From Acidisoma sp. L85 (GTDB lineage: Bacteria > Pseudomonadota > Alphaproteobacteria > Acetobacterales > Acetobacteraceae), in contig NZ_LMUQ01000015.1 in NCBI RefSeq assembly GCF_009765865.1, positions 18,955 to 66,510 on the forward strand: a DNA stretch of 47,556 nucleotides, written 5' to 3'. This document shows positions 1-47,556 of the stretch, one piece after another; the stretch's first letter is position 1, and each line of letters begins with the position of its first letter. A program made the position numbers and the translations under genes. The notes under the pieces are model-generated. The model ran no database searches, was not told the DNA's origin, and saw nothing but the letters and a program-made list of their open reading frames with translations.

Positions 1-120
1 TTATCCAATCGCGTGTTTTCTTCATACGAGAACATCGTCGACCATTGCTGCTACGCCTGGAACAAACTCGCTGATCAACCCTGGACGATCATCTCAATCG
101 GATCCCGGGACTGGGCATAG
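1..120 (+). CDS. IS630 transposase, C-terminal fragment (cut by window edge)
   Basis: This is an open frame from the first base to the TAG at 118-120. It encodes the extreme C-terminus of an IS630-type DDE transposase, including the stretch YENIVDHCCYAWNKL that is also found in the complete copy. It can be assigned only by comparison with that second copy. The catalytic residues lie upstream, outside the window. Confidence 0.85.
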   Translation, partial: LSNRVFSSYENIVDHCCYAWNKLADQPWTIISIGSRDWA

Positions 121-148
121 CGGTCATGATCAACGAGACTTGGTATTA
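1..148 (+). mobile_element. IS630-family element, 3' end only
   Basis: The window opens inside a transposase. The first 120 bases encode the last 39 residues (ending SRDWA, then TAG), nearly identical to the C-terminus of the complete IS630 copy at 5594-6757. The element end follows at about 128-148; its reverse complement begins TAATACCAAGTC and matches the end of the other copy at 5594-5613 with few mismatches. This copy reads on the plus strand, the other on the minus strand, so the two are inverted relative to each other. The rest of this copy lies outside the window, so whether it is intact is unknown. Confidence 0.85.
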
Positions 149-169
149 GGCAGGTCGCTGATTTCGCCA

Positions 170-620
170 GATATCGTGCACAAATAGTCTTACTCGTCGC
201 GGGGAGTGGTCTGCTATCGATGCTTGCATCGGCCTACGCGGCTGCTCCCAATGCAAAACCTTGACCAACGATAGGCTGCGGGCCTTGCTTCCGTTCCGAC
301 CAGCCGCTGGCTACTTCACCCTCCGTAACCTCGGCGCCACGCCTCTCGTGTTAATTGGAGCTGAGATAAGAGGCTGCGGCTCTGCCATGTTGCACCGCTC
401 TACGAATGCCGGTGGGAGCGAAGCCATGGAGATGGTCTCGTCAGTGTCAGTTTCTCCTAGGGCACAAATCGCATCGCGCCCGGCAACTATCATCTGATGT
501 GTATGGGGCCGGATCCTAAAGTCCTCCAGGTTGGCGGGACCACGACAGCTATTCTCTACTTCACTAACGGCGAGCATCTCTCCGCGACACCAAGTGCGTG
601 GAGCACGACCGTGAGAGCAA
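170..620 (+). pseudogene. PCuAC (DUF461) periplasmic copper chaperone, frameshifted
   Basis: Three frames read together give a recognisable PCuAC copper chaperone. A signal-peptide-like hydrophobic stretch ending ASAYAAAP lies at about 170-258. The core begins AAGYFTLRNLG and runs through MLHRST and EAMEM at about 300-480 in another frame. The conserved PGNYHLMCMGPDP segment with the terminal beta strand (ILYFTNGEHLSA) lies at about 480-590 in a third frame. The His and Met residues that bind copper in this family are largely still visible. At least two frame changes (near 257 and 478) mean no intact protein is made. PCuAC proteins deliver copper to cytochrome oxidase; the decayed cytochrome-like piece just downstream fits a lost copper/respiration cluster. 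The assignment rests on pattern recognition, without a database search. Confidence 0.65.
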
Positions 621-639
621 TAGAGAGGCCTGATCGTCG

Positions 640-905
640 CAATGTATCGACGCTCGTTCCAATCATGGCGCTGGCCGCTCCGCTTGTCGCCTGCGGTCAA
701 GCTCCGCCCTGGTACGACATCAACGGGACGTCCCGGAATGGAGGCACCCTCTCTGGCGGGACGACCGGTGGCAATCTTGGAAAACCGCCTCGCATTCTTC
801 GCGAGTGGCCACGGGAATGCGATCATGCGGATCATCGCCGGCAAGCTTACAGTTGGGGAGCGTAACGCAGTTGCGCGGTATGTGAGCCGGCTCCCAGCCT
901 CCTGA
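640..905 (+). pseudogene. c-type cytochrome-like C-terminal fragment
   Basis: The frame ending at 905 contains SLAGRPVAILENRLAFFASG followed by a GKLTVGERNAVARYVSRLP stretch. These fit the C-terminal half of small class I cytochromes (c553 type), where 'LAGQP..YL..QL..F..G' and a final 'LARYYASLP' helix are typical. No CxxCH haem site is readable upstream; that part is in a different frame and looks decayed. It starts just after the PCuAC remnant, and copper chaperone and cytochrome genes often neighbour each other. It could instead be an unrelated short ORF; the match is suggestive only. Confidence 0.45.
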
Positions 906-947
906 CTAAATGATGTAAGCACGTTCGATCACGCCGAGGAACATTGA

Positions 948-2819
948 ATGACCGATGACATAGCGCCAGGAGACCCACGGTTAGTCGGCTATGCGCCGGA
1001 GGTCGAAGAGTCGTTCCGACCGCCTCCGGCACCGGCCGCTCTATCAGAGCAAGAGGTGCGTCGGATCAGCCTTCTGCCACTCTCGCTCCTCGCTCTCGTC
1101 GTCGGCGTTATCACGGGTGGGGGCGCCATCGTGTTTCGTGGGCTAATTGGTCTTGTTCACAACGTCCTATTCCTGGGACATTTCGCTTTCGCCTACAATG
1201 CAAGCCTTTTCACCCCGGCAAGCCCTTGGGGACCTCTAGTCATCTTGGTGCCAGTGATCGGTGGCATCGGCGTTACTTGGATCGTCTCCAATTTCGCGCC
1301 GGAGGCAAAAGGACATGGTGTGCCGGAAGTAATGGATGCCATCTACTATAAGCGAGGAGTGATCCGACCGGTTGTCGCACTGGTCAAATCCATCGCCTCG
1401 GCGCTCGCCATCGGCAGTGGGAGTGCAGTGGGACGGGAGGGACCCATCATCCAGATCGGTTCCGCGCTCGGTTCGACTTTGGGCCAGATCATTCCAATGC
1501 AAGCTGGTCAGCGGATTACTTTGGTTGCGGCAGGTGCCGGAGCCGGGATCGCCGCGACGTTTAACACTCCAATTGGCGGAGTTTTGTTCGCGACTGAACT
1601 GATGCTGCCGGAAATTAGCGTCAATACCTTTCTGCCTGTCGCCGTTGCGACCGGCACCGCGACCTTCATTGGAAGGCTTTTCTTCGGGTCGCAGCCAGCA
1701 TTTACTGTTCCAACTGACCTTGCTGCGATACCGAATGAGCCCGGTAGCGTACTCACGCTCGCCCTCTATGCCTTACTTGGCGCCCTGATCGGCGTGGCCG
1801 CGGCGGGCTTTGTTCGCGGCCTGCATTGGGTAGAAGACGGTTTCGACAGAATTCCAGGGCGTTACCTTCGACACGCATGCGGCATGCTTGTCGTCGGCCT
1901 TATGATGTACCTGCTCTGGAGAGGCGCCGGACATTACTATATCGAGGGAGTTGGCTACTCGACCATCCAGGCTACTTTACAGGGCGGACTGAGTGCGGCT
2001 CCCTTTCTTCTGTTGCTTTTCGCCTGCAAGCTGTTGGCAACCTCGATCAGTCTAGGATCGGGATCTTCCGGCGGGGTCTTTTCCCCCTCACTCTTCATGG
2101 GCGCCACGCTTGGAGCCGCCTTCGCCTCGCTTGTAACAGGACTCTTCCCCGGTGCGCCCGTGAGCGTGCCGGCTTTCGCAATGGTCGGGATGGGTGCCAT
2201 GGTCGGCGGCGGCACCGGCGCCGCGATGACCGCGGTTACAATGATTTTTGAGATGACGCGCGATTACAACATCGTGCTCCCCATGATCCTGGCGGTTGCG
2301 CTTGCATTGGCCGTCCGGCGTATACTGTCGCGCGAGAATATCTATACACTCAAGCTGGTGCGTCGAGGCCACCCGATCCCTAAGGCCCTACACGCCAATA
2401 TGTTTCTCGTCCATAGCGCCGCGGACATCATGGAGCGCGATGTCCTTGTGCTTGATGAGACGACGTCATTCATGACATTCCTGGACATGGCGACACTTCA
2501 GGGCGGCCTGCAACATGTAGTGGTGACGCGCGCGGGTTCGATCGTCGGCGGCCTGCTGGTCGATGCCGATTTCCGGCGGGCCCTTGGCGCAGCCGATGGC
2601 GCCGCACTTCTGGGCGATCTCGTGCGACCAAATTTTACCATCGTGCGAGAAAGTGATATCGCGTTCGACGTGATCCGCACGATCTGGAGTCGCCGTGCGG
2701 CTATGGCTATTGTGGTTGGACGAACGGGCGATCAGGTGTCAGAGCGAGTCTTAGGGGTAATCACTAAGGAACACGTCGCCGACACGGTCGCGCGTAGCGT
2801 CGAGATTTACCCCGGTTGA
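948..2819 (+). CDS. CLC-family chloride channel/transporter with C-terminal CBS domains
   Basis: This 623-residue inner-membrane protein of the CLC superfamily carries anions across the membrane. The selectivity-filter motifs are present in order: GHGVPE (about 122-127), GREGP (162-166, with gating Glu164), GSGSSGGVFSPSLF (about 370-383) and the Tyr of EMTRDYNIVLP (Tyr440). Residues of about 490-620 form a CBS pair, which usually binds nucleotides and regulates transport. At the position of the internal 'proton' glutamate of E. coli ClC (second E of FIIEEM), this protein has Leu218 in FATELML. That is more channel-like, or indicates altered proton coupling. The ATG at 948 is preceded by GAGGA seven bases upstream. 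It stands alone between decayed genes and a small unknown gene. Confidence 0.93.
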   Translation: MTDDIAPGDPRLVGYAPEVEESFRPPPAPAALSEQEVRRISLLPLSLLALVVGVITGGGAIVFRGLIGLVHNVLFLGHFAFAYNASLFTPASPWGPLVILVPVIGGIGVTWIVSNFAPEAKGHGVPEVMDAIYYKRGVIRPVVALVKSIASALAIGSGSAVGREGPIIQIGSALGSTLGQIIPMQAGQRITLVAAGAGAGIAATFNTPIGGVLFATELMLPEISVNTFLPVAVATGTATFIGRLFFGSQPAFTVPTDLAAIPNEPGSVLTLALYALLGALIGVAAAGFVRGLHWVEDGFDRIPGRYLRHACGMLVVGLMMYLLWRGAGHYYIEGVGYSTIQATLQGGLSAAPFLLLLFACKLLATSISLGSGSSGGVFSPSLFMGATLGAAFASLVTGLFPGAPVSVPAFAMVGMGAMVGGGTGAAMTAVTMIFEMTRDYNIVLPMILAVALALAVRRILSRENIYTLKLVRRGHPIPKALHANMFLVHSAADIMERDVLVLDETTSFMTFLDMATLQGGLQHVVVTRAGSIVGGLLVDADFRRALGAADGAALLGDLVRPNFTIVRESDIAFDVIRTIWSRRAAMAIVVGRTGDQVSERVLGVITKEHVADTVARSVEIYPG

Positions 2820-2852
2820 TGTCGTCGAGAAAGAGACGCGCGAGGGTTGGCG

Positions 2853-3176
2853 ATGCCCGTTCCGGCACCTGAGCTTCATTGGCCAGCCGAACTGGTGGAA
2901 GCGGGACCGCAGGCTGACCCGTCAATACTGCTGGGTGGGACAGCCACTCTTAACGGCGTGCAGCATCATGTTTATGCCTTGCGCATTAATTTGGATCACA
3001 TTACGCCCGATTTTAGGGCCGATCTCGATCAATCCCTCTACGCAGACCACGAGCTTGGCGTAATGTTGGACGAGGTATTCTATTTCGGCGGCGTAAGTCG
3101 TTCGTCAATTGTGGAGCTTGAAAGTAATCACTACATTATCTGGATGGTTCCTTCCGGGAGTTCATCGGGCGTTTGA
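2853..3176 (+). CDS. Small conserved-looking protein of unknown function
   Basis: A 107-residue soluble protein that I do not recognise. It is acidic, with alternating hydrophobic strands (GTATLNGVQHHVYALRINLD, then VMLDEVFYFGG and SSIVELESNHYIIWMVPSG) that suggest a small beta-rich fold, and it has no signal peptide or membrane segment. The ATG at 2853 is chosen; an in-frame TTG lies two codons upstream at 2847. It begins 33 bases after the CLC gene and could be co-transcribed with it. Confidence 0.55.
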   Translation: MPVPAPELHWPAELVEAGPQADPSILLGGTATLNGVQHHVYALRINLDHITPDFRADLDQSLYADHELGVMLDEVFYFGGVSRSSIVELESNHYIIWMVPSGSSSGV

Positions 3177-3483
3177 AAACTAGACGAACAGACGCTAGCC
3201 TAGCTAGGAAGAGCGTCACCTGCATGAAGTTAAGCAAAAGATCGAAAAATTCGGGCGCATCAACTTTGTCTGGAAAAGTTTGGTCTCCCCGGGTCAGACC
3301 TCAGCGGAAATCAACACCGATCCATCGAACGGGCGAAGGGGGATCTCTAGGCGTGAAAAGATTGCTCAAACCACGCATCTCCCAAAATTGGAGCTTCACG
3401 GATGAAGTGGACGATCAGCCACGGTCTTGATCCTTGGACAACCGCCCCCTTCTCTCGGAGACACGGAAGTAAGGAGGCATCGG
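3177..3483. other. Intergenic stretch with a start-less open frame
   Basis: Between the small gene and the YihY gene, one plus frame is open from 3208 to a TGA at 3403-3405 (65 codons). Its composition is protein-like, including KIEKFGRINFVWKSLV and INTDPSNGRRGISRREKIA. It has no ATG, GTG or TTG start in a sensible place and follows an in-frame TAG, so it may be the tail of a decayed gene. Another frame (3173-3430) is open but has poor composition. No family was recognised. The Shine-Dalgarno AAGGAGG of the next gene lies at the end of the stretch. Confidence 0.3.
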
Positions 3484-4425
3484 ATGGATGAGCCGGCCAT
3501 CACCGAGAAGAAGCCTTGGGCCATCTGGGCTATGACGAAAGATACCGTCAGCGGGTATATCGAAGACAATTGTCTTAGTCGCGGCGCGTCGATTGCTTAC
3601 TTTACAGTGTTTTCCCTCGCTCCAATCTTGCTCGTGATGATCGCCATCGCGGGCTTCGTTTTCGGCGAGGATGCCGCGCGAGGCGTGCTTTTCGGAAAGC
3701 TCAAGGGAATGCTGGGCTCTGACGCGGCCGGCCTCGTTCAATCGATGATCCAAAGCGCGTCGAACAAGAAGTCTGGCGTCATCGCGACGGCCTCATCTGT
3801 GGTTATCCTGCTGATCTCGGCGAGCGGCGTCTTCGGCGAATTGCAGTCATCCCTGAACGCCATCTGGAAAGCCGATCCTTCGGCTGAGCATTCAACCGTG
3901 ACCCGGCTCGTCAAGGCGCGCGCGCAGAGCCTGGGCCTGGTTGCGAGCTTGGGCTTCCTGCTGCTGGTGTCGCTCGCGATTAGCGCTGCTCTCACCGCTG
4001 CCTGGAACCGAATCAATCAGGTTGTTCCCGGCGTCGGCTTCCTACTGCGCTTCATCAATATTGGTATCTCCTTCTCGATTACCGCTGTGTTGTTCGCTGC
4101 GATCTATAAGGTGTTGCCGGACAAGAAGCTCGAATGGCAAGATGTCATCATCGGATCGCTATTTACCGCAGTGCTTTACGTCATCGGAAAGACAGGCATC
4201 GCCCTCTATATCGGCAGCAGTCATGTTGCTTCCTCCTACGGTGCCGCCAGTGCACTCGTGATCTTGCTCCTGTGGGTTTACTACTCGGCGCAAATCTTTC
4301 TGCTTGGGGCGGAGTTTACGAAGGTTTACGCCCACCGGCATGGCAGCCAAAGGCGGCGCTGGATGAACTGGCAGTTCTGGCAGCGGGTTCGTCCGGTCAA
4401 GCCGCCGCCGCCGCAGTCGGGTTAG
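3484..4425 (+). CDS. YihY/BrkB (UPF0761) family inner-membrane protein
   Basis: This 313-residue polytopic protein has the family hallmark SRGASIAYFTVFSLAPILLV near residues 29-50. Membrane segments follow, including a VVILLISASGVFGELQ region, and the C-terminal SSYGAASALVILLLWVYYSAQIFLLGAEFTK block is strongly typical. Members were once proposed to be ribonuclease BN or virulence factor BrkB, but the molecular role is unsettled. The ATG at 3484 is chosen because AAGGAGG ends seven bases before it; the frame is open further upstream, but that part has no Shine-Dalgarno and poor composition. The C-terminus is basic and proline-rich (RPVKPPPPQSG). Confidence 0.92.
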   Translation: MDEPAITEKKPWAIWAMTKDTVSGYIEDNCLSRGASIAYFTVFSLAPILLVMIAIAGFVFGEDAARGVLFGKLKGMLGSDAAGLVQSMIQSASNKKSGVIATASSVVILLISASGVFGELQSSLNAIWKADPSAEHSTVTRLVKARAQSLGLVASLGFLLLVSLAISAALTAAWNRINQVVPGVGFLLRFINIGISFSITAVLFAAIYKVLPDKKLEWQDVIIGSLFTAVLYVIGKTGIALYIGSSHVASSYGAASALVILLLWVYYSAQIFLLGAEFTKVYAHRHGSQRRRWMNWQFWQRVRPVKPPPPQSG

Positions 4426-5437
4426 CAACCGCGTTAAGCGGGGCGGCTCATTCAGGTCATGGCGTCGGCGTCCCGACTACCTCCAGCCGAGTATTACTCG
4501 CATCGAGACAGTGGTAGCGTGGCTTGAGGCAGTGCCCATGCTATGAAATCGATCCGAGTCCGCCAAACAGTTCTCACTTTTGCGATCGGAAACGATCCCT
4601 TGCAGGACTTGCGGCTACCCACCCGAAATAAGAAATCAGTGTCTTCTCTCGTGCGACCAGCCTCGCACGCCACGCGCACAATGTGAATCAATAATTACTT
4701 GGCAGATGATCGCGTTGTTAACCCAGATCGCAGTCTATACGAAGGAGCGCCTACCTACAGGCTTCGAGCCTGTGGGATGAGCGACGCTGCATCGACATCG
4801 ACACCTACATTGGCACGGGTCCCGGGTTCGGTCCCGCTCCAAGCCTGGGAGACGCTAGGATGGAGATGAGGGGGCTGTTCGTTAGGTCGCCAGAGCTGCG
4901 CTCGGCCAGCCAAACGCCAGGCGCCACGGCGCTAGCGGCTGGCCGCCGACCAATCCGTCGCCTATAATGGGCGAGACCTCTTCCTGCCGGGCAACTGAAT
5001 GATCAACTTCGACGTCCGAGGGTATATAAACGCGATTTGCTATCTTACGAAGCCAGGCGCCTTCAGCACATCCGTCGGCACGGTCACCACAAGCCTGAGG
5101 CCCGGGCGGGCGGCGCGAAAAGACGGCGCCCCCTCGAGCAGCGTCTTCAAGTTACCGAACAAACGGTCATCCTCGCGAGCGTCATCTTATCCGAGTAGTT
5201 TAAGGTGCCAAGTAGTAGGCATCGAGCCATAACTCCTTTCGGGGGTGCCTCCAGCACCGCCACTGGACGTGTCTTCCCTGGCTCGCCGCAGCAGTGAACC
5301 GTCTCTCCCTTGTGCAGTGCAACATATCGTGCTCTGATGGGGCAGCGCCCGATCGCGGCGAGCTTGTGGCTACCCATCTTGGCCGGTATCGCTCACGTGC
5401 GGCTGGCTCCCTTCGAGCGAATTTCCACACTAACGGG
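4426..5437. other. 1-kb gene-poor stretch
   Basis: No convincing gene was found. A strong hairpin lies at 4754-4776. On the minus strand, about 5040-5189 is open for some 49 codons, with protein-like content ending RLVVTVPTDVLKAPGFVR, but it begins straight after a stop and has no start codon. This looks like a decayed gene tail that I cannot assign. The segment near 4811-4840 contains 'ggttcggtcccgctcc', reminiscent of a tRNA T-arm, but no cloverleaf can be built around it. Confidence 0.4.
4754..4776. repeat. Hairpin-forming inverted repeat
   Basis: CCTACAGGCT (4754-4763) pairs with AGCCTGTGGG (4767-4776) across a TCG loop, with nine of ten pairs matching. No T-run follows on either strand, so it is not a canonical intrinsic terminator. 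It could be a terminator remnant of the YihY transcription unit or part of a lost mobile element. Confidence 0.5.
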
Positions 5438-5611
5438 ATGCAAATGACGAAAGCCGCCGATCTGAAAGAGGGCGAGATCGCAGCCCTCAAAGAGAAACTG
5501 GCCTTGATGGCCACCGAGCACGAGCGGCTTCTGGCTAATCTGGCATCCATTCTGAAGAGCCTGGACGCCGCGATCACCACATTCGGCGAGGTTTATACCA
5601 AGGCCCGTTGA
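5438..5611 (+). CDS. Small coiled-coil protein, truncated by IS630
   Basis: A 57-residue frame beginning at ATG 5438 (or ATG 5444). It is Leu/Ala/Glu/Lys-rich (KEGEIAALKEKLALMATEHE, then LLANLASILKSLDAAITTFGE), with heptad-like spacing typical of a short coiled coil. The IS630 end begins at 5594, so the last codons and the TGA stop come from the IS and the native C-terminus is lost. The frame is open upstream to 5294, but that part has poor composition. No family was recognised; it may be only the remnant of a longer gene. Confidence 0.35.
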   Translation: MQMTKAADLKEGEIAALKEKLALMATEHERLLANLASILKSLDAAITTFGEVYTKAR

Positions 5612-6757
5612 TCGCAACCGCTATGCCCAGTCCCGAGAACCGATTGAGATGATCGTCCACGGCTGATCGGCGAGCTTATTCCAGGCGTAGCAGCAATGGT
5701 CGACGATGTTCTCGTATGAGGAGAACACGCGATTGGATAGCCAATTGTCGCGCATGAATTGCCAAATGTTCTCCTGAGGGTTCAACTCAGGGCATTTCGG
5801 CGGCAGCGGCACGATCGTGATGTTCTCCGGGACATTGAGCCTGGGCGACATATGCCAACCGGCCTGATCAAGCAGAAGGGCGGCATGTCGACCTGGTGTG
5901 ACGCTCTCCGAAATAACCTTCAGATGCAGGCCCATGGCTTCGGTGTCGCACCAAGGTAGAACGAGCGCTGCCGCGGTCCCTTTCTTCGGGCAGATAGCGC
6001 CGAAAATGTAGGTCCAGGCCGTGCGCTGGTCATGCGGGGCAGAGGGTCGAGTGCCTCGTCTTGCCCATCGCCGAGTGATCTTGTTTTTCTGCCCGATTCT
6101 AGCTTCATCAGCGAACCAAACTTCTATATCGCCGCGTTCGATTCCCTTTTCGCGCGCGATTTCGTCCAGACGGGTTGGGAGTTTTTTTTAAAAGTCTCGA
6201 TCGCGCCCTCAGCCTGGGCATGGTGGCGTGGTCGCGCAGACAGCTTGCGGTATCCCATCTTGCGCAATTCACGGCTGAGCGTCTGCTTGGAGATGCTCAC
6301 TTTATGTTCCTCGAACAGCCACTGACATAGGTCGATGATACGCCAGCGCACAACGCCATGGATCGCTGGAATAGGGCCACTCTCGACCTGAGCAGCAAGG
6401 GCGGCGCGCTGCGCCGCTAAGAGCCTGGCAGGCTGGCCAGGCGCCTTGCGATCGCGCAGGCCCATGGCGCCCTCCGCGTTGAACCTCAGCACCCAATCCC
6501 GCACGATCTGCAAGGTGACGCCGCCGATCTTGGCGGCGTCACTCCGCGTGCCGCCGTCGTAGATCGCCGCCAATGCCAGCAAACGGCGCGCCTGCGTGCC
6601 GTCCTTAGTCTTCTTGGCAGCAGCGCGCACCTGCGTCGCGCTAAAATCCGTTCGAAGCGGGATCGGCATGGCAAACTCCAAGGTTCGCCATCTTGAATCA
6701 GATCCAAGCCGATTCGGGAATCCCCCCACGAGTCACCCTTAACGAGACTCGGTATTA
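5594..6757 (-). mobile_element. Complete IS630-family insertion sequence
   Basis: An element of about 1.16 kb. The left terminal repeat (5594-5613) reads TATACCAAGGCCCGTT; the right one, as the reverse complement of 6740-6757, reads TAATACCGAGTCTCGTT. They match at about 12 of 15 aligned positions. IS630 elements insert at TA, and TA is present at both edges. It carries one transposase in two overlapping frames on the minus strand. It has cut off a small plus-strand coding region (5438-5611). A second, partial copy in the opposite orientation begins the window. Confidence 0.85.
5621..6669 (-). CDS. IS630 transposase in two frames, likely joined by -1 frameshift
   Basis: The N-terminal frame runs from ATG 6669 (MPIPLRTDFSATQ) to a stop at 6124. 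It contains the helix-turn-helix part (TRSDAAKIGGVTLQIVRDWV) and the linker up to ETFKK. The C-terminal frame supplies EVWFADEARIG, the LLLDQAGWHMS region, and PPKCPELNPQENIWQFMRDN, the DDE catalytic core. The frames overlap at a run of eight A on the coding strand (6182-6189); slipping back one base gives FKKKLPTRLDEIA, the sequence expected in this family. Some IS630 members use programmed -1 frameshifting on A-runs, so the arrangement is probably functional; a simple disabling indel is the alternative. Confidence 0.8.
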
Positions 6758-6987
6758 GTCCAATCCGTTGACGCGGCTTGATGGGCTGAGCAGGGCGTCG
6801 CCGTGATGCGTCGTGGAGGTCCGGACCGGCCCAAAGCGTAGACCGAAAATGGAATCCCAGCAGCGCAGCGCTTCATGCACAGACCACATAAAAGGGCGCC
6901 GCTGCGGCCGACGATCAATCCGCGGCGGTAAAATTGCGCGCGACCAGCATCCAATCATCCGGAGAAGGGCACTGTGATATGCTTTCC

Positions 6988-8985
6988 TCATCCACCGCGC
7001 CGTTCGTCTCCACTTTCCGCATAATGCAAACGACGAACGACGGGTATAATCTCACGAGCCACGAGAATACTCCCATAGTCTGAGATGTGGTCGTCATAAC
7101 TGTAAAGCAGATGACCGTCCTTTTCGATCGGACAGCTGTTTCTCTTGGTTGAACACAGCACGCTAGTGGGATCAACGACTTTCAACCGACCGCTCCATTT
7201 CAACGACAGCCGTTTGATAACCTCTCGATAGACCTTTGTTCGTTCCATGTTGGCGCTAATCAATACCGAACAGTGATCGTTGATCCGATGCCGAAATATT
7301 CGATTAACGATCGCAAGTGAAGTGCGCCGGCTTATGCATGACACCGGATCAGCGAGTGTGGGGTTGTCCATAACCAGGACGACGTTCTTACCCGCGCCTG
7401 TCATGTCGGCGACCATTTTGTCCAGCCCGTGGAAGACGATCTCGGAGTTCCGAGTCTGAGCAAGATCCTTCAGATACGGATCGGTGGTCTGGAACAGCGA
7501 CCGGATCGCTGTGACCAGGACTACGACCTGTATGGATGGATTCCGAGCGACGGCGTTGGCGGCGACGACCGTCATGCGCTCGAACCCCTTATATTGCCCG
7601 GCATCGCTAATCACCGGTATCGGTGCGCCTGCGGCTGCGGCACCGCCGATGAACATCCATCGCTCGTGATCAGAAGACTCTTTCACGAGGCCAGGAAACA
7701 ACGCCGCTGCCTTCGAGTCACCCAGTAAAGCGTAAACAGGCTGCCCTCTCCGGTCCGCGACACAGAATGCGATGCCACGTTTCTCGTTAGATGACATTCC
7801 GCACTCGTTGATCAGTTCCGCAGAGACGTTCCCGACCTGGTTGTCTGATACGTTCAGCTGATTGATCGCTCGAGCAGGAACGCCATCGTGCTGGCGGATG
7901 GCTAGACCACCAAACCCGATCGTCGCTAAGACAGCGCAGAGAGCTGGTGCCACCATCCATCCGTGCAGGTGCCTGACGTTCCTCTCGACGGCTGCGTAGG
8001 TTAGGTAGGCCAGAATGAACGACAAACAGACTGCAAGCGTAGCGCCCGATGCAGGTAATGCGTCACCTTCCATAATCCGCAGGAATGACAATAACGGCCA
8101 ATGCCATAGGTAAAGGGGATAGCTGATCAGACCAATCGCCACTATTGCCCTGCGCGATAGAATAAGTTTGTTGATTGCGGCATCCGGGCCAGCTGCGATT
8201 ATCAGAAGCGCACCCGACGCTGGGAGCAATGCCGCCCAGCCGGGAAAATGATGGTCCGTCGACAACAAGACCACAGACGCGACGATCGCGGCGATTCCGA
8301 TAGAGGACTTGAGGTTAGGGTAGGATACGAGTGTAACAGCGGAGCGCACGTTCCAGCGCGCGAGTCCGCAGCCCAGCATCAACTCCCAGAATCGCGAGAC
8401 TGGCAGATAAAATGCAGCGACCGCATTTGTATATGTCAGATAAAGGTTGATTGCAAAAGATATAGTTCCGACTACCAAGGTCAAGGTGAACAAATTCACC
8501 CGACGCCACATGAATAAGGTGAGAATCGGCCAGACCAGGTAGAACTGCTCCTCGACCCCTAGCGACCAAAGATGAAGCAGTTCCTTGTTGTTGGCCGCGC
8601 TGTCGAAATATCCAGTCTGAACCCACAACAGGAAATTGGAGGAAAACAAAGAGGCCGCGACGACACTTTCTGCGAGGTCTTTGTACTCCGACGATATCAG
8701 TACAAAGTAGCCTATTACCAAAACCGCGCAGCAGACGATGATAAGGGCAGGAAGAATTCTTTTCGCGCGTCTGACGTAGAAGTTCAAAAGGCTAAAATTG
8801 TCTCTCTCCAGCCCCGTATAGATGATTGTACCGATGAGGAAGCCGGAGATCACGAAGAAGACGTCCACGCCCACGAAGCCACCAGGCACTAGCGTAGGAT
8901 ACGCGTGATATCCGACCACGGCGACAATCGCCATAGCGCGAAGCCCATCGATATCCGGCCGATAGGAGGCGTGGTTAGACGTCAT
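6988..8985 (-). CDS. Acyltransferase-3 / SGNH fusion O-acyltransferase (OafA/YrhL-like)
   Basis: A 665-residue membrane protein predicted to O-acylate surface polysaccharide or LPS. The N-terminal acyltransferase-3 domain (about 1-360) shows YRPDIDGLRAMAI, a VGYHAYP histidine motif, GGFVGVDVFFVISGFLI and LLHLWSLGVEEQFYLVWP, with about ten membrane segments. The C-terminal part (about 420-665) is a periplasmic SGNH-type domain with LLGDSKAAALFPG as the GDS nucleophile block and YDDHISDYGS near the end. The ATG at 8985 is used because the domain starts a few codons later; the longer frame from 9078 adds an atypical leader. The gene follows the envelope genes at 9223-11640 on the same strand after a 237-base gap. 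Confidence 0.93.
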   Translation of the reverse strand: MTSNHASYRPDIDGLRAMAIVAVVGYHAYPTLVPGGFVGVDVFFVISGFLIGTIIYTGLERDNFSLLNFYVRRAKRILPALIIVCCAVLVIGYFVLISSEYKDLAESVVAASLFSSNFLLWVQTGYFDSAANNKELLHLWSLGVEEQFYLVWPILTLFMWRRVNLFTLTLVVGTISFAINLYLTYTNAVAAFYLPVSRFWELMLGCGLARWNVRSAVTLVSYPNLKSSIGIAAIVASVVLLSTDHHFPGWAALLPASGALLIIAAGPDAAINKLILSRRAIVAIGLISYPLYLWHWPLLSFLRIMEGDALPASGATLAVCLSFILAYLTYAAVERNVRHLHGWMVAPALCAVLATIGFGGLAIRQHDGVPARAINQLNVSDNQVGNVSAELINECGMSSNEKRGIAFCVADRRGQPVYALLGDSKAAALFPGLVKESSDHERWMFIGGAAAAGAPIPVISDAGQYKGFERMTVVAANAVARNPSIQVVVLVTAIRSLFQTTDPYLKDLAQTRNSEIVFHGLDKMVADMTGAGKNVVLVMDNPTLADPVSCISRRTSLAIVNRIFRHRINDHCSVLISANMERTKVYREVIKRLSLKWSGRLKVVDPTSVLCSTKRNSCPIEKDGHLLYSYDDHISDYGSILVAREIIPVVRRLHYAESGDERRGG

Positions 8986-9222
8986 CTCAAATGAGTTCTC
9001 TTGCGATAGGGGGCAAACCGAACAACTGCGCACCGGCCGAAAGCTTCCCACGAGGCGGGCTTCACGCCGGGATGGCATCGGTCAGTCAACAGAACGGAAG
9101 AACACCCGAGGTATCGCTGCCGATGGGCGGCCGCTGGCCGCTTCACCGCATGTGTGATGCCGAATTCGCTCGCGGCCCGGCCTCGGAAACAGGCTGACTG
9201 ATCTTCTCAAGCGGCGTCACGA

Positions 9223-10119
9223 TTACCCTCCACGGCGGCTAGATGGATGATCTGGAACCATTGCAGCAGGACGAGTCTTAGTATCGTCCGTCACGGTGAA
9301 GCGATTCCAGCCGCTGGTGGAATAGTGCGAGCCGTCTTCGGCAACAGCGTAGACGCGCCAAGCGAACCGATCGGCATCATTCAGGGGTACCACTATTGCT
9401 GTCAAGTCGGTGTAACCTGAGTAGACTTCGTTGGAGTTGCCGCCCCTCATCTCCCGCAGTTCAACGAAAAAGCGGGTAGCACTGGGTTCCGGCGGCGCAA
9501 GCCAGACCAACTCTACGTCACGATTAGGTGTCAGCACCGCGTCCGTACCGACCGGATATGCGGCCAGAGGGGGCGCAAAGCGCTTCGAGGTCGAGTAGTT
9601 TATCGCTCGCTTGAGATCCCTCCGCTTTGCGTCCGCCGCCGGTATAACGGCACTCGCTATGCCATACCATTGTTCGGCCACGTCTAAATTTTGCGGCACT
9701 CCGTCGCCGGTCTCATAGAGTTGCCCGATGTTGAAGGCGGCCCGGGTATGGCCGCGGGCGGCGGCGCGAGAGTACCAAGATGCCGCCTTTGAGGCGTCGT
9801 GGACTATGCCCCGCCCACTGTCATACATAACACCGACATTGAACTCCGCAGTTGGCAAACCGGCTGCAGCCGCGCGCTCATAGTAGGCGAAGGCCCGTGT
9901 TGGATTGGCTTCCACGCCTGCGCCAATATCGTAAAGGAGCCCGAGGTTGAATTGGGCGAGTGCATCACCCTGCTCCGCCAGCTGCGACCAAATCTTAAGG
10001 GCGTCCTGAAATCGGCCGGAATCGTAAGCTGCCTGACCATCGCAGACTGTGGCGGCGGCTGCGTATGCTGGCCAGGCGGCGACGGCCAAAACCAGCAGAC
10101 CGAGGTGGCTTAGCGCCAC
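9223..10119 (-). CDS. Secreted Sel1-repeat protein
   Basis: A 298-residue protein. A signal peptide (GLLVLAVAAWPAYAAAA) is followed by about three Sel1-like TPR repeats at residues 50-160, recognisable from FNLGLLYDIGAGV, FNVGVMYDSGRGI and FNIGQLYETGDGV. A C-terminal beta-rich region (about 195-285; VELVWLAPPEPSATRFFVEL) resembles a fibronectin-type fold. Sel1 proteins usually scaffold protein-protein contacts, often in the envelope. The GTG start at 10119 overlaps the end of the OmpA-like gene, so translation is probably coupled. The partner and exact role are unknown. Confidence 0.85.
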   Translation of the reverse strand: MALSHLGLLVLAVAAWPAYAAAATVCDGQAAYDSGRFQDALKIWSQLAEQGDALAQFNLGLLYDIGAGVEANPTRAFAYYERAAAAGLPTAEFNVGVMYDSGRGIVHDASKAASWYSRAAARGHTRAAFNIGQLYETGDGVPQNLDVAEQWYGIASAVIPAADAKRRDLKRAINYSTSKRFAPPLAAYPVGTDAVLTPNRDVELVWLAPPEPSATRFFVELREMRGGNSNEVYSGYTDLTAIVVPLNDADRFAWRVYAVAEDGSHYSTSGWNRFTVTDDTKTRPAAMVPDHPSSRRGG

Positions 10120-10556
10120 GTGATCTCGACACGTCGGTTACGCTGCTCCGCGACCCCCTGCGCGGTGGCTATAGCGGGCTCCGTCTCGCCTGTCGCAAGA
10201 ACCTGAAAACGATCTGCAGGGATCCCACGTGAAATTAGTGCTATAAGCACCGTGTCAGCTCGACTCTGCGACAGAAGAAGATTGGCTTCGGCAGGACCCG
10301 TGGTATCGGACATTCCCTTAACGATCATGACGATTGGCTTGCCATCATTGTAAAGACGTGACGCTTGATCGAGTACCCTAGTCTCATCGGAGCGGATCGC
10401 GCTGCTGCCGGTATCGAAATAAATGGAAAGGCTACTCGGGGCTTTGCTGGCGGCCGCATCTTGGGGTGTGCTCGTTGTCGACTGAGCAAAAGCTGTCGGA
10501 GAGCTCAAGATTGCTAAGAGAGAGAATGTCAGGCTCGACCTACTAATGTAGCTCAT
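10110..10556 (-). CDS. OmpA-like peptidoglycan-associated periplasmic protein
   Basis: A 148-residue protein with a signal peptide (SLTFSLLAILSSPTAFAQ) followed directly by an OmpA C-terminal domain. The IYFDTGSSAIRSDETRVLD start, the LSQSRADTV helix and the terminal EQRNRRVEITWR are diagnostic. Such domains bind diaminopimelate in peptidoglycan. There is no transmembrane barrel, so it is a stand-alone periplasmic module. GAGGAAC lies before ATG 10556. The gene starts 19 bases after the LytR_C-like gene and overlaps the Sel1 gene by ten bases, so the three form one operon. Confidence 0.9.
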   Translation of the reverse strand: MSYISRSSLTFSLLAILSSPTAFAQSTTSTPQDAAASKAPSSLSIYFDTGSSAIRSDETRVLDQASRLYNDGKPIVMIVKGMSDTTGPAEANLLLSQSRADTVLIALISRGIPADRFQVLATGETEPAIATAQGVAEQRNRRVEITWR

Positions 10557-10575
10557 GGGAGTTCCTCGTGTTGGA

Positions 10576-11640
10576 CTAAAGGTTAACTTCGACGGTTCCT
10601 GGTCGCGGCAGCGGTGCTTGCTTCATCAGTTTAATGGCAGCATCGTGACCAGTCAGATCCTTTACTTTCTGAGCGACCAACTTCGCTCCACCGCTGTCGT
10701 CGGAGAAGAAGTATGTGACGCTACCCTCTTGGAAGGGCCGAGTGTGGTTATCCCGACTGACCACATCAACAGCTTGACTTTGTAGTTTCCGCAAGATTGC
10801 CGTCGCTTGCGAGACCTCGTCAGGAATTTTCGAAGAATAGTTGACATAGACGTGAAGCGCTGTGCCTTCGGGAAGAGCATCAACGTTTAGGAAGGCCGTT
10901 GCAACTTCAGACCGGCCAAGCGGCGTTGGCATTGATGGGTGAGGCGGGACCGGAAGTAAACGCACAGGCTTCGCGGCTACGACGGGCGCTGGACCTACTC
11001 TAACCGCATGAGGAGGCGCACTGGGTGTTCCCTGCTGCCAACTTTTAGACCAGTCGAGCAGCGCTTTCGGCGGCGTGGGCACGGGCTGAGGGGGAAAAGC
11101 CGTGGACGCTATAGTGGCCGCGTAGGGCTCTTTGGGGGGCGCTCTGTCCAGCTGCCCGATATCCGCTCGATCGGAAGTGGTTTGAGCTTCGAACGATGAA
11201 GTGTCTGACCGATGCGCCTTAGATACCGGAGCAAGCGGGCGAGGTGAAGATATCGCCGCAACCGCATTGCTGGCGATGTCGTACGTGGGCTTAGAGCGAC
11301 TTGTTTGGCTAAGGCGTGAGACAGGTCTTACGCTCGAGTATAATAGGAATGACGTTGTGGAAATTGCTAACAGGAGGCCAAGCGTGATGGAGCGGACGCC
11401 GATGCGCGTCACCATGACCGGTCGCCTTACCCGACCGTTCCGGCCGCGTTTTGCCTGACGGAGCCGTTCCAGTTGGTCGAGCAGTTTCTTTGATTCGACA
11501 GCGTCGTCTGCTCCCGACGCGAGGTAATTAGCCTGCGAAACCAATTCACGCAGCCATATCGTTTTCTCTCGTTCGTGAGGATCCGTGCTGAAACTGGGTG
11601 CAGCACGCTCGTTATGCGAAGGTGGGTAGCCCTTAGGCAT
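10576..11640 (-). CDS. Single-pass membrane protein with LytR_C/SPOR-like C-terminal domain
   Basis: A 354-residue protein. A charged cytoplasmic N-terminus with a short helical segment (VESKKLLDQLERLRQAKRGR) precedes one membrane helix (ITLGLLLAISTTSFLLYSSV, about 85-105). A long proline-rich periplasmic linker follows. The C-terminal domain (about 245-350; FLNVDALPEGTALHVYVNYS, then VTYFFSDDSGGAKLVAQKV) resembles LytR C-terminal or SPOR-like folds. It heads the operon with the OmpA-like and Sel1 genes, suggesting an envelope complex. The ATG at 11640 has GGGGAG upstream; the domain assignment is by pattern only. Confidence 0.65.
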   Translation of the reverse strand: MPKGYPPSHNERAAPSFSTDPHEREKTIWLRELVSQANYLASGADDAVESKKLLDQLERLRQAKRGRNGRVRRPVMVTRIGVRSITLGLLLAISTTSFLLYSSVRPVSRLSQTSRSKPTYDIASNAVAAISSPRPLAPVSKAHRSDTSSFEAQTTSDRADIGQLDRAPPKEPYAATIASTAFPPQPVPTPPKALLDWSKSWQQGTPSAPPHAVRVGPAPVVAAKPVRLLPVPPHPSMPTPLGRSEVATAFLNVDALPEGTALHVYVNYSSKIPDEVSQATAILRKLQSQAVDVVSRDNHTRPFQEGSVTYFFSDDSGGAKLVAQKVKDLTGHDAAIKLMKQAPLPRPGTVEVNL

Positions 11641-11984
11641 TCTGCACGGCTCCCCTGCATAGAGCCGACCGAGACTTGCCCCGCGTTGGCTCTCTTTGCG
11701 TGCCCACAATCACAGCCGCGCTTGCGCTGATATCGAAATTTGCTCTTCGGGTCCGCACATCGACTCATCCTTTTGGCTAATAGGCAAAATTGTAATCAGC
11801 CTTTTTCGGTATCGCGACTATCGCACATCCCATCGTGCGTCCTCCCCTGGCTAGACTACGGGGTTCGTCCCCTTCTAGATGCGCGGATCCGTTGCTGGAG
11901 CGGGATTTCGCCGCGGCGCTAGGCTCATCTGTGGACGCCCCCGGAGAAGCAAGAAGATTCTTGCCTTCTGACGCGTGGTTGGGT
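11641..11984. other. Intergenic stretch before IS debris
   Basis: About 340 bases with no supported gene. It should hold the promoter of the minus-strand envelope operon, but no clear -35/-10 pair was picked out. Short open frames on both strands have unconvincing composition. The IS21 debris begins at its right edge. Confidence 0.4.
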
Positions 11985-12290
11985 CTCATGAGCCTCGATC
12001 CAGCTTCCTTTTAGCAGCTCTTGAACCAATTGGCGGTCAAGCCCGCGTGGAGCGCGGTAGTCGATGCCTTCGGGCGCCGCTTGATGGCGGAGCTTGGCGT
12101 GCCGGAGGCGAGCGCCCATGCGTTTGTCCTGGCGATAAACGACTTCGCGATCGAGGAGCATGGCGAGCCACTCGCTGTGCTGGAGGCCGGCCGCCTCAAG
12201 GTCCGTGATGAGTTCCGAGAAAGCCTTGGCCATGCCATGTAGGCCCAAGGCGTTGAGCTGAGCGAGAGTGGGGTGGTTCAGCATATTCAT
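11985..12290 (-). pseudogene. istB: IS21-family istB (transposition helper ATPase), 5' part only
   Basis: ATG 12290 with GAAGGAAAG upstream begins the typical IstB N-terminal domain (MLNHPTLAQLNALGLHGMAK, then LLDREVVYRQDKRMGARLRHAKLR and GLDRQLVQELLKGSWI). Similarity stops near 12000, before the Walker A ATPase site, so the protein is truncated and non-functional. It follows the istA remnant in the usual istA-istB order. Confidence 0.85.
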
Positions 12291-12297
12291 CTTTCCT

Positions 12298-12660
12298 TCA
12301 GTGGTAATATCGAGAGCCACGGATGTTGATGTGCTCGATCTCAAGCTCGGACTGTGGAGCGGACCCGCGCAGATGCTGCGCGGGCAGGCCGTCGAGCTTC
12401 TTGTCGAAGATCGAGCGGACCGGCCCGTAGGCCCGAGCGCCAATTTCCAGGGCGCGTAGGCACGCCGCTTCGACCCGGGACGCGCCGAAGCTCCTAGCCA
12501 AGCCAACGATCCCGCGACAGGAGCGGAAGCCCTGCTCGGGATGAGGCCGATCTTCGAAGATCAACTGACAGAGGAGCTCGACCGACGGCCCGATGGCGAT
12601 CGCTTCCTGCATGATCCTCTCAATCGTCCAATCCTTATGACGGCGGTGGCTGGAGGGCAT
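12298..12660 (-). pseudogene. istA: IS21-family istA transposase, C-terminal fragment
   Basis: The frame contains PHPEQGFRSCRGIVGLARSFG and VEAACLRALEIGARAYGPVRSI, the conserved C-terminus of IS21 IstA. The DDE catalytic core is missing. Fifteen bases beyond the fragment the IS6 element begins (12676), which suggests that IS6 insertion, or a rearrangement at this point, removed the rest. Its stop lies eight bases before istB, the normal spacing. Confidence 0.8.
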
Positions 12661-12675
12661 GTGGTCGGCGACGGT

Positions 12676-13502
12676 GGCATTGTCACATTAATTGGAAGAG
12701 GACGCATCTGAACGAAGCGCGCGGACTGAAAGCCGATCATGCCGCATTCCGCGCATAGGTCTCCTCCTGCCAAACCTCGAAAGTCAAGGAACGCTTCATC
12801 CGATAGCTGCGTGCCGTCAGCGGATGGCGTCGTGGTCGAAAGTGGCCGTAGATGAAGGCGTGAGCCAAGAGGAACCGCTGAGCCTGCCGCGGCGATTTGA
12901 AGCGCTGCATTTGCCGTTCGCGGCGCCGGGTCGGGCGATGTGAATTCTCGGCGCGATTGCTCAGGTAGCGGCTTTGCCGGTGCTCGACATCAGGCAGAAG
13001 CTCGCGTTGGGCCACGGCGTAGCTCTTCAGCTTGTCGGTGATGAGAACGCGGGGTACGTATTGCAGCTCCTTCAGGAGACGCTTGAAGAAGCGCTTCGCT
13101 GCCCCGGCGCTGCGGCGGGCCTGTACCAGAACGTCAAGCACGGTGCCGTCTTGATCGACGGCGCGCCAGAGATAATGCTGTTCCCCGTTGATCCGAATGA
13201 AGACTTCGTCCAAGTATCATTTGTCACCGGGCCGGTCGGCGCCGACGAAGATTGTTCGCGAAGCTCGCGCCAAACTTCAGACACCATCGACGGATACTCT
13301 CATAAGAAACAAAGATGCCGCGCTCCGCCAGGAGCAGCTCGACATCTCGAAAGCTCAGGCTGAGTACATGATAGAGCCAGACCGCGTGCCTGATCAGCTC
13401 GGCTGAAAACGATGGCGATAATGTGGGTCGGGCGGCTTCTTCATTCCTCCATCCTGGCGCAGGATCGGGCCGCCCGCCAGACCCGGTTACCGTGACAATG
13501 CC
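12676..13502 (-). mobile_element. IS6-family insertion sequence with intact ends
   Basis: Perfect 11-base terminal inverted repeats, GGCATTGTCAC at 12676-12686 and its complement at 13492-13502, bound an element of about 827 bp, the normal size for IS6. No matching 8-bp direct repeats flank it (left GCGACGGT; right side differs), so adjacent sequence has been rearranged or deleted since insertion. The transposase inside is broken. Confidence 0.85.
12737..13427 (-). pseudogene. IS6-family transposase, frameshift plus stop
   Basis: The N-terminal frame (from about 13427) has the IS6 start region ELIRHAVWLYHVLSLSFRDVE and SYESIRRWCLKFG. The C-terminal frame has YLDEVFIRINGEQHYLWRA, the LITDKLKSY catalytic strand and NRAENSHRPTRRRERQMQRF. 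At 13214-13228 the expected junction PGDKWYLDEV is disrupted by a one-base shift and a TGG-to-TGA change. The element cannot make its own transposase but could move with help from a related copy. Confidence 0.85.
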
Positions 13503-13603
13503 CGCAGCAAGCCGTGGAAGCCGCATCCAGGGAACCTGGGCAGCCACCAGGCGGGGGCGTACTGACGAATATCAGGCCCCAAGGTTCCTCCGGTGTAAGA
13601 TGG

Positions 13604-14227
13604 CTAGGACGCGAAGGGGCGCTGATCCAAAAGCTCTCGGGTCGATAGGATGGCGTGTGCATACATCGGTGCGTTGATCGCTGCGGCCTGCATTCCTTCG
13701 TGACTAAACGCAGCAGTGGCGTCCTTTATGAGAGTGACATGGTAGCCCAGCTCCATGCCGAAACGAGCCGTTGACTCGATGCAGCTATTTGCGATGAGAC
13801 CCACCAGGATGATCTTTTGAATTCCATGCTGCTTAAGTTGCGCGTCAAGGTCAGTATTGGCGAAACCGCTCTGCGCCCAGTGCTCCTTGATAATGACGTC
13901 GCCCTTCTGCGGACCGAATTCAGGATTAAACTCTCCGCCCCACGTGTCGACTTCGAAAGCTTTCGTGGAAAGGCCGGCTTCCTGGAACATATTTATATGC
14001 TGCCAGCCATCAAAGTCGCCTTCATGTGACCGATGGTGCGGGACAACAAAAACTCGCACTCCGGCTCGTCGAGCCGAGGGGATAATTTGACGAAGATTGC
14101 CGAACAGGCCAGAGGCGTCTGCCGTTGGCTTGATAGCCTCATATAACTTTCCACCTTCGCTCATGAAATCGTTATAGGGATCGACGATGAGCAAGGCCGT
14201 GTGGTCTGACGAGTAAGTGGCGGTCAT
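13604..14227 (-). CDS. Isochorismatase-like cysteine hydrolase (copy 1)
   Basis: A 207-residue cytoplasmic enzyme of the isochorismatase-like superfamily, which hydrolyses amides, carbamoyl groups or vinyl ethers. The catalytic triad is visible: Asp in LLIVDPYNDF (about 16), Lys in VIIKEHW (about 115) and Cys in IANSCIEST (about 148). The metal- and substrate-pocket regions are unremarkable and the substrate cannot be read from the sequence. It is the last gene of a minus operon (hydrolase, oxidoreductase, hydrolase) and ends about 100 bases from the IS6 end. A paralogue of nearly the same length (206 residues) lies at 15366-15986 and shares the unusual NDF...GK N-terminal layout. Confidence 0.9.
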   Translation of the reverse strand: MTATYSSDHTALLIVDPYNDFMSEGGKLYEAIKPTADASGLFGNLRQIIPSARRAGVRVFVVPHHRSHEGDFDGWQHINMFQEAGLSTKAFEVDTWGGEFNPEFGPQKGDVIIKEHWAQSGFANTDLDAQLKQHGIQKIILVGLIANSCIESTARFGMELGYHVTLIKDATAAFSHEGMQAAAINAPMYAHAILSTRELLDQRPFAS

Positions 14228-14344
14228 GGTGTTGCCTTCCTATTGAAAGAGAATGGTTCGCGTATCGGGGGAGATTGCCTCATGGGCGGCCATTCGTGAT
14301 TCGCTAACTGATCATGCGGTTGCCGCTGGTTCGGCCGACGGACC

Positions 14345-15337
14345 TTACGATGCCCAAGGCTCCAGTACGACTTTGCCGATGGTTCTTCGCTCTTCTATCG
14401 CCTGGTGCGCAAGCGACGCGTCCTGCAGAGGGTAGCGATGACTAATCTGAACCTTCAGTGCGCCATTTAGTACTGCACAGGTGAGATAGTGCATCGCCGT
14501 GTCGAGTAAGGGACGATGCGCGGCGCCAAAATAGCCTGGTAGATGGAAGCCCCGCAGAGTTTGATTTCTTCCCACGAGCTTAGACGGATCAATTGACTGA
14601 TGTTCGTCCACTCCTCGTCCAAACTTGACCAATGTTCCGAACGGACCGAGGCATCTTAGAAGTTCGACGAATGAGGCCCCTGAGGATTCGTATCCGACGT
14701 CGATACCTCGCCCGTCAGTTGCTTGCATGATCTGCTCTGACCATCCACGCTCTACGGAACTCACAACCAAGTCGACGCCGTTGTCACGGGCAAACACACG
14801 CTTCTCTTCGGAACTGGCGGACCCCGCGACAAAGGCTGCTCCTACCGCTCGTGCGATCTGCGTCATTTGCATCCCCACCCCGCCCGCCGCAGACTCGATG
14901 AATACCGACTTGTCTCTCAAACTGGCGACGGCATGCGTCAGCAGATAGGCGGTCAGTCCTTGCGCAAGCAACGCGGTGGCTTCGGCAAAGTCTAGTCCTT
15001 GTGGGAGCGGAATGGCCTGAGCCGCTTCCGCGAGGGCGTATTGCGAGTAACCCTGCGATCCCACACGGCAGAACACTCTATCACCCAACGTCAACGCAGA
15101 GACTTTGTTGCCAAGTTCAACGATCGTGCCCGCTATTTCGGTCCCCGGCGCGTAGGGAAGGGGGGTCTCAGTAAGATAGCGATTGGTCCGACGCATGATG
15201 TCGCCATAGAGAACGCCTGCGGCTTCTACGCGCACGAGGATCTGGTCGGGCCGTGGGGATGCGATCGACACATCGATGACCTTCAAGACATCTGGTCCGC
15301 CAAAGCGGTCCACGACCACTTGTCTTGCTGACCTCAT
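14345..15337 (-). CDS. MDR-family NADPH:quinone oxidoreductase (zinc-free)
   Basis: A 330-residue medium-chain dehydrogenase/reductase. The N-terminal catalytic domain has YGDIMRRTNRYL and PYAPGTEIAGTIVELG; the Rossmann domain has ALLAQGLTAYLL and VFIESAAGGVGMQMTQIARA. The structural-zinc cysteines of true alcohol dehydrogenases are absent, which fits the quinone oxidoreductase (QOR) branch. These enzymes reduce quinones or enones with NADPH. ATG 15337 is chosen, with AAAGGAACG upstream. It lies between two cysteine hydrolase genes and is probably co-transcribed with them (gaps of 28 and 117 bases). Confidence 0.9.
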   Translation of the reverse strand: MRSARQVVVDRFGGPDVLKVIDVSIASPRPDQILVRVEAAGVLYGDIMRRTNRYLTETPLPYAPGTEIAGTIVELGNKVSALTLGDRVFCRVGSQGYSQYALAEAAQAIPLPQGLDFAEATALLAQGLTAYLLTHAVASLRDKSVFIESAAGGVGMQMTQIARAVGAAFVAGSASSEEKRVFARDNGVDLVVSSVERGWSEQIMQATDGRGIDVGYESSGASFVELLRCLGPFGTLVKFGRGVDEHQSIDPSKLVGRNQTLRGFHLPGYFGAAHRPLLDTAMHYLTCAVLNGALKVQISHRYPLQDASLAHQAIEERRTIGKVVLEPWAS

Positions 15338-15365
15338 GCTCGTTCCTTTGTTAGGATATGATGGG

Positions 15366-15986
15366 TCAGGCCGCGGGCTCGATTGCGGCGAGCAACTTGT
15401 CAATAGTCGTCACTTCGTGACCGAAGGTCGGATAGGAGAGTTCTAAAGCCGCCTTGTGGGCCTGCTCGGTGAACTCCGCGACGGCATCGGTTAAGAAGGT
15501 GACGTGGAAACCCTCTTCGAGCGCATGGCGGCCAGCACTCTCGACGCAGGTGTGGGAGGTCAACCCGGCGAGGACGACCTTCTCAATATTGTTTTCACGG
15601 AGCTTCTGAATCATGTCGGTATTCACGAAGCTGTCGAATGTCCGGTGGCGGCTGATGATGACATCACCCTCCCGCGGCGCGAAAGTCCCAAAGAAGTCGG
15701 CGCCCCACTCTCCCTTCCAGAAGAGCTTGTTCTCCATCGCCCACTGCCAGCGCGGATGGACATGTTTGACGTCGTCGAAGCTATGTTCGTGAAGTCCATG
15801 TGGCACGTGGAAAATCTTCATCCTCTTGCCGCGAGCACCGTCAATCAAGCGTGTCAGATGCGCGATGAGGTCGGTTTTCTGAAGCATTGGCCCGATCCGT
15901 TGAGCCAGCTTCCCCTTCTTGTCTAGGAAATCATTCAGAAGGTCGACCAGAAGTAGAGCGGTGTCGCTGATCGCGTAGGGTTCCAT
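15366..15986 (-). CDS. Isochorismatase-like cysteine hydrolase (copy 2)
   Basis: A 206-residue enzyme paralogous to 13604-14227. The triad residues are Asp in LLLVDLLNDFLD, Lys/Arg-region VIISRHRTF (the usual Lys position reads Arg-His-Arg here, an oddity) and Cys in LTSHTCVESAG. It is the first gene of the minus operon and diverges from the LysR gene, 115 bases away. ATG 15986 is chosen, with AAAGG upstream; a longer frame to 16112 would overlap the LysR start and adds no family sequence. The substrate is unknown; the HTCVES motif fits the general amidohydrolase branch. Confidence 0.88.
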   Translation of the reverse strand: MEPYAISDTALLLVDLLNDFLDKKGKLAQRIGPMLQKTDLIAHLTRLIDGARGKRMKIFHVPHGLHEHSFDDVKHVHPRWQWAMENKLFWKGEWGADFFGTFAPREGDVIISRHRTFDSFVNTDMIQKLRENNIEKVVLAGLTSHTCVESAGRHALEEGFHVTFLTDAVAEFTEQAHKAALELSYPTFGHEVTTIDKLLAAIEPAA

Positions 15987-16050
15987 TGTCGCAAGCCTTT
16001 CTGTTTCATCGGCACTGCGGATGCGCCCATTTGCTAGACCATGCGTAGAC

Positions 16051-16067
16051 CCGATGACGTATCGGTA
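16051..16067. promoter_or_regulatory. Candidate LysR operator (divergent promoter region)
   Basis: CCGAT-N5-ATCGG at 16051-16065 is an inverted repeat that contains a T-N11-A pattern (T16055 to A16067), the classical LysR-type core. It lies between the cysteine hydrolase operon and the divergent lysR gene, where LysR regulators usually bind for both autoregulation and activation. The assignment is based on position and symmetry alone. Confidence 0.4.
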
Positions 16068-16101
16068 GAAATCGAAAGAAAATGGTGCTGGTATAGGCGC
16101 C

Positions 16102-16998
16102 ATGGATGACAAGAAGCTCGACTTGAACCTACTGCTGGCGCTCGAGGCACTACTCGCCGAGTTGAACGTGACCCGGGCGGCAAAGCGTCTGAACCTCAGC
16201 CAACCGGCCTTGAGCGCTCAGTTGGCGCGTCTACGGGATATATTCGGAGATCAACTCCTCATCCCGACATCTCGCGGTGTCTACGCCACCGCGATGGCCA
16301 AGGAGATTCAGGTGCCCTTGCGCCATGCCTTGGATCAGATGCGGGGTCTCGTCAGCCGCGCACGATCCTTCAATCCGGCCAGCGCCAAGATCGCGTTTGG
16401 GATCTCCGCCAGCGACTATATGCAGGTAGCAGTACTCCTACCTTTCGTGACGAAAATCAGTGCCGCAGCACCTGACGTGCAGGTCATGGTGAGAGCAGTC
16501 TATACACCTAAGGCTGATCTCGAGCGGGGCGACGTGGACGTAGCCTTTCTGCAGTCGAGTGAGGTCGAGGGAACGGAGTTCCGATACCTGGACGTGTTGC
16601 GGGAGCGATATGTCGGCATCGCTCGGAAGCATTCGCTCTCACCCGGGGGTATGCCTATGGATCGCTTCGTCGCGGCACGACACGCCATCGTGTCTCCACG
16701 CGCCGAAGGTTTTCGCGGACCGACGGACGACGCGTTGGCCGCGATGGGCCTGACGCGAAAGGTAGCCGTCGCTGTTTCTTCATTTGTCATGATGATCGAG
16801 GCGGTAGCGGGAAGCGATCTCATCGCGCTCGCCCCGGAGCGTCTGGTCGCTCGCTACGCTGATCGCGTCGATACCTTCGAACCTCCGCTTCCCGTGGCCG
16901 GGTTCCGGATCGCTATGGTCTGGCACGAGCGCACCCACGATCATCCTGGACGCGCTTGGCTGCGTTCTCAATTGGCGGGGTTCTGCGCCCAAAATTGA
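16102..16998 (+). CDS. LysR-family transcriptional regulator
   Basis: A 298-residue regulator. The winged helix-turn-helix covers residues 1-65 (LDLNLLLALEALLAELNVTR, then LNLSQPALSAQLARLRDIFGD). A type 2 periplasmic-binding-like effector domain starts near residue 90 (KIAFGISASDYMQV). The N-terminal form (DLNLL...TRAA..L..SQPA.S) is that of NodD/LinR-like members, which often respond to aromatic compounds. It is transcribed divergently from the hydrolase / oxidoreductase / hydrolase operon, which it probably controls. It is also followed on the same strand by the DJ-1/PfpI and efflux genes, whose upstream region has a perfect T-N11-A palindrome. Confidence 0.93.
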   Translation: MDDKKLDLNLLLALEALLAELNVTRAAKRLNLSQPALSAQLARLRDIFGDQLLIPTSRGVYATAMAKEIQVPLRHALDQMRGLVSRARSFNPASAKIAFGISASDYMQVAVLLPFVTKISAAAPDVQVMVRAVYTPKADLERGDVDVAFLQSSEVEGTEFRYLDVLRERYVGIARKHSLSPGGMPMDRFVAARHAIVSPRAEGFRGPTDDALAAMGLTRKVAVAVSSFVMMIEAVAGSDLIALAPERLVARYADRVDTFEPPLPVAGFRIAMVWHERTHDHPGRAWLRSQLAGFCAQN

Positions 16999-17057
16999 GA
17001 ATCTGAGCGCCCTTCCGCTCAGCACCTAGGTCGCCGCGGTCACGTGCGCCTCCAGTC

Positions 17058-17094
17058 ATCCAAGATTTGGATACCGTCACCACAATCTTTGGAT
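17058..17094. promoter_or_regulatory. Candidate LysR-type operator upstream of PfpI/EmrAB genes
   Basis: ATCCAAGATTTGGAT at 17058-17072 is a perfect 6-bp-arm palindrome that fits T-N11-A exactly (T17059, A17071). A further half-site AATCTTTGGAT lies at 17084-17094. Together they give two inverted copies of an ATCCAA(A)GATT element. They lie 125-160 bases before the PfpI-family gene and just downstream of the LysR gene, so this could be the LysR target for the efflux operon. Confidence 0.45.
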
Positions 17095-17218
17095 TTCCCG
17101 CGCTAGCCCCGTTGAGCTTATCTCCGAGTTACGCCGGTTCGGCGTCTTCGAACACCATCACGTTGACGACACCCGACGCACGCGGGCTTGCGGGGAGTCG
17201 TTTACTGAAAGATAGACG

Positions 17219-17914
17219 ATGAAAGTTCTCTTCCTCATCACGAGCGCCAGCGAGGCGACATGGCTTGCTGAGGTGACCCATCCATATTGGCACTTGGCCG
17301 AGCGGGGAATTGATGTGGACTTCGCCAGCCCGCTGGGCGGCAAAATCGTCTGGAATCCTTGGAGTGATCCTTTCACGGCCGATTCGCAGGAGCGTGACGA
17401 CCTCGTGAGCAAAGGATTTCTGTCTGATAAGGCTCTTACCCGCCGTCTCGAGACGACGCTTCCCTTCAGGAGCATCAAGGTGACGGATTACGAGGCGGTT
17501 CACGTCGCGGGCGGCCTTGGGGCGGCTGTAGATCTTTACCCCAACTCGGATATTGCCGAGATCTTAGATTACTTCTTCGAGGCTAGGAAAGTCGTCGGCG
17601 CCATCTGTCACGGCGTCATTGCTCTGGGTAACAATTCGGATCGTGTTCATGGTCGTCACGTGACGGGATATTCCCTGAGCGAGGACCTGCAGATCGAAGC
17701 TCTTCTGGGGAAGGGCTTCATCCCCAACTATCCGCAACCCGTTCTTGAGGCTGCGGGCGCGTTATTCACAAGCGCGGAACCGCAGGGCGTCCGTGTGGTC
17801 ATCGATGGCAATTTGATCACTGGCCAGAACCAGCAGTCTGCGTCGGAATACGGCATCGCGCTTCACAATGCGATTGTGGGCCAGCATCCCGTCGTTTCGT
17901 CTCAAGTGCGCTAA
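17219..17914 (+). CDS. DJ-1/PfpI-family (type 1 glutamine amidotransferase-like) protein
   Basis: A 231-residue cytoplasmic protein of the DJ-1/PfpI superfamily, Hsp31-like branch. The nucleophile elbow is GAICHG with the Cys at about residue 124. Other motifs are VDFASPLGG (about 34-42), HVAGGLGAAVDL (about 96-107) and DGNLITGQNQQSA near the C-terminus. Family members act as glyoxalases, deglycases or chaperones that handle reactive carbonyls. It is followed after only 14 bases by an EmrA-like adaptor gene, suggesting a detoxification-plus-export operon. The exact activity cannot be read from the sequence. Confidence 0.9.
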   Translation: MKVLFLITSASEATWLAEVTHPYWHLAERGIDVDFASPLGGKIVWNPWSDPFTADSQERDDLVSKGFLSDKALTRRLETTLPFRSIKVTDYEAVHVAGGLGAAVDLYPNSDIAEILDYFFEARKVVGAICHGVIALGNNSDRVHGRHVTGYSLSEDLQIEALLGKGFIPNYPQPVLEAAGALFTSAEPQGVRVVIDGNLITGQNQQSASEYGIALHNAIVGQHPVVSSQVR

Positions 17915-17928
17915 GGCTTCAAATCCCG

Positions 17929-19080
17929 ATGGGGGACACCAATCCGGCGCTCGTTCGTCTCGAGGCGCAGCAGCCTCCCGTCGGACCCGCCACTTTCGTG
18001 GAAGCTGAAGCTGCCTCGACCGGCCGGTTGCTGTGGCCGACCTCCCGGGTGCTGCTGGTCGCAGGGGCGGCATTCGTCACCTGGTTCTTCGCCAATAATT
18101 GGGATCGCTGGTCAGGCGCGGCGCGATACGAGCGGACGGATGACGCTTACCTCACGGGCGACTTGACGCCGCTCTCAGCCAAGGTGTCGGGCTATATCCT
18201 GACGACGAGCGTCAGCGACTTCCAAGGGGTGAAGCGCGGGGAGCTCCTGGCGGTGATCGACCCCGTCGATTACCGGGCCCAATTGGATCAAGCCGTGGCG
18301 GACCGCGCGACGGCGGCGGCCAATCTTGACGACATCGTGAATCGCAAGGCCATTCAGCGGGCGCTGATACGACAGGCCGAGGCGACCCTCCAGGGGACCA
18401 CGGCGGATGTCGTGCGCTACCACTTGGAAGCACTTCGGCAACGCAACCTCAATGGCGACCGACTGGCCGGCACCCCGCAGGCAGTGGAGCAGGCGGACGC
18501 AAACGAAAAGCGGATCGGCGCCCAGTTGATGCTCAACAACGCGCAGGTCGACCAGCAAAAAGGACTGTTGGCAAGTCTGGACGTACAGCAGAAGCAACTC
18601 ACCGCACAACTGGACGCGGCTGAGGCCCAAGTGAAGCTCGCACGAAACAATCTGGGCTACACAGAAATCAGATCTCCAGTCGACGGAATGGTCGGGCAAC
18701 GCCAGGTCCACCCGGGCGAGTTCGTCAATATCGGAACGCAGATTGTGACCGTTATGCCTCTGCCAAACATCTGGGTCATCTCAAACTACAAGGAGACCCA
18801 GATGACGCATGTGCGCCTTGGGCAGTCGGTCCGTGTCACGGTCGATGCCTTTCCGGGCCTCGCTCTTACCGGCCATATCGATAGCTGGTCGCCGGGGACG
18901 GGAAGCACCTTCGCCCTGTTGGCGCCTGACAATGCCACCGGAAATTTCACGAAGGTCGTTCAGCGCGTGCCGGTGAAGGTTGTGCTCGATAGCGTGCCGG
19001 CGCTCGGGACCTTGGTTAGACCAGGAATGTCGGTCGAAACCAGCATCGACACAGGCTCATCGCCTGTCGCTGGGCCCTGA
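17929..19080 (+). CDS. HlyD/EmrA-family membrane-fusion protein
   Basis: A 383-residue adaptor for a two-membrane drug efflux pump. One N-terminal membrane helix (VLLVAGAAFVTWFFANNW, about 40-58) precedes the typical RTDDAYLTGDLTPLSAKVSGYI beta segment. A long coiled-coil hairpin (about 105-240) with repeated Ala/Gln/Asp heptads follows, then the barrel-sandwich return NNLGYTEIRSPVDGMVG and PNIWVISNYKETQM. It is followed by the matching DHA2 transporter four bases after its stop, so the pair is an EmrAB-type system. It is probably co-transcribed with the upstream PfpI-family gene. Confidence 0.93.
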   Translation: MGDTNPALVRLEAQQPPVGPATFVEAEAASTGRLLWPTSRVLLVAGAAFVTWFFANNWDRWSGAARYERTDDAYLTGDLTPLSAKVSGYILTTSVSDFQGVKRGELLAVIDPVDYRAQLDQAVADRATAAANLDDIVNRKAIQRALIRQAEATLQGTTADVVRYHLEALRQRNLNGDRLAGTPQAVEQADANEKRIGAQLMLNNAQVDQQKGLLASLDVQQKQLTAQLDAAEAQVKLARNNLGYTEIRSPVDGMVGQRQVHPGEFVNIGTQIVTVMPLPNIWVISNYKETQMTHVRLGQSVRVTVDAFPGLALTGHIDSWSPGTGSTFALLAPDNATGNFTKVVQRVPVKVVLDSVPALGTLVRPGMSVETSIDTGSSPVAGP

Positions 19081-19084
19081 TCCA

Positions 19085-20692
19085 ATGGATCACCATGGCC
19101 GGCCCCTAAGCGGGGTGGGGGCGGTCCTGCACCAACAGGCACATCTCCACCCATCTCGACTGCATATCGACGACTGGCAGCCTTACTTAGGTCTCCTGGG
19201 CGTGCTGCTCGGCTCTATCATGGGAACTCTGGGATCGCGGACCACCAGTTTCGGCCTCGCCGACCTCCGCGGCGGCCTGCATGTAGGGTTCGACGACGGT
19301 GCCTGGATCACGACGAGCTTCGGCATCGGCCAAATGATGATGGGCGTGGCTTCCCCGTATCTCGGCGCGGTCTTCGGGCCGCGTCGTGTGCTGCTCGTGG
19401 GCATCGTTGCGTTCTTCATGACGTCTCTCCTGCTTCCGCTGACAGGGAACCTCACAGTGTTCCTAATCCTGCTCGGCCTCGCGGGCGTCAGCTCGGGCAC
19501 CTTCATCCCGCTCACCATCAGCTTTGTTGTCCGCAGCCTTCCCGCCCAGCTGGTCGTTTACGGCATTGCCATCTACGCAATGAATTCTGAGCTGTCGCAA
19601 AACGTCGCCGCTTCTCTGGAAGGTTGGTATGCAGACCATCTCTCCTGGCATTGGCTGTACTGGCAGTATTGCTTGGCCTTGCCGGTCATGTTCGGTGCCA
19701 TCTGGTTCGGCCTGCCGACCGAGAGGACCAACGTCAAACTCCTCCGCGATTTGGACTGGTTCGGCTTAGTCTATGCCGGGCTCGGCTTTGCGATGCTTTA
19801 CGCGGGGTTGGATCAGGGAAATCGGCTTGACTGGAGCAGTAGCGGACTCGTCAGCGGTCTGCTGAGCGGCGGCGGCATTCTCACCGCGGCCTTCGTGGTT
19901 CGAGAATTGACCACGGCAAGACCCTTTCTGAACCTGCGAGTGCTCCTGCGGAGCAATCTCCTGCTGCTGCTCATGGCGCTGGCCGGTCTTCGGTTCATCG
20001 TTCTATCGACAGCCTATATTATCCCGACCTATCTCCAGACGGTCCAGAACTTCCGCGAGCTGCAGGTCGGGCAGGTTCTTATGTGGATCGCCTTGCCTCA
20101 ACTTGTCCTGGCGCTCCCGCTGGCGGCGCTCCTGCGTCGGGTGGACGGGCGCTATGTGTTAGCCTTGGGTGTGGGATTGATCGGCATGGCCTGTCTCATG
20201 ACGGGGCAGCTGACAAGCCAGTGGGCAACCGACGATTTTCTTCCGTCTCAAATCGTCCAGGCCATCGGCCAATCCTTCGCGCTGACATCACTAACGGTCC
20301 TCCTTGTGCGGAGCCTTGTTCCGGCGGAGGCGCTAACGATCGGATGCCTCCTGCAGATCAGCCGTCTGTTCGGGGGCGAGATTGGGACGGCGTTCATGCA
20401 GACCTTCGTGCGGGTGCGTGAGCAGCTACATTCCAACATCATCGGGCTGCATATCGCCGAGGGCAGCGGGATCACTGTCGCCCGGCTAATGGCCTATGGC
20501 CGTTCTCTTGGGGTTCATGTTGTCGACCCAGGCCGTGCGGCTTCACAAGCCGACAGGCTCCTGGCGGCGGCCGTCGCGATTCAAGCCAACGTGCTCGCCT
20601 ATCAGGATGGATTTCTGGCGGCTGCAATTGGCGCGGTTTTCTGCTTGCTGCTGGTGGCCATCATGAGTCGAGGCAGGCCCTCACTGTTCTGA
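19085..20692 (+). CDS. DHA2-family MFS multidrug transporter (EmrB-like)
   Basis: A 535-residue transporter predicted to have about 14 membrane helices. It acts as a proton-driven efflux pump partnering the EmrA-like protein just upstream. A hydrophilic N-terminus of about 35 residues is followed by GLLGVLLGSIMGTLGSRTTS, then AWITTSFGIGQMMMGVASPY and the motif-A-like loop GAVFGPRRVLLVG. The C-terminal half includes a large loop before the last helix (LSMSRG-type end). ATG 19085 is chosen; the frame is open further upstream only because it overlaps the adaptor gene. Substrates are unknown. Confidence 0.92.
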   Translation: MDHHGRPLSGVGAVLHQQAHLHPSRLHIDDWQPYLGLLGVLLGSIMGTLGSRTTSFGLADLRGGLHVGFDDGAWITTSFGIGQMMMGVASPYLGAVFGPRRVLLVGIVAFFMTSLLLPLTGNLTVFLILLGLAGVSSGTFIPLTISFVVRSLPAQLVVYGIAIYAMNSELSQNVAASLEGWYADHLSWHWLYWQYCLALPVMFGAIWFGLPTERTNVKLLRDLDWFGLVYAGLGFAMLYAGLDQGNRLDWSSSGLVSGLLSGGGILTAAFVVRELTTARPFLNLRVLLRSNLLLLLMALAGLRFIVLSTAYIIPTYLQTVQNFRELQVGQVLMWIALPQLVLALPLAALLRRVDGRYVLALGVGLIGMACLMTGQLTSQWATDDFLPSQIVQAIGQSFALTSLTVLLVRSLVPAEALTIGCLLQISRLFGGEIGTAFMQTFVRVREQLHSNIIGLHIAEGSGITVARLMAYGRSLGVHVVDPGRAASQADRLLAAAVAIQANVLAYQDGFLAAAIGAVFCLLLVAIMSRGRPSLF

Positions 20693-20827
20693 AGGCGATC
20701 GGACGACTTGCGCCGGCAGCGCGGTCGGCTACTCGGTGGGCGCTCATCCGTCGGCAGGCTCGTCGGTCAACCTTCGGCGCGCCCGATCCTGCTATTGCTG
20801 TGATTGATTCTTTCAAGGAGCGGATTA

Positions 20828-22426
20828 TTGGACCTGGCCGATCGTTTCGAAGTCGTGCTGTTGCTGATCGCGGCCTCGCTCGCACTCACCTTGGCGGCGC
20901 GACGCCTTCGTATGCCGAATGCTGCGGCTCTCATCCTGGGCGGCATCGGCCTCGCACTCATCCCCGGCATGCCGGACGTCGAGCTCGACCCCGATCTTAC
21001 GCTCATCCTGTTTCTGCCTCCGCTGCTTCTGGTCAGCGCTTACCTGACGAACTGGCGCGATTTCCGTAAGGATTTGCGCATCATACTTCAACTTGCCGTC
21101 GGCGCGGTGCTCTTCACGACGCTTGCCGTGGGCTGGGTCACCCACCTCGTAATGCCGGGGCTGCCCTGGGCCGCGTGTTTTGCCCTCGGCGCGATCGTGT
21201 CGCCGCCCGATGCCGTCGCCGCCAAGGCCGTGCTGCAGGGGCTGCCGCTGCCGAGACGGGTCGTTACCCTTTTGGAGGGCGAGAGCCTGGTCAATGACGC
21301 CACCGGCCTGGTGCTTTACCGCTTCGCGGTAGCAGCGGCGCTGACCGGAACCTTCGACAAGGGCGCGGCCGCTGAGAGCTTTATCGTGCTCGCCGCTGGT
21401 GGCGTGGCAGTTGGCCTCGTTTTTGGCTTTTTGGGCAGCAAATTGACTGCATGGCTGAAGGATCCGGAGCTAAGCGTCATCGTGAGCTTCCTAGTGGCGT
21501 GGACCTCCTACATCGGCGGGGAGTGGCTGCACGTCTCAGGGGTGTTATCGACGGTCGCCTGCGGCATCGTCGTGGGCAGGCGGCAGCACTCCAGCCTGAC
21601 CGCCGAGAAGCGCATGCAGATGCGAACGGTGTGGCGAGTGGTCACCTTCTTGCTGGAAAGCCTGGTGTTCATCCTGATCGGGCTTTCGTTGCGGGGGGTA
21701 ATGCACCGCCTCGCCGGTGATCCACACGGCCTGGCGGCCTTCATCCCTGCGGCCGCAGCCGTTGTCGCGGCCGTTATCCTGGCGCGCTTCGCCTGGATCT
21801 TCCCCGGTGTCTATCTCGTGCGCGCCCTCATACCGAGACTACGCAAGCGCGATCCTTACCCGCCTTTCGGGGTTCCCGTGGTGATGAGTTGGGCGGGCAT
21901 GCGCGGGGTGGTGAGTTTGGCGGCAGCCCTGGCACTTCCAGAAGCCTTTCCAGGCCGGGACTTCGTTTTGGCGACGACCTTCGCAGTCATTCTGGTGACC
22001 GTTCTCGTGCAAGGGTCCACTCTGGCGCCTTTGATCAAGGCATTCGGTCTGCACCGAACAACTGAACGGCCTTCGACCATGCTGACGGTGACTGCCGCGC
22101 GGGTTCATACGGCGACGGCAGAACTCGCCGCGATTGAATTGCGTTCCAAGCGGCCCGACGGTAGCCATCTGCATCCGAGGCTCATCGAGCAATATGCCTT
22201 CAAGGTGGGCGCGGTCACGAGGTTCAATGACGCCAGCGGCGGGCTGGACGATCAAAGGGCGGAACATTTTGCTACCGTGCTTGCGGCTATCGCGGCCGGG
22301 CGGGATGCACTCCTGAAACTCCATCGAGAGGGCGAGATCCACGACTCGGTGCTGGCAGCCCTCGAACATGAATTCGACCTCGACGAAATGCGAGCTCGAC
22401 GGGTCGCGGAAGGCCCACGTCACTAG
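20828..22426 (+). CDS. CPA1-family Na+/H+ antiporter (NhaP-like)
   Basis: A 532-residue antiporter with about 12 membrane helices. The ion-binding signature is SPPDAVAAKAVLQG, and the helix with the ND pair is EGESLVNDATGLVLYRFAV, characteristic of electroneutral CPA1 members. A cytoplasmic C-terminal tail of about 110 residues follows. A TTG start at 20828 is chosen because AAGGAG ends seven bases before it and the protein then begins DLADRFEVVLLLI; another TTG at 20804 lacks a Shine-Dalgarno. It lies 135 bases after the EmrB-like gene, probably as a separate unit or weakly linked stress function. Confidence 0.92.
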   Translation: MDLADRFEVVLLLIAASLALTLAARRLRMPNAAALILGGIGLALIPGMPDVELDPDLTLILFLPPLLLVSAYLTNWRDFRKDLRIILQLAVGAVLFTTLAVGWVTHLVMPGLPWAACFALGAIVSPPDAVAAKAVLQGLPLPRRVVTLLEGESLVNDATGLVLYRFAVAAALTGTFDKGAAAESFIVLAAGGVAVGLVFGFLGSKLTAWLKDPELSVIVSFLVAWTSYIGGEWLHVSGVLSTVACGIVVGRRQHSSLTAEKRMQMRTVWRVVTFLLESLVFILIGLSLRGVMHRLAGDPHGLAAFIPAAAAVVAAVILARFAWIFPGVYLVRALIPRLRKRDPYPPFGVPVVMSWAGMRGVVSLAAALALPEAFPGRDFVLATTFAVILVTVLVQGSTLAPLIKAFGLHRTTERPSTMLTVTAARVHTATAELAAIELRSKRPDGSHLHPRLIEQYAFKVGAVTRFNDASGGLDDQRAEHFATVLAAIAAGRDALLKLHREGEIHDSVLAALEHEFDLDEMRARRVAEGPRH

Positions 22427-22660
22427 TGATTCGACGCCGCAATCTAGTGCAAAGCAAGCGATAGACTTCCGCTTGGCGCAACGCAGTGGCTGCGCACGAA
22501 TCCCGTAGCGGACCAGGGTGAGTGACCACCGTCCCATCTGAGACAGCCAGACCAACGGTCGCTGCTTAGCGGCAGAGGGTCAACTCGCGATAATGCAGCT
22601 TCTCGCGTGTTGACTATCGACGCCGGGAATTCACCGCTGTGGACTAGCTGATGCTAGATT

Positions 22661-23190
22661 TTAGGGCGTCGAGCCTGAACGGTCGAAGCGAACTGGCGCC
22701 TCAAAACCAAGGGTAGGCTGCACCTCTTTCACGCGGAAGCTACCGGCCGGTAGCGGACGGAGCAATTTGTCCTCAGCGGCCTGGCTGTCGAGCCAGTCGA
22801 GGCGCTGCTCGCGCCGCAGCACCGCCATTTGGCGATCGTGGTACAATGCCACATCGGGATTGGCCTCGACGGGATTGCAAAGGCTTCTGGCCAGTCGGGT
22901 TTCTCGGGTCGCCAGATGCCAGCGAAATAGAACCAATCCCCACCCGCCAGGACGAAGTTATAGGCTCGGTCTTTGCTCCGCAGGCGAAAATCAGACGCGG
23001 GTACGAGGCAGCGGTGGCTTGAGACGGTCCGCCCTCGGCGCGCACCACCGTATAGGGACGATCGGCGTGCGGGCCGGGCCGAACACCCCAGGCCGCCTCG
23101 ACCAGCTCAACGCCGCCGCTGTCCCGCCGTATGATGGCTCGGTGCTGACCAAAGGGCGCGTCCAAATCGAACGGGCTTGCGCTCATGCTC
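22661..23190 (-). pseudogene. Decayed SRAP-family (YedK/HMCES) gene
   Basis: Pieces of an SOS-response-associated peptidase family protein are spread over at least two minus frames. They include VELVEAAWGVRPGP (about 23070-23110), FYFAGIWRPEKPDW in another frame (about 22915-22945), ALYHDRQMAVL with the catalytic HDRQ, and an intact C-terminus LLRPLPAGSFRVKEVQP. The N-terminal Met-Cys needed for catalysis is not visible. It sits head to head with a second SRAP gene. The family senses abasic sites in single-stranded DNA. Confidence 0.75.
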
Positions 23191-23244
23191 GTGAACATAT
23201 TAGGAACTATGGCTCGCTGCAATCCGCCCGCTGCGGAGACCCTC

Positions 23245-23790
23245 ATGTGCAACGATTATCGATTGGAAGTGGAGGCCTCGGCAATTCTCGAGGATTTCTC
23301 TGACCTTAAGATCAAGATCCGCTTCTCCGAAGGGACGCCGAACATCCAGGCGCGCCAGGACATTAAGATCACGGATATGGCGCCGATTGTACGCACGATC
23401 GACAGCGATCCGAACGCCGGCGATCTGGTGCAGCGGCGATGGAGCTGGCCAGGACTGAACGGCAAGCCGGTCTACAACTTCCGCTCGGACGGCCGCGAGT
23501 TTGCGTCCGGTCGCTGCCTCATCATCGCCGACGGCTTTTACCAATTCACCGATCCAGCGGATAAAAAGAAAAAACGCAAAGACAAGTGGCTCTTCACGAA
23601 AAAAGACGAGCCGATCTTCTGCGTTGCGGGAATCTGGCGGCCTAACAAGGATGTCGGCGAGGCATTCACGATGCTGACGATGGAGCCTGGCCCGGACATC
23701 GCGCCCTACCATGATAGACAGATCGCGATCCTCAATCGGGAGGATTGGCGGGTGTGGCTCGATCCGTCGGTTTCCGCAAGTCGATCCTGA
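23245..23790 (+). CDS. SRAP-family abasic-site-binding protein, C-terminus altered by frameshift
   Basis: A 181-residue SRAP (YedK/HMCES) protein, which forms a covalent link with abasic sites in single-stranded DNA. The catalytic Cys2 follows the start (MCNDYRLEV), and YNFRSD corresponds to the NxRxE loop. PYHDRQIAIL carries the conserved His. The usual active-site Glu in GFYEW/F is Gln here (DGFYQFTD). The usual C-terminus (KSLPAGSLPVEQV) lies in another frame to 23834, so a one-base change near 23775-23785 has replaced the last residues with SASRS. ATG 23245 is fixed by the Met-Cys requirement. Activity is uncertain. Confidence 0.75.
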   Translation: MCNDYRLEVEASAILEDFSDLKIKIRFSEGTPNIQARQDIKITDMAPIVRTIDSDPNAGDLVQRRWSWPGLNGKPVYNFRSDGREFASGRCLIIADGFYQFTDPADKKKKRKDKWLFTKKDEPIFCVAGIWRPNKDVGEAFTMLTMEPGPDIAPYHDRQIAILNREDWRVWLDPSVSASRS

Positions 23791-23975
23791 AATCGCTCCC
23801 TGCTGGGAGCCTACCCGTCGAGCAAGTAAGATGATCTAGCAAACGAAAACGCAACGGTAGGTGGCGCAGGAGTGCGATCAACTCGCCAGAGTCGAGAGCG
23901 CTTTTGCCTTAACGGCACGGCGACCGCCAGCAGGGATCGCTGTCGGCATTGCGCCGCCGAGGCAAACGCTCTGAA

Positions 23976-25097
23976 TTATCGCCTCACAATGCCTCCGACG
24001 GGCTCTTCGACCGGTAGTTCGACGGTCGCCAGCTGTTCGATACGACGGATGGCCACCACAAGGTCTGCCTGCTCCAGCCGCCGTCCAATGTTGGCAAGGT
24101 GAGGCGCCGTCATTGTCAATCGCGCGATCTCGTCGATTTCACTTCCCGTTGCCTCGGTCATCCCCAACTCCGCTAGGCACGTCGGCAAACCGATCCCCCG
24201 CAAAAACGTGGCAACGTCGAGGATGAACGCGGACTCCCGATTCTCCACGGCCAATTGAACAAGAGTGCCATAGGCCACCTGATTGCCATGGATCGCGGCC
24301 TTGACACCCCGCGCAACGACGAGACCTCGCGTCAGCGAATGAGCGATCGACAGTCCACCGTTCTCGAACCCGAGGCCACTCATCAGAATGATGGCCTCGA
24401 CGGTCGCTTCAACATCATCGTTCAAGATTCCGGCCGAAACGGCATCGAGGGCAGCGGGCGCATGGGCTCGCAGTGTGGCATAGCAGGCGTCTGCGATGAC
24501 ACCGGCTGTCAGGAGTGGCCGTGTCCCGAATGGCGTCTTGCCAGTCCCGACCGAACAGCCGTTGGCCTCGAACTTCTTGGCGATCGCATCGCCGATGCCG
24601 GCGCGCAGGAAATGAACGGGCGCACTCGCGATCAGCCTCGTATCCACGACGACGAGGTCGGGGCTGCGAGGCATGCGGTCGACCGCGATCATCACGTGTT
24701 GATCGTCATACATGGCAATCGACGCGCTGGTGGGCGAATCATTCGACGCGATCGTCGGAACTGTCACCAGCGGCTTGCCCAAACGCACAGCCAGGCCCTT
24801 GGCCGAATCGAGCGCTTTGCCGCCGCCGACTCCTACGAGCACCGAGATAGGTGTGTCTCCGGCATCTCGGGTCAGCTCATCGATAGCCGCGTAGGTGATC
24901 TCGCCACCAAAAGGCAACAAGATCGGGTCGAGCCCCGCGCTGCGCGCCGTCTTTTCCAGCCGCGCTCCAAGGCGCTCCATCAAAAACTGATCAACGACCA
25001 GAAGAGGCCGCGGGCCATATGGCGCTAATAGAGGCCCAAGCTCATCCAGGGCGCCAGGTCCTTGAACGTAGCGATGAGGAGAACCGAAAATGCGCAT
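23976..25097 (-). CDS. Iron-containing (GldA-like) polyol dehydrogenase
   Basis: A 373-residue group III metal-dependent dehydrogenase of the glycerol dehydrogenase type. The NAD-binding motif is VGVGGGKALDSAKG (about 88-101) and the TIASNDSPTSA loop follows. Metal ligands are Asp in GIGDAIAKKFE (about 167), His in SIAHSLTRG (about 250) and His in AIHGNQVAYG (about 267). Family enzymes interconvert polyols or diols and ketones with NAD. It is the last gene of the twelve-gene catabolic run, 80 bases after the SDR gene. It may oxidise the imported polyol or handle a dihydroxyacetone- or glycolaldehyde-like product. Confidence 0.9.
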   Translation of the reverse strand: MRIFGSPHRYVQGPGALDELGPLLAPYGPRPLLVVDQFLMERLGARLEKTARSAGLDPILLPFGGEITYAAIDELTRDAGDTPISVLVGVGGGKALDSAKGLAVRLGKPLVTVPTIASNDSPTSASIAMYDDQHVMIAVDRMPRSPDLVVVDTRLIASAPVHFLRAGIGDAIAKKFEANGCSVGTGKTPFGTRPLLTAGVIADACYATLRAHAPAALDAVSAGILNDDVEATVEAIILMSGLGFENGGLSIAHSLTRGLVVARGVKAAIHGNQVAYGTLVQLAVENRESAFILDVATFLRGIGLPTCLAELGMTEATGSEIDEIARLTMTAPHLANIGRRLEQADLVVAIRRIEQLATVELPVEEPVGGIVRR

Positions 25098-25177
25098 GAG
25101 ACGAGCTTTCGATGGAAGGACTTAGCAGAGCAGCTTTACGTGCCGGCCTGGACGACCTTGTCCCGTTCGCTCAATAT

Positions 25178-25975
25178 TTAAACTGACGGAAGGTGTTCGA
25201 GCGGATAGGCATCGCTTGGTGCTCCCCAGGCACAGTAGCCGCCATCGACGGGTAGCGTGACGGCCGTGATGAACTCGGCACGGTTGGACGCCAGGAACAG
25301 CAAGGCCTGGGCGATATGTTCCGCCTTGCCAAGCCTGCCCATTGGGGTTCGGCGCCGGATACGGTCGCCGTCGACCTTGCCGTCTTCGATCAGTTTGGCC
25401 AGCAAGGGCGTCAACATATAGCCCGGCGCCACGGCATTAACCCGGATACCATACGGCGCCCATTCGCAGCCCAGCACCTGCGTCAACATGCCGATTCCCG
25501 CCTTGGCGGCGCTATAAGCCGTCCGCACCGGCAAGCCGAGAATGCCCGCAATCGAGTTGAGGTTGAGAACCACGCCCATTCCGCGTTCAATCATGTGCGG
25601 TGCGACTGTATTGGATACGAGATACGTTCCGGTGAGGTGGATGTCGATCAGCCGCTGCCAGTGTGCGAGTGTTTGATCGACGGTCGGCACAAAACTGTCC
25701 GGCACCCCGGCATTATTGACCAGGATATCGATGCGACCATAGCGAGCGATCACATCGGCGACCATGGCCGTGACCGCCGCTTCATCCGAGACGTCGCCCG
25801 CGACCGCGTGATGCGCGGGTCCGAGCGGCTTCGCCGCGGCATCGGCGGCCTCCGCGCGCACGTCGTTGATCACGATCTTCTCGCCCTCGCGTGCGAAGAC
25901 GCGCGCCGTCTCCAAACCGAGTCCGCTGCCCGCCCCGGTGATGAGGGCGAGCCTGCCTTCCAGCTCACCCATCAT
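25178..25975 (-). CDS. Short-chain dehydrogenase/reductase (classical SDR)
   Basis: A 265-residue NAD(P)-dependent oxidoreductase. The cofactor motif is TGAGSGLG (about 13-20), with NNAG near 89. The catalytic Ser is in NLNSIAG, and YSAAKAG holds the Tyr/Lys pair. The C-terminus VDGGYCAWGAPSDAYP is typical of sugar/polyol SDRs. The start overlaps the stop of the transketolase C-terminal gene (ATGA), so they are translationally coupled. It probably oxidises a sugar or polyol hydroxyl before phosphorylation; a specific substrate cannot be assigned. Confidence 0.92.
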   Translation of the reverse strand: MMGELEGRLALITGAGSGLGLETARVFAREGEKIVINDVRAEAADAAAKPLGPAHHAVAGDVSDEAAVTAMVADVIARYGRIDILVNNAGVPDSFVPTVDQTLAHWQRLIDIHLTGTYLVSNTVAPHMIERGMGVVLNLNSIAGILGLPVRTAYSAAKAGIGMLTQVLGCEWAPYGIRVNAVAPGYMLTPLLAKLIEDGKVDGDRIRRRTPMGRLGKAEHIAQALLFLASNRAEFITAVTLPVDGGYCAWGAPSDAYPLEHLPSV

Positions 25976-26961
25976 TTGTTCTCCAGTATCGCCCGCACAA
26001 ATCTCGGCAGGTCGACCTCGTATTTCGCCTCGAGATATTCCTGCGACCCGCATTCGAAGAAACTGTCCGCGAGCCCTATCTTGACTAAAGGCTTGATGAG
26101 TCCTGCATCGTAAAGCGCCTCCACGACGAGACTCGCAAGTCCTCCTGTTGTTTTGTGATTCTCGGCCACGATCAGCCGGTCGAAACGGGACGCGAAGGCG
26201 AGCACGCCGTCACGATCGAATGGCTTGATCGTGCCGACATGCAGCACCGCGGCGTCGATACCTTGCCCGGCGGCGATATCAGCGGCATCGCGGGCACGCA
26301 TCGACATATAACCGCAGGAGATGATGCCGACCGCGCTACCCTCGCGCAGCACCTTCGCCTTGCCGAGTTCGAAGCGATAGTCGTTTCCCAGCTCCACTGG
26401 CACCTTGCCGCGCAGGCTGCGAACATAGACGGTGCCGGGAATATCGGCCACGGCGCGCACGACCTGCTTGAGTTCCGTCGCGTCGCAGGGGTCGATGATG
26501 GTCAGGTCCGCGATCCCCCGCATCATGTTGAGATCTTCGGTTGCCTGATGGGTCGCGCCGTAGCCGTTCACGAGCCCCGGCATCCCGGCGAAGATTTTCA
26601 CATTCGCCTTGGAATGCGCGCAGGATATCGCGACGAAATCGTAGGCCCGACGCGTGATAAAGACCGAATAGGTGGTACAATAGGCGATCTTGCCGACCTT
26701 CGAGAGGCCGGCCGCGATCATGAGAAGATCCTGCTCGGCCATTCCTACGTTGAAGAATCGGTCGGGAAAGGCTTCTCGGAACGGCAGGATGTCGCTGTAG
26801 CGCCCCATATCAGCCGTGAGACCGACGATCTCCGGCCTTTCCGCCGCAAGGGCCGCCAAAGTCGTGCCGAATGGCGCGAGTTCCGTGGTTTTGCCTATAA
26901 CATCGATCAATTCACCCATGCCGCGCGTGCGGCCAGCGGTGGTCGCAGCAGTGTCAACCAT
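25972..26961 (-). CDS. Transketolase-like protein, C-terminal subunit (split transketolase)
   Basis: A 329-residue subunit with the pyrimidine-binding and C-terminal domains of transketolase. Motifs include AERPEIVGLTADMG, DRFFNVGMAEQDLLMIAAGL (with the conserved catalytic Glu of the family), GYGATHQATEDLNMM and the C-terminal HKTTGGLASLVVEAL. It pairs with the N-terminal subunit encoded just upstream (overlap of eight bases). Split transketolases occur in specialised sugar pathways such as D-apulose-4-phosphate or sulfofructose catabolism. ATG 26961 has GGAG upstream; an internal Met (MGELIDVIG) is a possible later start. Confidence 0.92.
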   Translation of the reverse strand: MVDTAATTAGRTRGMGELIDVIGKTTELAPFGTTLAALAAERPEIVGLTADMGRYSDILPFREAFPDRFFNVGMAEQDLLMIAAGLSKVGKIAYCTTYSVFITRRAYDFVAISCAHSKANVKIFAGMPGLVNGYGATHQATEDLNMMRGIADLTIIDPCDATELKQVVRAVADIPGTVYVRSLRGKVPVELGNDYRFELGKAKVLREGSAVGIISCGYMSMRARDAADIAAGQGIDAAVLHVGTIKPFDRDGVLAFASRFDRLIVAENHKTTGGLASLVVEALYDAGLIKPLVKIGLADSFFECGSQEYLEAKYEVDLPRFVRAILENK

Positions 26962-27796
26962 GATGCGTCTCCAACTCGGCCTTCAGCGCGTCCCACTCGT
27001 CATTGGCGACGCGGACGAAATGTGCTCGCTCCCGACGCTCCAGGGTCGGGACACCTTTGCCCGGTGTGGTGCGCAACACGATGGCTTTCGGTTTTCCGTT
27101 GGGTTGCCGCGCATTCGCGAGAGCCGTCACGATCGCCTGCATGTCATTTCCGTCGATCTCCACTGCCTCCCAACCGAAGGCGACGAATTTGTCGGCGACG
27201 GGATCGATTTTCACGGTGACTGGGCCATCCGCCTGGATGCCGTTGCAGTCAATGATGGCAACGAGGCTGTCGAGCTTGAAAGTCGCGGCGCCCATCGCGG
27301 CCTCCCAGGTCGAACCTTCCTGAAGTTCGCCATCGGACAATTCGTTGAATACACGAGCCGGTGATCCGTCGAGACGCAAGCCGATCGCCATGCCGACCGA
27401 CTGACCGAGCCCGTGACCGAGGGAACCTCCGACCATCTCGACACCTGGTGTATCATCAAACGTGCTCATTGGGAGATGTGAGCCATTGAGCCCGTAGCTA
27501 GCGAGTTCGCGGACCGACAGGTAGCCGGCCTCGGCCAGAACCGCGTACATGGCGATCGCATAGTGACCGGTCGAGAGGATGAAACGATCGCGATCTTGCC
27601 ACTTCGGTGTGGCGGGATCGTAACGCAGCTCATGAAAATAGAGCGCGGCCAGGCAATCGGCAATGCCGAGACCCTGAGCAATATATCCTTCACCTTTGCC
27701 GCTCGCCATGTCCAGCATCAGACGCCGAAGGTTCAGTGCGCGAGATTTCAGCGCGTCGATATCGGGATGTTCGGGAGGATGATTGCGCGACGTCAT
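26954..27796 (-). CDS. Transketolase-like protein, N-terminal TPP-binding subunit
   Basis: A 280-residue thiamine-diphosphate-binding half of a split transketolase. It has FILSTGHYAIAMYAVLAEAG, VEMVGGSLGHGLGQSVGMA and the TPP/Mg motif SDGELQEGSTWEAAMGAA...CNGIQADG. The first Gly of the usual GDG is Ser, a small deviation. The C-terminal TTPGKGV segment is also family-typical. ATG 27796 is chosen; the frame is open much further upstream, but that part overlaps the lactonase gene and has no family sequence. It functions with the adjacent C-terminal subunit and transfers a two-carbon ketol unit between sugar phosphates. Confidence 0.92.
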   Translation of the reverse strand: MTSRNHPPEHPDIDALKSRALNLRRLMLDMASGKGEGYIAQGLGIADCLAALYFHELRYDPATPKWQDRDRFILSTGHYAIAMYAVLAEAGYLSVRELASYGLNGSHLPMSTFDDTPGVEMVGGSLGHGLGQSVGMAIGLRLDGSPARVFNELSDGELQEGSTWEAAMGAATFKLDSLVAIIDCNGIQADGPVTVKIDPVADKFVAFGWEAVEIDGNDMQAIVTALANARQPNGKPKAIVLRTTPGKGVPTLERRERAHFVRVANDEWDALKAELETHHG

Positions 27797-27828
27797 GGTG
27801 TGGATGAAATCCTTGAAGTGCGGCGGCC

Positions 27829-28746
27829 CTAGGATTGGTGGTGCAGGCGCAGTCCCGGACGGTCCCAGGGCATCGAAACAAGGCGTCCGCTCGAGGAGAG
27901 CGTTATATAAGCGGTGCGCAGGTCCTGACCCCCGAAGCAGACATTGGTGGTGTAAGGATCCGGCATCTCGATGCGCTGAACCAGAGCACCTGCGGGCGAC
28001 ACGACATCGAGACCGCCGATCCGTAGTGACGCGATGACGATGTTGCCGCTCGCTTCGACGGCGAGAGAATCGTAGCGATGAAAGCCCGGCAGGCCGCACA
28101 CCAGATCGCCGCCGGTCGGTGAAGGCCAAGTTGCGCGGCCAAGTTCGCCGGGCCCGAGCACGGGATAGGACCAGAGGCGGCCGGATGAAGTCTCGGCGAC
28201 ATAGAGCGTGGCGCCGTCCGGCGAAAGGCCGATGCCGTTCGGCCCGATCAGCGGGAAGGCCGCTTCGAGAATCTGGCTTCCATTGGCGCGCGCGTAATAG
28301 ACGCTACCGAACTCGACTTGCCGCCCCGTGCGATGGCCATGATCAGTGAACCAGAACCCGCCAGCGCGATCGAAGACGATGTCGTTGGGTGCCGAAAGCG
28401 CCCGATCGTCGCAGCGGTCGTAAAGAACCTCGACCGCCCCAGTGTTTAGATCCACGCGCTCGATGCGGCCGCCGCTATTATCTGACGCTTTCGCAATCGG
28501 ACGCCACAGCCTGTCCTCCCGTTGCCAAGAAAAGCCCCCGTTGTTGCAGACATAGAGGTAACCGTCCGGCCCGAGCGCCGCGCCGTTGGGACCGCCGCCG
28601 GGTCTCGCCATTGCGCGAGTGCCATTGCGGTCGATATGGCTGATCTGGCCACGGCCGATTTCGACCACAAGCAGGCTCCCATCCGGCAGAACGACGGGGC
28701 CTTCGGGAAAGTGCAGCCCCTCGGCCCGCACGGTGAAGGCCGTCAT
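27829..28746 (-). CDS. SMP-30/gluconolactonase-family protein
   Basis: A 305-residue beta-propeller hydrolase. The metal ligands of the family are visible: Glu in FPEGPV (about 15), Asn in LSAPNDIVFD (about 121) and Asp in HRYDSLAVEA (about 225). Repeated propeller strands (DGSLLVVEIGRGQISHID, then DGYLYVCNNGG) fill the rest. Such enzymes hydrolyse sugar lactones to aldonic acids. The start overlaps the HAD gene stop (ATGA). Its presence implies that one branch of the pathway oxidises an aldose to a lactone, or that it acts on a related ester. Confidence 0.9.
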   Translation of the reverse strand: MTAFTVRAEGLHFPEGPVVLPDGSLLVVEIGRGQISHIDRNGTRAMARPGGGPNGAALGPDGYLYVCNNGGFSWQREDRLWRPIAKASDNSGGRIERVDLNTGAVEVLYDRCDDRALSAPNDIVFDRAGGFWFTDHGHRTGRQVEFGSVYYARANGSQILEAAFPLIGPNGIGLSPDGATLYVAETSSGRLWSYPVLGPGELGRATWPSPTGGDLVCGLPGFHRYDSLAVEASGNIVIASLRIGGLDVVSPAGALVQRIEMPDPYTTNVCFGGQDLRTAYITLSSSGRLVSMPWDRPGLRLHHQS

Positions 28747-29417
28747 GACGTTACCATGCGCAGATCCACGCCAAGGATGCGGGCGAGTTCGGGAATGTCA
28801 TGCGCGACCTGATCCGCCCCCAGCGAGGACATTTCGGCGGCGCTGTAAAATCCGTAGGTGACCGCGATGGAGCTTATACCCGCTGCCTGAGCCGCGACGA
28901 CATCATGTGGACCATCGCCGACATAGACGGCATCCGTAGCGGCCGAGCCGGCTCTCTTCAGGCCAAGCAGGATTGGCGCCGGATGCGGTTTACGCTCAAT
29001 GGTATCCTCGGCCGTCACTACCGCGACGAAGGAGGCCACATCGATCTTCGCGCGTTCAAGATCGATCAGGGTTCGCGCCAGGCCTTTGTTGGTGACGAGG
29101 CTCGGCTTGCGCCCGGCGGCCGTGATGGCGAGGATCAGCTCCCGCGCGCCGCCGAACAGGATCATGCCGGCGGAAGCTGCGGGATATTGTCGCTGATAGG
29201 CATCGAGACAAAGCTCGACCTGGTCTGGCGCCACTACGCCGAAGACCTCAACGGGCCGCATCGCGTAGAGTAGGTGGGCGTCGATACTCGGCGGCGGGAA
29301 TGCCTGCTTCAGGACAGTGCCGAAGACGTGGCGATAGCAGTTTTCCACAGCCTTGCGCGTATCGACGAGAGTGCCGTCGAGATCGAACATGACGTGCTCG
29401 GCAAGGATCGGCGGCAT
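28743..29417 (-). CDS. HAD-superfamily phosphatase (phosphoglycolate phosphatase-like)
   Basis: A 224-residue cytoplasmic phosphatase. The four HAD motifs are present: MFDLDGTLVDT (motif I), SLVTNKG (II), ERKPHPAP (III Lys) and VYVGDGPHDVVAA (IV). The cap insertion resembles the phosphoglycolate/phosphonatase-type branch. It follows two FGGY kinases and overlaps neighbours by one and four bases. A kinase-plus-phosphatase pair suggests removal of a by-product phosphate (for example a 2- or 3-carbon phosphate) or a regulated step. The true substrate is unknown. Confidence 0.9.
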   Translation of the reverse strand: MPPILAEHVMFDLDGTLVDTRKAVENCYRHVFGTVLKQAFPPPSIDAHLLYAMRPVEVFGVVAPDQVELCLDAYQRQYPAASAGMILFGGARELILAITAAGRKPSLVTNKGLARTLIDLERAKIDVASFVAVVTAEDTIERKPHPAPILLGLKRAGSAATDAVYVGDGPHDVVAAQAAGISSIAVTYGFYSAAEMSSLGADQVAHDIPELARILGVDLRMVTS

Positions 29418-30967
29418 CAGCTTGCATTCCTAGATGCGCCACGCTCTAGGCAGGCAGCGCGCGCCGCCCATGCCGGTGCGAGAGCTTCACGAATATCTCT
29501 GAAAAGCGCAAAGGCCGCCGCGTATCGCTCCGCCATGGCCGGATCGGGTTGCACCTTCGCCATGACGCGCACCATGCGAGCCGCGCCCTCCTCAAGCGAG
29601 GAAAACAAGCCCGCCGCGTGACCTGCCAGAAGCGCGACGCCGAGCGCGCCGGTTTCCTCGGCTTCCGTCACGACCAGCTCGCGGTTCATCGCGGCGGCAC
29701 AAATGTCGCGCCACAACAGGATGCGGGCGCCGCCGCCGGTGATGCGAATTTCGTCGACCGGTGCATCGATCGCGCCGTAGCAATCGACCATCGACAGCGC
29801 GACGCCTTCCATGATGCTGCGCACCAGCGCAATCGGCGTGGTGTCGAGCCCCAAGCCCATGATGCTGCCTCTGGCGGCCGGCTCATGGCGTGGCGCGGTC
29901 ATGCCGGAGGTATTCAAATAGGGATGGAACAGCAGCCCGCCCGGCAGTGGCGGCAGGGCACGCGCCTCGGTCTCGATGCGCGTGAACATATCGGCGCCAT
30001 CCGACAGGGCCGCTTCCTTGCGTCCGAAAGCCTCGATCACCCAGTCGAGGCACACTGAGCCGCCGCCGGTATTGGACATGAGGCGTTGCCAGCGTCCGTC
30101 GGGCATCAGGAACAAAAAGCCAACGCCGCGCGGTTCCATAACGGGACGGTCCACCGTCAGATTATTCATGAAGCTGGTGCCGATGACGGTAACGGCCTGA
30201 CCCGGCAAAAGCGCCCCCGCGCCGATCGCGGCCGCAACCCCGTCGCCTGCGCCAGACGCAACGAGCGTTCCTTCGTTGAGCCCAGTCTCGACCGCCGCCT
30301 TGGCGGTGACGCGACCGACCGGCGCGCCGATGGGCAGCACTTTCGGGATCAAGCCCGATTTGCCTGACAGGCCGCAAAGGTCGAAGACGGATTCGGAGAC
30401 GCATCGCTTCCGAATGTCACAGGGGAAGAAGGACAGATCGGACTCATCCGTCGCGATTTCCCCTGTCAGGCGATAATTTACAAAGTCTTTGGCGCAGAAA
30501 ACATGCGCGATGCCGGGAAACAGATCCGGCCGATGCCGCTGCATCCAGGCAAGCAGCACGATGGGCATGCCGGGAATGAGGGCGTTGCCCGAAATGTCGT
30601 AGACCTTTTCGACGATGCCGCTGTCGCGCCAATGCTGGAGCAATTCGCTCGCGCGCCCATCGGGCCAGGCAATCGCTCGCTCGAAAGCAACGCCGTCGTG
30701 GTCGAGCGCCCATAGCCCACCCATATGACCGCTGACGCCGATGGCGGCGATATCGGCGGCGGGGAGCCCTGCCTCGGCCAGCGCCCCGCGGATCGCCAGG
30801 GCAACGCCGCACCAGGTCGCTTCCGTGTCTTCCTCGTGCCAATCGGGATGCGGGCGGAAAGACTGTGTCGCGCGGCGCGCGAGGCCGAGGACTCGCCCGC
30901 TTTCAGCATCGAACACCACGGCCTTCGTGGTTGTCGTGCCCTTATCGATGCCGAGCAACGCTCTCAC
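29417..30967 (-). CDS. FGGY-family carbohydrate kinase (copy 1)
   Basis: A 516-residue sugar or polyol kinase of the xylulokinase-like FGGY family. N-terminal ATPase-fold motifs are LLGIDKGTTTTKAVVFD and IGVSGHMGGLWALD. The catalytic Asp lies in ASGAGDGVAAAIGAG (about 243). The C-terminal FGGY_C domain has ITGGGARILLWRDICAAAMN and TGALGVALLAGHA. The GTG start at 30967 overlaps the stop of the next kinase gene (GTGA). It shares layout and many residues with that neighbour (DKGT..KAVVFD, RP.PDWHEED, SGHMGG / AGHMGG), so the two are tandem paralogues. The product is a ketose or polyol phosphate for the split transketolase. Confidence 0.93.
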   Translation of the reverse strand: MRALLGIDKGTTTTKAVVFDAESGRVLGLARRATQSFRPHPDWHEEDTEATWCGVALAIRGALAEAGLPAADIAAIGVSGHMGGLWALDHDGVAFERAIAWPDGRASELLQHWRDSGIVEKVYDISGNALIPGMPIVLLAWMQRHRPDLFPGIAHVFCAKDFVNYRLTGEIATDESDLSFFPCDIRKRCVSESVFDLCGLSGKSGLIPKVLPIGAPVGRVTAKAAVETGLNEGTLVASGAGDGVAAAIGAGALLPGQAVTVIGTSFMNNLTVDRPVMEPRGVGFLFLMPDGRWQRLMSNTGGGSVCLDWVIEAFGRKEAALSDGADMFTRIETEARALPPLPGGLLFHPYLNTSGMTAPRHEPAARGSIMGLGLDTTPIALVRSIMEGVALSMVDCYGAIDAPVDEIRITGGGARILLWRDICAAAMNRELVVTEAEETGALGVALLAGHAAGLFSSLEEGAARMVRVMAKVQPDPAMAERYAAAFALFRDIREALAPAWAARAACLERGASRNAS

Positions 30968-32502
30968 GCCGCAATCCGACTGGAAGCGGGGGGCACCAGA
31001 GCTTCCCGCCGCCGCGAGAAACCCAGATAGATGCGGCGCAGATCTTGATACAGGCGGAACCAGCCGTCATAGAGCGCGGCCGTCTCGGCATGCGGCTCAT
31101 ACCGAGTAACCTCGGGGGCCATGTGGGCAGTGGCATCCGCGATGCTTGACCAGACACCAGTCGCGACACCGGCGAGCAACGCAACGCCCAATGCGCCGGA
31201 TTCACCCACGCCTCGGACCTCGATCGGCACACCGCAGACGTCGGCGAACATCTGCGCCCAATAGGCGCTTTGCGCCCCTCCGCCGGTGAGCGTGACGGAA
31301 GACGGGGGAACCGCCATCGCGGCGAAGCAGTCCCGGGTCGCGAAGCACAGCGATTCATAGACCGCTCGCAGCATATGCGGCTCGGTGGTATGCGTGCTCA
31401 GGCCGAAGAAGGACCCACGCGCCAGAGTATCGAAGACCGGCGCCAGAACGCCGCTGGTATTGACGTAGGGCAGCAGGATGACGCCACCGGCGCCAGGCGG
31501 AACGGAAGCCGCGAGACGTTCCATCTTGGCATAGTCGTGGGTGCCATCCGCGCATGTTGGTCCACCGAAGCGATCGAGATACCAGTCGAGCACGATGGTG
31601 CCGGATGTGTTGGGCAGGATCCGGAGATAGAGATCATCCGGCATCGCGAACAGGAAACCGACGCCCTCGGGTTCACGGCTGGCATGATCGAGAACGAGCC
31701 CGTTGAGGCAGCTGGTGCCCAGCACCGTCATGGCCGCTCCGGGAGCCACGGCGCCGACACCGATGGCATTGGCGCAGGCGTCTCCCAGCCCATGAATGAC
31801 CGGGGTGCCGGCGCAAAGCCCGCTCTGCCGCGCCGCGAGTTCCGTCACCGCGCCGGCGATGTCCGAGGACGGGAAGACAGGCGGTATTGCGCCCAGCCAC
31901 GCGCCTGCGCCGCAGAGCTCCAAGATACGGTGAGAAAATCCACGGCCGTCGATGTCGCCTGGAACGAAGCTCACATCCGATGGCTCCGTCGCCACCGCGC
32001 CTGTCAGTCGAAAGCGCAAATAGTCCTTGGCACATAGAACATGCGCCGCTTGTTCATGAAGATGCGGTTCATGCGCGGTAAGCCAGCCGAGCAGCAGCGC
32101 CGTAACACCCGGCATCAATCCATTGCCGCCGATGGCGAAGATTTCCGTAAGCGCCTGAGCGTCGCGTAAGGCGAGCAGCTGCGCCTGGGCGCGGCCATCA
32201 GGCCAGCAGATGGCATTGCGAACGGGAGTGCCATTGGCGCCGGTGATCCAGGCGCCGCCCATATGGCCGGCGATCCCGATGGCGGTGATCGCGTCCCCGC
32301 CGATCCCCGCGTGATCGAGCGCAGCCCGAATGACGCGGCAACAGGCGGCCCAACTCTCCTCCGGATCTTCCTCGTGCCAGTCCGGCCGAGGGCGCAACAC
32401 GGTCACGCGCTCCTGCGCCACGCCGCGTGCCGCTCCGCTCGCGTCGAAGACCACCGCTTTGATAACGGAGGTGCCTTTGTCGATGCCGAGCAGGTAGATC
32501 AC
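30964..32502 (-). CDS. FGGY-family carbohydrate kinase (copy 2)
   Basis: A 512-residue kinase paralogous to the one at 29417-30967. Motifs are LLGIDKGTSVIKAVVFD, RPRPDWHEEDPEESW, IGIAGHMGGAW and catalytic Asp in IHGLGDACANAIG. The C-terminal domain has TLTGGGAQSAYWAQMFADVC and SGALGVALLAGV. The GTG start overlaps the stop of the ABC ATPase gene (GTGA). Two kinases in one operon suggest that two sugars, two epimers or two successive intermediates are phosphorylated. Confidence 0.93.
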   Translation of the reverse strand: MIYLLGIDKGTSVIKAVVFDASGAARGVAQERVTVLRPRPDWHEEDPEESWAACCRVIRAALDHAGIGGDAITAIGIAGHMGGAWITGANGTPVRNAICWPDGRAQAQLLALRDAQALTEIFAIGGNGLMPGVTALLLGWLTAHEPHLHEQAAHVLCAKDYLRFRLTGAVATEPSDVSFVPGDIDGRGFSHRILELCGAGAWLGAIPPVFPSSDIAGAVTELAARQSGLCAGTPVIHGLGDACANAIGVGAVAPGAAMTVLGTSCLNGLVLDHASREPEGVGFLFAMPDDLYLRILPNTSGTIVLDWYLDRFGGPTCADGTHDYAKMERLAASVPPGAGGVILLPYVNTSGVLAPVFDTLARGSFFGLSTHTTEPHMLRAVYESLCFATRDCFAAMAVPPSSVTLTGGGAQSAYWAQMFADVCGVPIEVRGVGESGALGVALLAGVATGVWSSIADATAHMAPEVTRYEPHAETAALYDGWFRLYQDLRRIYLGFSRRREALVPPASSRIAA

Positions 32503-33662
32503 GCAACCTCTGAGCGAATGGCTGCAAGCTCGTCGCCCGCCGTGCGGCTGGCGAAGCGCCGGGTCTGCTGCGTTTTGTCGTCGAAAAGGAACAGTGCATC
32601 GTCGGGAATGAAGACGCGCACCGGCTCGTCTATCTCGAAGGCGCGTGGATCGGGTGTGAGGGTTTGAATGCTTTGATCAGCGATCTGAACGGTCACCAGC
32701 TGCGCGTCACCGAGTTGCTCGGTCACATAGACTTGGCCTGTCGCGGTGAAACCCTCGACCGCGGGCGCGGTGTCAGCGGCACGCAGAACCATCACGCCGC
32801 TCGGTCGCGCGCCGATCGAGGCAGTGCGGCGGCCGATGTTGAGGAAGCGCTCCAATGTACGCGGCAGGCGCGCGGGCTGGCCCCCAACCCGGCCGGCGAT
32901 GTGATCGCCTTGATCAACGCAGGAATCAACCGTGAAAACGTTCATCGAATGTAGCCCGAAGAATTGGGCGACGAAGGCATTGACGGGGCGATTGTGAATC
33001 TCGTCGGCACTGCCGACCTGCTGAAGACGCCCGTCTCGCATCACCGCGAGCCGATCCGTCATCGTCATGGCTTCGATCGGGTCATGGGTGACGATGACCG
33101 AGGTGGTTCCGAGGGCACGCTGAAGCCGCTTGAGCTCTCCACGGAGACGGGCACGCAGAAGCGTGTCGAGATGCGCGATCGGCTCGTCGAGGCAAAGCAG
33201 GTTGGGATCCCGAACCAGAGCACGGGCGATGGCGACACGCTGCTGCTGGCCGCCCGACATCTGCGAGGCTCGCCGATCGAGCAGCGCGCCGATATTCAGC
33301 AAGGTCGCGACCTCGGCAACCTTGCGGGCAATCGTCTCGCTGGATGCGCGCCGGACACGCAGCGGATAGCTGATGTTTTGGCGTGCGGTCATATGCGGAT
33401 AGAGCGCGTTCTGCTCGAACACCATCGCGACGTTGCGTTCCTGCGGGGTCTTGTTGTGGACAGGAACGCCGTCGAAAAGGATCGATCCCTCCGTCGGCCG
33501 CTCCAGCCCCACGAGCATACGCAACACCGATGTTTTGCCGGAGCCCGAGGGACCGAGGAGACCGAAGAACTCTCCGTCTTCGATGTGGATATTCACATCC
33601 TGCACCGCATGAACGGAAGGACCGAACCACTTGTTGAGATGATCAAGGGTAACGGATGCCAT
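32499..33662 (-). CDS. ABC sugar transporter ATP-binding protein (MalK/UgpC type)
   Basis: A 387-residue ATPase that powers the sugar importer. Walker A is GPSGSGKTS (about 37-45), the signature is [15 protein letters not shown], Walker B is LLCLDEP with D-loop IAHLD, and the switch His is in [13 protein letters not shown]-terminal TOBE/regulatory region (about 240-380; [11 protein letters not shown]) is typical of MalK-like proteins. It ends in a four-base overlap with the second kinase gene and lies 32 bases after the MalG-type permease gene. Confidence 0.94.
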
Positions 33663-33694
33663 GGTCTTCGTCCTGATCTGACCGGGCCGTGACT

Positions 33695-34564
33695 TCAGCG
33701 GCCGCCGAGTTCGGCTGTGAAGCTGCGGATGAGATACCGCTGCATGAGGTAGGAGAGGACGAGAAGAGGCCCCATGGCGACAATGCCGATAGCGCCGAGC
33801 TGGCCCCAGTTCGGCTCCTGAAACAGGAAGAAGTCGGCCAATGCCTTTGGCAGCGTTATGACGTTGTCGCCCGTCAAAACGAGTGAGAACAGAAACTCAT
33901 TCCAGGCGAACATCATGCTGAGTATCGCCGCGGTCATGATACCCGGGGCGGAGAGCGGCAGCAGAATGTCGCGGAACATCCAGAACCACGGCGCGCCGTC
34001 GATTCGCGCCGCATCCTCGTATGAGCGCGGAATCTGGCGAATGAATTCCGCCAGAAGCCAAATCACGAGCGGCAGGTTCATGAAGGTATAGGCGATGATC
34101 AAGCCGATATAGGTGTCGTAGAGATGCAGCTTCTGGAACATGAGGTAAAAGCCGATCACCGGTACGATCGGCGGCAGCATGCGAAGTGAGAGGATGGTGA
34201 AGCTGAGCTGGCCGTGGGCCGAGAAGCGCCGCGCCAACGCGTAGGCCGCAGGAAAACCCAGTATGAGGCAGAGCACCGTCGACGAGGTCGCCACAATCAG
34301 GCTGTCGCGAATGCCACGGCCGCCGCCAACCGACCAGCCGCCGGCGAAATTGACGAGGGTCGGATGAATTGGGAACAGCGTCGGCGGGCTGGAGAATAGC
34401 TCGCCATAGGGTTTGAACGCTGTGATGAGCAGCCAGACGATCGGCGCGAGGCACAGGATGACGAGCACGATGAGGATCGCGTGACGAACTGCGCTGCCAA
34501 CAAGCTCCTCCGTTCTCAGCTTGGCTCTGGGGGGAAGGCGTGGCGCCCGCGTGGCCGCGCTCAT
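33695..34564 (-). CDS. ABC sugar transporter permease (MalG type)
   Basis: A 289-residue inner-membrane permease with six predicted helices. The cytoplasmic EAA loop reads YEDAARIDGAPWFWMFRDI, which contacts the ATPase. The N-terminal LAPIVWLLITAFKP and the C-terminal MMFAWNEFLFSLVLT are typical of the carbohydrate uptake 1 family. The ATG at 34564 overlaps the stop of the partner permease (TGATG); a GTG one codon earlier is an alternative. Confidence 0.93.
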   Translation of the reverse strand: MSAATRAPRLPPRAKLRTEELVGSAVRHAILIVLVILCLAPIVWLLITAFKPYGELFSSPPTLFPIHPTLVNFAGGWSVGGGRGIRDSLIVATSSTVLCLILGFPAAYALARRFSAHGQLSFTILSLRMLPPIVPVIGFYLMFQKLHLYDTYIGLIIAYTFMNLPLVIWLLAEFIRQIPRSYEDAARIDGAPWFWMFRDILLPLSAPGIMTAAILSMMFAWNEFLFSLVLTGDNVITLPKALADFFLFQEPNWGQLGAIGIVAMGPLLVLSYLMQRYLIRSFTAELGGR

Positions 34565-35541
34565 CACGCGCCCTCCTTCGCGTTTGCGGCAGGGCCGGCG
34601 ACCGCGGCCGTCGGCACATTGCGTTTGGCGACGAGCTTGATGATGAGCATCGTGCCTATAGTCAGCAGCAAAAGCTGGATGATGCTGAGCGCGCCGGAGC
34701 GGCCGAACTGAAAGCGGCCAAAGCCGAGATCATAAGTGTAATAAGCGAGGTTCTGCGTGATGGTTCCAGGCCCCCCCCTCGTCAGGATATAGATGATGTC
34801 GAAGACTTTGAAACTGTCGATGAAGCGCAGGACGAAGGCGACTGCAAAATACGGCAGCAGCATCGGCGCGACAATATTGAAGAAGGTCTGCACGGCGCTG
34901 GAGCCATCGACTTTCGCGGCCTCGTAGACCCGGGGTGGGATCGACCTTAGACCTGCGAGCAGAATGACCATGACGAGCGGCGTCCATTGCCAGATATCGA
35001 CCGCGACCAGAGTAGGTAGCGCCCAAACCGGCGACTGGGCCCAGGCCGGGGGAGACAATCCGATACCTTTGAGTAAGGCATTGAGGGGGCCGTAGATCGG
35101 ATTGAGAAAAAGCTCCCAGGCGAAGCCTACCACAATGGGAGCCAACATCATCGGTGTCAGCAGCAGCGACGCATAGACCTCGCGCCCACGCGTAACCGCG
35201 TTCAACAGCAAGGCGATGCAGAGGCCGATGAGCAATTGGAGCGGCACGCTCACCAGCGCGAAGGCGGCCGTCACACCAAGGCTGTGCCAAAAGCGCGTGG
35301 TTTTGACGAGAACTTGGAAGTTACCGAGGCCGACCCAATGGATCGGCACCGGAATCGCCATTTGATAGGAAGTGAAAGACGCATAGATCAGATAGCAGAA
35401 AGGCCAGATGGCGAAGACGGCGAGGAATAGCAACGCTGGCCCCAGTAGCAGCAGGGTTCCGCGTTCAGTGACGCCGTCGTCACGCCGGGGTTTCCTCCCC
35501 CACCGCGACGACTTACCATAGCCTATCGTCAGATCGGCCAT
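34564..35541 (-). CDS. ABC sugar transporter permease (MalF type)
   Basis: A 325-residue permease, partner of the gene at 33695-34564. Its features are LLLLGPALLFLAVFAIWPFCYLIYASF at the N-terminus, the EAA-type loop YEAAKVDGSSAVQTFFNIVAPML, and a C-terminal TRGGPGTITQNLAYYTYDLGF typical of MalF-like sugar permeases. ATG 35541 is chosen, 17 bases after the binding-protein stop. A TTG at 35568 would overlap that gene and adds nine residues of no family character. Confidence 0.92.
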   Translation of the reverse strand: MADLTIGYGKSSRWGRKPRRDDGVTERGTLLLLGPALLFLAVFAIWPFCYLIYASFTSYQMAIPVPIHWVGLGNFQVLVKTTRFWHSLGVTAAFALVSVPLQLLIGLCIALLLNAVTRGREVYASLLLTPMMLAPIVVGFAWELFLNPIYGPLNALLKGIGLSPPAWAQSPVWALPTLVAVDIWQWTPLVMVILLAGLRSIPPRVYEAAKVDGSSAVQTFFNIVAPMLLPYFAVAFVLRFIDSFKVFDIIYILTRGGPGTITQNLAYYTYDLGFGRFQFGRSGALSIIQLLLLTIGTMLIIKLVAKRNVPTAAVAGPAANAKEGA

Positions 35542-35558
35542 CGGATCGGCGGTCGCCC

Positions 35559-37058
35559 TCAGGTCCAATAACCGTTCTTCACCATGCGCGCGCGGTATTC
35601 GGCATAGTGAGCAATTTGAAGATCGCGGCCGTAGGTTTCAGTAGTTTCGTCGAATTCGCCCGAGATGTCCTGTAGCGCTTGCATGGGCGCGACCTGGCCA
35701 TTGATCGCGGCCTGCACATGCTGAATGATCGAGCTCATGTACTGGTTGGTGCCCGGAATGGAGATATCCAGATAGACCTTCGGGTTGTGCAATGCGGCGA
35801 GACTGGTCTGCGCGAAGTTATCAGCGAAGCCCGAGGCCGATTCCAACGGGAAGGTGGCCTTAGGACTCTCGAACATGCTGACGCGCCACGGATCCATCAA
35901 GGACTGCGCGAAAGTTTCGGCGACCCATCGGGTGGCATTGGCCGATTGCTGGATCCAGGAAATTGCTGTGAAGGCGCCCTTCTTGTTCTGCGAATTGGCC
36001 GCGATGCCCATAGCGCGGCCATAGGGAAGCATGGTGACCTCGCCCCAGCTTCGGGCGCATCGGATTTTGTCGGCCACTTTCGAGATCGCGGGATCGGAGG
36101 CGCCTTTCGCCATGTCGGTCCACCAATTCGCCTGAGCGATATGGCCCGCGAAATAAAGTTGCCGGCCGACATCCCAGGGCATCGCCTTGGCAAGATCCTT
36201 AGGCATAAAGGCGGTCATTTCGATATAGCGGAGGATTGCCTCTTCGCCCATAGCATTGGCGATATTGGGCTTCATATTGGCGTCGAAGATCTCGCCGTAG
36301 TTGACGCCCTTTTCGGCGCCGATCTGGACGAAGTGATTCATAAAGAACGCATAAACGAAGAAGCTCGTGACCTCGACGGCGCCATAGAGGTTCTTCAACG
36401 GCCGGGTAAAGAACTCGGCAATATCGCGATACTGCCTATAGGTCTTGGCCGGGATCAGGTCATAACCGTATTTCGCCTTGAACGCGGTTTTCTCAGCCGC
36501 GTCGTCGAACAAATCACTGCGATAGGTGTCGATGAAGAGATCACCGTCGATCGTGATTCCGACGAGCTTATTCTGGTAGTAGTTCAGTTGCTGAAAGGGT
36601 TTCGCGACATCGGAGAAATCTAATGTCTCCAAAGAGCCAACTTCCTCAAGCGGGGTGAGATAGGGGCCGAAGTCTCCCGCGAAATTTTGCCAGAAATCGA
36701 ACGCGTCGAAGCGGGCCGTTTTTTGCCGCAGCGATAGAAGATTTTGGTCGTACATATTGCCGAGGGGATAGGATTCGAACTCGACCGTCAGCCCCGTTGC
36801 CGCTTTGAACTCCGGCGCGAAGGTTTTGAGAATGGGCGTGAAAGCGCCACTGTCGAGACCCACTTTGACAGTCCCGCCTGCGGCGGACTGCGCTGAGGCG
36901 GTCTTCAACAATCCGGTGAAGGTTCCGAGGGTCGCGACCGCGCCGAATATCGCCGAACGGCGCATCAACTCGCGTCGCGCAATCAGTCCGTGCGTATCGA
37001 TTTCGTTGAGCTGCTCTGACGCGTGTTCTTCGGTGGATTGCCGCTTCGAAAAGCTCAT
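35559..37058 (-). CDS. ABC transporter sugar-binding protein with Tat signal
   Basis: A 499-residue periplasmic binding protein of the extracellular solute-binding family 1. The N-terminus carries a twin-arginine signal (ARRELMRRSAIFGAVATLG, about 27-45) ending near TASAQSAAGG, so it is exported folded by the Tat system. The mature part begins VKVGLDSGAFTPILKTF. At about 450 mature residues it is longer than the usual 390-420 for this family. It is the first gene of the catabolic operon and therefore defines its substrate. The ligand cannot be inferred from sequence by eye. Confidence 0.92.
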   Translation of the reverse strand: MSFSKRQSTEEHASEQLNEIDTHGLIARRELMRRSAIFGAVATLGTFTGLLKTASAQSAAGGTVKVGLDSGAFTPILKTFAPEFKAATGLTVEFESYPLGNMYDQNLLSLRQKTARFDAFDFWQNFAGDFGPYLTPLEEVGSLETLDFSDVAKPFQQLNYYQNKLVGITIDGDLFIDTYRSDLFDDAAEKTAFKAKYGYDLIPAKTYRQYRDIAEFFTRPLKNLYGAVEVTSFFVYAFFMNHFVQIGAEKGVNYGEIFDANMKPNIANAMGEEAILRYIEMTAFMPKDLAKAMPWDVGRQLYFAGHIAQANWWTDMAKGASDPAISKVADKIRCARSWGEVTMLPYGRAMGIAANSQNKKGAFTAISWIQQSANATRWVAETFAQSLMDPWRVSMFESPKATFPLESASGFADNFAQTSLAALHNPKVYLDISIPGTNQYMSSIIQHVQAAINGQVAPMQALQDISGEFDETTETYGRDLQIAHYAEYRARMVKNGYWT

Positions 37059-37162
37059 CCCGTGATCTCCCCTCTGGCCGGTATCTCTTACGGATCCGAC
37101 CGTTCTTTGCGCGCCTTTGCCGAAAGTTGATATTTCGGTTGGCGAATTGCTTCTCTAGGCGA

Positions 37163-37203
37163 TACAATACCACCTGGGATGAGAGCACAACAAGAATATT
37201 GTA
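37163..37203. promoter_or_regulatory. Inverted repeat in divergent promoter (candidate MocR operator)
   Basis: TACAATA (37163-37169) and its exact complement TATTGTA (37197-37203) flank 27 bases between the ABC operon and the MocR gene. The second arm ends four bases before the ATG of the regulator, so binding there could repress the regulator itself. Seven-base arms occur by chance fairly often, so this is a candidate only. Confidence 0.35.
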
Positions 37204-37207
37204 CTAG

Positions 37208-38596
37208 ATGGCGCTGTTTGAAATGCTACAATCGGAACGACGACCGGGCTACCGCCAAATCGTCGATGTGATCGCAACAGCGATCGAGAATGGCGGAATC
37301 AAGCTCGGGGAGCAGTTGCCGACCCAGCGCGAACTCGCGCATCGGATGAAGGTGGCCGTGGCGACGGTTGGACGCGCCTATGCCGAGCTGGACGCGCGTG
37401 GACTAATTACGAGCCACGTCGGCCGCGGAACCTTCGTTTCGGGATCTTCATTGGCGGACGACCGCTACCTGCCACTTCAGCCCAATACTGAACTCGGACC
37501 CATCGACATGGCGGTATATCGCGTGCCCGTGCCGCCCTTCGGAGATGAGGTGATGCGAGGCGTGCTGACCGACCTCGCCGCGCGTGAACCCGCGCTCGTT
37601 CTGGCCGGATCGCCCACCGCGGGGTCTGAGCGCCATCGCGCTGTGCTGGCGAAATGGCTCAAGCGGCAGGGCGTTCACGTGTCGCCGGATCAACTGACGA
37701 TCACCAATGGCGGCCAGCACGCGACGATGGCGGCCCTGTCCACATTGACCCACCATGGGGATCTGATCGCGACAGAAGAGTTGACGGACCCGCGTATGAA
37801 GGCGGTCGCCAGCTACCTCGACCGGCGCCTTCTCGGAATTTCCTGCGACGGGCAAGGGATGATTCCGAGCGCGCTGGAGAAAGGCTGCCGCGAGCATCGG
37901 GTGGCAGCACTCTACTGCGCGCCGCGGCTCCAGAATCCTTTCAATGTCACATTGCCCGCTGACCGCAGGGCGGCGCTGGTCGAGATCGCGCGTCGCTTCG
38001 ACATGCCGATAATCGAGAATGATATCTATGGCACGATCCTAAACGACCCGGTGCCACCGATCTTCGCCCTCGCGCCGGAACGTACCTACTACCTTACAAG
38101 TCTCGGACGACTCGCGGGTCCAGGGCTGAAGGTCGGGTGTCTGGTCTCGCCGCTCGACCAAGGATCGCGCGCCCAGGCGGGCGTGGGGATGTCCACCGGC
38201 ACCGCAACGTCGATATGCGTCGAAGTCGCGGCAACGCTGATCGAAGGCGGACATCTGGATCGCATGGCGGAGTGGCAGGCCCAGGAGAACCTGCGTCGGA
38301 CTGACTTAATGGCGACCTTTCGGCACCTCTCGGCCGCGCGTATCCATCCCGCGAGCCCGCATGCCTGGATATCGCTCCCCAGCCCCTGGCGCGCCGAAGA
38401 TTTCGTGGACGCCGCTGCTCAACGCGGTGTCGCCATAGCACCCACCCATGGTTTCGTGGCCGATCGTCGTTCCATTCCTCATGCTGTGCGTCTTTGTGTC
38501 GGCGCGCCGGCGACTTTGAATCTGGTCGACGCCGCATTCCGTCAATTGGAGCGCTTGCTCTCAAGCGCGCCGCGATCGAGCGTGGAAGCGGCCTGA
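37208..38596 (+). CDS. MocR-type GntR regulator with aminotransferase-like domain lacking the PLP lysine
   Basis: A 462-residue regulator. The GntR winged helix (1-78) contains GEQLPTQRELAHRMKVAVATVGRAY and ends GRGTFVSGS. A fold-type I aminotransferase-like domain follows (about 110-455). PLP-pocket residues appear as LQNPFNVT (Asn243) and ENDIYG (Asp272, Tyr274). The Schiff-base lysine of the usual SFSKTLAPGLR motif is replaced: the sequence is TSLGRLAGPGLKVG, with Arg301 (codon CGA at 38108-38110). It diverges from the catabolic operon and overlaps the next gene. No Shine-Dalgarno precedes ATG 37208. It probably controls the operon but may sense its ligand without covalent PLP. Confidence 0.9.
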   Translation: MALFEMLQSERRPGYRQIVDVIATAIENGGIKLGEQLPTQRELAHRMKVAVATVGRAYAELDARGLITSHVGRGTFVSGSSLADDRYLPLQPNTELGPIDMAVYRVPVPPFGDEVMRGVLTDLAAREPALVLAGSPTAGSERHRAVLAKWLKRQGVHVSPDQLTITNGGQHATMAALSTLTHHGDLIATEELTDPRMKAVASYLDRRLLGISCDGQGMIPSALEKGCREHRVAALYCAPRLQNPFNVTLPADRRAALVEIARRFDMPIIENDIYGTILNDPVPPIFALAPERTYYLTSLGRLAGPGLKVGCLVSPLDQGSRAQAGVGMSTGTATSICVEVAATLIEGGHLDRMAEWQAQENLRRTDLMATFRHLSAARIHPASPHAWISLPSPWRAEDFVDAAAQRGVAIAPTHGFVADRRSIPHAVRLCVGAPATLNLVDAAFRQLERLLSSAPRSSVEAA

Positions 38597-39693
38597 TGAC
38601 GACGCACTTGGATCACTCCAAAGGTTCTGCCCTGATCCTGGGAGCGGGCGGCGTTGTGGGACGGGCGGCTTTGCAGATGTTTGAGGAGCTGCCCAATTGG
38701 CGTGTAACTGGAGTCTCGCGCCGAGGCCCGACCTTCGACACCAGGGCTGATTGGCTCAGGCTCGACCTGACCGATCCTGAGGATTGTAGTAAGCAACTTA
38801 GTGCGGTTGCACAGGATGTTACTCACGTGGTGTACGCCGCTCTCTACGAGGAGCGTGATCTGGTAAGTGGGTGGACGGAGCGACGGCAGATCGATGTTAA
38901 TCTAGCCATGCTGAAGAATGCCCTTGTTCCCCTTCTGGCCGCGCGGTCTGTCCGGCATGTGACGCTTCTTCAAGGGACAAAGGCTTACGGCGTGCATCAT
39001 GGCCCATACAAGATGCCGGCAAAGGAGGGCGACCCGCGCTTCATTGCATCGAACTTCTATTACGAGCAGGAAGATTTCCTGCGAGCAGCGATGAGCGATA
39101 GCCGTGGCTACACGGTGCTTCGGCCGCAAATCGTTTGCGGCTTCGCGGTCGGCAACCCCATGAACGCAATCACGGCGATCGGCACCTATGCGGCTATCTG
39201 CCAGGAACTAGGCCAACCCTTTCGGTTCCCAGGGGGTGCGGCGTGCTTCCAAGAGGCAGTCGATGCACGGTTGTTGGCGAGAGCGATCCTGTGGGCCGGA
39301 CAAACATCCAGCTGTCGAGGCGAGATCTTCAACATCGCCAATGGCGACTGCTTTTCGTGGCCGACAATCTGGCCAACCCTGGCGGCGCGTTTCGGGTTGT
39401 CAGTGGGACATCCGCACCCGTTTTCCTTGGCCGCCGTCATGGCCGACAAAGCGCCGGTATGGGACCGTATTGTTAAGAAGCACGCGCTGATGCCTCTGGC
39501 CTACGGTGAGATTGTTCACTCGTGGGATTTCATGGACTATCTTTTCCGGCACGGGAGCTCTGTGCCACGTCACTCCCTTGTTTCCACGATCAAGGCGCGG
39601 CAACACGGATTTCACGATTGCGCCGACACCGAAGCGATGTTCGACGAGATCCTCAGGCAATTGCAGGATGCACGGGTTCTGCCCGGCAACTGA
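38596..39693 (+). CDS. PRISE-like extended SDR (progesterone 5-beta-reductase/iridoid synthase-like)
   Basis: A 365-residue NAD(P)-dependent SDR of the extended or atypical type. The cofactor motif is ALILGAGGVVGRAAL (about 12-26), followed by WRVTGVSRRGP. The blocks LLQGTKAYGVHHGPYKMP (Lys129) and ASNFYYEQEDFL (Tyr155/156) match the GTK...NFYY.QED signature of PRISE proteins, which reduce activated C=C bonds. The ATG overlaps the MocR stop (TGATG), so the two form one coupled unit. ATG 38596 is chosen; the longer frame overlaps the regulator. How a PRISE-type reductase fits a sugar pathway is unclear; it may be a sugar-nucleotide-type epimerase relative instead. Confidence 0.82.
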   Translation: MTTHLDHSKGSALILGAGGVVGRAALQMFEELPNWRVTGVSRRGPTFDTRADWLRLDLTDPEDCSKQLSAVAQDVTHVVYAALYEERDLVSGWTERRQIDVNLAMLKNALVPLLAARSVRHVTLLQGTKAYGVHHGPYKMPAKEGDPRFIASNFYYEQEDFLRAAMSDSRGYTVLRPQIVCGFAVGNPMNAITAIGTYAAICQELGQPFRFPGGAACFQEAVDARLLARAILWAGQTSSCRGEIFNIANGDCFSWPTIWPTLAARFGLSVGHPHPFSLAAVMADKAPVWDRIVKKHALMPLAYGEIVHSWDFMDYLFRHGSSVPRHSLVSTIKARQHGFHDCADTEAMFDEILRQLQDARVLPGN

Positions 39694-40215
39694 GCGGGCC
39701 ACTCCACGATCGTGGCCATGTCTGACCGAGGCCATCGAATGCGATCACCATCTCCTTGAGCATGATCGTGACTGCAGGTCGCAAGGAGAACTCATAAACA
39801 GGATGGCGTGCGTAACGTCCTTAGAATAGCCGACATTCCGGCGCTTTAGCTCGGATTTACCCCCTACTGCCGGAAGTGCTTGGCGGGCGCGATTTTAACA
39901 CGCGATAGTCATCCATCTCGCGCGTTGATATAGGGTCGACGACTAGATAGATTGGGCGTCCTTCGGTGGGAGGATAGGTCTCGCGCAGCCGTCATCACAA
40001 CCTGAGCCGGCGGATCATCTGATCCGTCGAACATGCGCATGGCCGCATTTGGTTCGGAACTGAGCGTTCACCGTGATTGAACCCTTCGTGTCGCCAGACA
40101 CAGGGCGGTCAACAGAGAAGCCTGTGGTGAAATGGCGATGTCGGCTAGTGGTTCCAATTAGACCGCATAGTGGCCGACAAGGTCCTCAAGAGCCTTGGGC
40201 TGCTGCACTGACGCA
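39694..40215. other. Intergenic stretch, no supported gene
   Basis: About 520 bases between converging units. The minus strand has a 44-codon open frame ending near 39857 with protein-like content (TEGRPIYLVVDPISTREMDD), but it is preceded by stops and has no start; it may be a decayed gene. No terminator hairpin with a T-run was found. The composition is less GC-rich than in neighbouring genes. Confidence 0.35.
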
Positions 40216-41685
40216 TCATGCCGCGAGGCCACTTAATTCTGCGGTCCATCCTCCACCGAGCGCCCTGAATGAATGCACGGCAGCCCGAGCCGCGGCGGCG
40301 CAATTCTGCGCAAGATCATCCTGCGCAGAAAGAAGCTGGCGATCGGCATCCAAGACATCGGTCAGTGGAATGACTCCCGAGGAAAAAGACTCTTCCGAAA
40401 GATCTCGCGCATGCGTGAGCGAGATGACTTCGTCCTGCAATTCCTGAGTCCTCAGCTCCGTCTGGCTCAGCTCCATGAAGGCGTTTTCGACATCTTCGGC
40501 GGCATGCAGAACCGTCTGCCGATACTGCGCGAGTGCTTCCGCGTCGCGTCCCCGCACGTTCGCGACTTCCGCGTCGACTTTGCCGAAGTCGAAGATCCTC
40601 CAGCGAAGTGCGCCGGTGCCAATTGGCTGGAACGCGCTCCCTGTGAACAGGTGATTCGCGCTTAGACTGTCGAAACCGAGTGCTCCCGACAACGAGATCT
40701 TCGGGTAGTAGTCCGACACCGCCACGCCGATGCGCGCACTGGCCGCCGCCACGCGCCGTTCCGCGACGATCACGTCCGGTCGGCGGCGGAGCATATCCAT
40801 AGGCTGGTCGGCATCGGGAATGCCGGGTATCGCAGCGATTGCGCTGACGGCTGAAAGCTTGCTCGCGTAGGTTCCCGGCTGCGCGCCCATCAGGACGTCG
40901 AGGCGGTTGAGCTGGGCTTCGAGGTCGATACGCAGCGGCGGAATCGTCGTGCGCGCCTGCAGCACCAGCGCCTGCGCCTGCGCCACCTCCCGATTCGTGG
41001 CGATGCCTCGCGTGTGTTGCAGCTGAACGAGGTCGAGCAGATGCGCGTCCACGTCTATCTGCCGCCGCGCGACATCAAGCTGAGCCTGATCGCCCCTTAC
41101 CCGAAAATAGGCATCCGCCGCATCGGCCGCAATGCTGACGCGGGTGCCAAGACCCTCCGCCTCCGCCGCCTGAGCCTCAGCCCGCGCGGCTTCCTGCCCG
41201 CGTCGCAGGCCACCGAACAGATCGATCTCCCAACTCGCGGCGGCGCCGACATCATAGAGGCGCTGGTCGCGATTGTAGCCGGGCAAGGACTGGCCGAGTT
41301 CCCCGAGGGGGCTTTCTAGGGACTGATGAAGGGCCGACACCTGAGTGTTCAGGTCTGCGGTGGGCAGAAGCTGGGCGCTTGCGGCCTCGGCTGCCGCCCG
41401 CGCCTGCTGCACCCGCGCGAGCGAGGCGGAAAGATCGAGGTTCTGGGCAAGGGCGCGCTGCTCGATCCGGTCAAGCTCCGGATCATTGAAGCCCTTCCAC
41501 CACTGGTCCAGCGGGGGCGCTGGCGGCGCTTGCCGCCCATCGACGGCGTCGGCGTTGTGGAAGGCTGCAAGCGTCGTGGTCGGGACATGGTAGTCCGGCC
41601 CGACCTCGCAGCCCGATAGCAGGGAGGCGAGGACGCTGGCCATCGCGAAGGCGGGAAGATGTCGGATCGAGGAAACGGATGCCAT
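40216..41685 (-). CDS. RND efflux outer-membrane lipoprotein (NodT/OprM family)
   Basis: A 489-residue outer-membrane channel. The lipobox is ASLLSGC (Cys26), followed by EVGPDYHVP as in NodT-family proteins. Two TolC-like repeats follow, with QWWKGFNDPELDRIEQRALAQN, a long helical ASLARVQQARAAAEAASAQLLP, and RRRPDVIVAERRVAAASARIGVA in the second repeat. It forms the exit duct of the tripartite pump whose adaptor and transporter are at 42522-46729. It diverges from the tetR gene, with an operator-like palindrome and an 11-base poly-G/poly-C tract in its leader. Confidence 0.93.
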   Translation of the reverse strand: MASVSSIRHLPAFAMASVLASLLSGCEVGPDYHVPTTTLAAFHNADAVDGRQAPPAPPLDQWWKGFNDPELDRIEQRALAQNLDLSASLARVQQARAAAEAASAQLLPTADLNTQVSALHQSLESPLGELGQSLPGYNRDQRLYDVGAAASWEIDLFGGLRRGQEAARAEAQAAEAEGLGTRVSIAADAADAYFRVRGDQAQLDVARRQIDVDAHLLDLVQLQHTRGIATNREVAQAQALVLQARTTIPPLRIDLEAQLNRLDVLMGAQPGTYASKLSAVSAIAAIPGIPDADQPMDMLRRRPDVIVAERRVAAASARIGVAVSDYYPKISLSGALGFDSLSANHLFTGSAFQPIGTGALRWRIFDFGKVDAEVANVRGRDAEALAQYRQTVLHAAEDVENAFMELSQTELRTQELQDEVISLTHARDLSEESFSSGVIPLTDVLDADRQLLSAQDDLAQNCAAAARAAVHSFRALGGGWTAELSGLAA

Positions 41686-41720
41686 CGCTGAGTGCCTTCA
41701 CCTGAGGCGACCCAAATCCC

Positions 41721-41731
41721 GGGGGGGGGGG
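41721..41731. repeat. Homopolymeric G11 tract in tolC-like leader
   Basis: Eleven consecutive G on the plus strand (C on the coding strand of the outer-membrane gene), starting 36 bases before its ATG and lying between it and the palindrome at 41739-41764. Such tracts can change length by slippage, which here could alter promoter or leader spacing. They are also prone to sequencing error. Confidence 0.8.
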
Positions 41732-41738
41732 CCGAAAG

Positions 41739-41764
41739 AGTGATGATTTCGCTCATTCGTCACT
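41739..41764. promoter_or_regulatory. Candidate TetR operator, copy 1 (outer-membrane gene / tetR intergenic)
   Basis: AGTGATGA-N10-TCGTCACT: seven of eight arm bases are complementary. The same layout recurs at 42454-42479 upstream of the adaptor gene, including the shared 11-mer CATTCGTCACT (41754-41764). It lies in the divergent region between the outer-membrane gene and tetR, overlapping a possible minus-strand promoter with TTGACA at 41768-41773. Confidence 0.65.
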
Positions 41765-41835
41765 CGTTGTCAATCGAGCACGCTCCATCTAAATATCCGA
41801 TTAGCAACGTCCTGCTATGATGTAGAGGGAGACCG

Positions 41836-42444
41836 ATGTTCACACCCCTTGCCGGCCAGCGCGGACCCGCCGAGCATGAGCGGCGCGAGCAGATCCTTGG
41901 CGCCGCCAGCGAGCATTTCCGACACTACGGCTACAACAAGACCACGGTGGCCGACGTCGCCAAGGCGATCGGTCTCTCGACCGCCTATATCTATAAATTT
42001 TTCGACTCCAAGAAAGCGATCGGAGAAGCCGTCTGCAGCATGCAGCAGCACAAGATCGAGGCCGCGCTGACCGCCATCGCGGATGAGAAGAAGCCGGCTT
42101 CCGAAAGGCTACGGCGCATGTTTATTGAACTTGCCCGGGGCGCCGCCGATCTTTTCTTTCACGACCGCAAGATGCACGACATCGTCGCGGCAGCGCTCAG
42201 CGAAAAATGGCAGTCGATTCTCGACCATAACGCGGCGCTCAACCTCATCGTGCGCCGCGTCGTCGCGGAGGGGCGGGAGGCCGGAGAGTTCGAGCGCAAG
42301 ACGTCCACGGACGAGACCTGCCGGGCTATTGTGCTGGCGATGGATCCGATCAGAATTCCCATTCTCCTCGAGCTGAGGCTCAACTCGATCGAGGATGACG
42401 CGGCGGTTCTGGCGAACCTGGTCCTGCGCAGTCTGGCCATCTGA
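41836..42444 (+). CDS. TetR-family repressor of the RND pump
   Basis: A 202-residue regulator. The N-terminal helix-turn-helix (about 18-62) reads REQILGAASEHFRHYGYNKT, then TVADVAKAIGLSTAYIYKFFDSKKAI, a classical TetR pattern. The C-terminal ligand domain is helical and of TetR_C type. A purine-rich GGGAGA precedes ATG 41836. It lies between the divergent outer-membrane gene and the adaptor/pump genes, so it probably represses both by way of the two matching palindromes. Confidence 0.93.
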   Translation: MFTPLAGQRGPAEHERREQILGAASEHFRHYGYNKTTVADVAKAIGLSTAYIYKFFDSKKAIGEAVCSMQQHKIEAALTAIADEKKPASERLRRMFIELARGAADLFFHDRKMHDIVAAALSEKWQSILDHNAALNLIVRRVVAEGREAGEFERKTSTDETCRAIVLAMDPIRIPILLELRLNSIEDDAAVLANLVLRSLAI

Positions 42445-42453
42445 CATGTATCA

Positions 42454-42479
42454 AGTGACGGATTGACACATTCGTCACT
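42454..42479. promoter_or_regulatory. Candidate TetR operator, copy 2 (adaptor promoter)
   Basis: AGTGACGG-N10-TCGTCACT, the same arms and the same spacing as the site at 41739-41764. It straddles the -35 of the adaptor promoter (TTGACA, 42463-42468), a position that would block RNA polymerase when the repressor is bound. Confidence 0.65.
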
Positions 42480-42491
42480 AGTGAGAATTCT
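42463..42491 (+). promoter_or_regulatory. Candidate promoter of the RND adaptor-pump operon
   Basis: A perfect -35 TTGACA at 42463-42468, a 17-base spacer and a weaker -10 AATTCT at 42486-42491 lie upstream of ATG 42522. The -35 falls inside the palindromic operator, which supports direct repression by the TetR protein. Confidence 0.5.
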
Positions 42492-42521
42492 GTGGGCAAT
42501 CTGATCCTTCGGAGCCCGTCC

Positions 42522-43613
42522 ATGTCGAAAGCGCGTCCGACCACACTGGCTGTCGCCGCCGCCCTCGCGAGCCTTAGTCTTGCTGCTTGCAAAGTGCATC
42601 AGGAGGCGGATGCGCGCACCGCGGAGCGCCTAGTATTGGTCACCCCTGTCGAGGCCTCCCCGGGGATCACCCATACCTACACCGGCCTCGTCGCAGCCCG
42701 GGTGCAAAGCGATCTCGGCTTCCGGGTGCCGGGTAAGGTCATCGAACGCCTGGTCGATACCGGCGAGGTCGTGAGAGCCGGGCAGCCGCTCATGCGGATC
42801 GACCCGACCGACTATCTTCACGCCGTCACGGCACAGGCCGGTGACGTGGCCGCCGCCAAGGCGCACTGGATTCAGGCCTCGGCCGATGAGCGACGCTACC
42901 GCAGCCTGGTCGCTTCCGGCGCTGTCTCTCAAATCCTTTACGATCAGGCGAAAGCGGCGGCCGATAGCGCGCGCGCCCTCTTATCGGCGGCCCAGGCGCA
43001 AGAGCAGGTGGCACGCAACCAGAACGACTACGCCGTGCTGCTGGCCGATGGTAACGGCACCGTCGTCGAGACATTGGCCGAGCCCGGCCAGGTCGTCGCA
43101 GCAGGGCAGACGGTCGTCCGCCTCGCCCATGCAGGGCCGCGGGAAGCGGTGATCGACCTGCCGGAGACCATCCGGCCCGCGATCGGCAATCCGGCCCAGA
43201 TCAGCCTCTACGGCGACACCGTTCACGCCTCCGCCCATCTTCGGCAGTTGTCCGACTCCGCCGATCCACAGACCCGGACGTTTGAGGCACGCTATGTGAT
43301 GGACGGAGACGGCGTGTCCGCTCCACTCGGTGCGACCGTCACGCTCACCCTGAACGATACCCGGCAGGTCACGACTCTTGAGGTGCCACTCGGCGCCATC
43401 GACGACGAAGGGACGGGCGCTGGCGTTTGGGTGCTGGATCGCCAGACCTCTCGTGTCACGTTCAGGCCGGTGAAGGTTAGCGAACTCGGCGGTGAGACGA
43501 CGGACGTCATCGGCGACCTGCACCTCGGGGACGATGTCGTATCGACCGGAGGTCACTTCCTGCATGAAGGCGAACACGTGCGAATCGCCGACGAAAAGGC
43601 GGCGATGCAATGA
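42522..43613 (+). CDS. RND efflux periplasmic adaptor (membrane-fusion lipoprotein)
   Basis: A 363-residue adaptor of the AcrA/MexA type. The signal peptide ends in a lipobox LSLAAC (Cys near residue 22), so it is anchored in the inner membrane. A lipoyl half (LGFRVPGKVIERLVDTGEVVRAG) precedes a short coiled-coil hairpin with Ala-rich heptads (about 85-150). The second lipoyl half (DGNGTVVETLAEPGQVVAAG) and a beta-barrel complete the fold. ATG 42522 is chosen because GGAG lies seven bases upstream; the frame also has an earlier ATG that would place extra residues before the signal peptide. It overlaps the pump gene (ATGA). Confidence 0.93.
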   Translation: MSKARPTTLAVAAALASLSLAACKVHQEADARTAERLVLVTPVEASPGITHTYTGLVAARVQSDLGFRVPGKVIERLVDTGEVVRAGQPLMRIDPTDYLHAVTAQAGDVAAAKAHWIQASADERRYRSLVASGAVSQILYDQAKAAADSARALLSAAQAQEQVARNQNDYAVLLADGNGTVVETLAEPGQVVAAGQTVVRLAHAGPREAVIDLPETIRPAIGNPAQISLYGDTVHASAHLRQLSDSADPQTRTFEARYVMDGDGVSAPLGATVTLTLNDTRQVTTLEVPLGAIDDEGTGAGVWVLDRQTSRVTFRPVKVSELGGETTDVIGDLHLGDDVVSTGGHFLHEGEHVRIADEKAAMQ

Positions 43614-46600
43614 GTGGCTTCAATCTTTCGGCCCTCGCGGTCCGTGAGCGGTCCATCACCCTGTTCTTCATCGTCGTGCTCACCCTGGTCGGCGTCTTCG
43701 CCTATCTCAGCCTGGGGCGTGCCGAGGATCCGCCCTTCACCGTCAAGGTGCTGACAGTCATATCCGCCTGGCCCGGCGCGACGGCCGAGGAGATGCAGAA
43801 CCTCGTGGCCGATCCGCTCGAAAAGCGGATGCAGGAACTTCAGTATTACGATCGCGTCGAGACCCTCACGCGACCCGGCCTCGCCATCATGATGGTGACG
43901 CTGCGCGACGCGACGCCGCCGTCACGGGTGCCGGAGCAATTCTACCAGGCACGCAAGAAGCTGGGCGACGAGGCCCATAACCTGCCTGCCGGCGTCCTCG
44001 GCCCCTTCATCAACGATGAGTATTCGGACGTCGACTTCGCGGTCTATGCGGTGGAAGGTCATGGCATGCCGGACCGGCTCCTCGCACGTCAAGCAGAAAC
44101 ACTGCGTCAGCGCCTGCTGCACGTGCCGGGCGTCAAGAAGGTCGACGTCGCCGGGGAGCGGCCCGAACGCATCTTCGTCAATTTTTCCTATGCGCGCCTC
44201 GTCAATCTCGGCGTCTCGCCCCAGGATGTCTTCACAGCTCTCGCACGGCAGAATGCCATCACGCCGGCAGGGTCTATCGATACGAGCGGACCGCAGGTCT
44301 TCATTCGCCTCGACGGTGCGCTCGACGGGTTGCAGAAGATTCGGGATACGCCGATCGTCTCTGGCGGCCGCAGCCTGAAACTCTCCGACATCGCGACGGT
44401 TGAGCGTGGTTATGAGGATCCGCCGACCTATCTCGTCCGTCACAACGGCGAGCCCGCGCTGATCCTCAACGTGGTCATGCAGGACGGCTGGAACGGGCTC
44501 AAGCTCGGCGCCTCTCTCAGCGCCGCCGAGAAGACGCTGGGCGTGGATCTGCCCGCCGGCGTCACCTTAACCAAGATCGTCGACCAGGCGGCCATCATCG
44601 ACGACGCCATCGACGAGTTCATGCTCAAATTCTGCGTCGCTCTAGCCGTGGTGATGATCGTGAGCCTCGTCAGCCTCGGCTGGCGCGTCGGCATCGTGGT
44701 CGCGGCCGCGGTGCCGCTCACCCTCGCCATCGTCATGGTCGTCATGCTGCTCACGGGCAAGGCGCTTGACCGCATCACGCTAGGCGCCCTCATCATCTCG
44801 CTGGGCCTGCTGGTCGACGACGCCATCATCGTCATCGAAAGCATGGTGGTGAAGATGGAAGAAGGCTTCGACCGGGTCGCCGCCGCCTCTTTCTCCTGGA
44901 CACAGACAGCCGCACCTCGCCTTGCCGGTTCGCTCGCGACGATCATCGGCTTTACCCCCGTAGGCTTCGCGCGGTCCACGGCCGGCGAATATGCCGGCAA
45001 TATCTTCTGGATCGTCGGCTTTGCGCTCATCACCTCATGGATCGTGGCGGCCGTCTTCACGCCCTATCTCGGCGTCAAGCTGCTTCCCGAGATCAAGAAG
45101 ATCGAGGGTGGTGCCTATCAGCACATCTATGCGACGCCGCGCTACAATCAGTTCCGACGTCTCGTCGCATGCGCCGTTCACTATAAATTTCTCGTCGCAT
45201 CCGCGGTCCTCGCCCTATTCGTGCTCGCGATCTTCGGTATGGGCTTCGTCACGCAGCAGTTCTTTCCCAATTCGGACCGCACGGAATTGCTGACGGAAGT
45301 GCAAATGCCCGAAGGCACCAGCATCGAGGCCACCAGCGCTGTTACGGCGCGGGTCGAGACATGGCTGCGCCAGCAGCCGGAGGCGAAGATCGTCACCAGT
45401 TATATCGGTGCGGGCGCCCCGCGCTTCTTCCTAGCCTATAATCCGGAACTGCCCGATCCATCCTTCGCCAAGATCATCACCCTGACGCCCAGCGATTCCG
45501 CGCGCGACCATTTGCAGGTTCATCTGCGCCAGCGCATCGCGGAAGGTCTGGCGCCAGAAGCGCGGGTGCGCGTCACGCAACTCGCTTTTGGGCCCTATAC
45601 TCATTTCCCCGTCATGATGCGGGTGATGGGACCAGATATCGATACGCTGCGCGGAATTGCCGATCAGGTCTCAGCCGTAATGCGGGCCAATCCCCATACG
45701 CGGCAGATCAACCAGGACTGGGGTGAGCGGGCGCCAACCTTGCATTTCGTCCTGGACCAGCAGCGTCTGCAACTGATCGGGCTGACACCCGCGGACGCCG
45801 CGCTGCAGTTGCAGTTCCTGCTGACCGGTGTCGCTGTCACGCAGGTGCGCGAAGATATCCGCACCGTCGTACTCGTCGCACGCAGCTCAGGGCCGGAGCG
45901 TCTCGATCCCGCCAAGCTCGGCGATCTCACGCTCACCAACCATGACGGAAGACCGATACCTCTCAGCCAGATCGGCCATATGGAGACGCGGTCCGAGGAC
46001 CCGATCCTGCGCCGCCGCGACCGCGTGCCCACGATCACCGTGCAGAGCGACATCGACGCGGCGTCGCAACCGCCAGAAGTCTCGACGGCGATCTTCCAGT
46101 CGCTGCGGCCCATCATTGCCAACCTTCCGGCGGGCTATCGCATCGCGCTGGGCGGCAATATCGAGGAAGCGGGCAAGGCCAATGCGGCTCTTGCGCCGAT
46201 CTTCCCGATCATGGTCCTGCTGATCCTGATAGTGCTAATCATCCAGGTCCGTTCGCTCTCGGGCATGGCAATGGTTGCCCTGACCGGACCGCTCGGCATC
46301 GTCGGCACGGTGCCGACACTATTGCTGTTTCACCAGCCCTTCGGCTTCACGGCCATCCTCGGCGTCATCGGATTGGCCGGCATCCTAATGCGCAACACGC
46401 TGATCCTCATTGGCCAGATTCAGACCAATCAGAATGATGGCCTGGAACCCTACCATGCGGTCGTGGAAGCGACGGTGCAGCGCGCGCGGCCGGTGCTGCT
46501 CACGGCGCTGGCAGCAGTGCTCGCCTTCATTCCTCTAGTCGGATCGGATTTCTGGGGGCCGCTTGCCTACACGTTGATCGGCGGCACGGCGGCGGGCACA

Positions 46601-46729
46601 GTCCTCATCCTGTTCTTCCTGCCCGCGCTCTATTCGATCTGGTATCGAGTGAAGCCGCCGATGAAGGCCGCCGATGAAATCGTCGCTCCGCATTTTGCGG
46701 ATGTGCATGGGGACCTGGGAGCGATCTAG
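43610..46729 (+). CDS. RND-family efflux pump (HAE1-type inner-membrane transporter)
   Basis: A 1039-residue proton-driven transporter with twelve membrane helices and two large periplasmic loops. The N-terminus SALAVRERSITLFFIVVLTLVGVFAY starts helix 1. The proton-relay Asp pair is in LGLLVDDAIIVIESMVVKMEEG (about residues 402-403). The position of the AcrB Lys940 is Arg in LAGILMRNTLILIGQI, as in one common RND subfamily. It forms a complete tripartite system with the adaptor upstream and the outer-membrane protein at 40216-41685. Substrates, probably drugs or other lipophilic compounds, are unknown. Confidence 0.95.
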   Translation: MSGFNLSALAVRERSITLFFIVVLTLVGVFAYLSLGRAEDPPFTVKVLTVISAWPGATAEEMQNLVADPLEKRMQELQYYDRVETLTRPGLAIMMVTLRDATPPSRVPEQFYQARKKLGDEAHNLPAGVLGPFINDEYSDVDFAVYAVEGHGMPDRLLARQAETLRQRLLHVPGVKKVDVAGERPERIFVNFSYARLVNLGVSPQDVFTALARQNAITPAGSIDTSGPQVFIRLDGALDGLQKIRDTPIVSGGRSLKLSDIATVERGYEDPPTYLVRHNGEPALILNVVMQDGWNGLKLGASLSAAEKTLGVDLPAGVTLTKIVDQAAIIDDAIDEFMLKFCVALAVVMIVSLVSLGWRVGIVVAAAVPLTLAIVMVVMLLTGKALDRITLGALIISLGLLVDDAIIVIESMVVKMEEGFDRVAAASFSWTQTAAPRLAGSLATIIGFTPVGFARSTAGEYAGNIFWIVGFALITSWIVAAVFTPYLGVKLLPEIKKIEGGAYQHIYATPRYNQFRRLVACAVHYKFLVASAVLALFVLAIFGMGFVTQQFFPNSDRTELLTEVQMPEGTSIEATSAVTARVETWLRQQPEAKIVTSYIGAGAPRFFLAYNPELPDPSFAKIITLTPSDSARDHLQVHLRQRIAEGLAPEARVRVTQLAFGPYTHFPVMMRVMGPDIDTLRGIADQVSAVMRANPHTRQINQDWGERAPTLHFVLDQQRLQLIGLTPADAALQLQFLLTGVAVTQVREDIRTVVLVARSSGPERLDPAKLGDLTLTNHDGRPIPLSQIGHMETRSEDPILRRRDRVPTITVQSDIDAASQPPEVSTAIFQSLRPIIANLPAGYRIALGGNIEEAGKANAALAPIFPIMVLLILIVLIIQVRSLSGMAMVALTGPLGIVGTVPTLLLFHQPFGFTAILGVIGLAGILMRNTLILIGQIQTNQNDGLEPYHAVVEATVQRARPVLLTALAAVLAFIPLVGSDFWGPLAYTLIGGTAAGTVLILFFLPALYSIWYRVKPPMKAADEIVAPHFADVHGDLGAI

Positions 46730-46799
46730 GGGGGATACGGGCCCATCCCCTTCATCACGGCCTTCATGCCTGCATCCGACCTGGTCGTCACCGTTTTCA

Positions 46800-47148
46800 G
46801 CACCGGCGGTCAAAGTCATCGCGCTGTGCGGATTGCCGCGGCGGTAGTCTTTCCAGCGGAAGCGGACCCTGCCGTCGTCGATGGAGAATAGTCGGCTATT
46901 GGCGATGGCGATGCGATGAGTGTAGCGGCCGACGTAGGTGAGTACCTGCTGCGGCCAGCGAAGGGTCGCTTGGCGAAGACGACCCATTCCGACTTACGCG
47001 CTGGTGCCAAGTGACGCAGGAACGCCGCCCGTTCCTGCAATGGCAGCAGGCCCGAGAAGAAGCGTAACCTGCCAGCTGGGAACGCCTTCTCCAACGCGTG
47101 CAGAAACAGACCTCGGAACAGTCGCGACAGCTTGACGAAGCAGGTCAT
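46800..47148 (-). pseudogene. IS91-family (Y2) transposase remnant
   Basis: Two minus frames together give a C-terminal part of an IS91-type transposase: SRLFRGLFLHALEKAFPAGR and SEWVVFAKRPFAG in one frame, then PQQVLTYVGRYTHRIAIANS and VRFRWKDYRRGNPHSAMTL in the other. The frame changes near 46957 and similarity ends near 46805. The tyrosine catalytic pair and the zinc-binding N-terminus are not recognisable. It abuts the 3' end of the RND operon. Confidence 0.85.
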
Positions 47149-47345
47149 CGATTGCTCCTATGCAGGTGTGGCGCGCCACGGTCCTGCAAACGGGGCAGTC
47201 AGATGAACAACGAACGACTACGGCCTCGCGGAAGACTACGCCGGATTGCTCAACCTATCACGCGCGACCACGCGACTCCCGCGCAGCAGGTTAGTCCAAG
47301 GACACTTATCGCGTGTTGATAGACAGCCCATTCGGCTTTTGAGCT

Positions 47346-47556
47346 AAGAGACCGTTTGAAAATGCTTGTGGCGGCTCGGGGAGGGATGATTCAAGCTCGG
47401 TATGTGGACCCGAGAGAACCGAGGCCGGATGGCCGAAATCGCGCGCAGGACCAAGCGTTACCAACTGACCTGACGGACGAGGAGTGGGAGCGGATCAAGC
47501 CGTTACTGCCCAAGGCGCCAAAGCGCGGCCGCAAAATCAGCGTCGATCTGCGCGAA
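47346..47556 (+). mobile_element. IS5-family element, left end (runs off window)
   Basis: A candidate terminal sequence GAGACCGTTTGAAAATG begins near 47349 and is followed by the transposase start. The element continues past the window edge, so its right end, length and target duplication cannot be seen. The left boundary is approximate. Confidence 0.6.
47402..47556 (+). pseudogene. IS5-family transposase N-terminus with a frameshift
   Basis: ATG 47402 begins MWTRENRGRMAEIARRTKRY, a common opening of IS5/IS1031-type transposases. The expected continuation DLTDEEWERIKPLLPKAPKR lies in the next frame. The switch is near 47460, where the first frame would otherwise meet a TGA (at 47471). The family sometimes uses two frames, but this position, very early in the protein, looks like a disabling indel. 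The gene is cut by the window end. Confidence 0.7.

Follow-up and report, generated by a model that had tools for sequence, protein, structure and literature searches.

A rare bacterial operon, probably for import and breakdown of a sugar-like compound, encodes a split transketolase with an altered active site

What does a bacterium gain from an operon that combines a split transketolase, two FGGY kinases and its own ABC importer? This question is raised by the 47,556-nucleotide stretch of Acidisoma sp. L85 DNA analysed here (the window), where twelve close-packed genes had been predicted on the minus strand. All twelve open reading frames were found at their coordinates within 23976-37058, and neighbouring genes either overlap by 1-8 bases or are separated by gaps of no more than 80 bases, computed with the SDR start at the ATG at 25975 (not 25981) and that of the MalF-like permease at an internal ATG, 35541. 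Adjoining the operon is a divergent plus-strand pair, a MocR-like regulator and a PRISE-type reductase, neither of which was part of the original prediction.

23976-25097, minus strand: GldA-type iron alcohol dehydrogenase, 373 aa (NCBIfam glycerol dehydrogenase subfamily match)
25178-25975, minus strand: SDR dehydrogenase (Pfam adh_short_C2)
25972-26961, minus strand: transketolase C half; Tyr55, Tyr134 and Arg184 correspond to TktA 385, 469 and 520
26954-27796, minus strand: transketolase N half; Tyr38, His78, Ser111 and His259 correspond to TktA 26, 66, 100 and 261
27829-28746, minus strand: SMP-30 type lactonase (Pfam SGL, 155 bits)
28743-29417, minus strand: HAD phosphatase, phosphoglycolate-phosphatase-like (Pfam HAD_2, 93 bits)
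29417-30967, minus strand: FGGY kinase 1 (XylB model, 288 bits)
30964-32502, minus strand: FGGY kinase 2 (XylB model, 310 bits)
32499-33662, minus strand: ABC importer ATPase, MalK/UgpC-like (best NCBIfam model UgpC)
33695-34567, minus strand: ABC permease, MalG-like by sequence (pLA6 orthologue annotated SugB-like, 77% identical)
34564-35541, minus strand: ABC permease, MalF-like by sequence (pLA6 orthologue annotated SugA-like, 69% identical)
35559-37058, minus strand: solute-binding protein with a probable Tat signal, judged by eye (ten orthologues)
37188-37201, minus strand: possible operator CAAT-N6-(A/G)TTG (putative; in 7/8 aligned divergent intergenic regions)
37208-38596, plus strand: MocR-like regulator (EhuR model, 426 bits)
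38596-39693, plus strand: PRISE-type reductase (Pfam PRISE match)

Family searches back the GldA-type iron alcohol dehydrogenase, the SDR, both transketolase halves, the SMP-30 and HAD proteins, the two FGGY kinases and the MalK/UgpC-like ATPase, while the names of the two permeases rest on their sequence and on the annotation of their orthologues on plasmid pLA6. The GldA-type enzyme exceeds the cut-off of the glycerol dehydrogenase subfamily model NF006941 (353 bits, cut-off 336) and falls below that of the glycolaldehyde reductase model NF053832 (292 bits, cut-off 550); the HAD phosphatase likewise lies below the NCBIfam PGP cut-off (89 bits against 180). Both kinases, which share 42-43% identity, score below the XylB equivalog cut-off of 380 bits (TIGR01312), and no hint of a substrate came from their relatives, 37-43% identical, in three other loci. 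The lactonase matches PDB entries 7ris and 8djf (E ~1e-93), its nearest solved structures, for which no relevant paper was found. In the importer, the ATPase reaches 334 bits against the UgpC model (cut-off 432) and the binding protein stays under the Pfam cut-off (SBP_bac_1, 22.4 against 26 bits), its ten orthologues being 67-92% identical; the mean pLDDT of its AlphaFold model is 36, so that no ligand can be inferred from it. The regulator scores 426 bits against the EhuR-type MocR model NF052286 (cut-off 480) and carries Arg instead of Lys, in 10/10 sequences, at what we take from the canonical motif to be the PLP-lysine position. The PRISE-type reductase matches PF22917 (60 bits, cut-off 27) and resembles progesterone 5-beta-reductase and iridoid synthase (E 2e-42 and weaker).

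The operon is common to 13 loci, the window included, and is otherwise rare. Gene order is the same in the 12 other loci up to the contig ends, so the arrangement is not due to chance. The earlier view of a dedicated catabolic operon is supported. An SDR orthologue (~74% identity or more) is present in six of the 12 loci whose contigs extend far enough, window counted. Acidisoma cellulosilyticum and Microvirga are among the cultured carriers. The regulator is found at 12/13 loci, the contig ending at the remaining one, and the reductase at 10/13, being absent from Pseudohoeflea and pLA6 and beyond the contig end in Cypionkella. This rare set of genes probably serves to take up and degrade a sugar-like compound.

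As anticipated, the split transketolase does not belong with housekeeping transketolases: its active-site motif and its low identity to full-length enzymes (about 31-36%) rule this out. In place of the canonical His26, His66, His100 and His261 (TktA numbering) it has Tyr, His, Ser and His, and across its subfamily His26 is replaced by Tyr, His100 by Ser, Ser385 by Tyr (in one case Phe) and Asp469 by Tyr. Tyr26 and Ser100 occur in 44/44 N halves of at least 48% identity, in which His66 and His261 are kept; below 48% identity, 21 of 25 N-half rows, AptA among them, have His at both 26 and 100. Whole C halves of at least 45% identity (43 sequences) have Tyr385 in 42 and Phe in one, with Tyr469, His473 and Arg520 in every case. 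Of 199 sampled Rhizobiaceae genomes, 22 carry a member of the subfamily, taken at 48% identity or more, and two others have a 44% relative. Loss of Arg358 and His461 was considered as a further mark of the subfamily and rejected. His461 is missing in AptAB and in some other His-type relatives, Arg358 is unplaceable in split relatives, and Tyr469 is present in 2/12 lower C-half rows too; none of the three residues is therefore a subfamily marker.

The original prediction was of an apiose-like pathway. In a scheme of this kind a kinase would come first, and the transketolase would cut a phosphorylated branched ketose to triose phosphate and xylulose 5-phosphate; the E. coli apiose cluster does have a split transketolase, an FGGY kinase, an SDR and an ABC importer. 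However, the two halves are only 38/35% identical to AptA/AptB of E. coli SE15, do not group with them when placed in a tree, and have replaced both Ser385 and the His26/His100 pair that AptA keeps. Family searches found no isomerase among the 14 genes of the operon and divergent pair, the D-apiose isomerase ApsI included, though the E. coli cluster also lacks ApsI, two oxidoreductases standing in for it in Escherichia. The importer looks MalFGK-like, that of the E. coli apiose cluster being ribose-type. In addition, the window's genome holds a separate apt-like locus (L119) with two SDRs, an Rbs-type ATPase and permease, an FGGY kinase, TKC and TKN, and the transketolase of this locus is placed by the tree on the same side as AptAB, with long branches. 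Tree, motif and identity rule out membership of the apiose pathway itself, and an apiose-like scheme is very improbable. The proposed order, with phosphorylation before the transketolase, is also doubtful, since Tyr stands in place of the phosphate-contacting Ser385.

According to the accessible parts of two studies of the E. coli enzyme, H26Y and D469Y reverse stereoselectivity to give the R product (PMC3657141), and S385Y clashes with the substrate phosphate and hinders phosphosugars (PMC5073344). H100 is a donor-site residue (PMC7661550), and a mutant TktA cuts a keto sugar acid, 5-ketogluconate, to tartaric semialdehyde (PMC12016104). The fixed Tyr26/Ser100/Tyr385/Tyr469 set, together with the S385Y phosphate clash, and the cleavage of 5-ketogluconate both count for a transketolase acting on a non-phosphorylated keto-acid. 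Our preferred explanation, held tentatively and at less than even probability, is that the locus may serve uptake and breakdown of a polyhydroxylated, lactone-forming compound, such as a polyol lactone or unusual sugar acid. Against it, the engineered mutants belong to another enzyme and Arg520 is kept here, an acid-type substrate leaves the two kinases and the HAD enzyme unaccounted for, half of the loci lack the SDR, and a search of one operon genome (G424) did not find the APH kinase of the acyl-CoA module described below. Candidate substrates considered were 2-C-methyltetrols, isosaccharinic acids, arylglycerols, ranunculin-type lactones, ascarosides and hopanoid tails; a literature search on isosaccharinic acid with transketolase returned nothing useful.

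From the sequences we infer the substrate class and all of the reactions of this preferred route as follows. The ABC importer would bring in the lactone-forming compound. The SDR, the SMP-30 lactonase and the GldA- and PRISE-type enzymes may convert this to an acid that ends in a HOCH2-CO-CH(OH)-R ketol, a non-phosphorylated donor from which the split transketolase would take the two-carbon ketol unit for transfer to an aldehyde. The ketose or ketoses made or imported might be phosphorylated by the XylB-like kinases for entry into the pentose phosphate pathway, with the HAD enzyme clearing stray phosphate. The leftover aldehyde or acid could become a CoA ester, its degradation completed by a linked SDR/acyl-CoA dehydrogenase/APH module.

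In their genomes, transketolase relatives adjoin sugar-acid or acyl-CoA genes. Four relative loci have a gluconate/galactonate-dehydratase-like enzyme (259 and 320 bits for the two that were scored, against a cut-off of 750), with SMP-30 also present at two of the four, and six have an SDR and a TRAP transporter; the closest transketolase outside the operon clade and three more lie beside acyl-CoA genes or the operon. The acyl-CoA module or parts of it (SDR, acyl-CoA dehydrogenase, APH kinase) adjoin the operon at 8/13 loci. These neighbours count for a sugar-acid/acyl-CoA reading, and a cupin related to 2,4'-dihydroxyacetophenone dioxygenase, present in 6/12 loci, fits a ketol intermediate.

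It is possible, if rather unlikely, that two unrelated neighbours are being seen: a kinase-first pentulose or polyol operon, with the transketolase feeding the pentose phosphate pathway, and a separate hydroxy-acid operon. The two XylB-like kinases would suit this, as would the difference in regulators (MocR-like, against a TetR-type gene beside the acyl-CoA genes in three loci) and the module being present but unlinked in the window's genome; moreover, two of the 28/199 Rhizobiaceae with APH homologues at E 1e-110 have the operon. Yet the acyl-CoA module adjoins the operon, on either side of it, at those 8/13 loci, in Cypionkella with its genes directly after GldA, sister transketolases also lie beside acyl-CoA genes, and APH at E 1e-110 occurs in 10/12 operon genomes, though their taxa differ from the Rhizobiaceae sample. 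A fuller version of the keto-acid reading, unlikely enough to be offered as speculation, is that the Tyr26/Ser100/Tyr385/Tyr469 subfamily cuts two carbons off non-phosphorylated keto sugar-acids, with a C3 configuration opposite to that of ordinary transketolase, and that the operon couples a sugar-type importer and kinases to acyl-CoA breakdown in a deoxy sugar acid or polyol lactone route.

An improbable alternative is the DesAB-like cleavage of a side chain from a bulky terpenoid, steroid or aromatic ketol, the sugar-type genes then handling an attached sugar. In the engineered E. coli enzyme aromatic aldehydes are stacked by Tyr385, by the accessible text of PMC5073344, a PRISE reductase is in the locus, and paired acyl-CoA dehydrogenases, a thiolase with an OB-fold protein and an FMO-like enzyme occur near transketolase relatives. 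Nevertheless, the importer, kinases and lactonase are all sugar-type, sister groups include plain sugar-acid contexts, and no glycosidase is present in the operon.

Enzyme engineering aimed at stereoselectivity or substrate arrived separately at Tyr in TktA positions 26, 385 and 469, and a natural subfamily that fixes all three together with Ser100 allows a direct test of what these changes do; its enzymes may also be ready-made catalysts. The operon predicts a route by which bacteria of soil and plants would combine sugar-type with acyl-CoA chemistry. Among the papers that the literature searches listed there was no description of it, nor of a deoxy sugar acid or polyol lactone route of such a kind, which agrees with the earlier suggestion of a perhaps undescribed variant.

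Considering known systems, the engineered E. coli transketolases (H26Y, D469Y, S385Y/D469T/R520Q and R358I/H461S/R520Q) share Tyr26, Tyr385 and Tyr469 with the operon enzyme, which differs in being natural and split, in the additional change of His100 to Ser and in retaining the Arg520 altered in two of those variants. SqwGH of sulfofructose breakdown is also split and uses a donor without phosphate at the far end, as proposed here. Its phosphate-site, substrate-orienting motif is RAFDR in the accessible part of PMC11659671, and the operon enzyme has Tyr at the Ser/Ala place of this motif (TktA 385); this published motif, rather than a comparison of sequences, sets the two apart, and no sulfosugar isomerase was recognised in the operon. 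The steroid-17,20-desmolase DesAB, likened here by description rather than by sequence, is a split transketolase proposed, in the accessible part of its description, to cut off a side chain as a two-carbon ketol, with an adjoining hydroxysteroid dehydrogenase, whereas the operon has a sugar-type transporter and kinases. The apiose pathway (AptA/AptB, aplK) shares the split transketolase, FGGY kinase, SDRs and ABC importer, to which the operon adds the lactonase, HAD, second kinase, GldA and PRISE enzymes, with another importer type and a transketolase on a separate branch that lacks His26/His100. Finally, the acyl-CoA module presumably resembles the levulinate-type (Lva) hydroxyacyl-CoA set of SDR, acyl-CoA dehydrogenase, CoA ligase and APH kinase, a likeness of gene composition; a CoA-transferase replaces the CoA ligase in Acidisoma G003 and in the window's genome, and here, unlike in Lva, the module is linked to a sugar-type operon.

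The original prediction placed twelve minus-strand genes here, and their coordinates hold. Neighbouring genes overlap by 1-8 bases or are separated by gaps of at most 80 bases, with the start of the SDR corrected to 25975 and that of the MalF-like permease taken at 35541. The family assignments of the enzyme genes and the ATPase are backed by Pfam and NCBIfam, while the names of the two permeases rest on sequence and annotated orthologues. Two divergent genes are also members of the locus, which we read from its sequence as serving the uptake and catabolism of a lactone-forming polyol or sugar acid, both substrate and reactions being predicted.

23976-37058, minus strand: the twelve-gene operon
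25972-26961, minus strand: C half of the split transketolase (TKC)
26954-27796, minus strand: N half of the split transketolase (TKN)
37208-38596, divergent from the twelve genes: MocR-like regulator
38596-39693, divergent from the twelve genes: PRISE-type reductase

In 10/10 orthologues of the MocR-like regulator, arginine occupies the usual place of the PLP-binding lysine, so the regulator may be PLP-independent. A CAAT-N6-(A/G)TTG motif lies just ahead of its start (37188-37201) and is present in 7/8 aligned intergenic regions.

The operon is rare, patchy in distribution and syntenic. Searching genome contigs for kinase 1, the first of the two FGGY kinases, yielded ten loci, and genome G003, plasmid pLA6 and the window bring the number to 13 (the coordinates of G002 are those of the Acidisoma cellulosilyticum locus L009, counted once). 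At E 1e-105, kinase 1 had a match in 1/385 class genomes, the window's own. Among Rhizobiaceae 5/346 matched, four with the operon and the fifth (G495) with a single kinase only, at 37%. Kinase 1 at at least 84% identity was present in 3/60 relatives (own genome counted), all within the window genus (5 genomes).

The order of the solute-binding protein, permeases, ATPase, kinases, HAD, SMP-30, TKN and TKC is conserved as far as contigs extend, HAD or SMP-30 having been missed as a labelled ORF in some loci; in Pseudohoeflea about 4 kb lies between SMP-30 and TKN. An SDR (~74% or more) adjoins TKC in six of the 12 loci whose contigs extend there, and the GldA-type dehydrogenase occurs at at least 60% in 10/12, both Microvirga loci having only a more distant GldA in a neighbouring cassette. 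These Microvirga loci (L010, L011) carry at 15440-21530 a second TKN-TKC-GldA-cupin cassette adjoining the operon, which comes with Liv-type transport and acyl-CoA genes. In six loci, not including Acidisoma and pLA6, a cupin gene stands between TKC/SDR and GldA; the single cupin examined is a relative of 2,4'-dihydroxyacetophenone dioxygenase (PDB 4p9g, E 1e-28; Pfam Cupin_7, 61 bits), an enzyme that splits an alpha-hydroxyketone, which is consistent with a ketol intermediate. In Rhizobium G21 (L018), kinase 1 (10001-11547) and the transketolase C half (13980-14965) are each split by frame and the APH kinase gene likewise reads as two pieces; the operon there may be decaying, or the assembly may contain errors.

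Genes for SDR2, ACAD, a CoA ligase and the APH kinase, as a whole set or in parts, adjoin the operon in 8/13 loci, namely Metarhizobium, a Rhizobium MAG (L016), a Rhizobiaceae MAG (L015; APH alone, at a contig end), Pseudohoeflea, Rhizobium G21, pLA6, Cypionkella and G003, where the place of the ligase is taken by CoA-transferase subunits and there is a thiolase on the opposite side. None is adjacent in the three remaining loci of the 13 outside Microvirga; both Microvirga genomes have a 56-57% APH ~24 kb away on the operon's contig, and contig 83 of the window's genome clusters SDR2 (56%), APH (79%), ACAD and a CoA-transferase subunit. APH was found in 11/12 operon genomes at E 1e-60 (not in G424) and 10/12 at E 1e-110, against a background at the latter threshold of 28/199 Rhizobiaceae, two with the operon; because the two sets differ in taxa, adjacency is the stronger argument.

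Identity to the window's transketolase halves (N/C) is 73-92/79-93% within the operon clade, 64-67/56-59% for dehydratase-linked Rhizobiaceae loci, 62/66% for Cnuibacter, 59-61/53-56% for Variovorax and the second Microvirga and Metarhizobium copies, and 48-56/44-51% for a TRAP-, Rbs- and MFS-linked group. The N-half motif table holds 70 rows (best-match loci, near-identical rows dropped, E. coli TktA present twice). At TktA positions 26/66/100/261, 44 rows (48-100% identity) read Y-H-S-H, two (43%) Y-H-N-H, two (31%) Y-H-I-H, and 21, plus reference TktA, H-H-H-H. All 43 whole C-half rows at at least 45% have Glu411, Tyr469, His473 and Arg520, and 42 have Tyr385 (Phe in Cnuibacter), two pieces of one frame-split gene being left out; the 12 lower rows have Ser385 in eight, Tyr385 in none and Tyr469 in two. 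Ser385 was placed by ungapped alignment to human transketolase, since the loop length differs from TktA, and Asp469 was anchored on the GxTH motif. Within the subfamily the His461 place holds Gly/Ala or Met/Leu/Asn, according to a one-residue shift, and is non-His in AptB too; Arg358 had no assignable position in the alignment. A more distant member in Rhizobiaceae G579 (L151; Tyr26, Asn100, 43-44%) adjoins GldA, a class III CoA-transferase and an enoyl-CoA hydratase-like gene.

Related transketolases occur in other settings. Four Rhizobiaceae loci pair TKN-TKC with Rbs-type genes and an MR_MLE enzyme whose nearest models are gluconate/galactonate dehydratases (two tested, both under cut-off), with an SDR immediately adjacent in three and an SMP-30 protein in two. 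SDR-TKN-TKC accompanies TRAP genes in six loci (L093, L095, L096, L097, L149, L150; some assigned by eye), probably a simpler sugar-acid pathway; these clusters are small, with a transketolase of the Tyr/Ser subfamily, and several are plasmid-borne. Variovorax and Microvirga combine TKN-TKC-GldA-SDR with Liv-type transporters, an acyl-CoA ligase, acyl-CoA dehydrogenases and an enoyl-CoA hydratase, and in Cnuibacter the neighbours are thiolase, OB-fold and FMO-like genes. The window genome's other subfamily member lies beside an Rbs-type system. The same genome has an apt-like locus (L119, contig 36, 1-10063: SDR, sugar-binding-type regulator, SDR, Rbs-type ATPase and permease, FGGY kinase, TKC, TKN), whose transketolase the tree places on the same side as AptAB.

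Four papers describe what such residues do in other transketolases. With propionaldehyde, wild-type E. coli enzyme gives 58% S product, H26Y 88% R and D469Y 68% R (PMC3657141); in S385Y the new side chain is expected to collide with a phosphate on the substrate, and it stacks against aromatic aldehydes (PMC5073344); H100 belongs to the donor site and is Phe in DXPS (PMC7661550); and the TktA triple mutant R358I/H461S/R520Q is improved on 5-ketogluconate (PMC12016104). By analogy with these effects, the natural enzyme's donor probably ends in something other than phosphate, perhaps a carboxylate near the retained Arg520, and the opposite C3 configuration may be preferred.

The original prediction was reasonable in suspecting an undescribed variant. 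We found no characterised member of this distinct transketolase subfamily, and no description of the operon or its residue set among the papers listed by searches of an open-access library. The predicted likeness to the apiose pathway does not survive. A quick IQ-TREE tree (SH-aLRT support only, midpoint root) of 46 concatenated rows, with the five motif columns removed and four full-length enzymes absent because their C halves gave no match, joins the 34 subfamily rows in a single branch (support 98) and likewise the operon rows in one (99), with Cnuibacter as sister of the operon clade (100). Eight His-type split rows form a separate branch (99) that includes AptA/AptB, the D-apiose pathway transketolase of E. 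coli SE15, which sits, like L003, on a long branch and is 38/35% identical to the window's halves.
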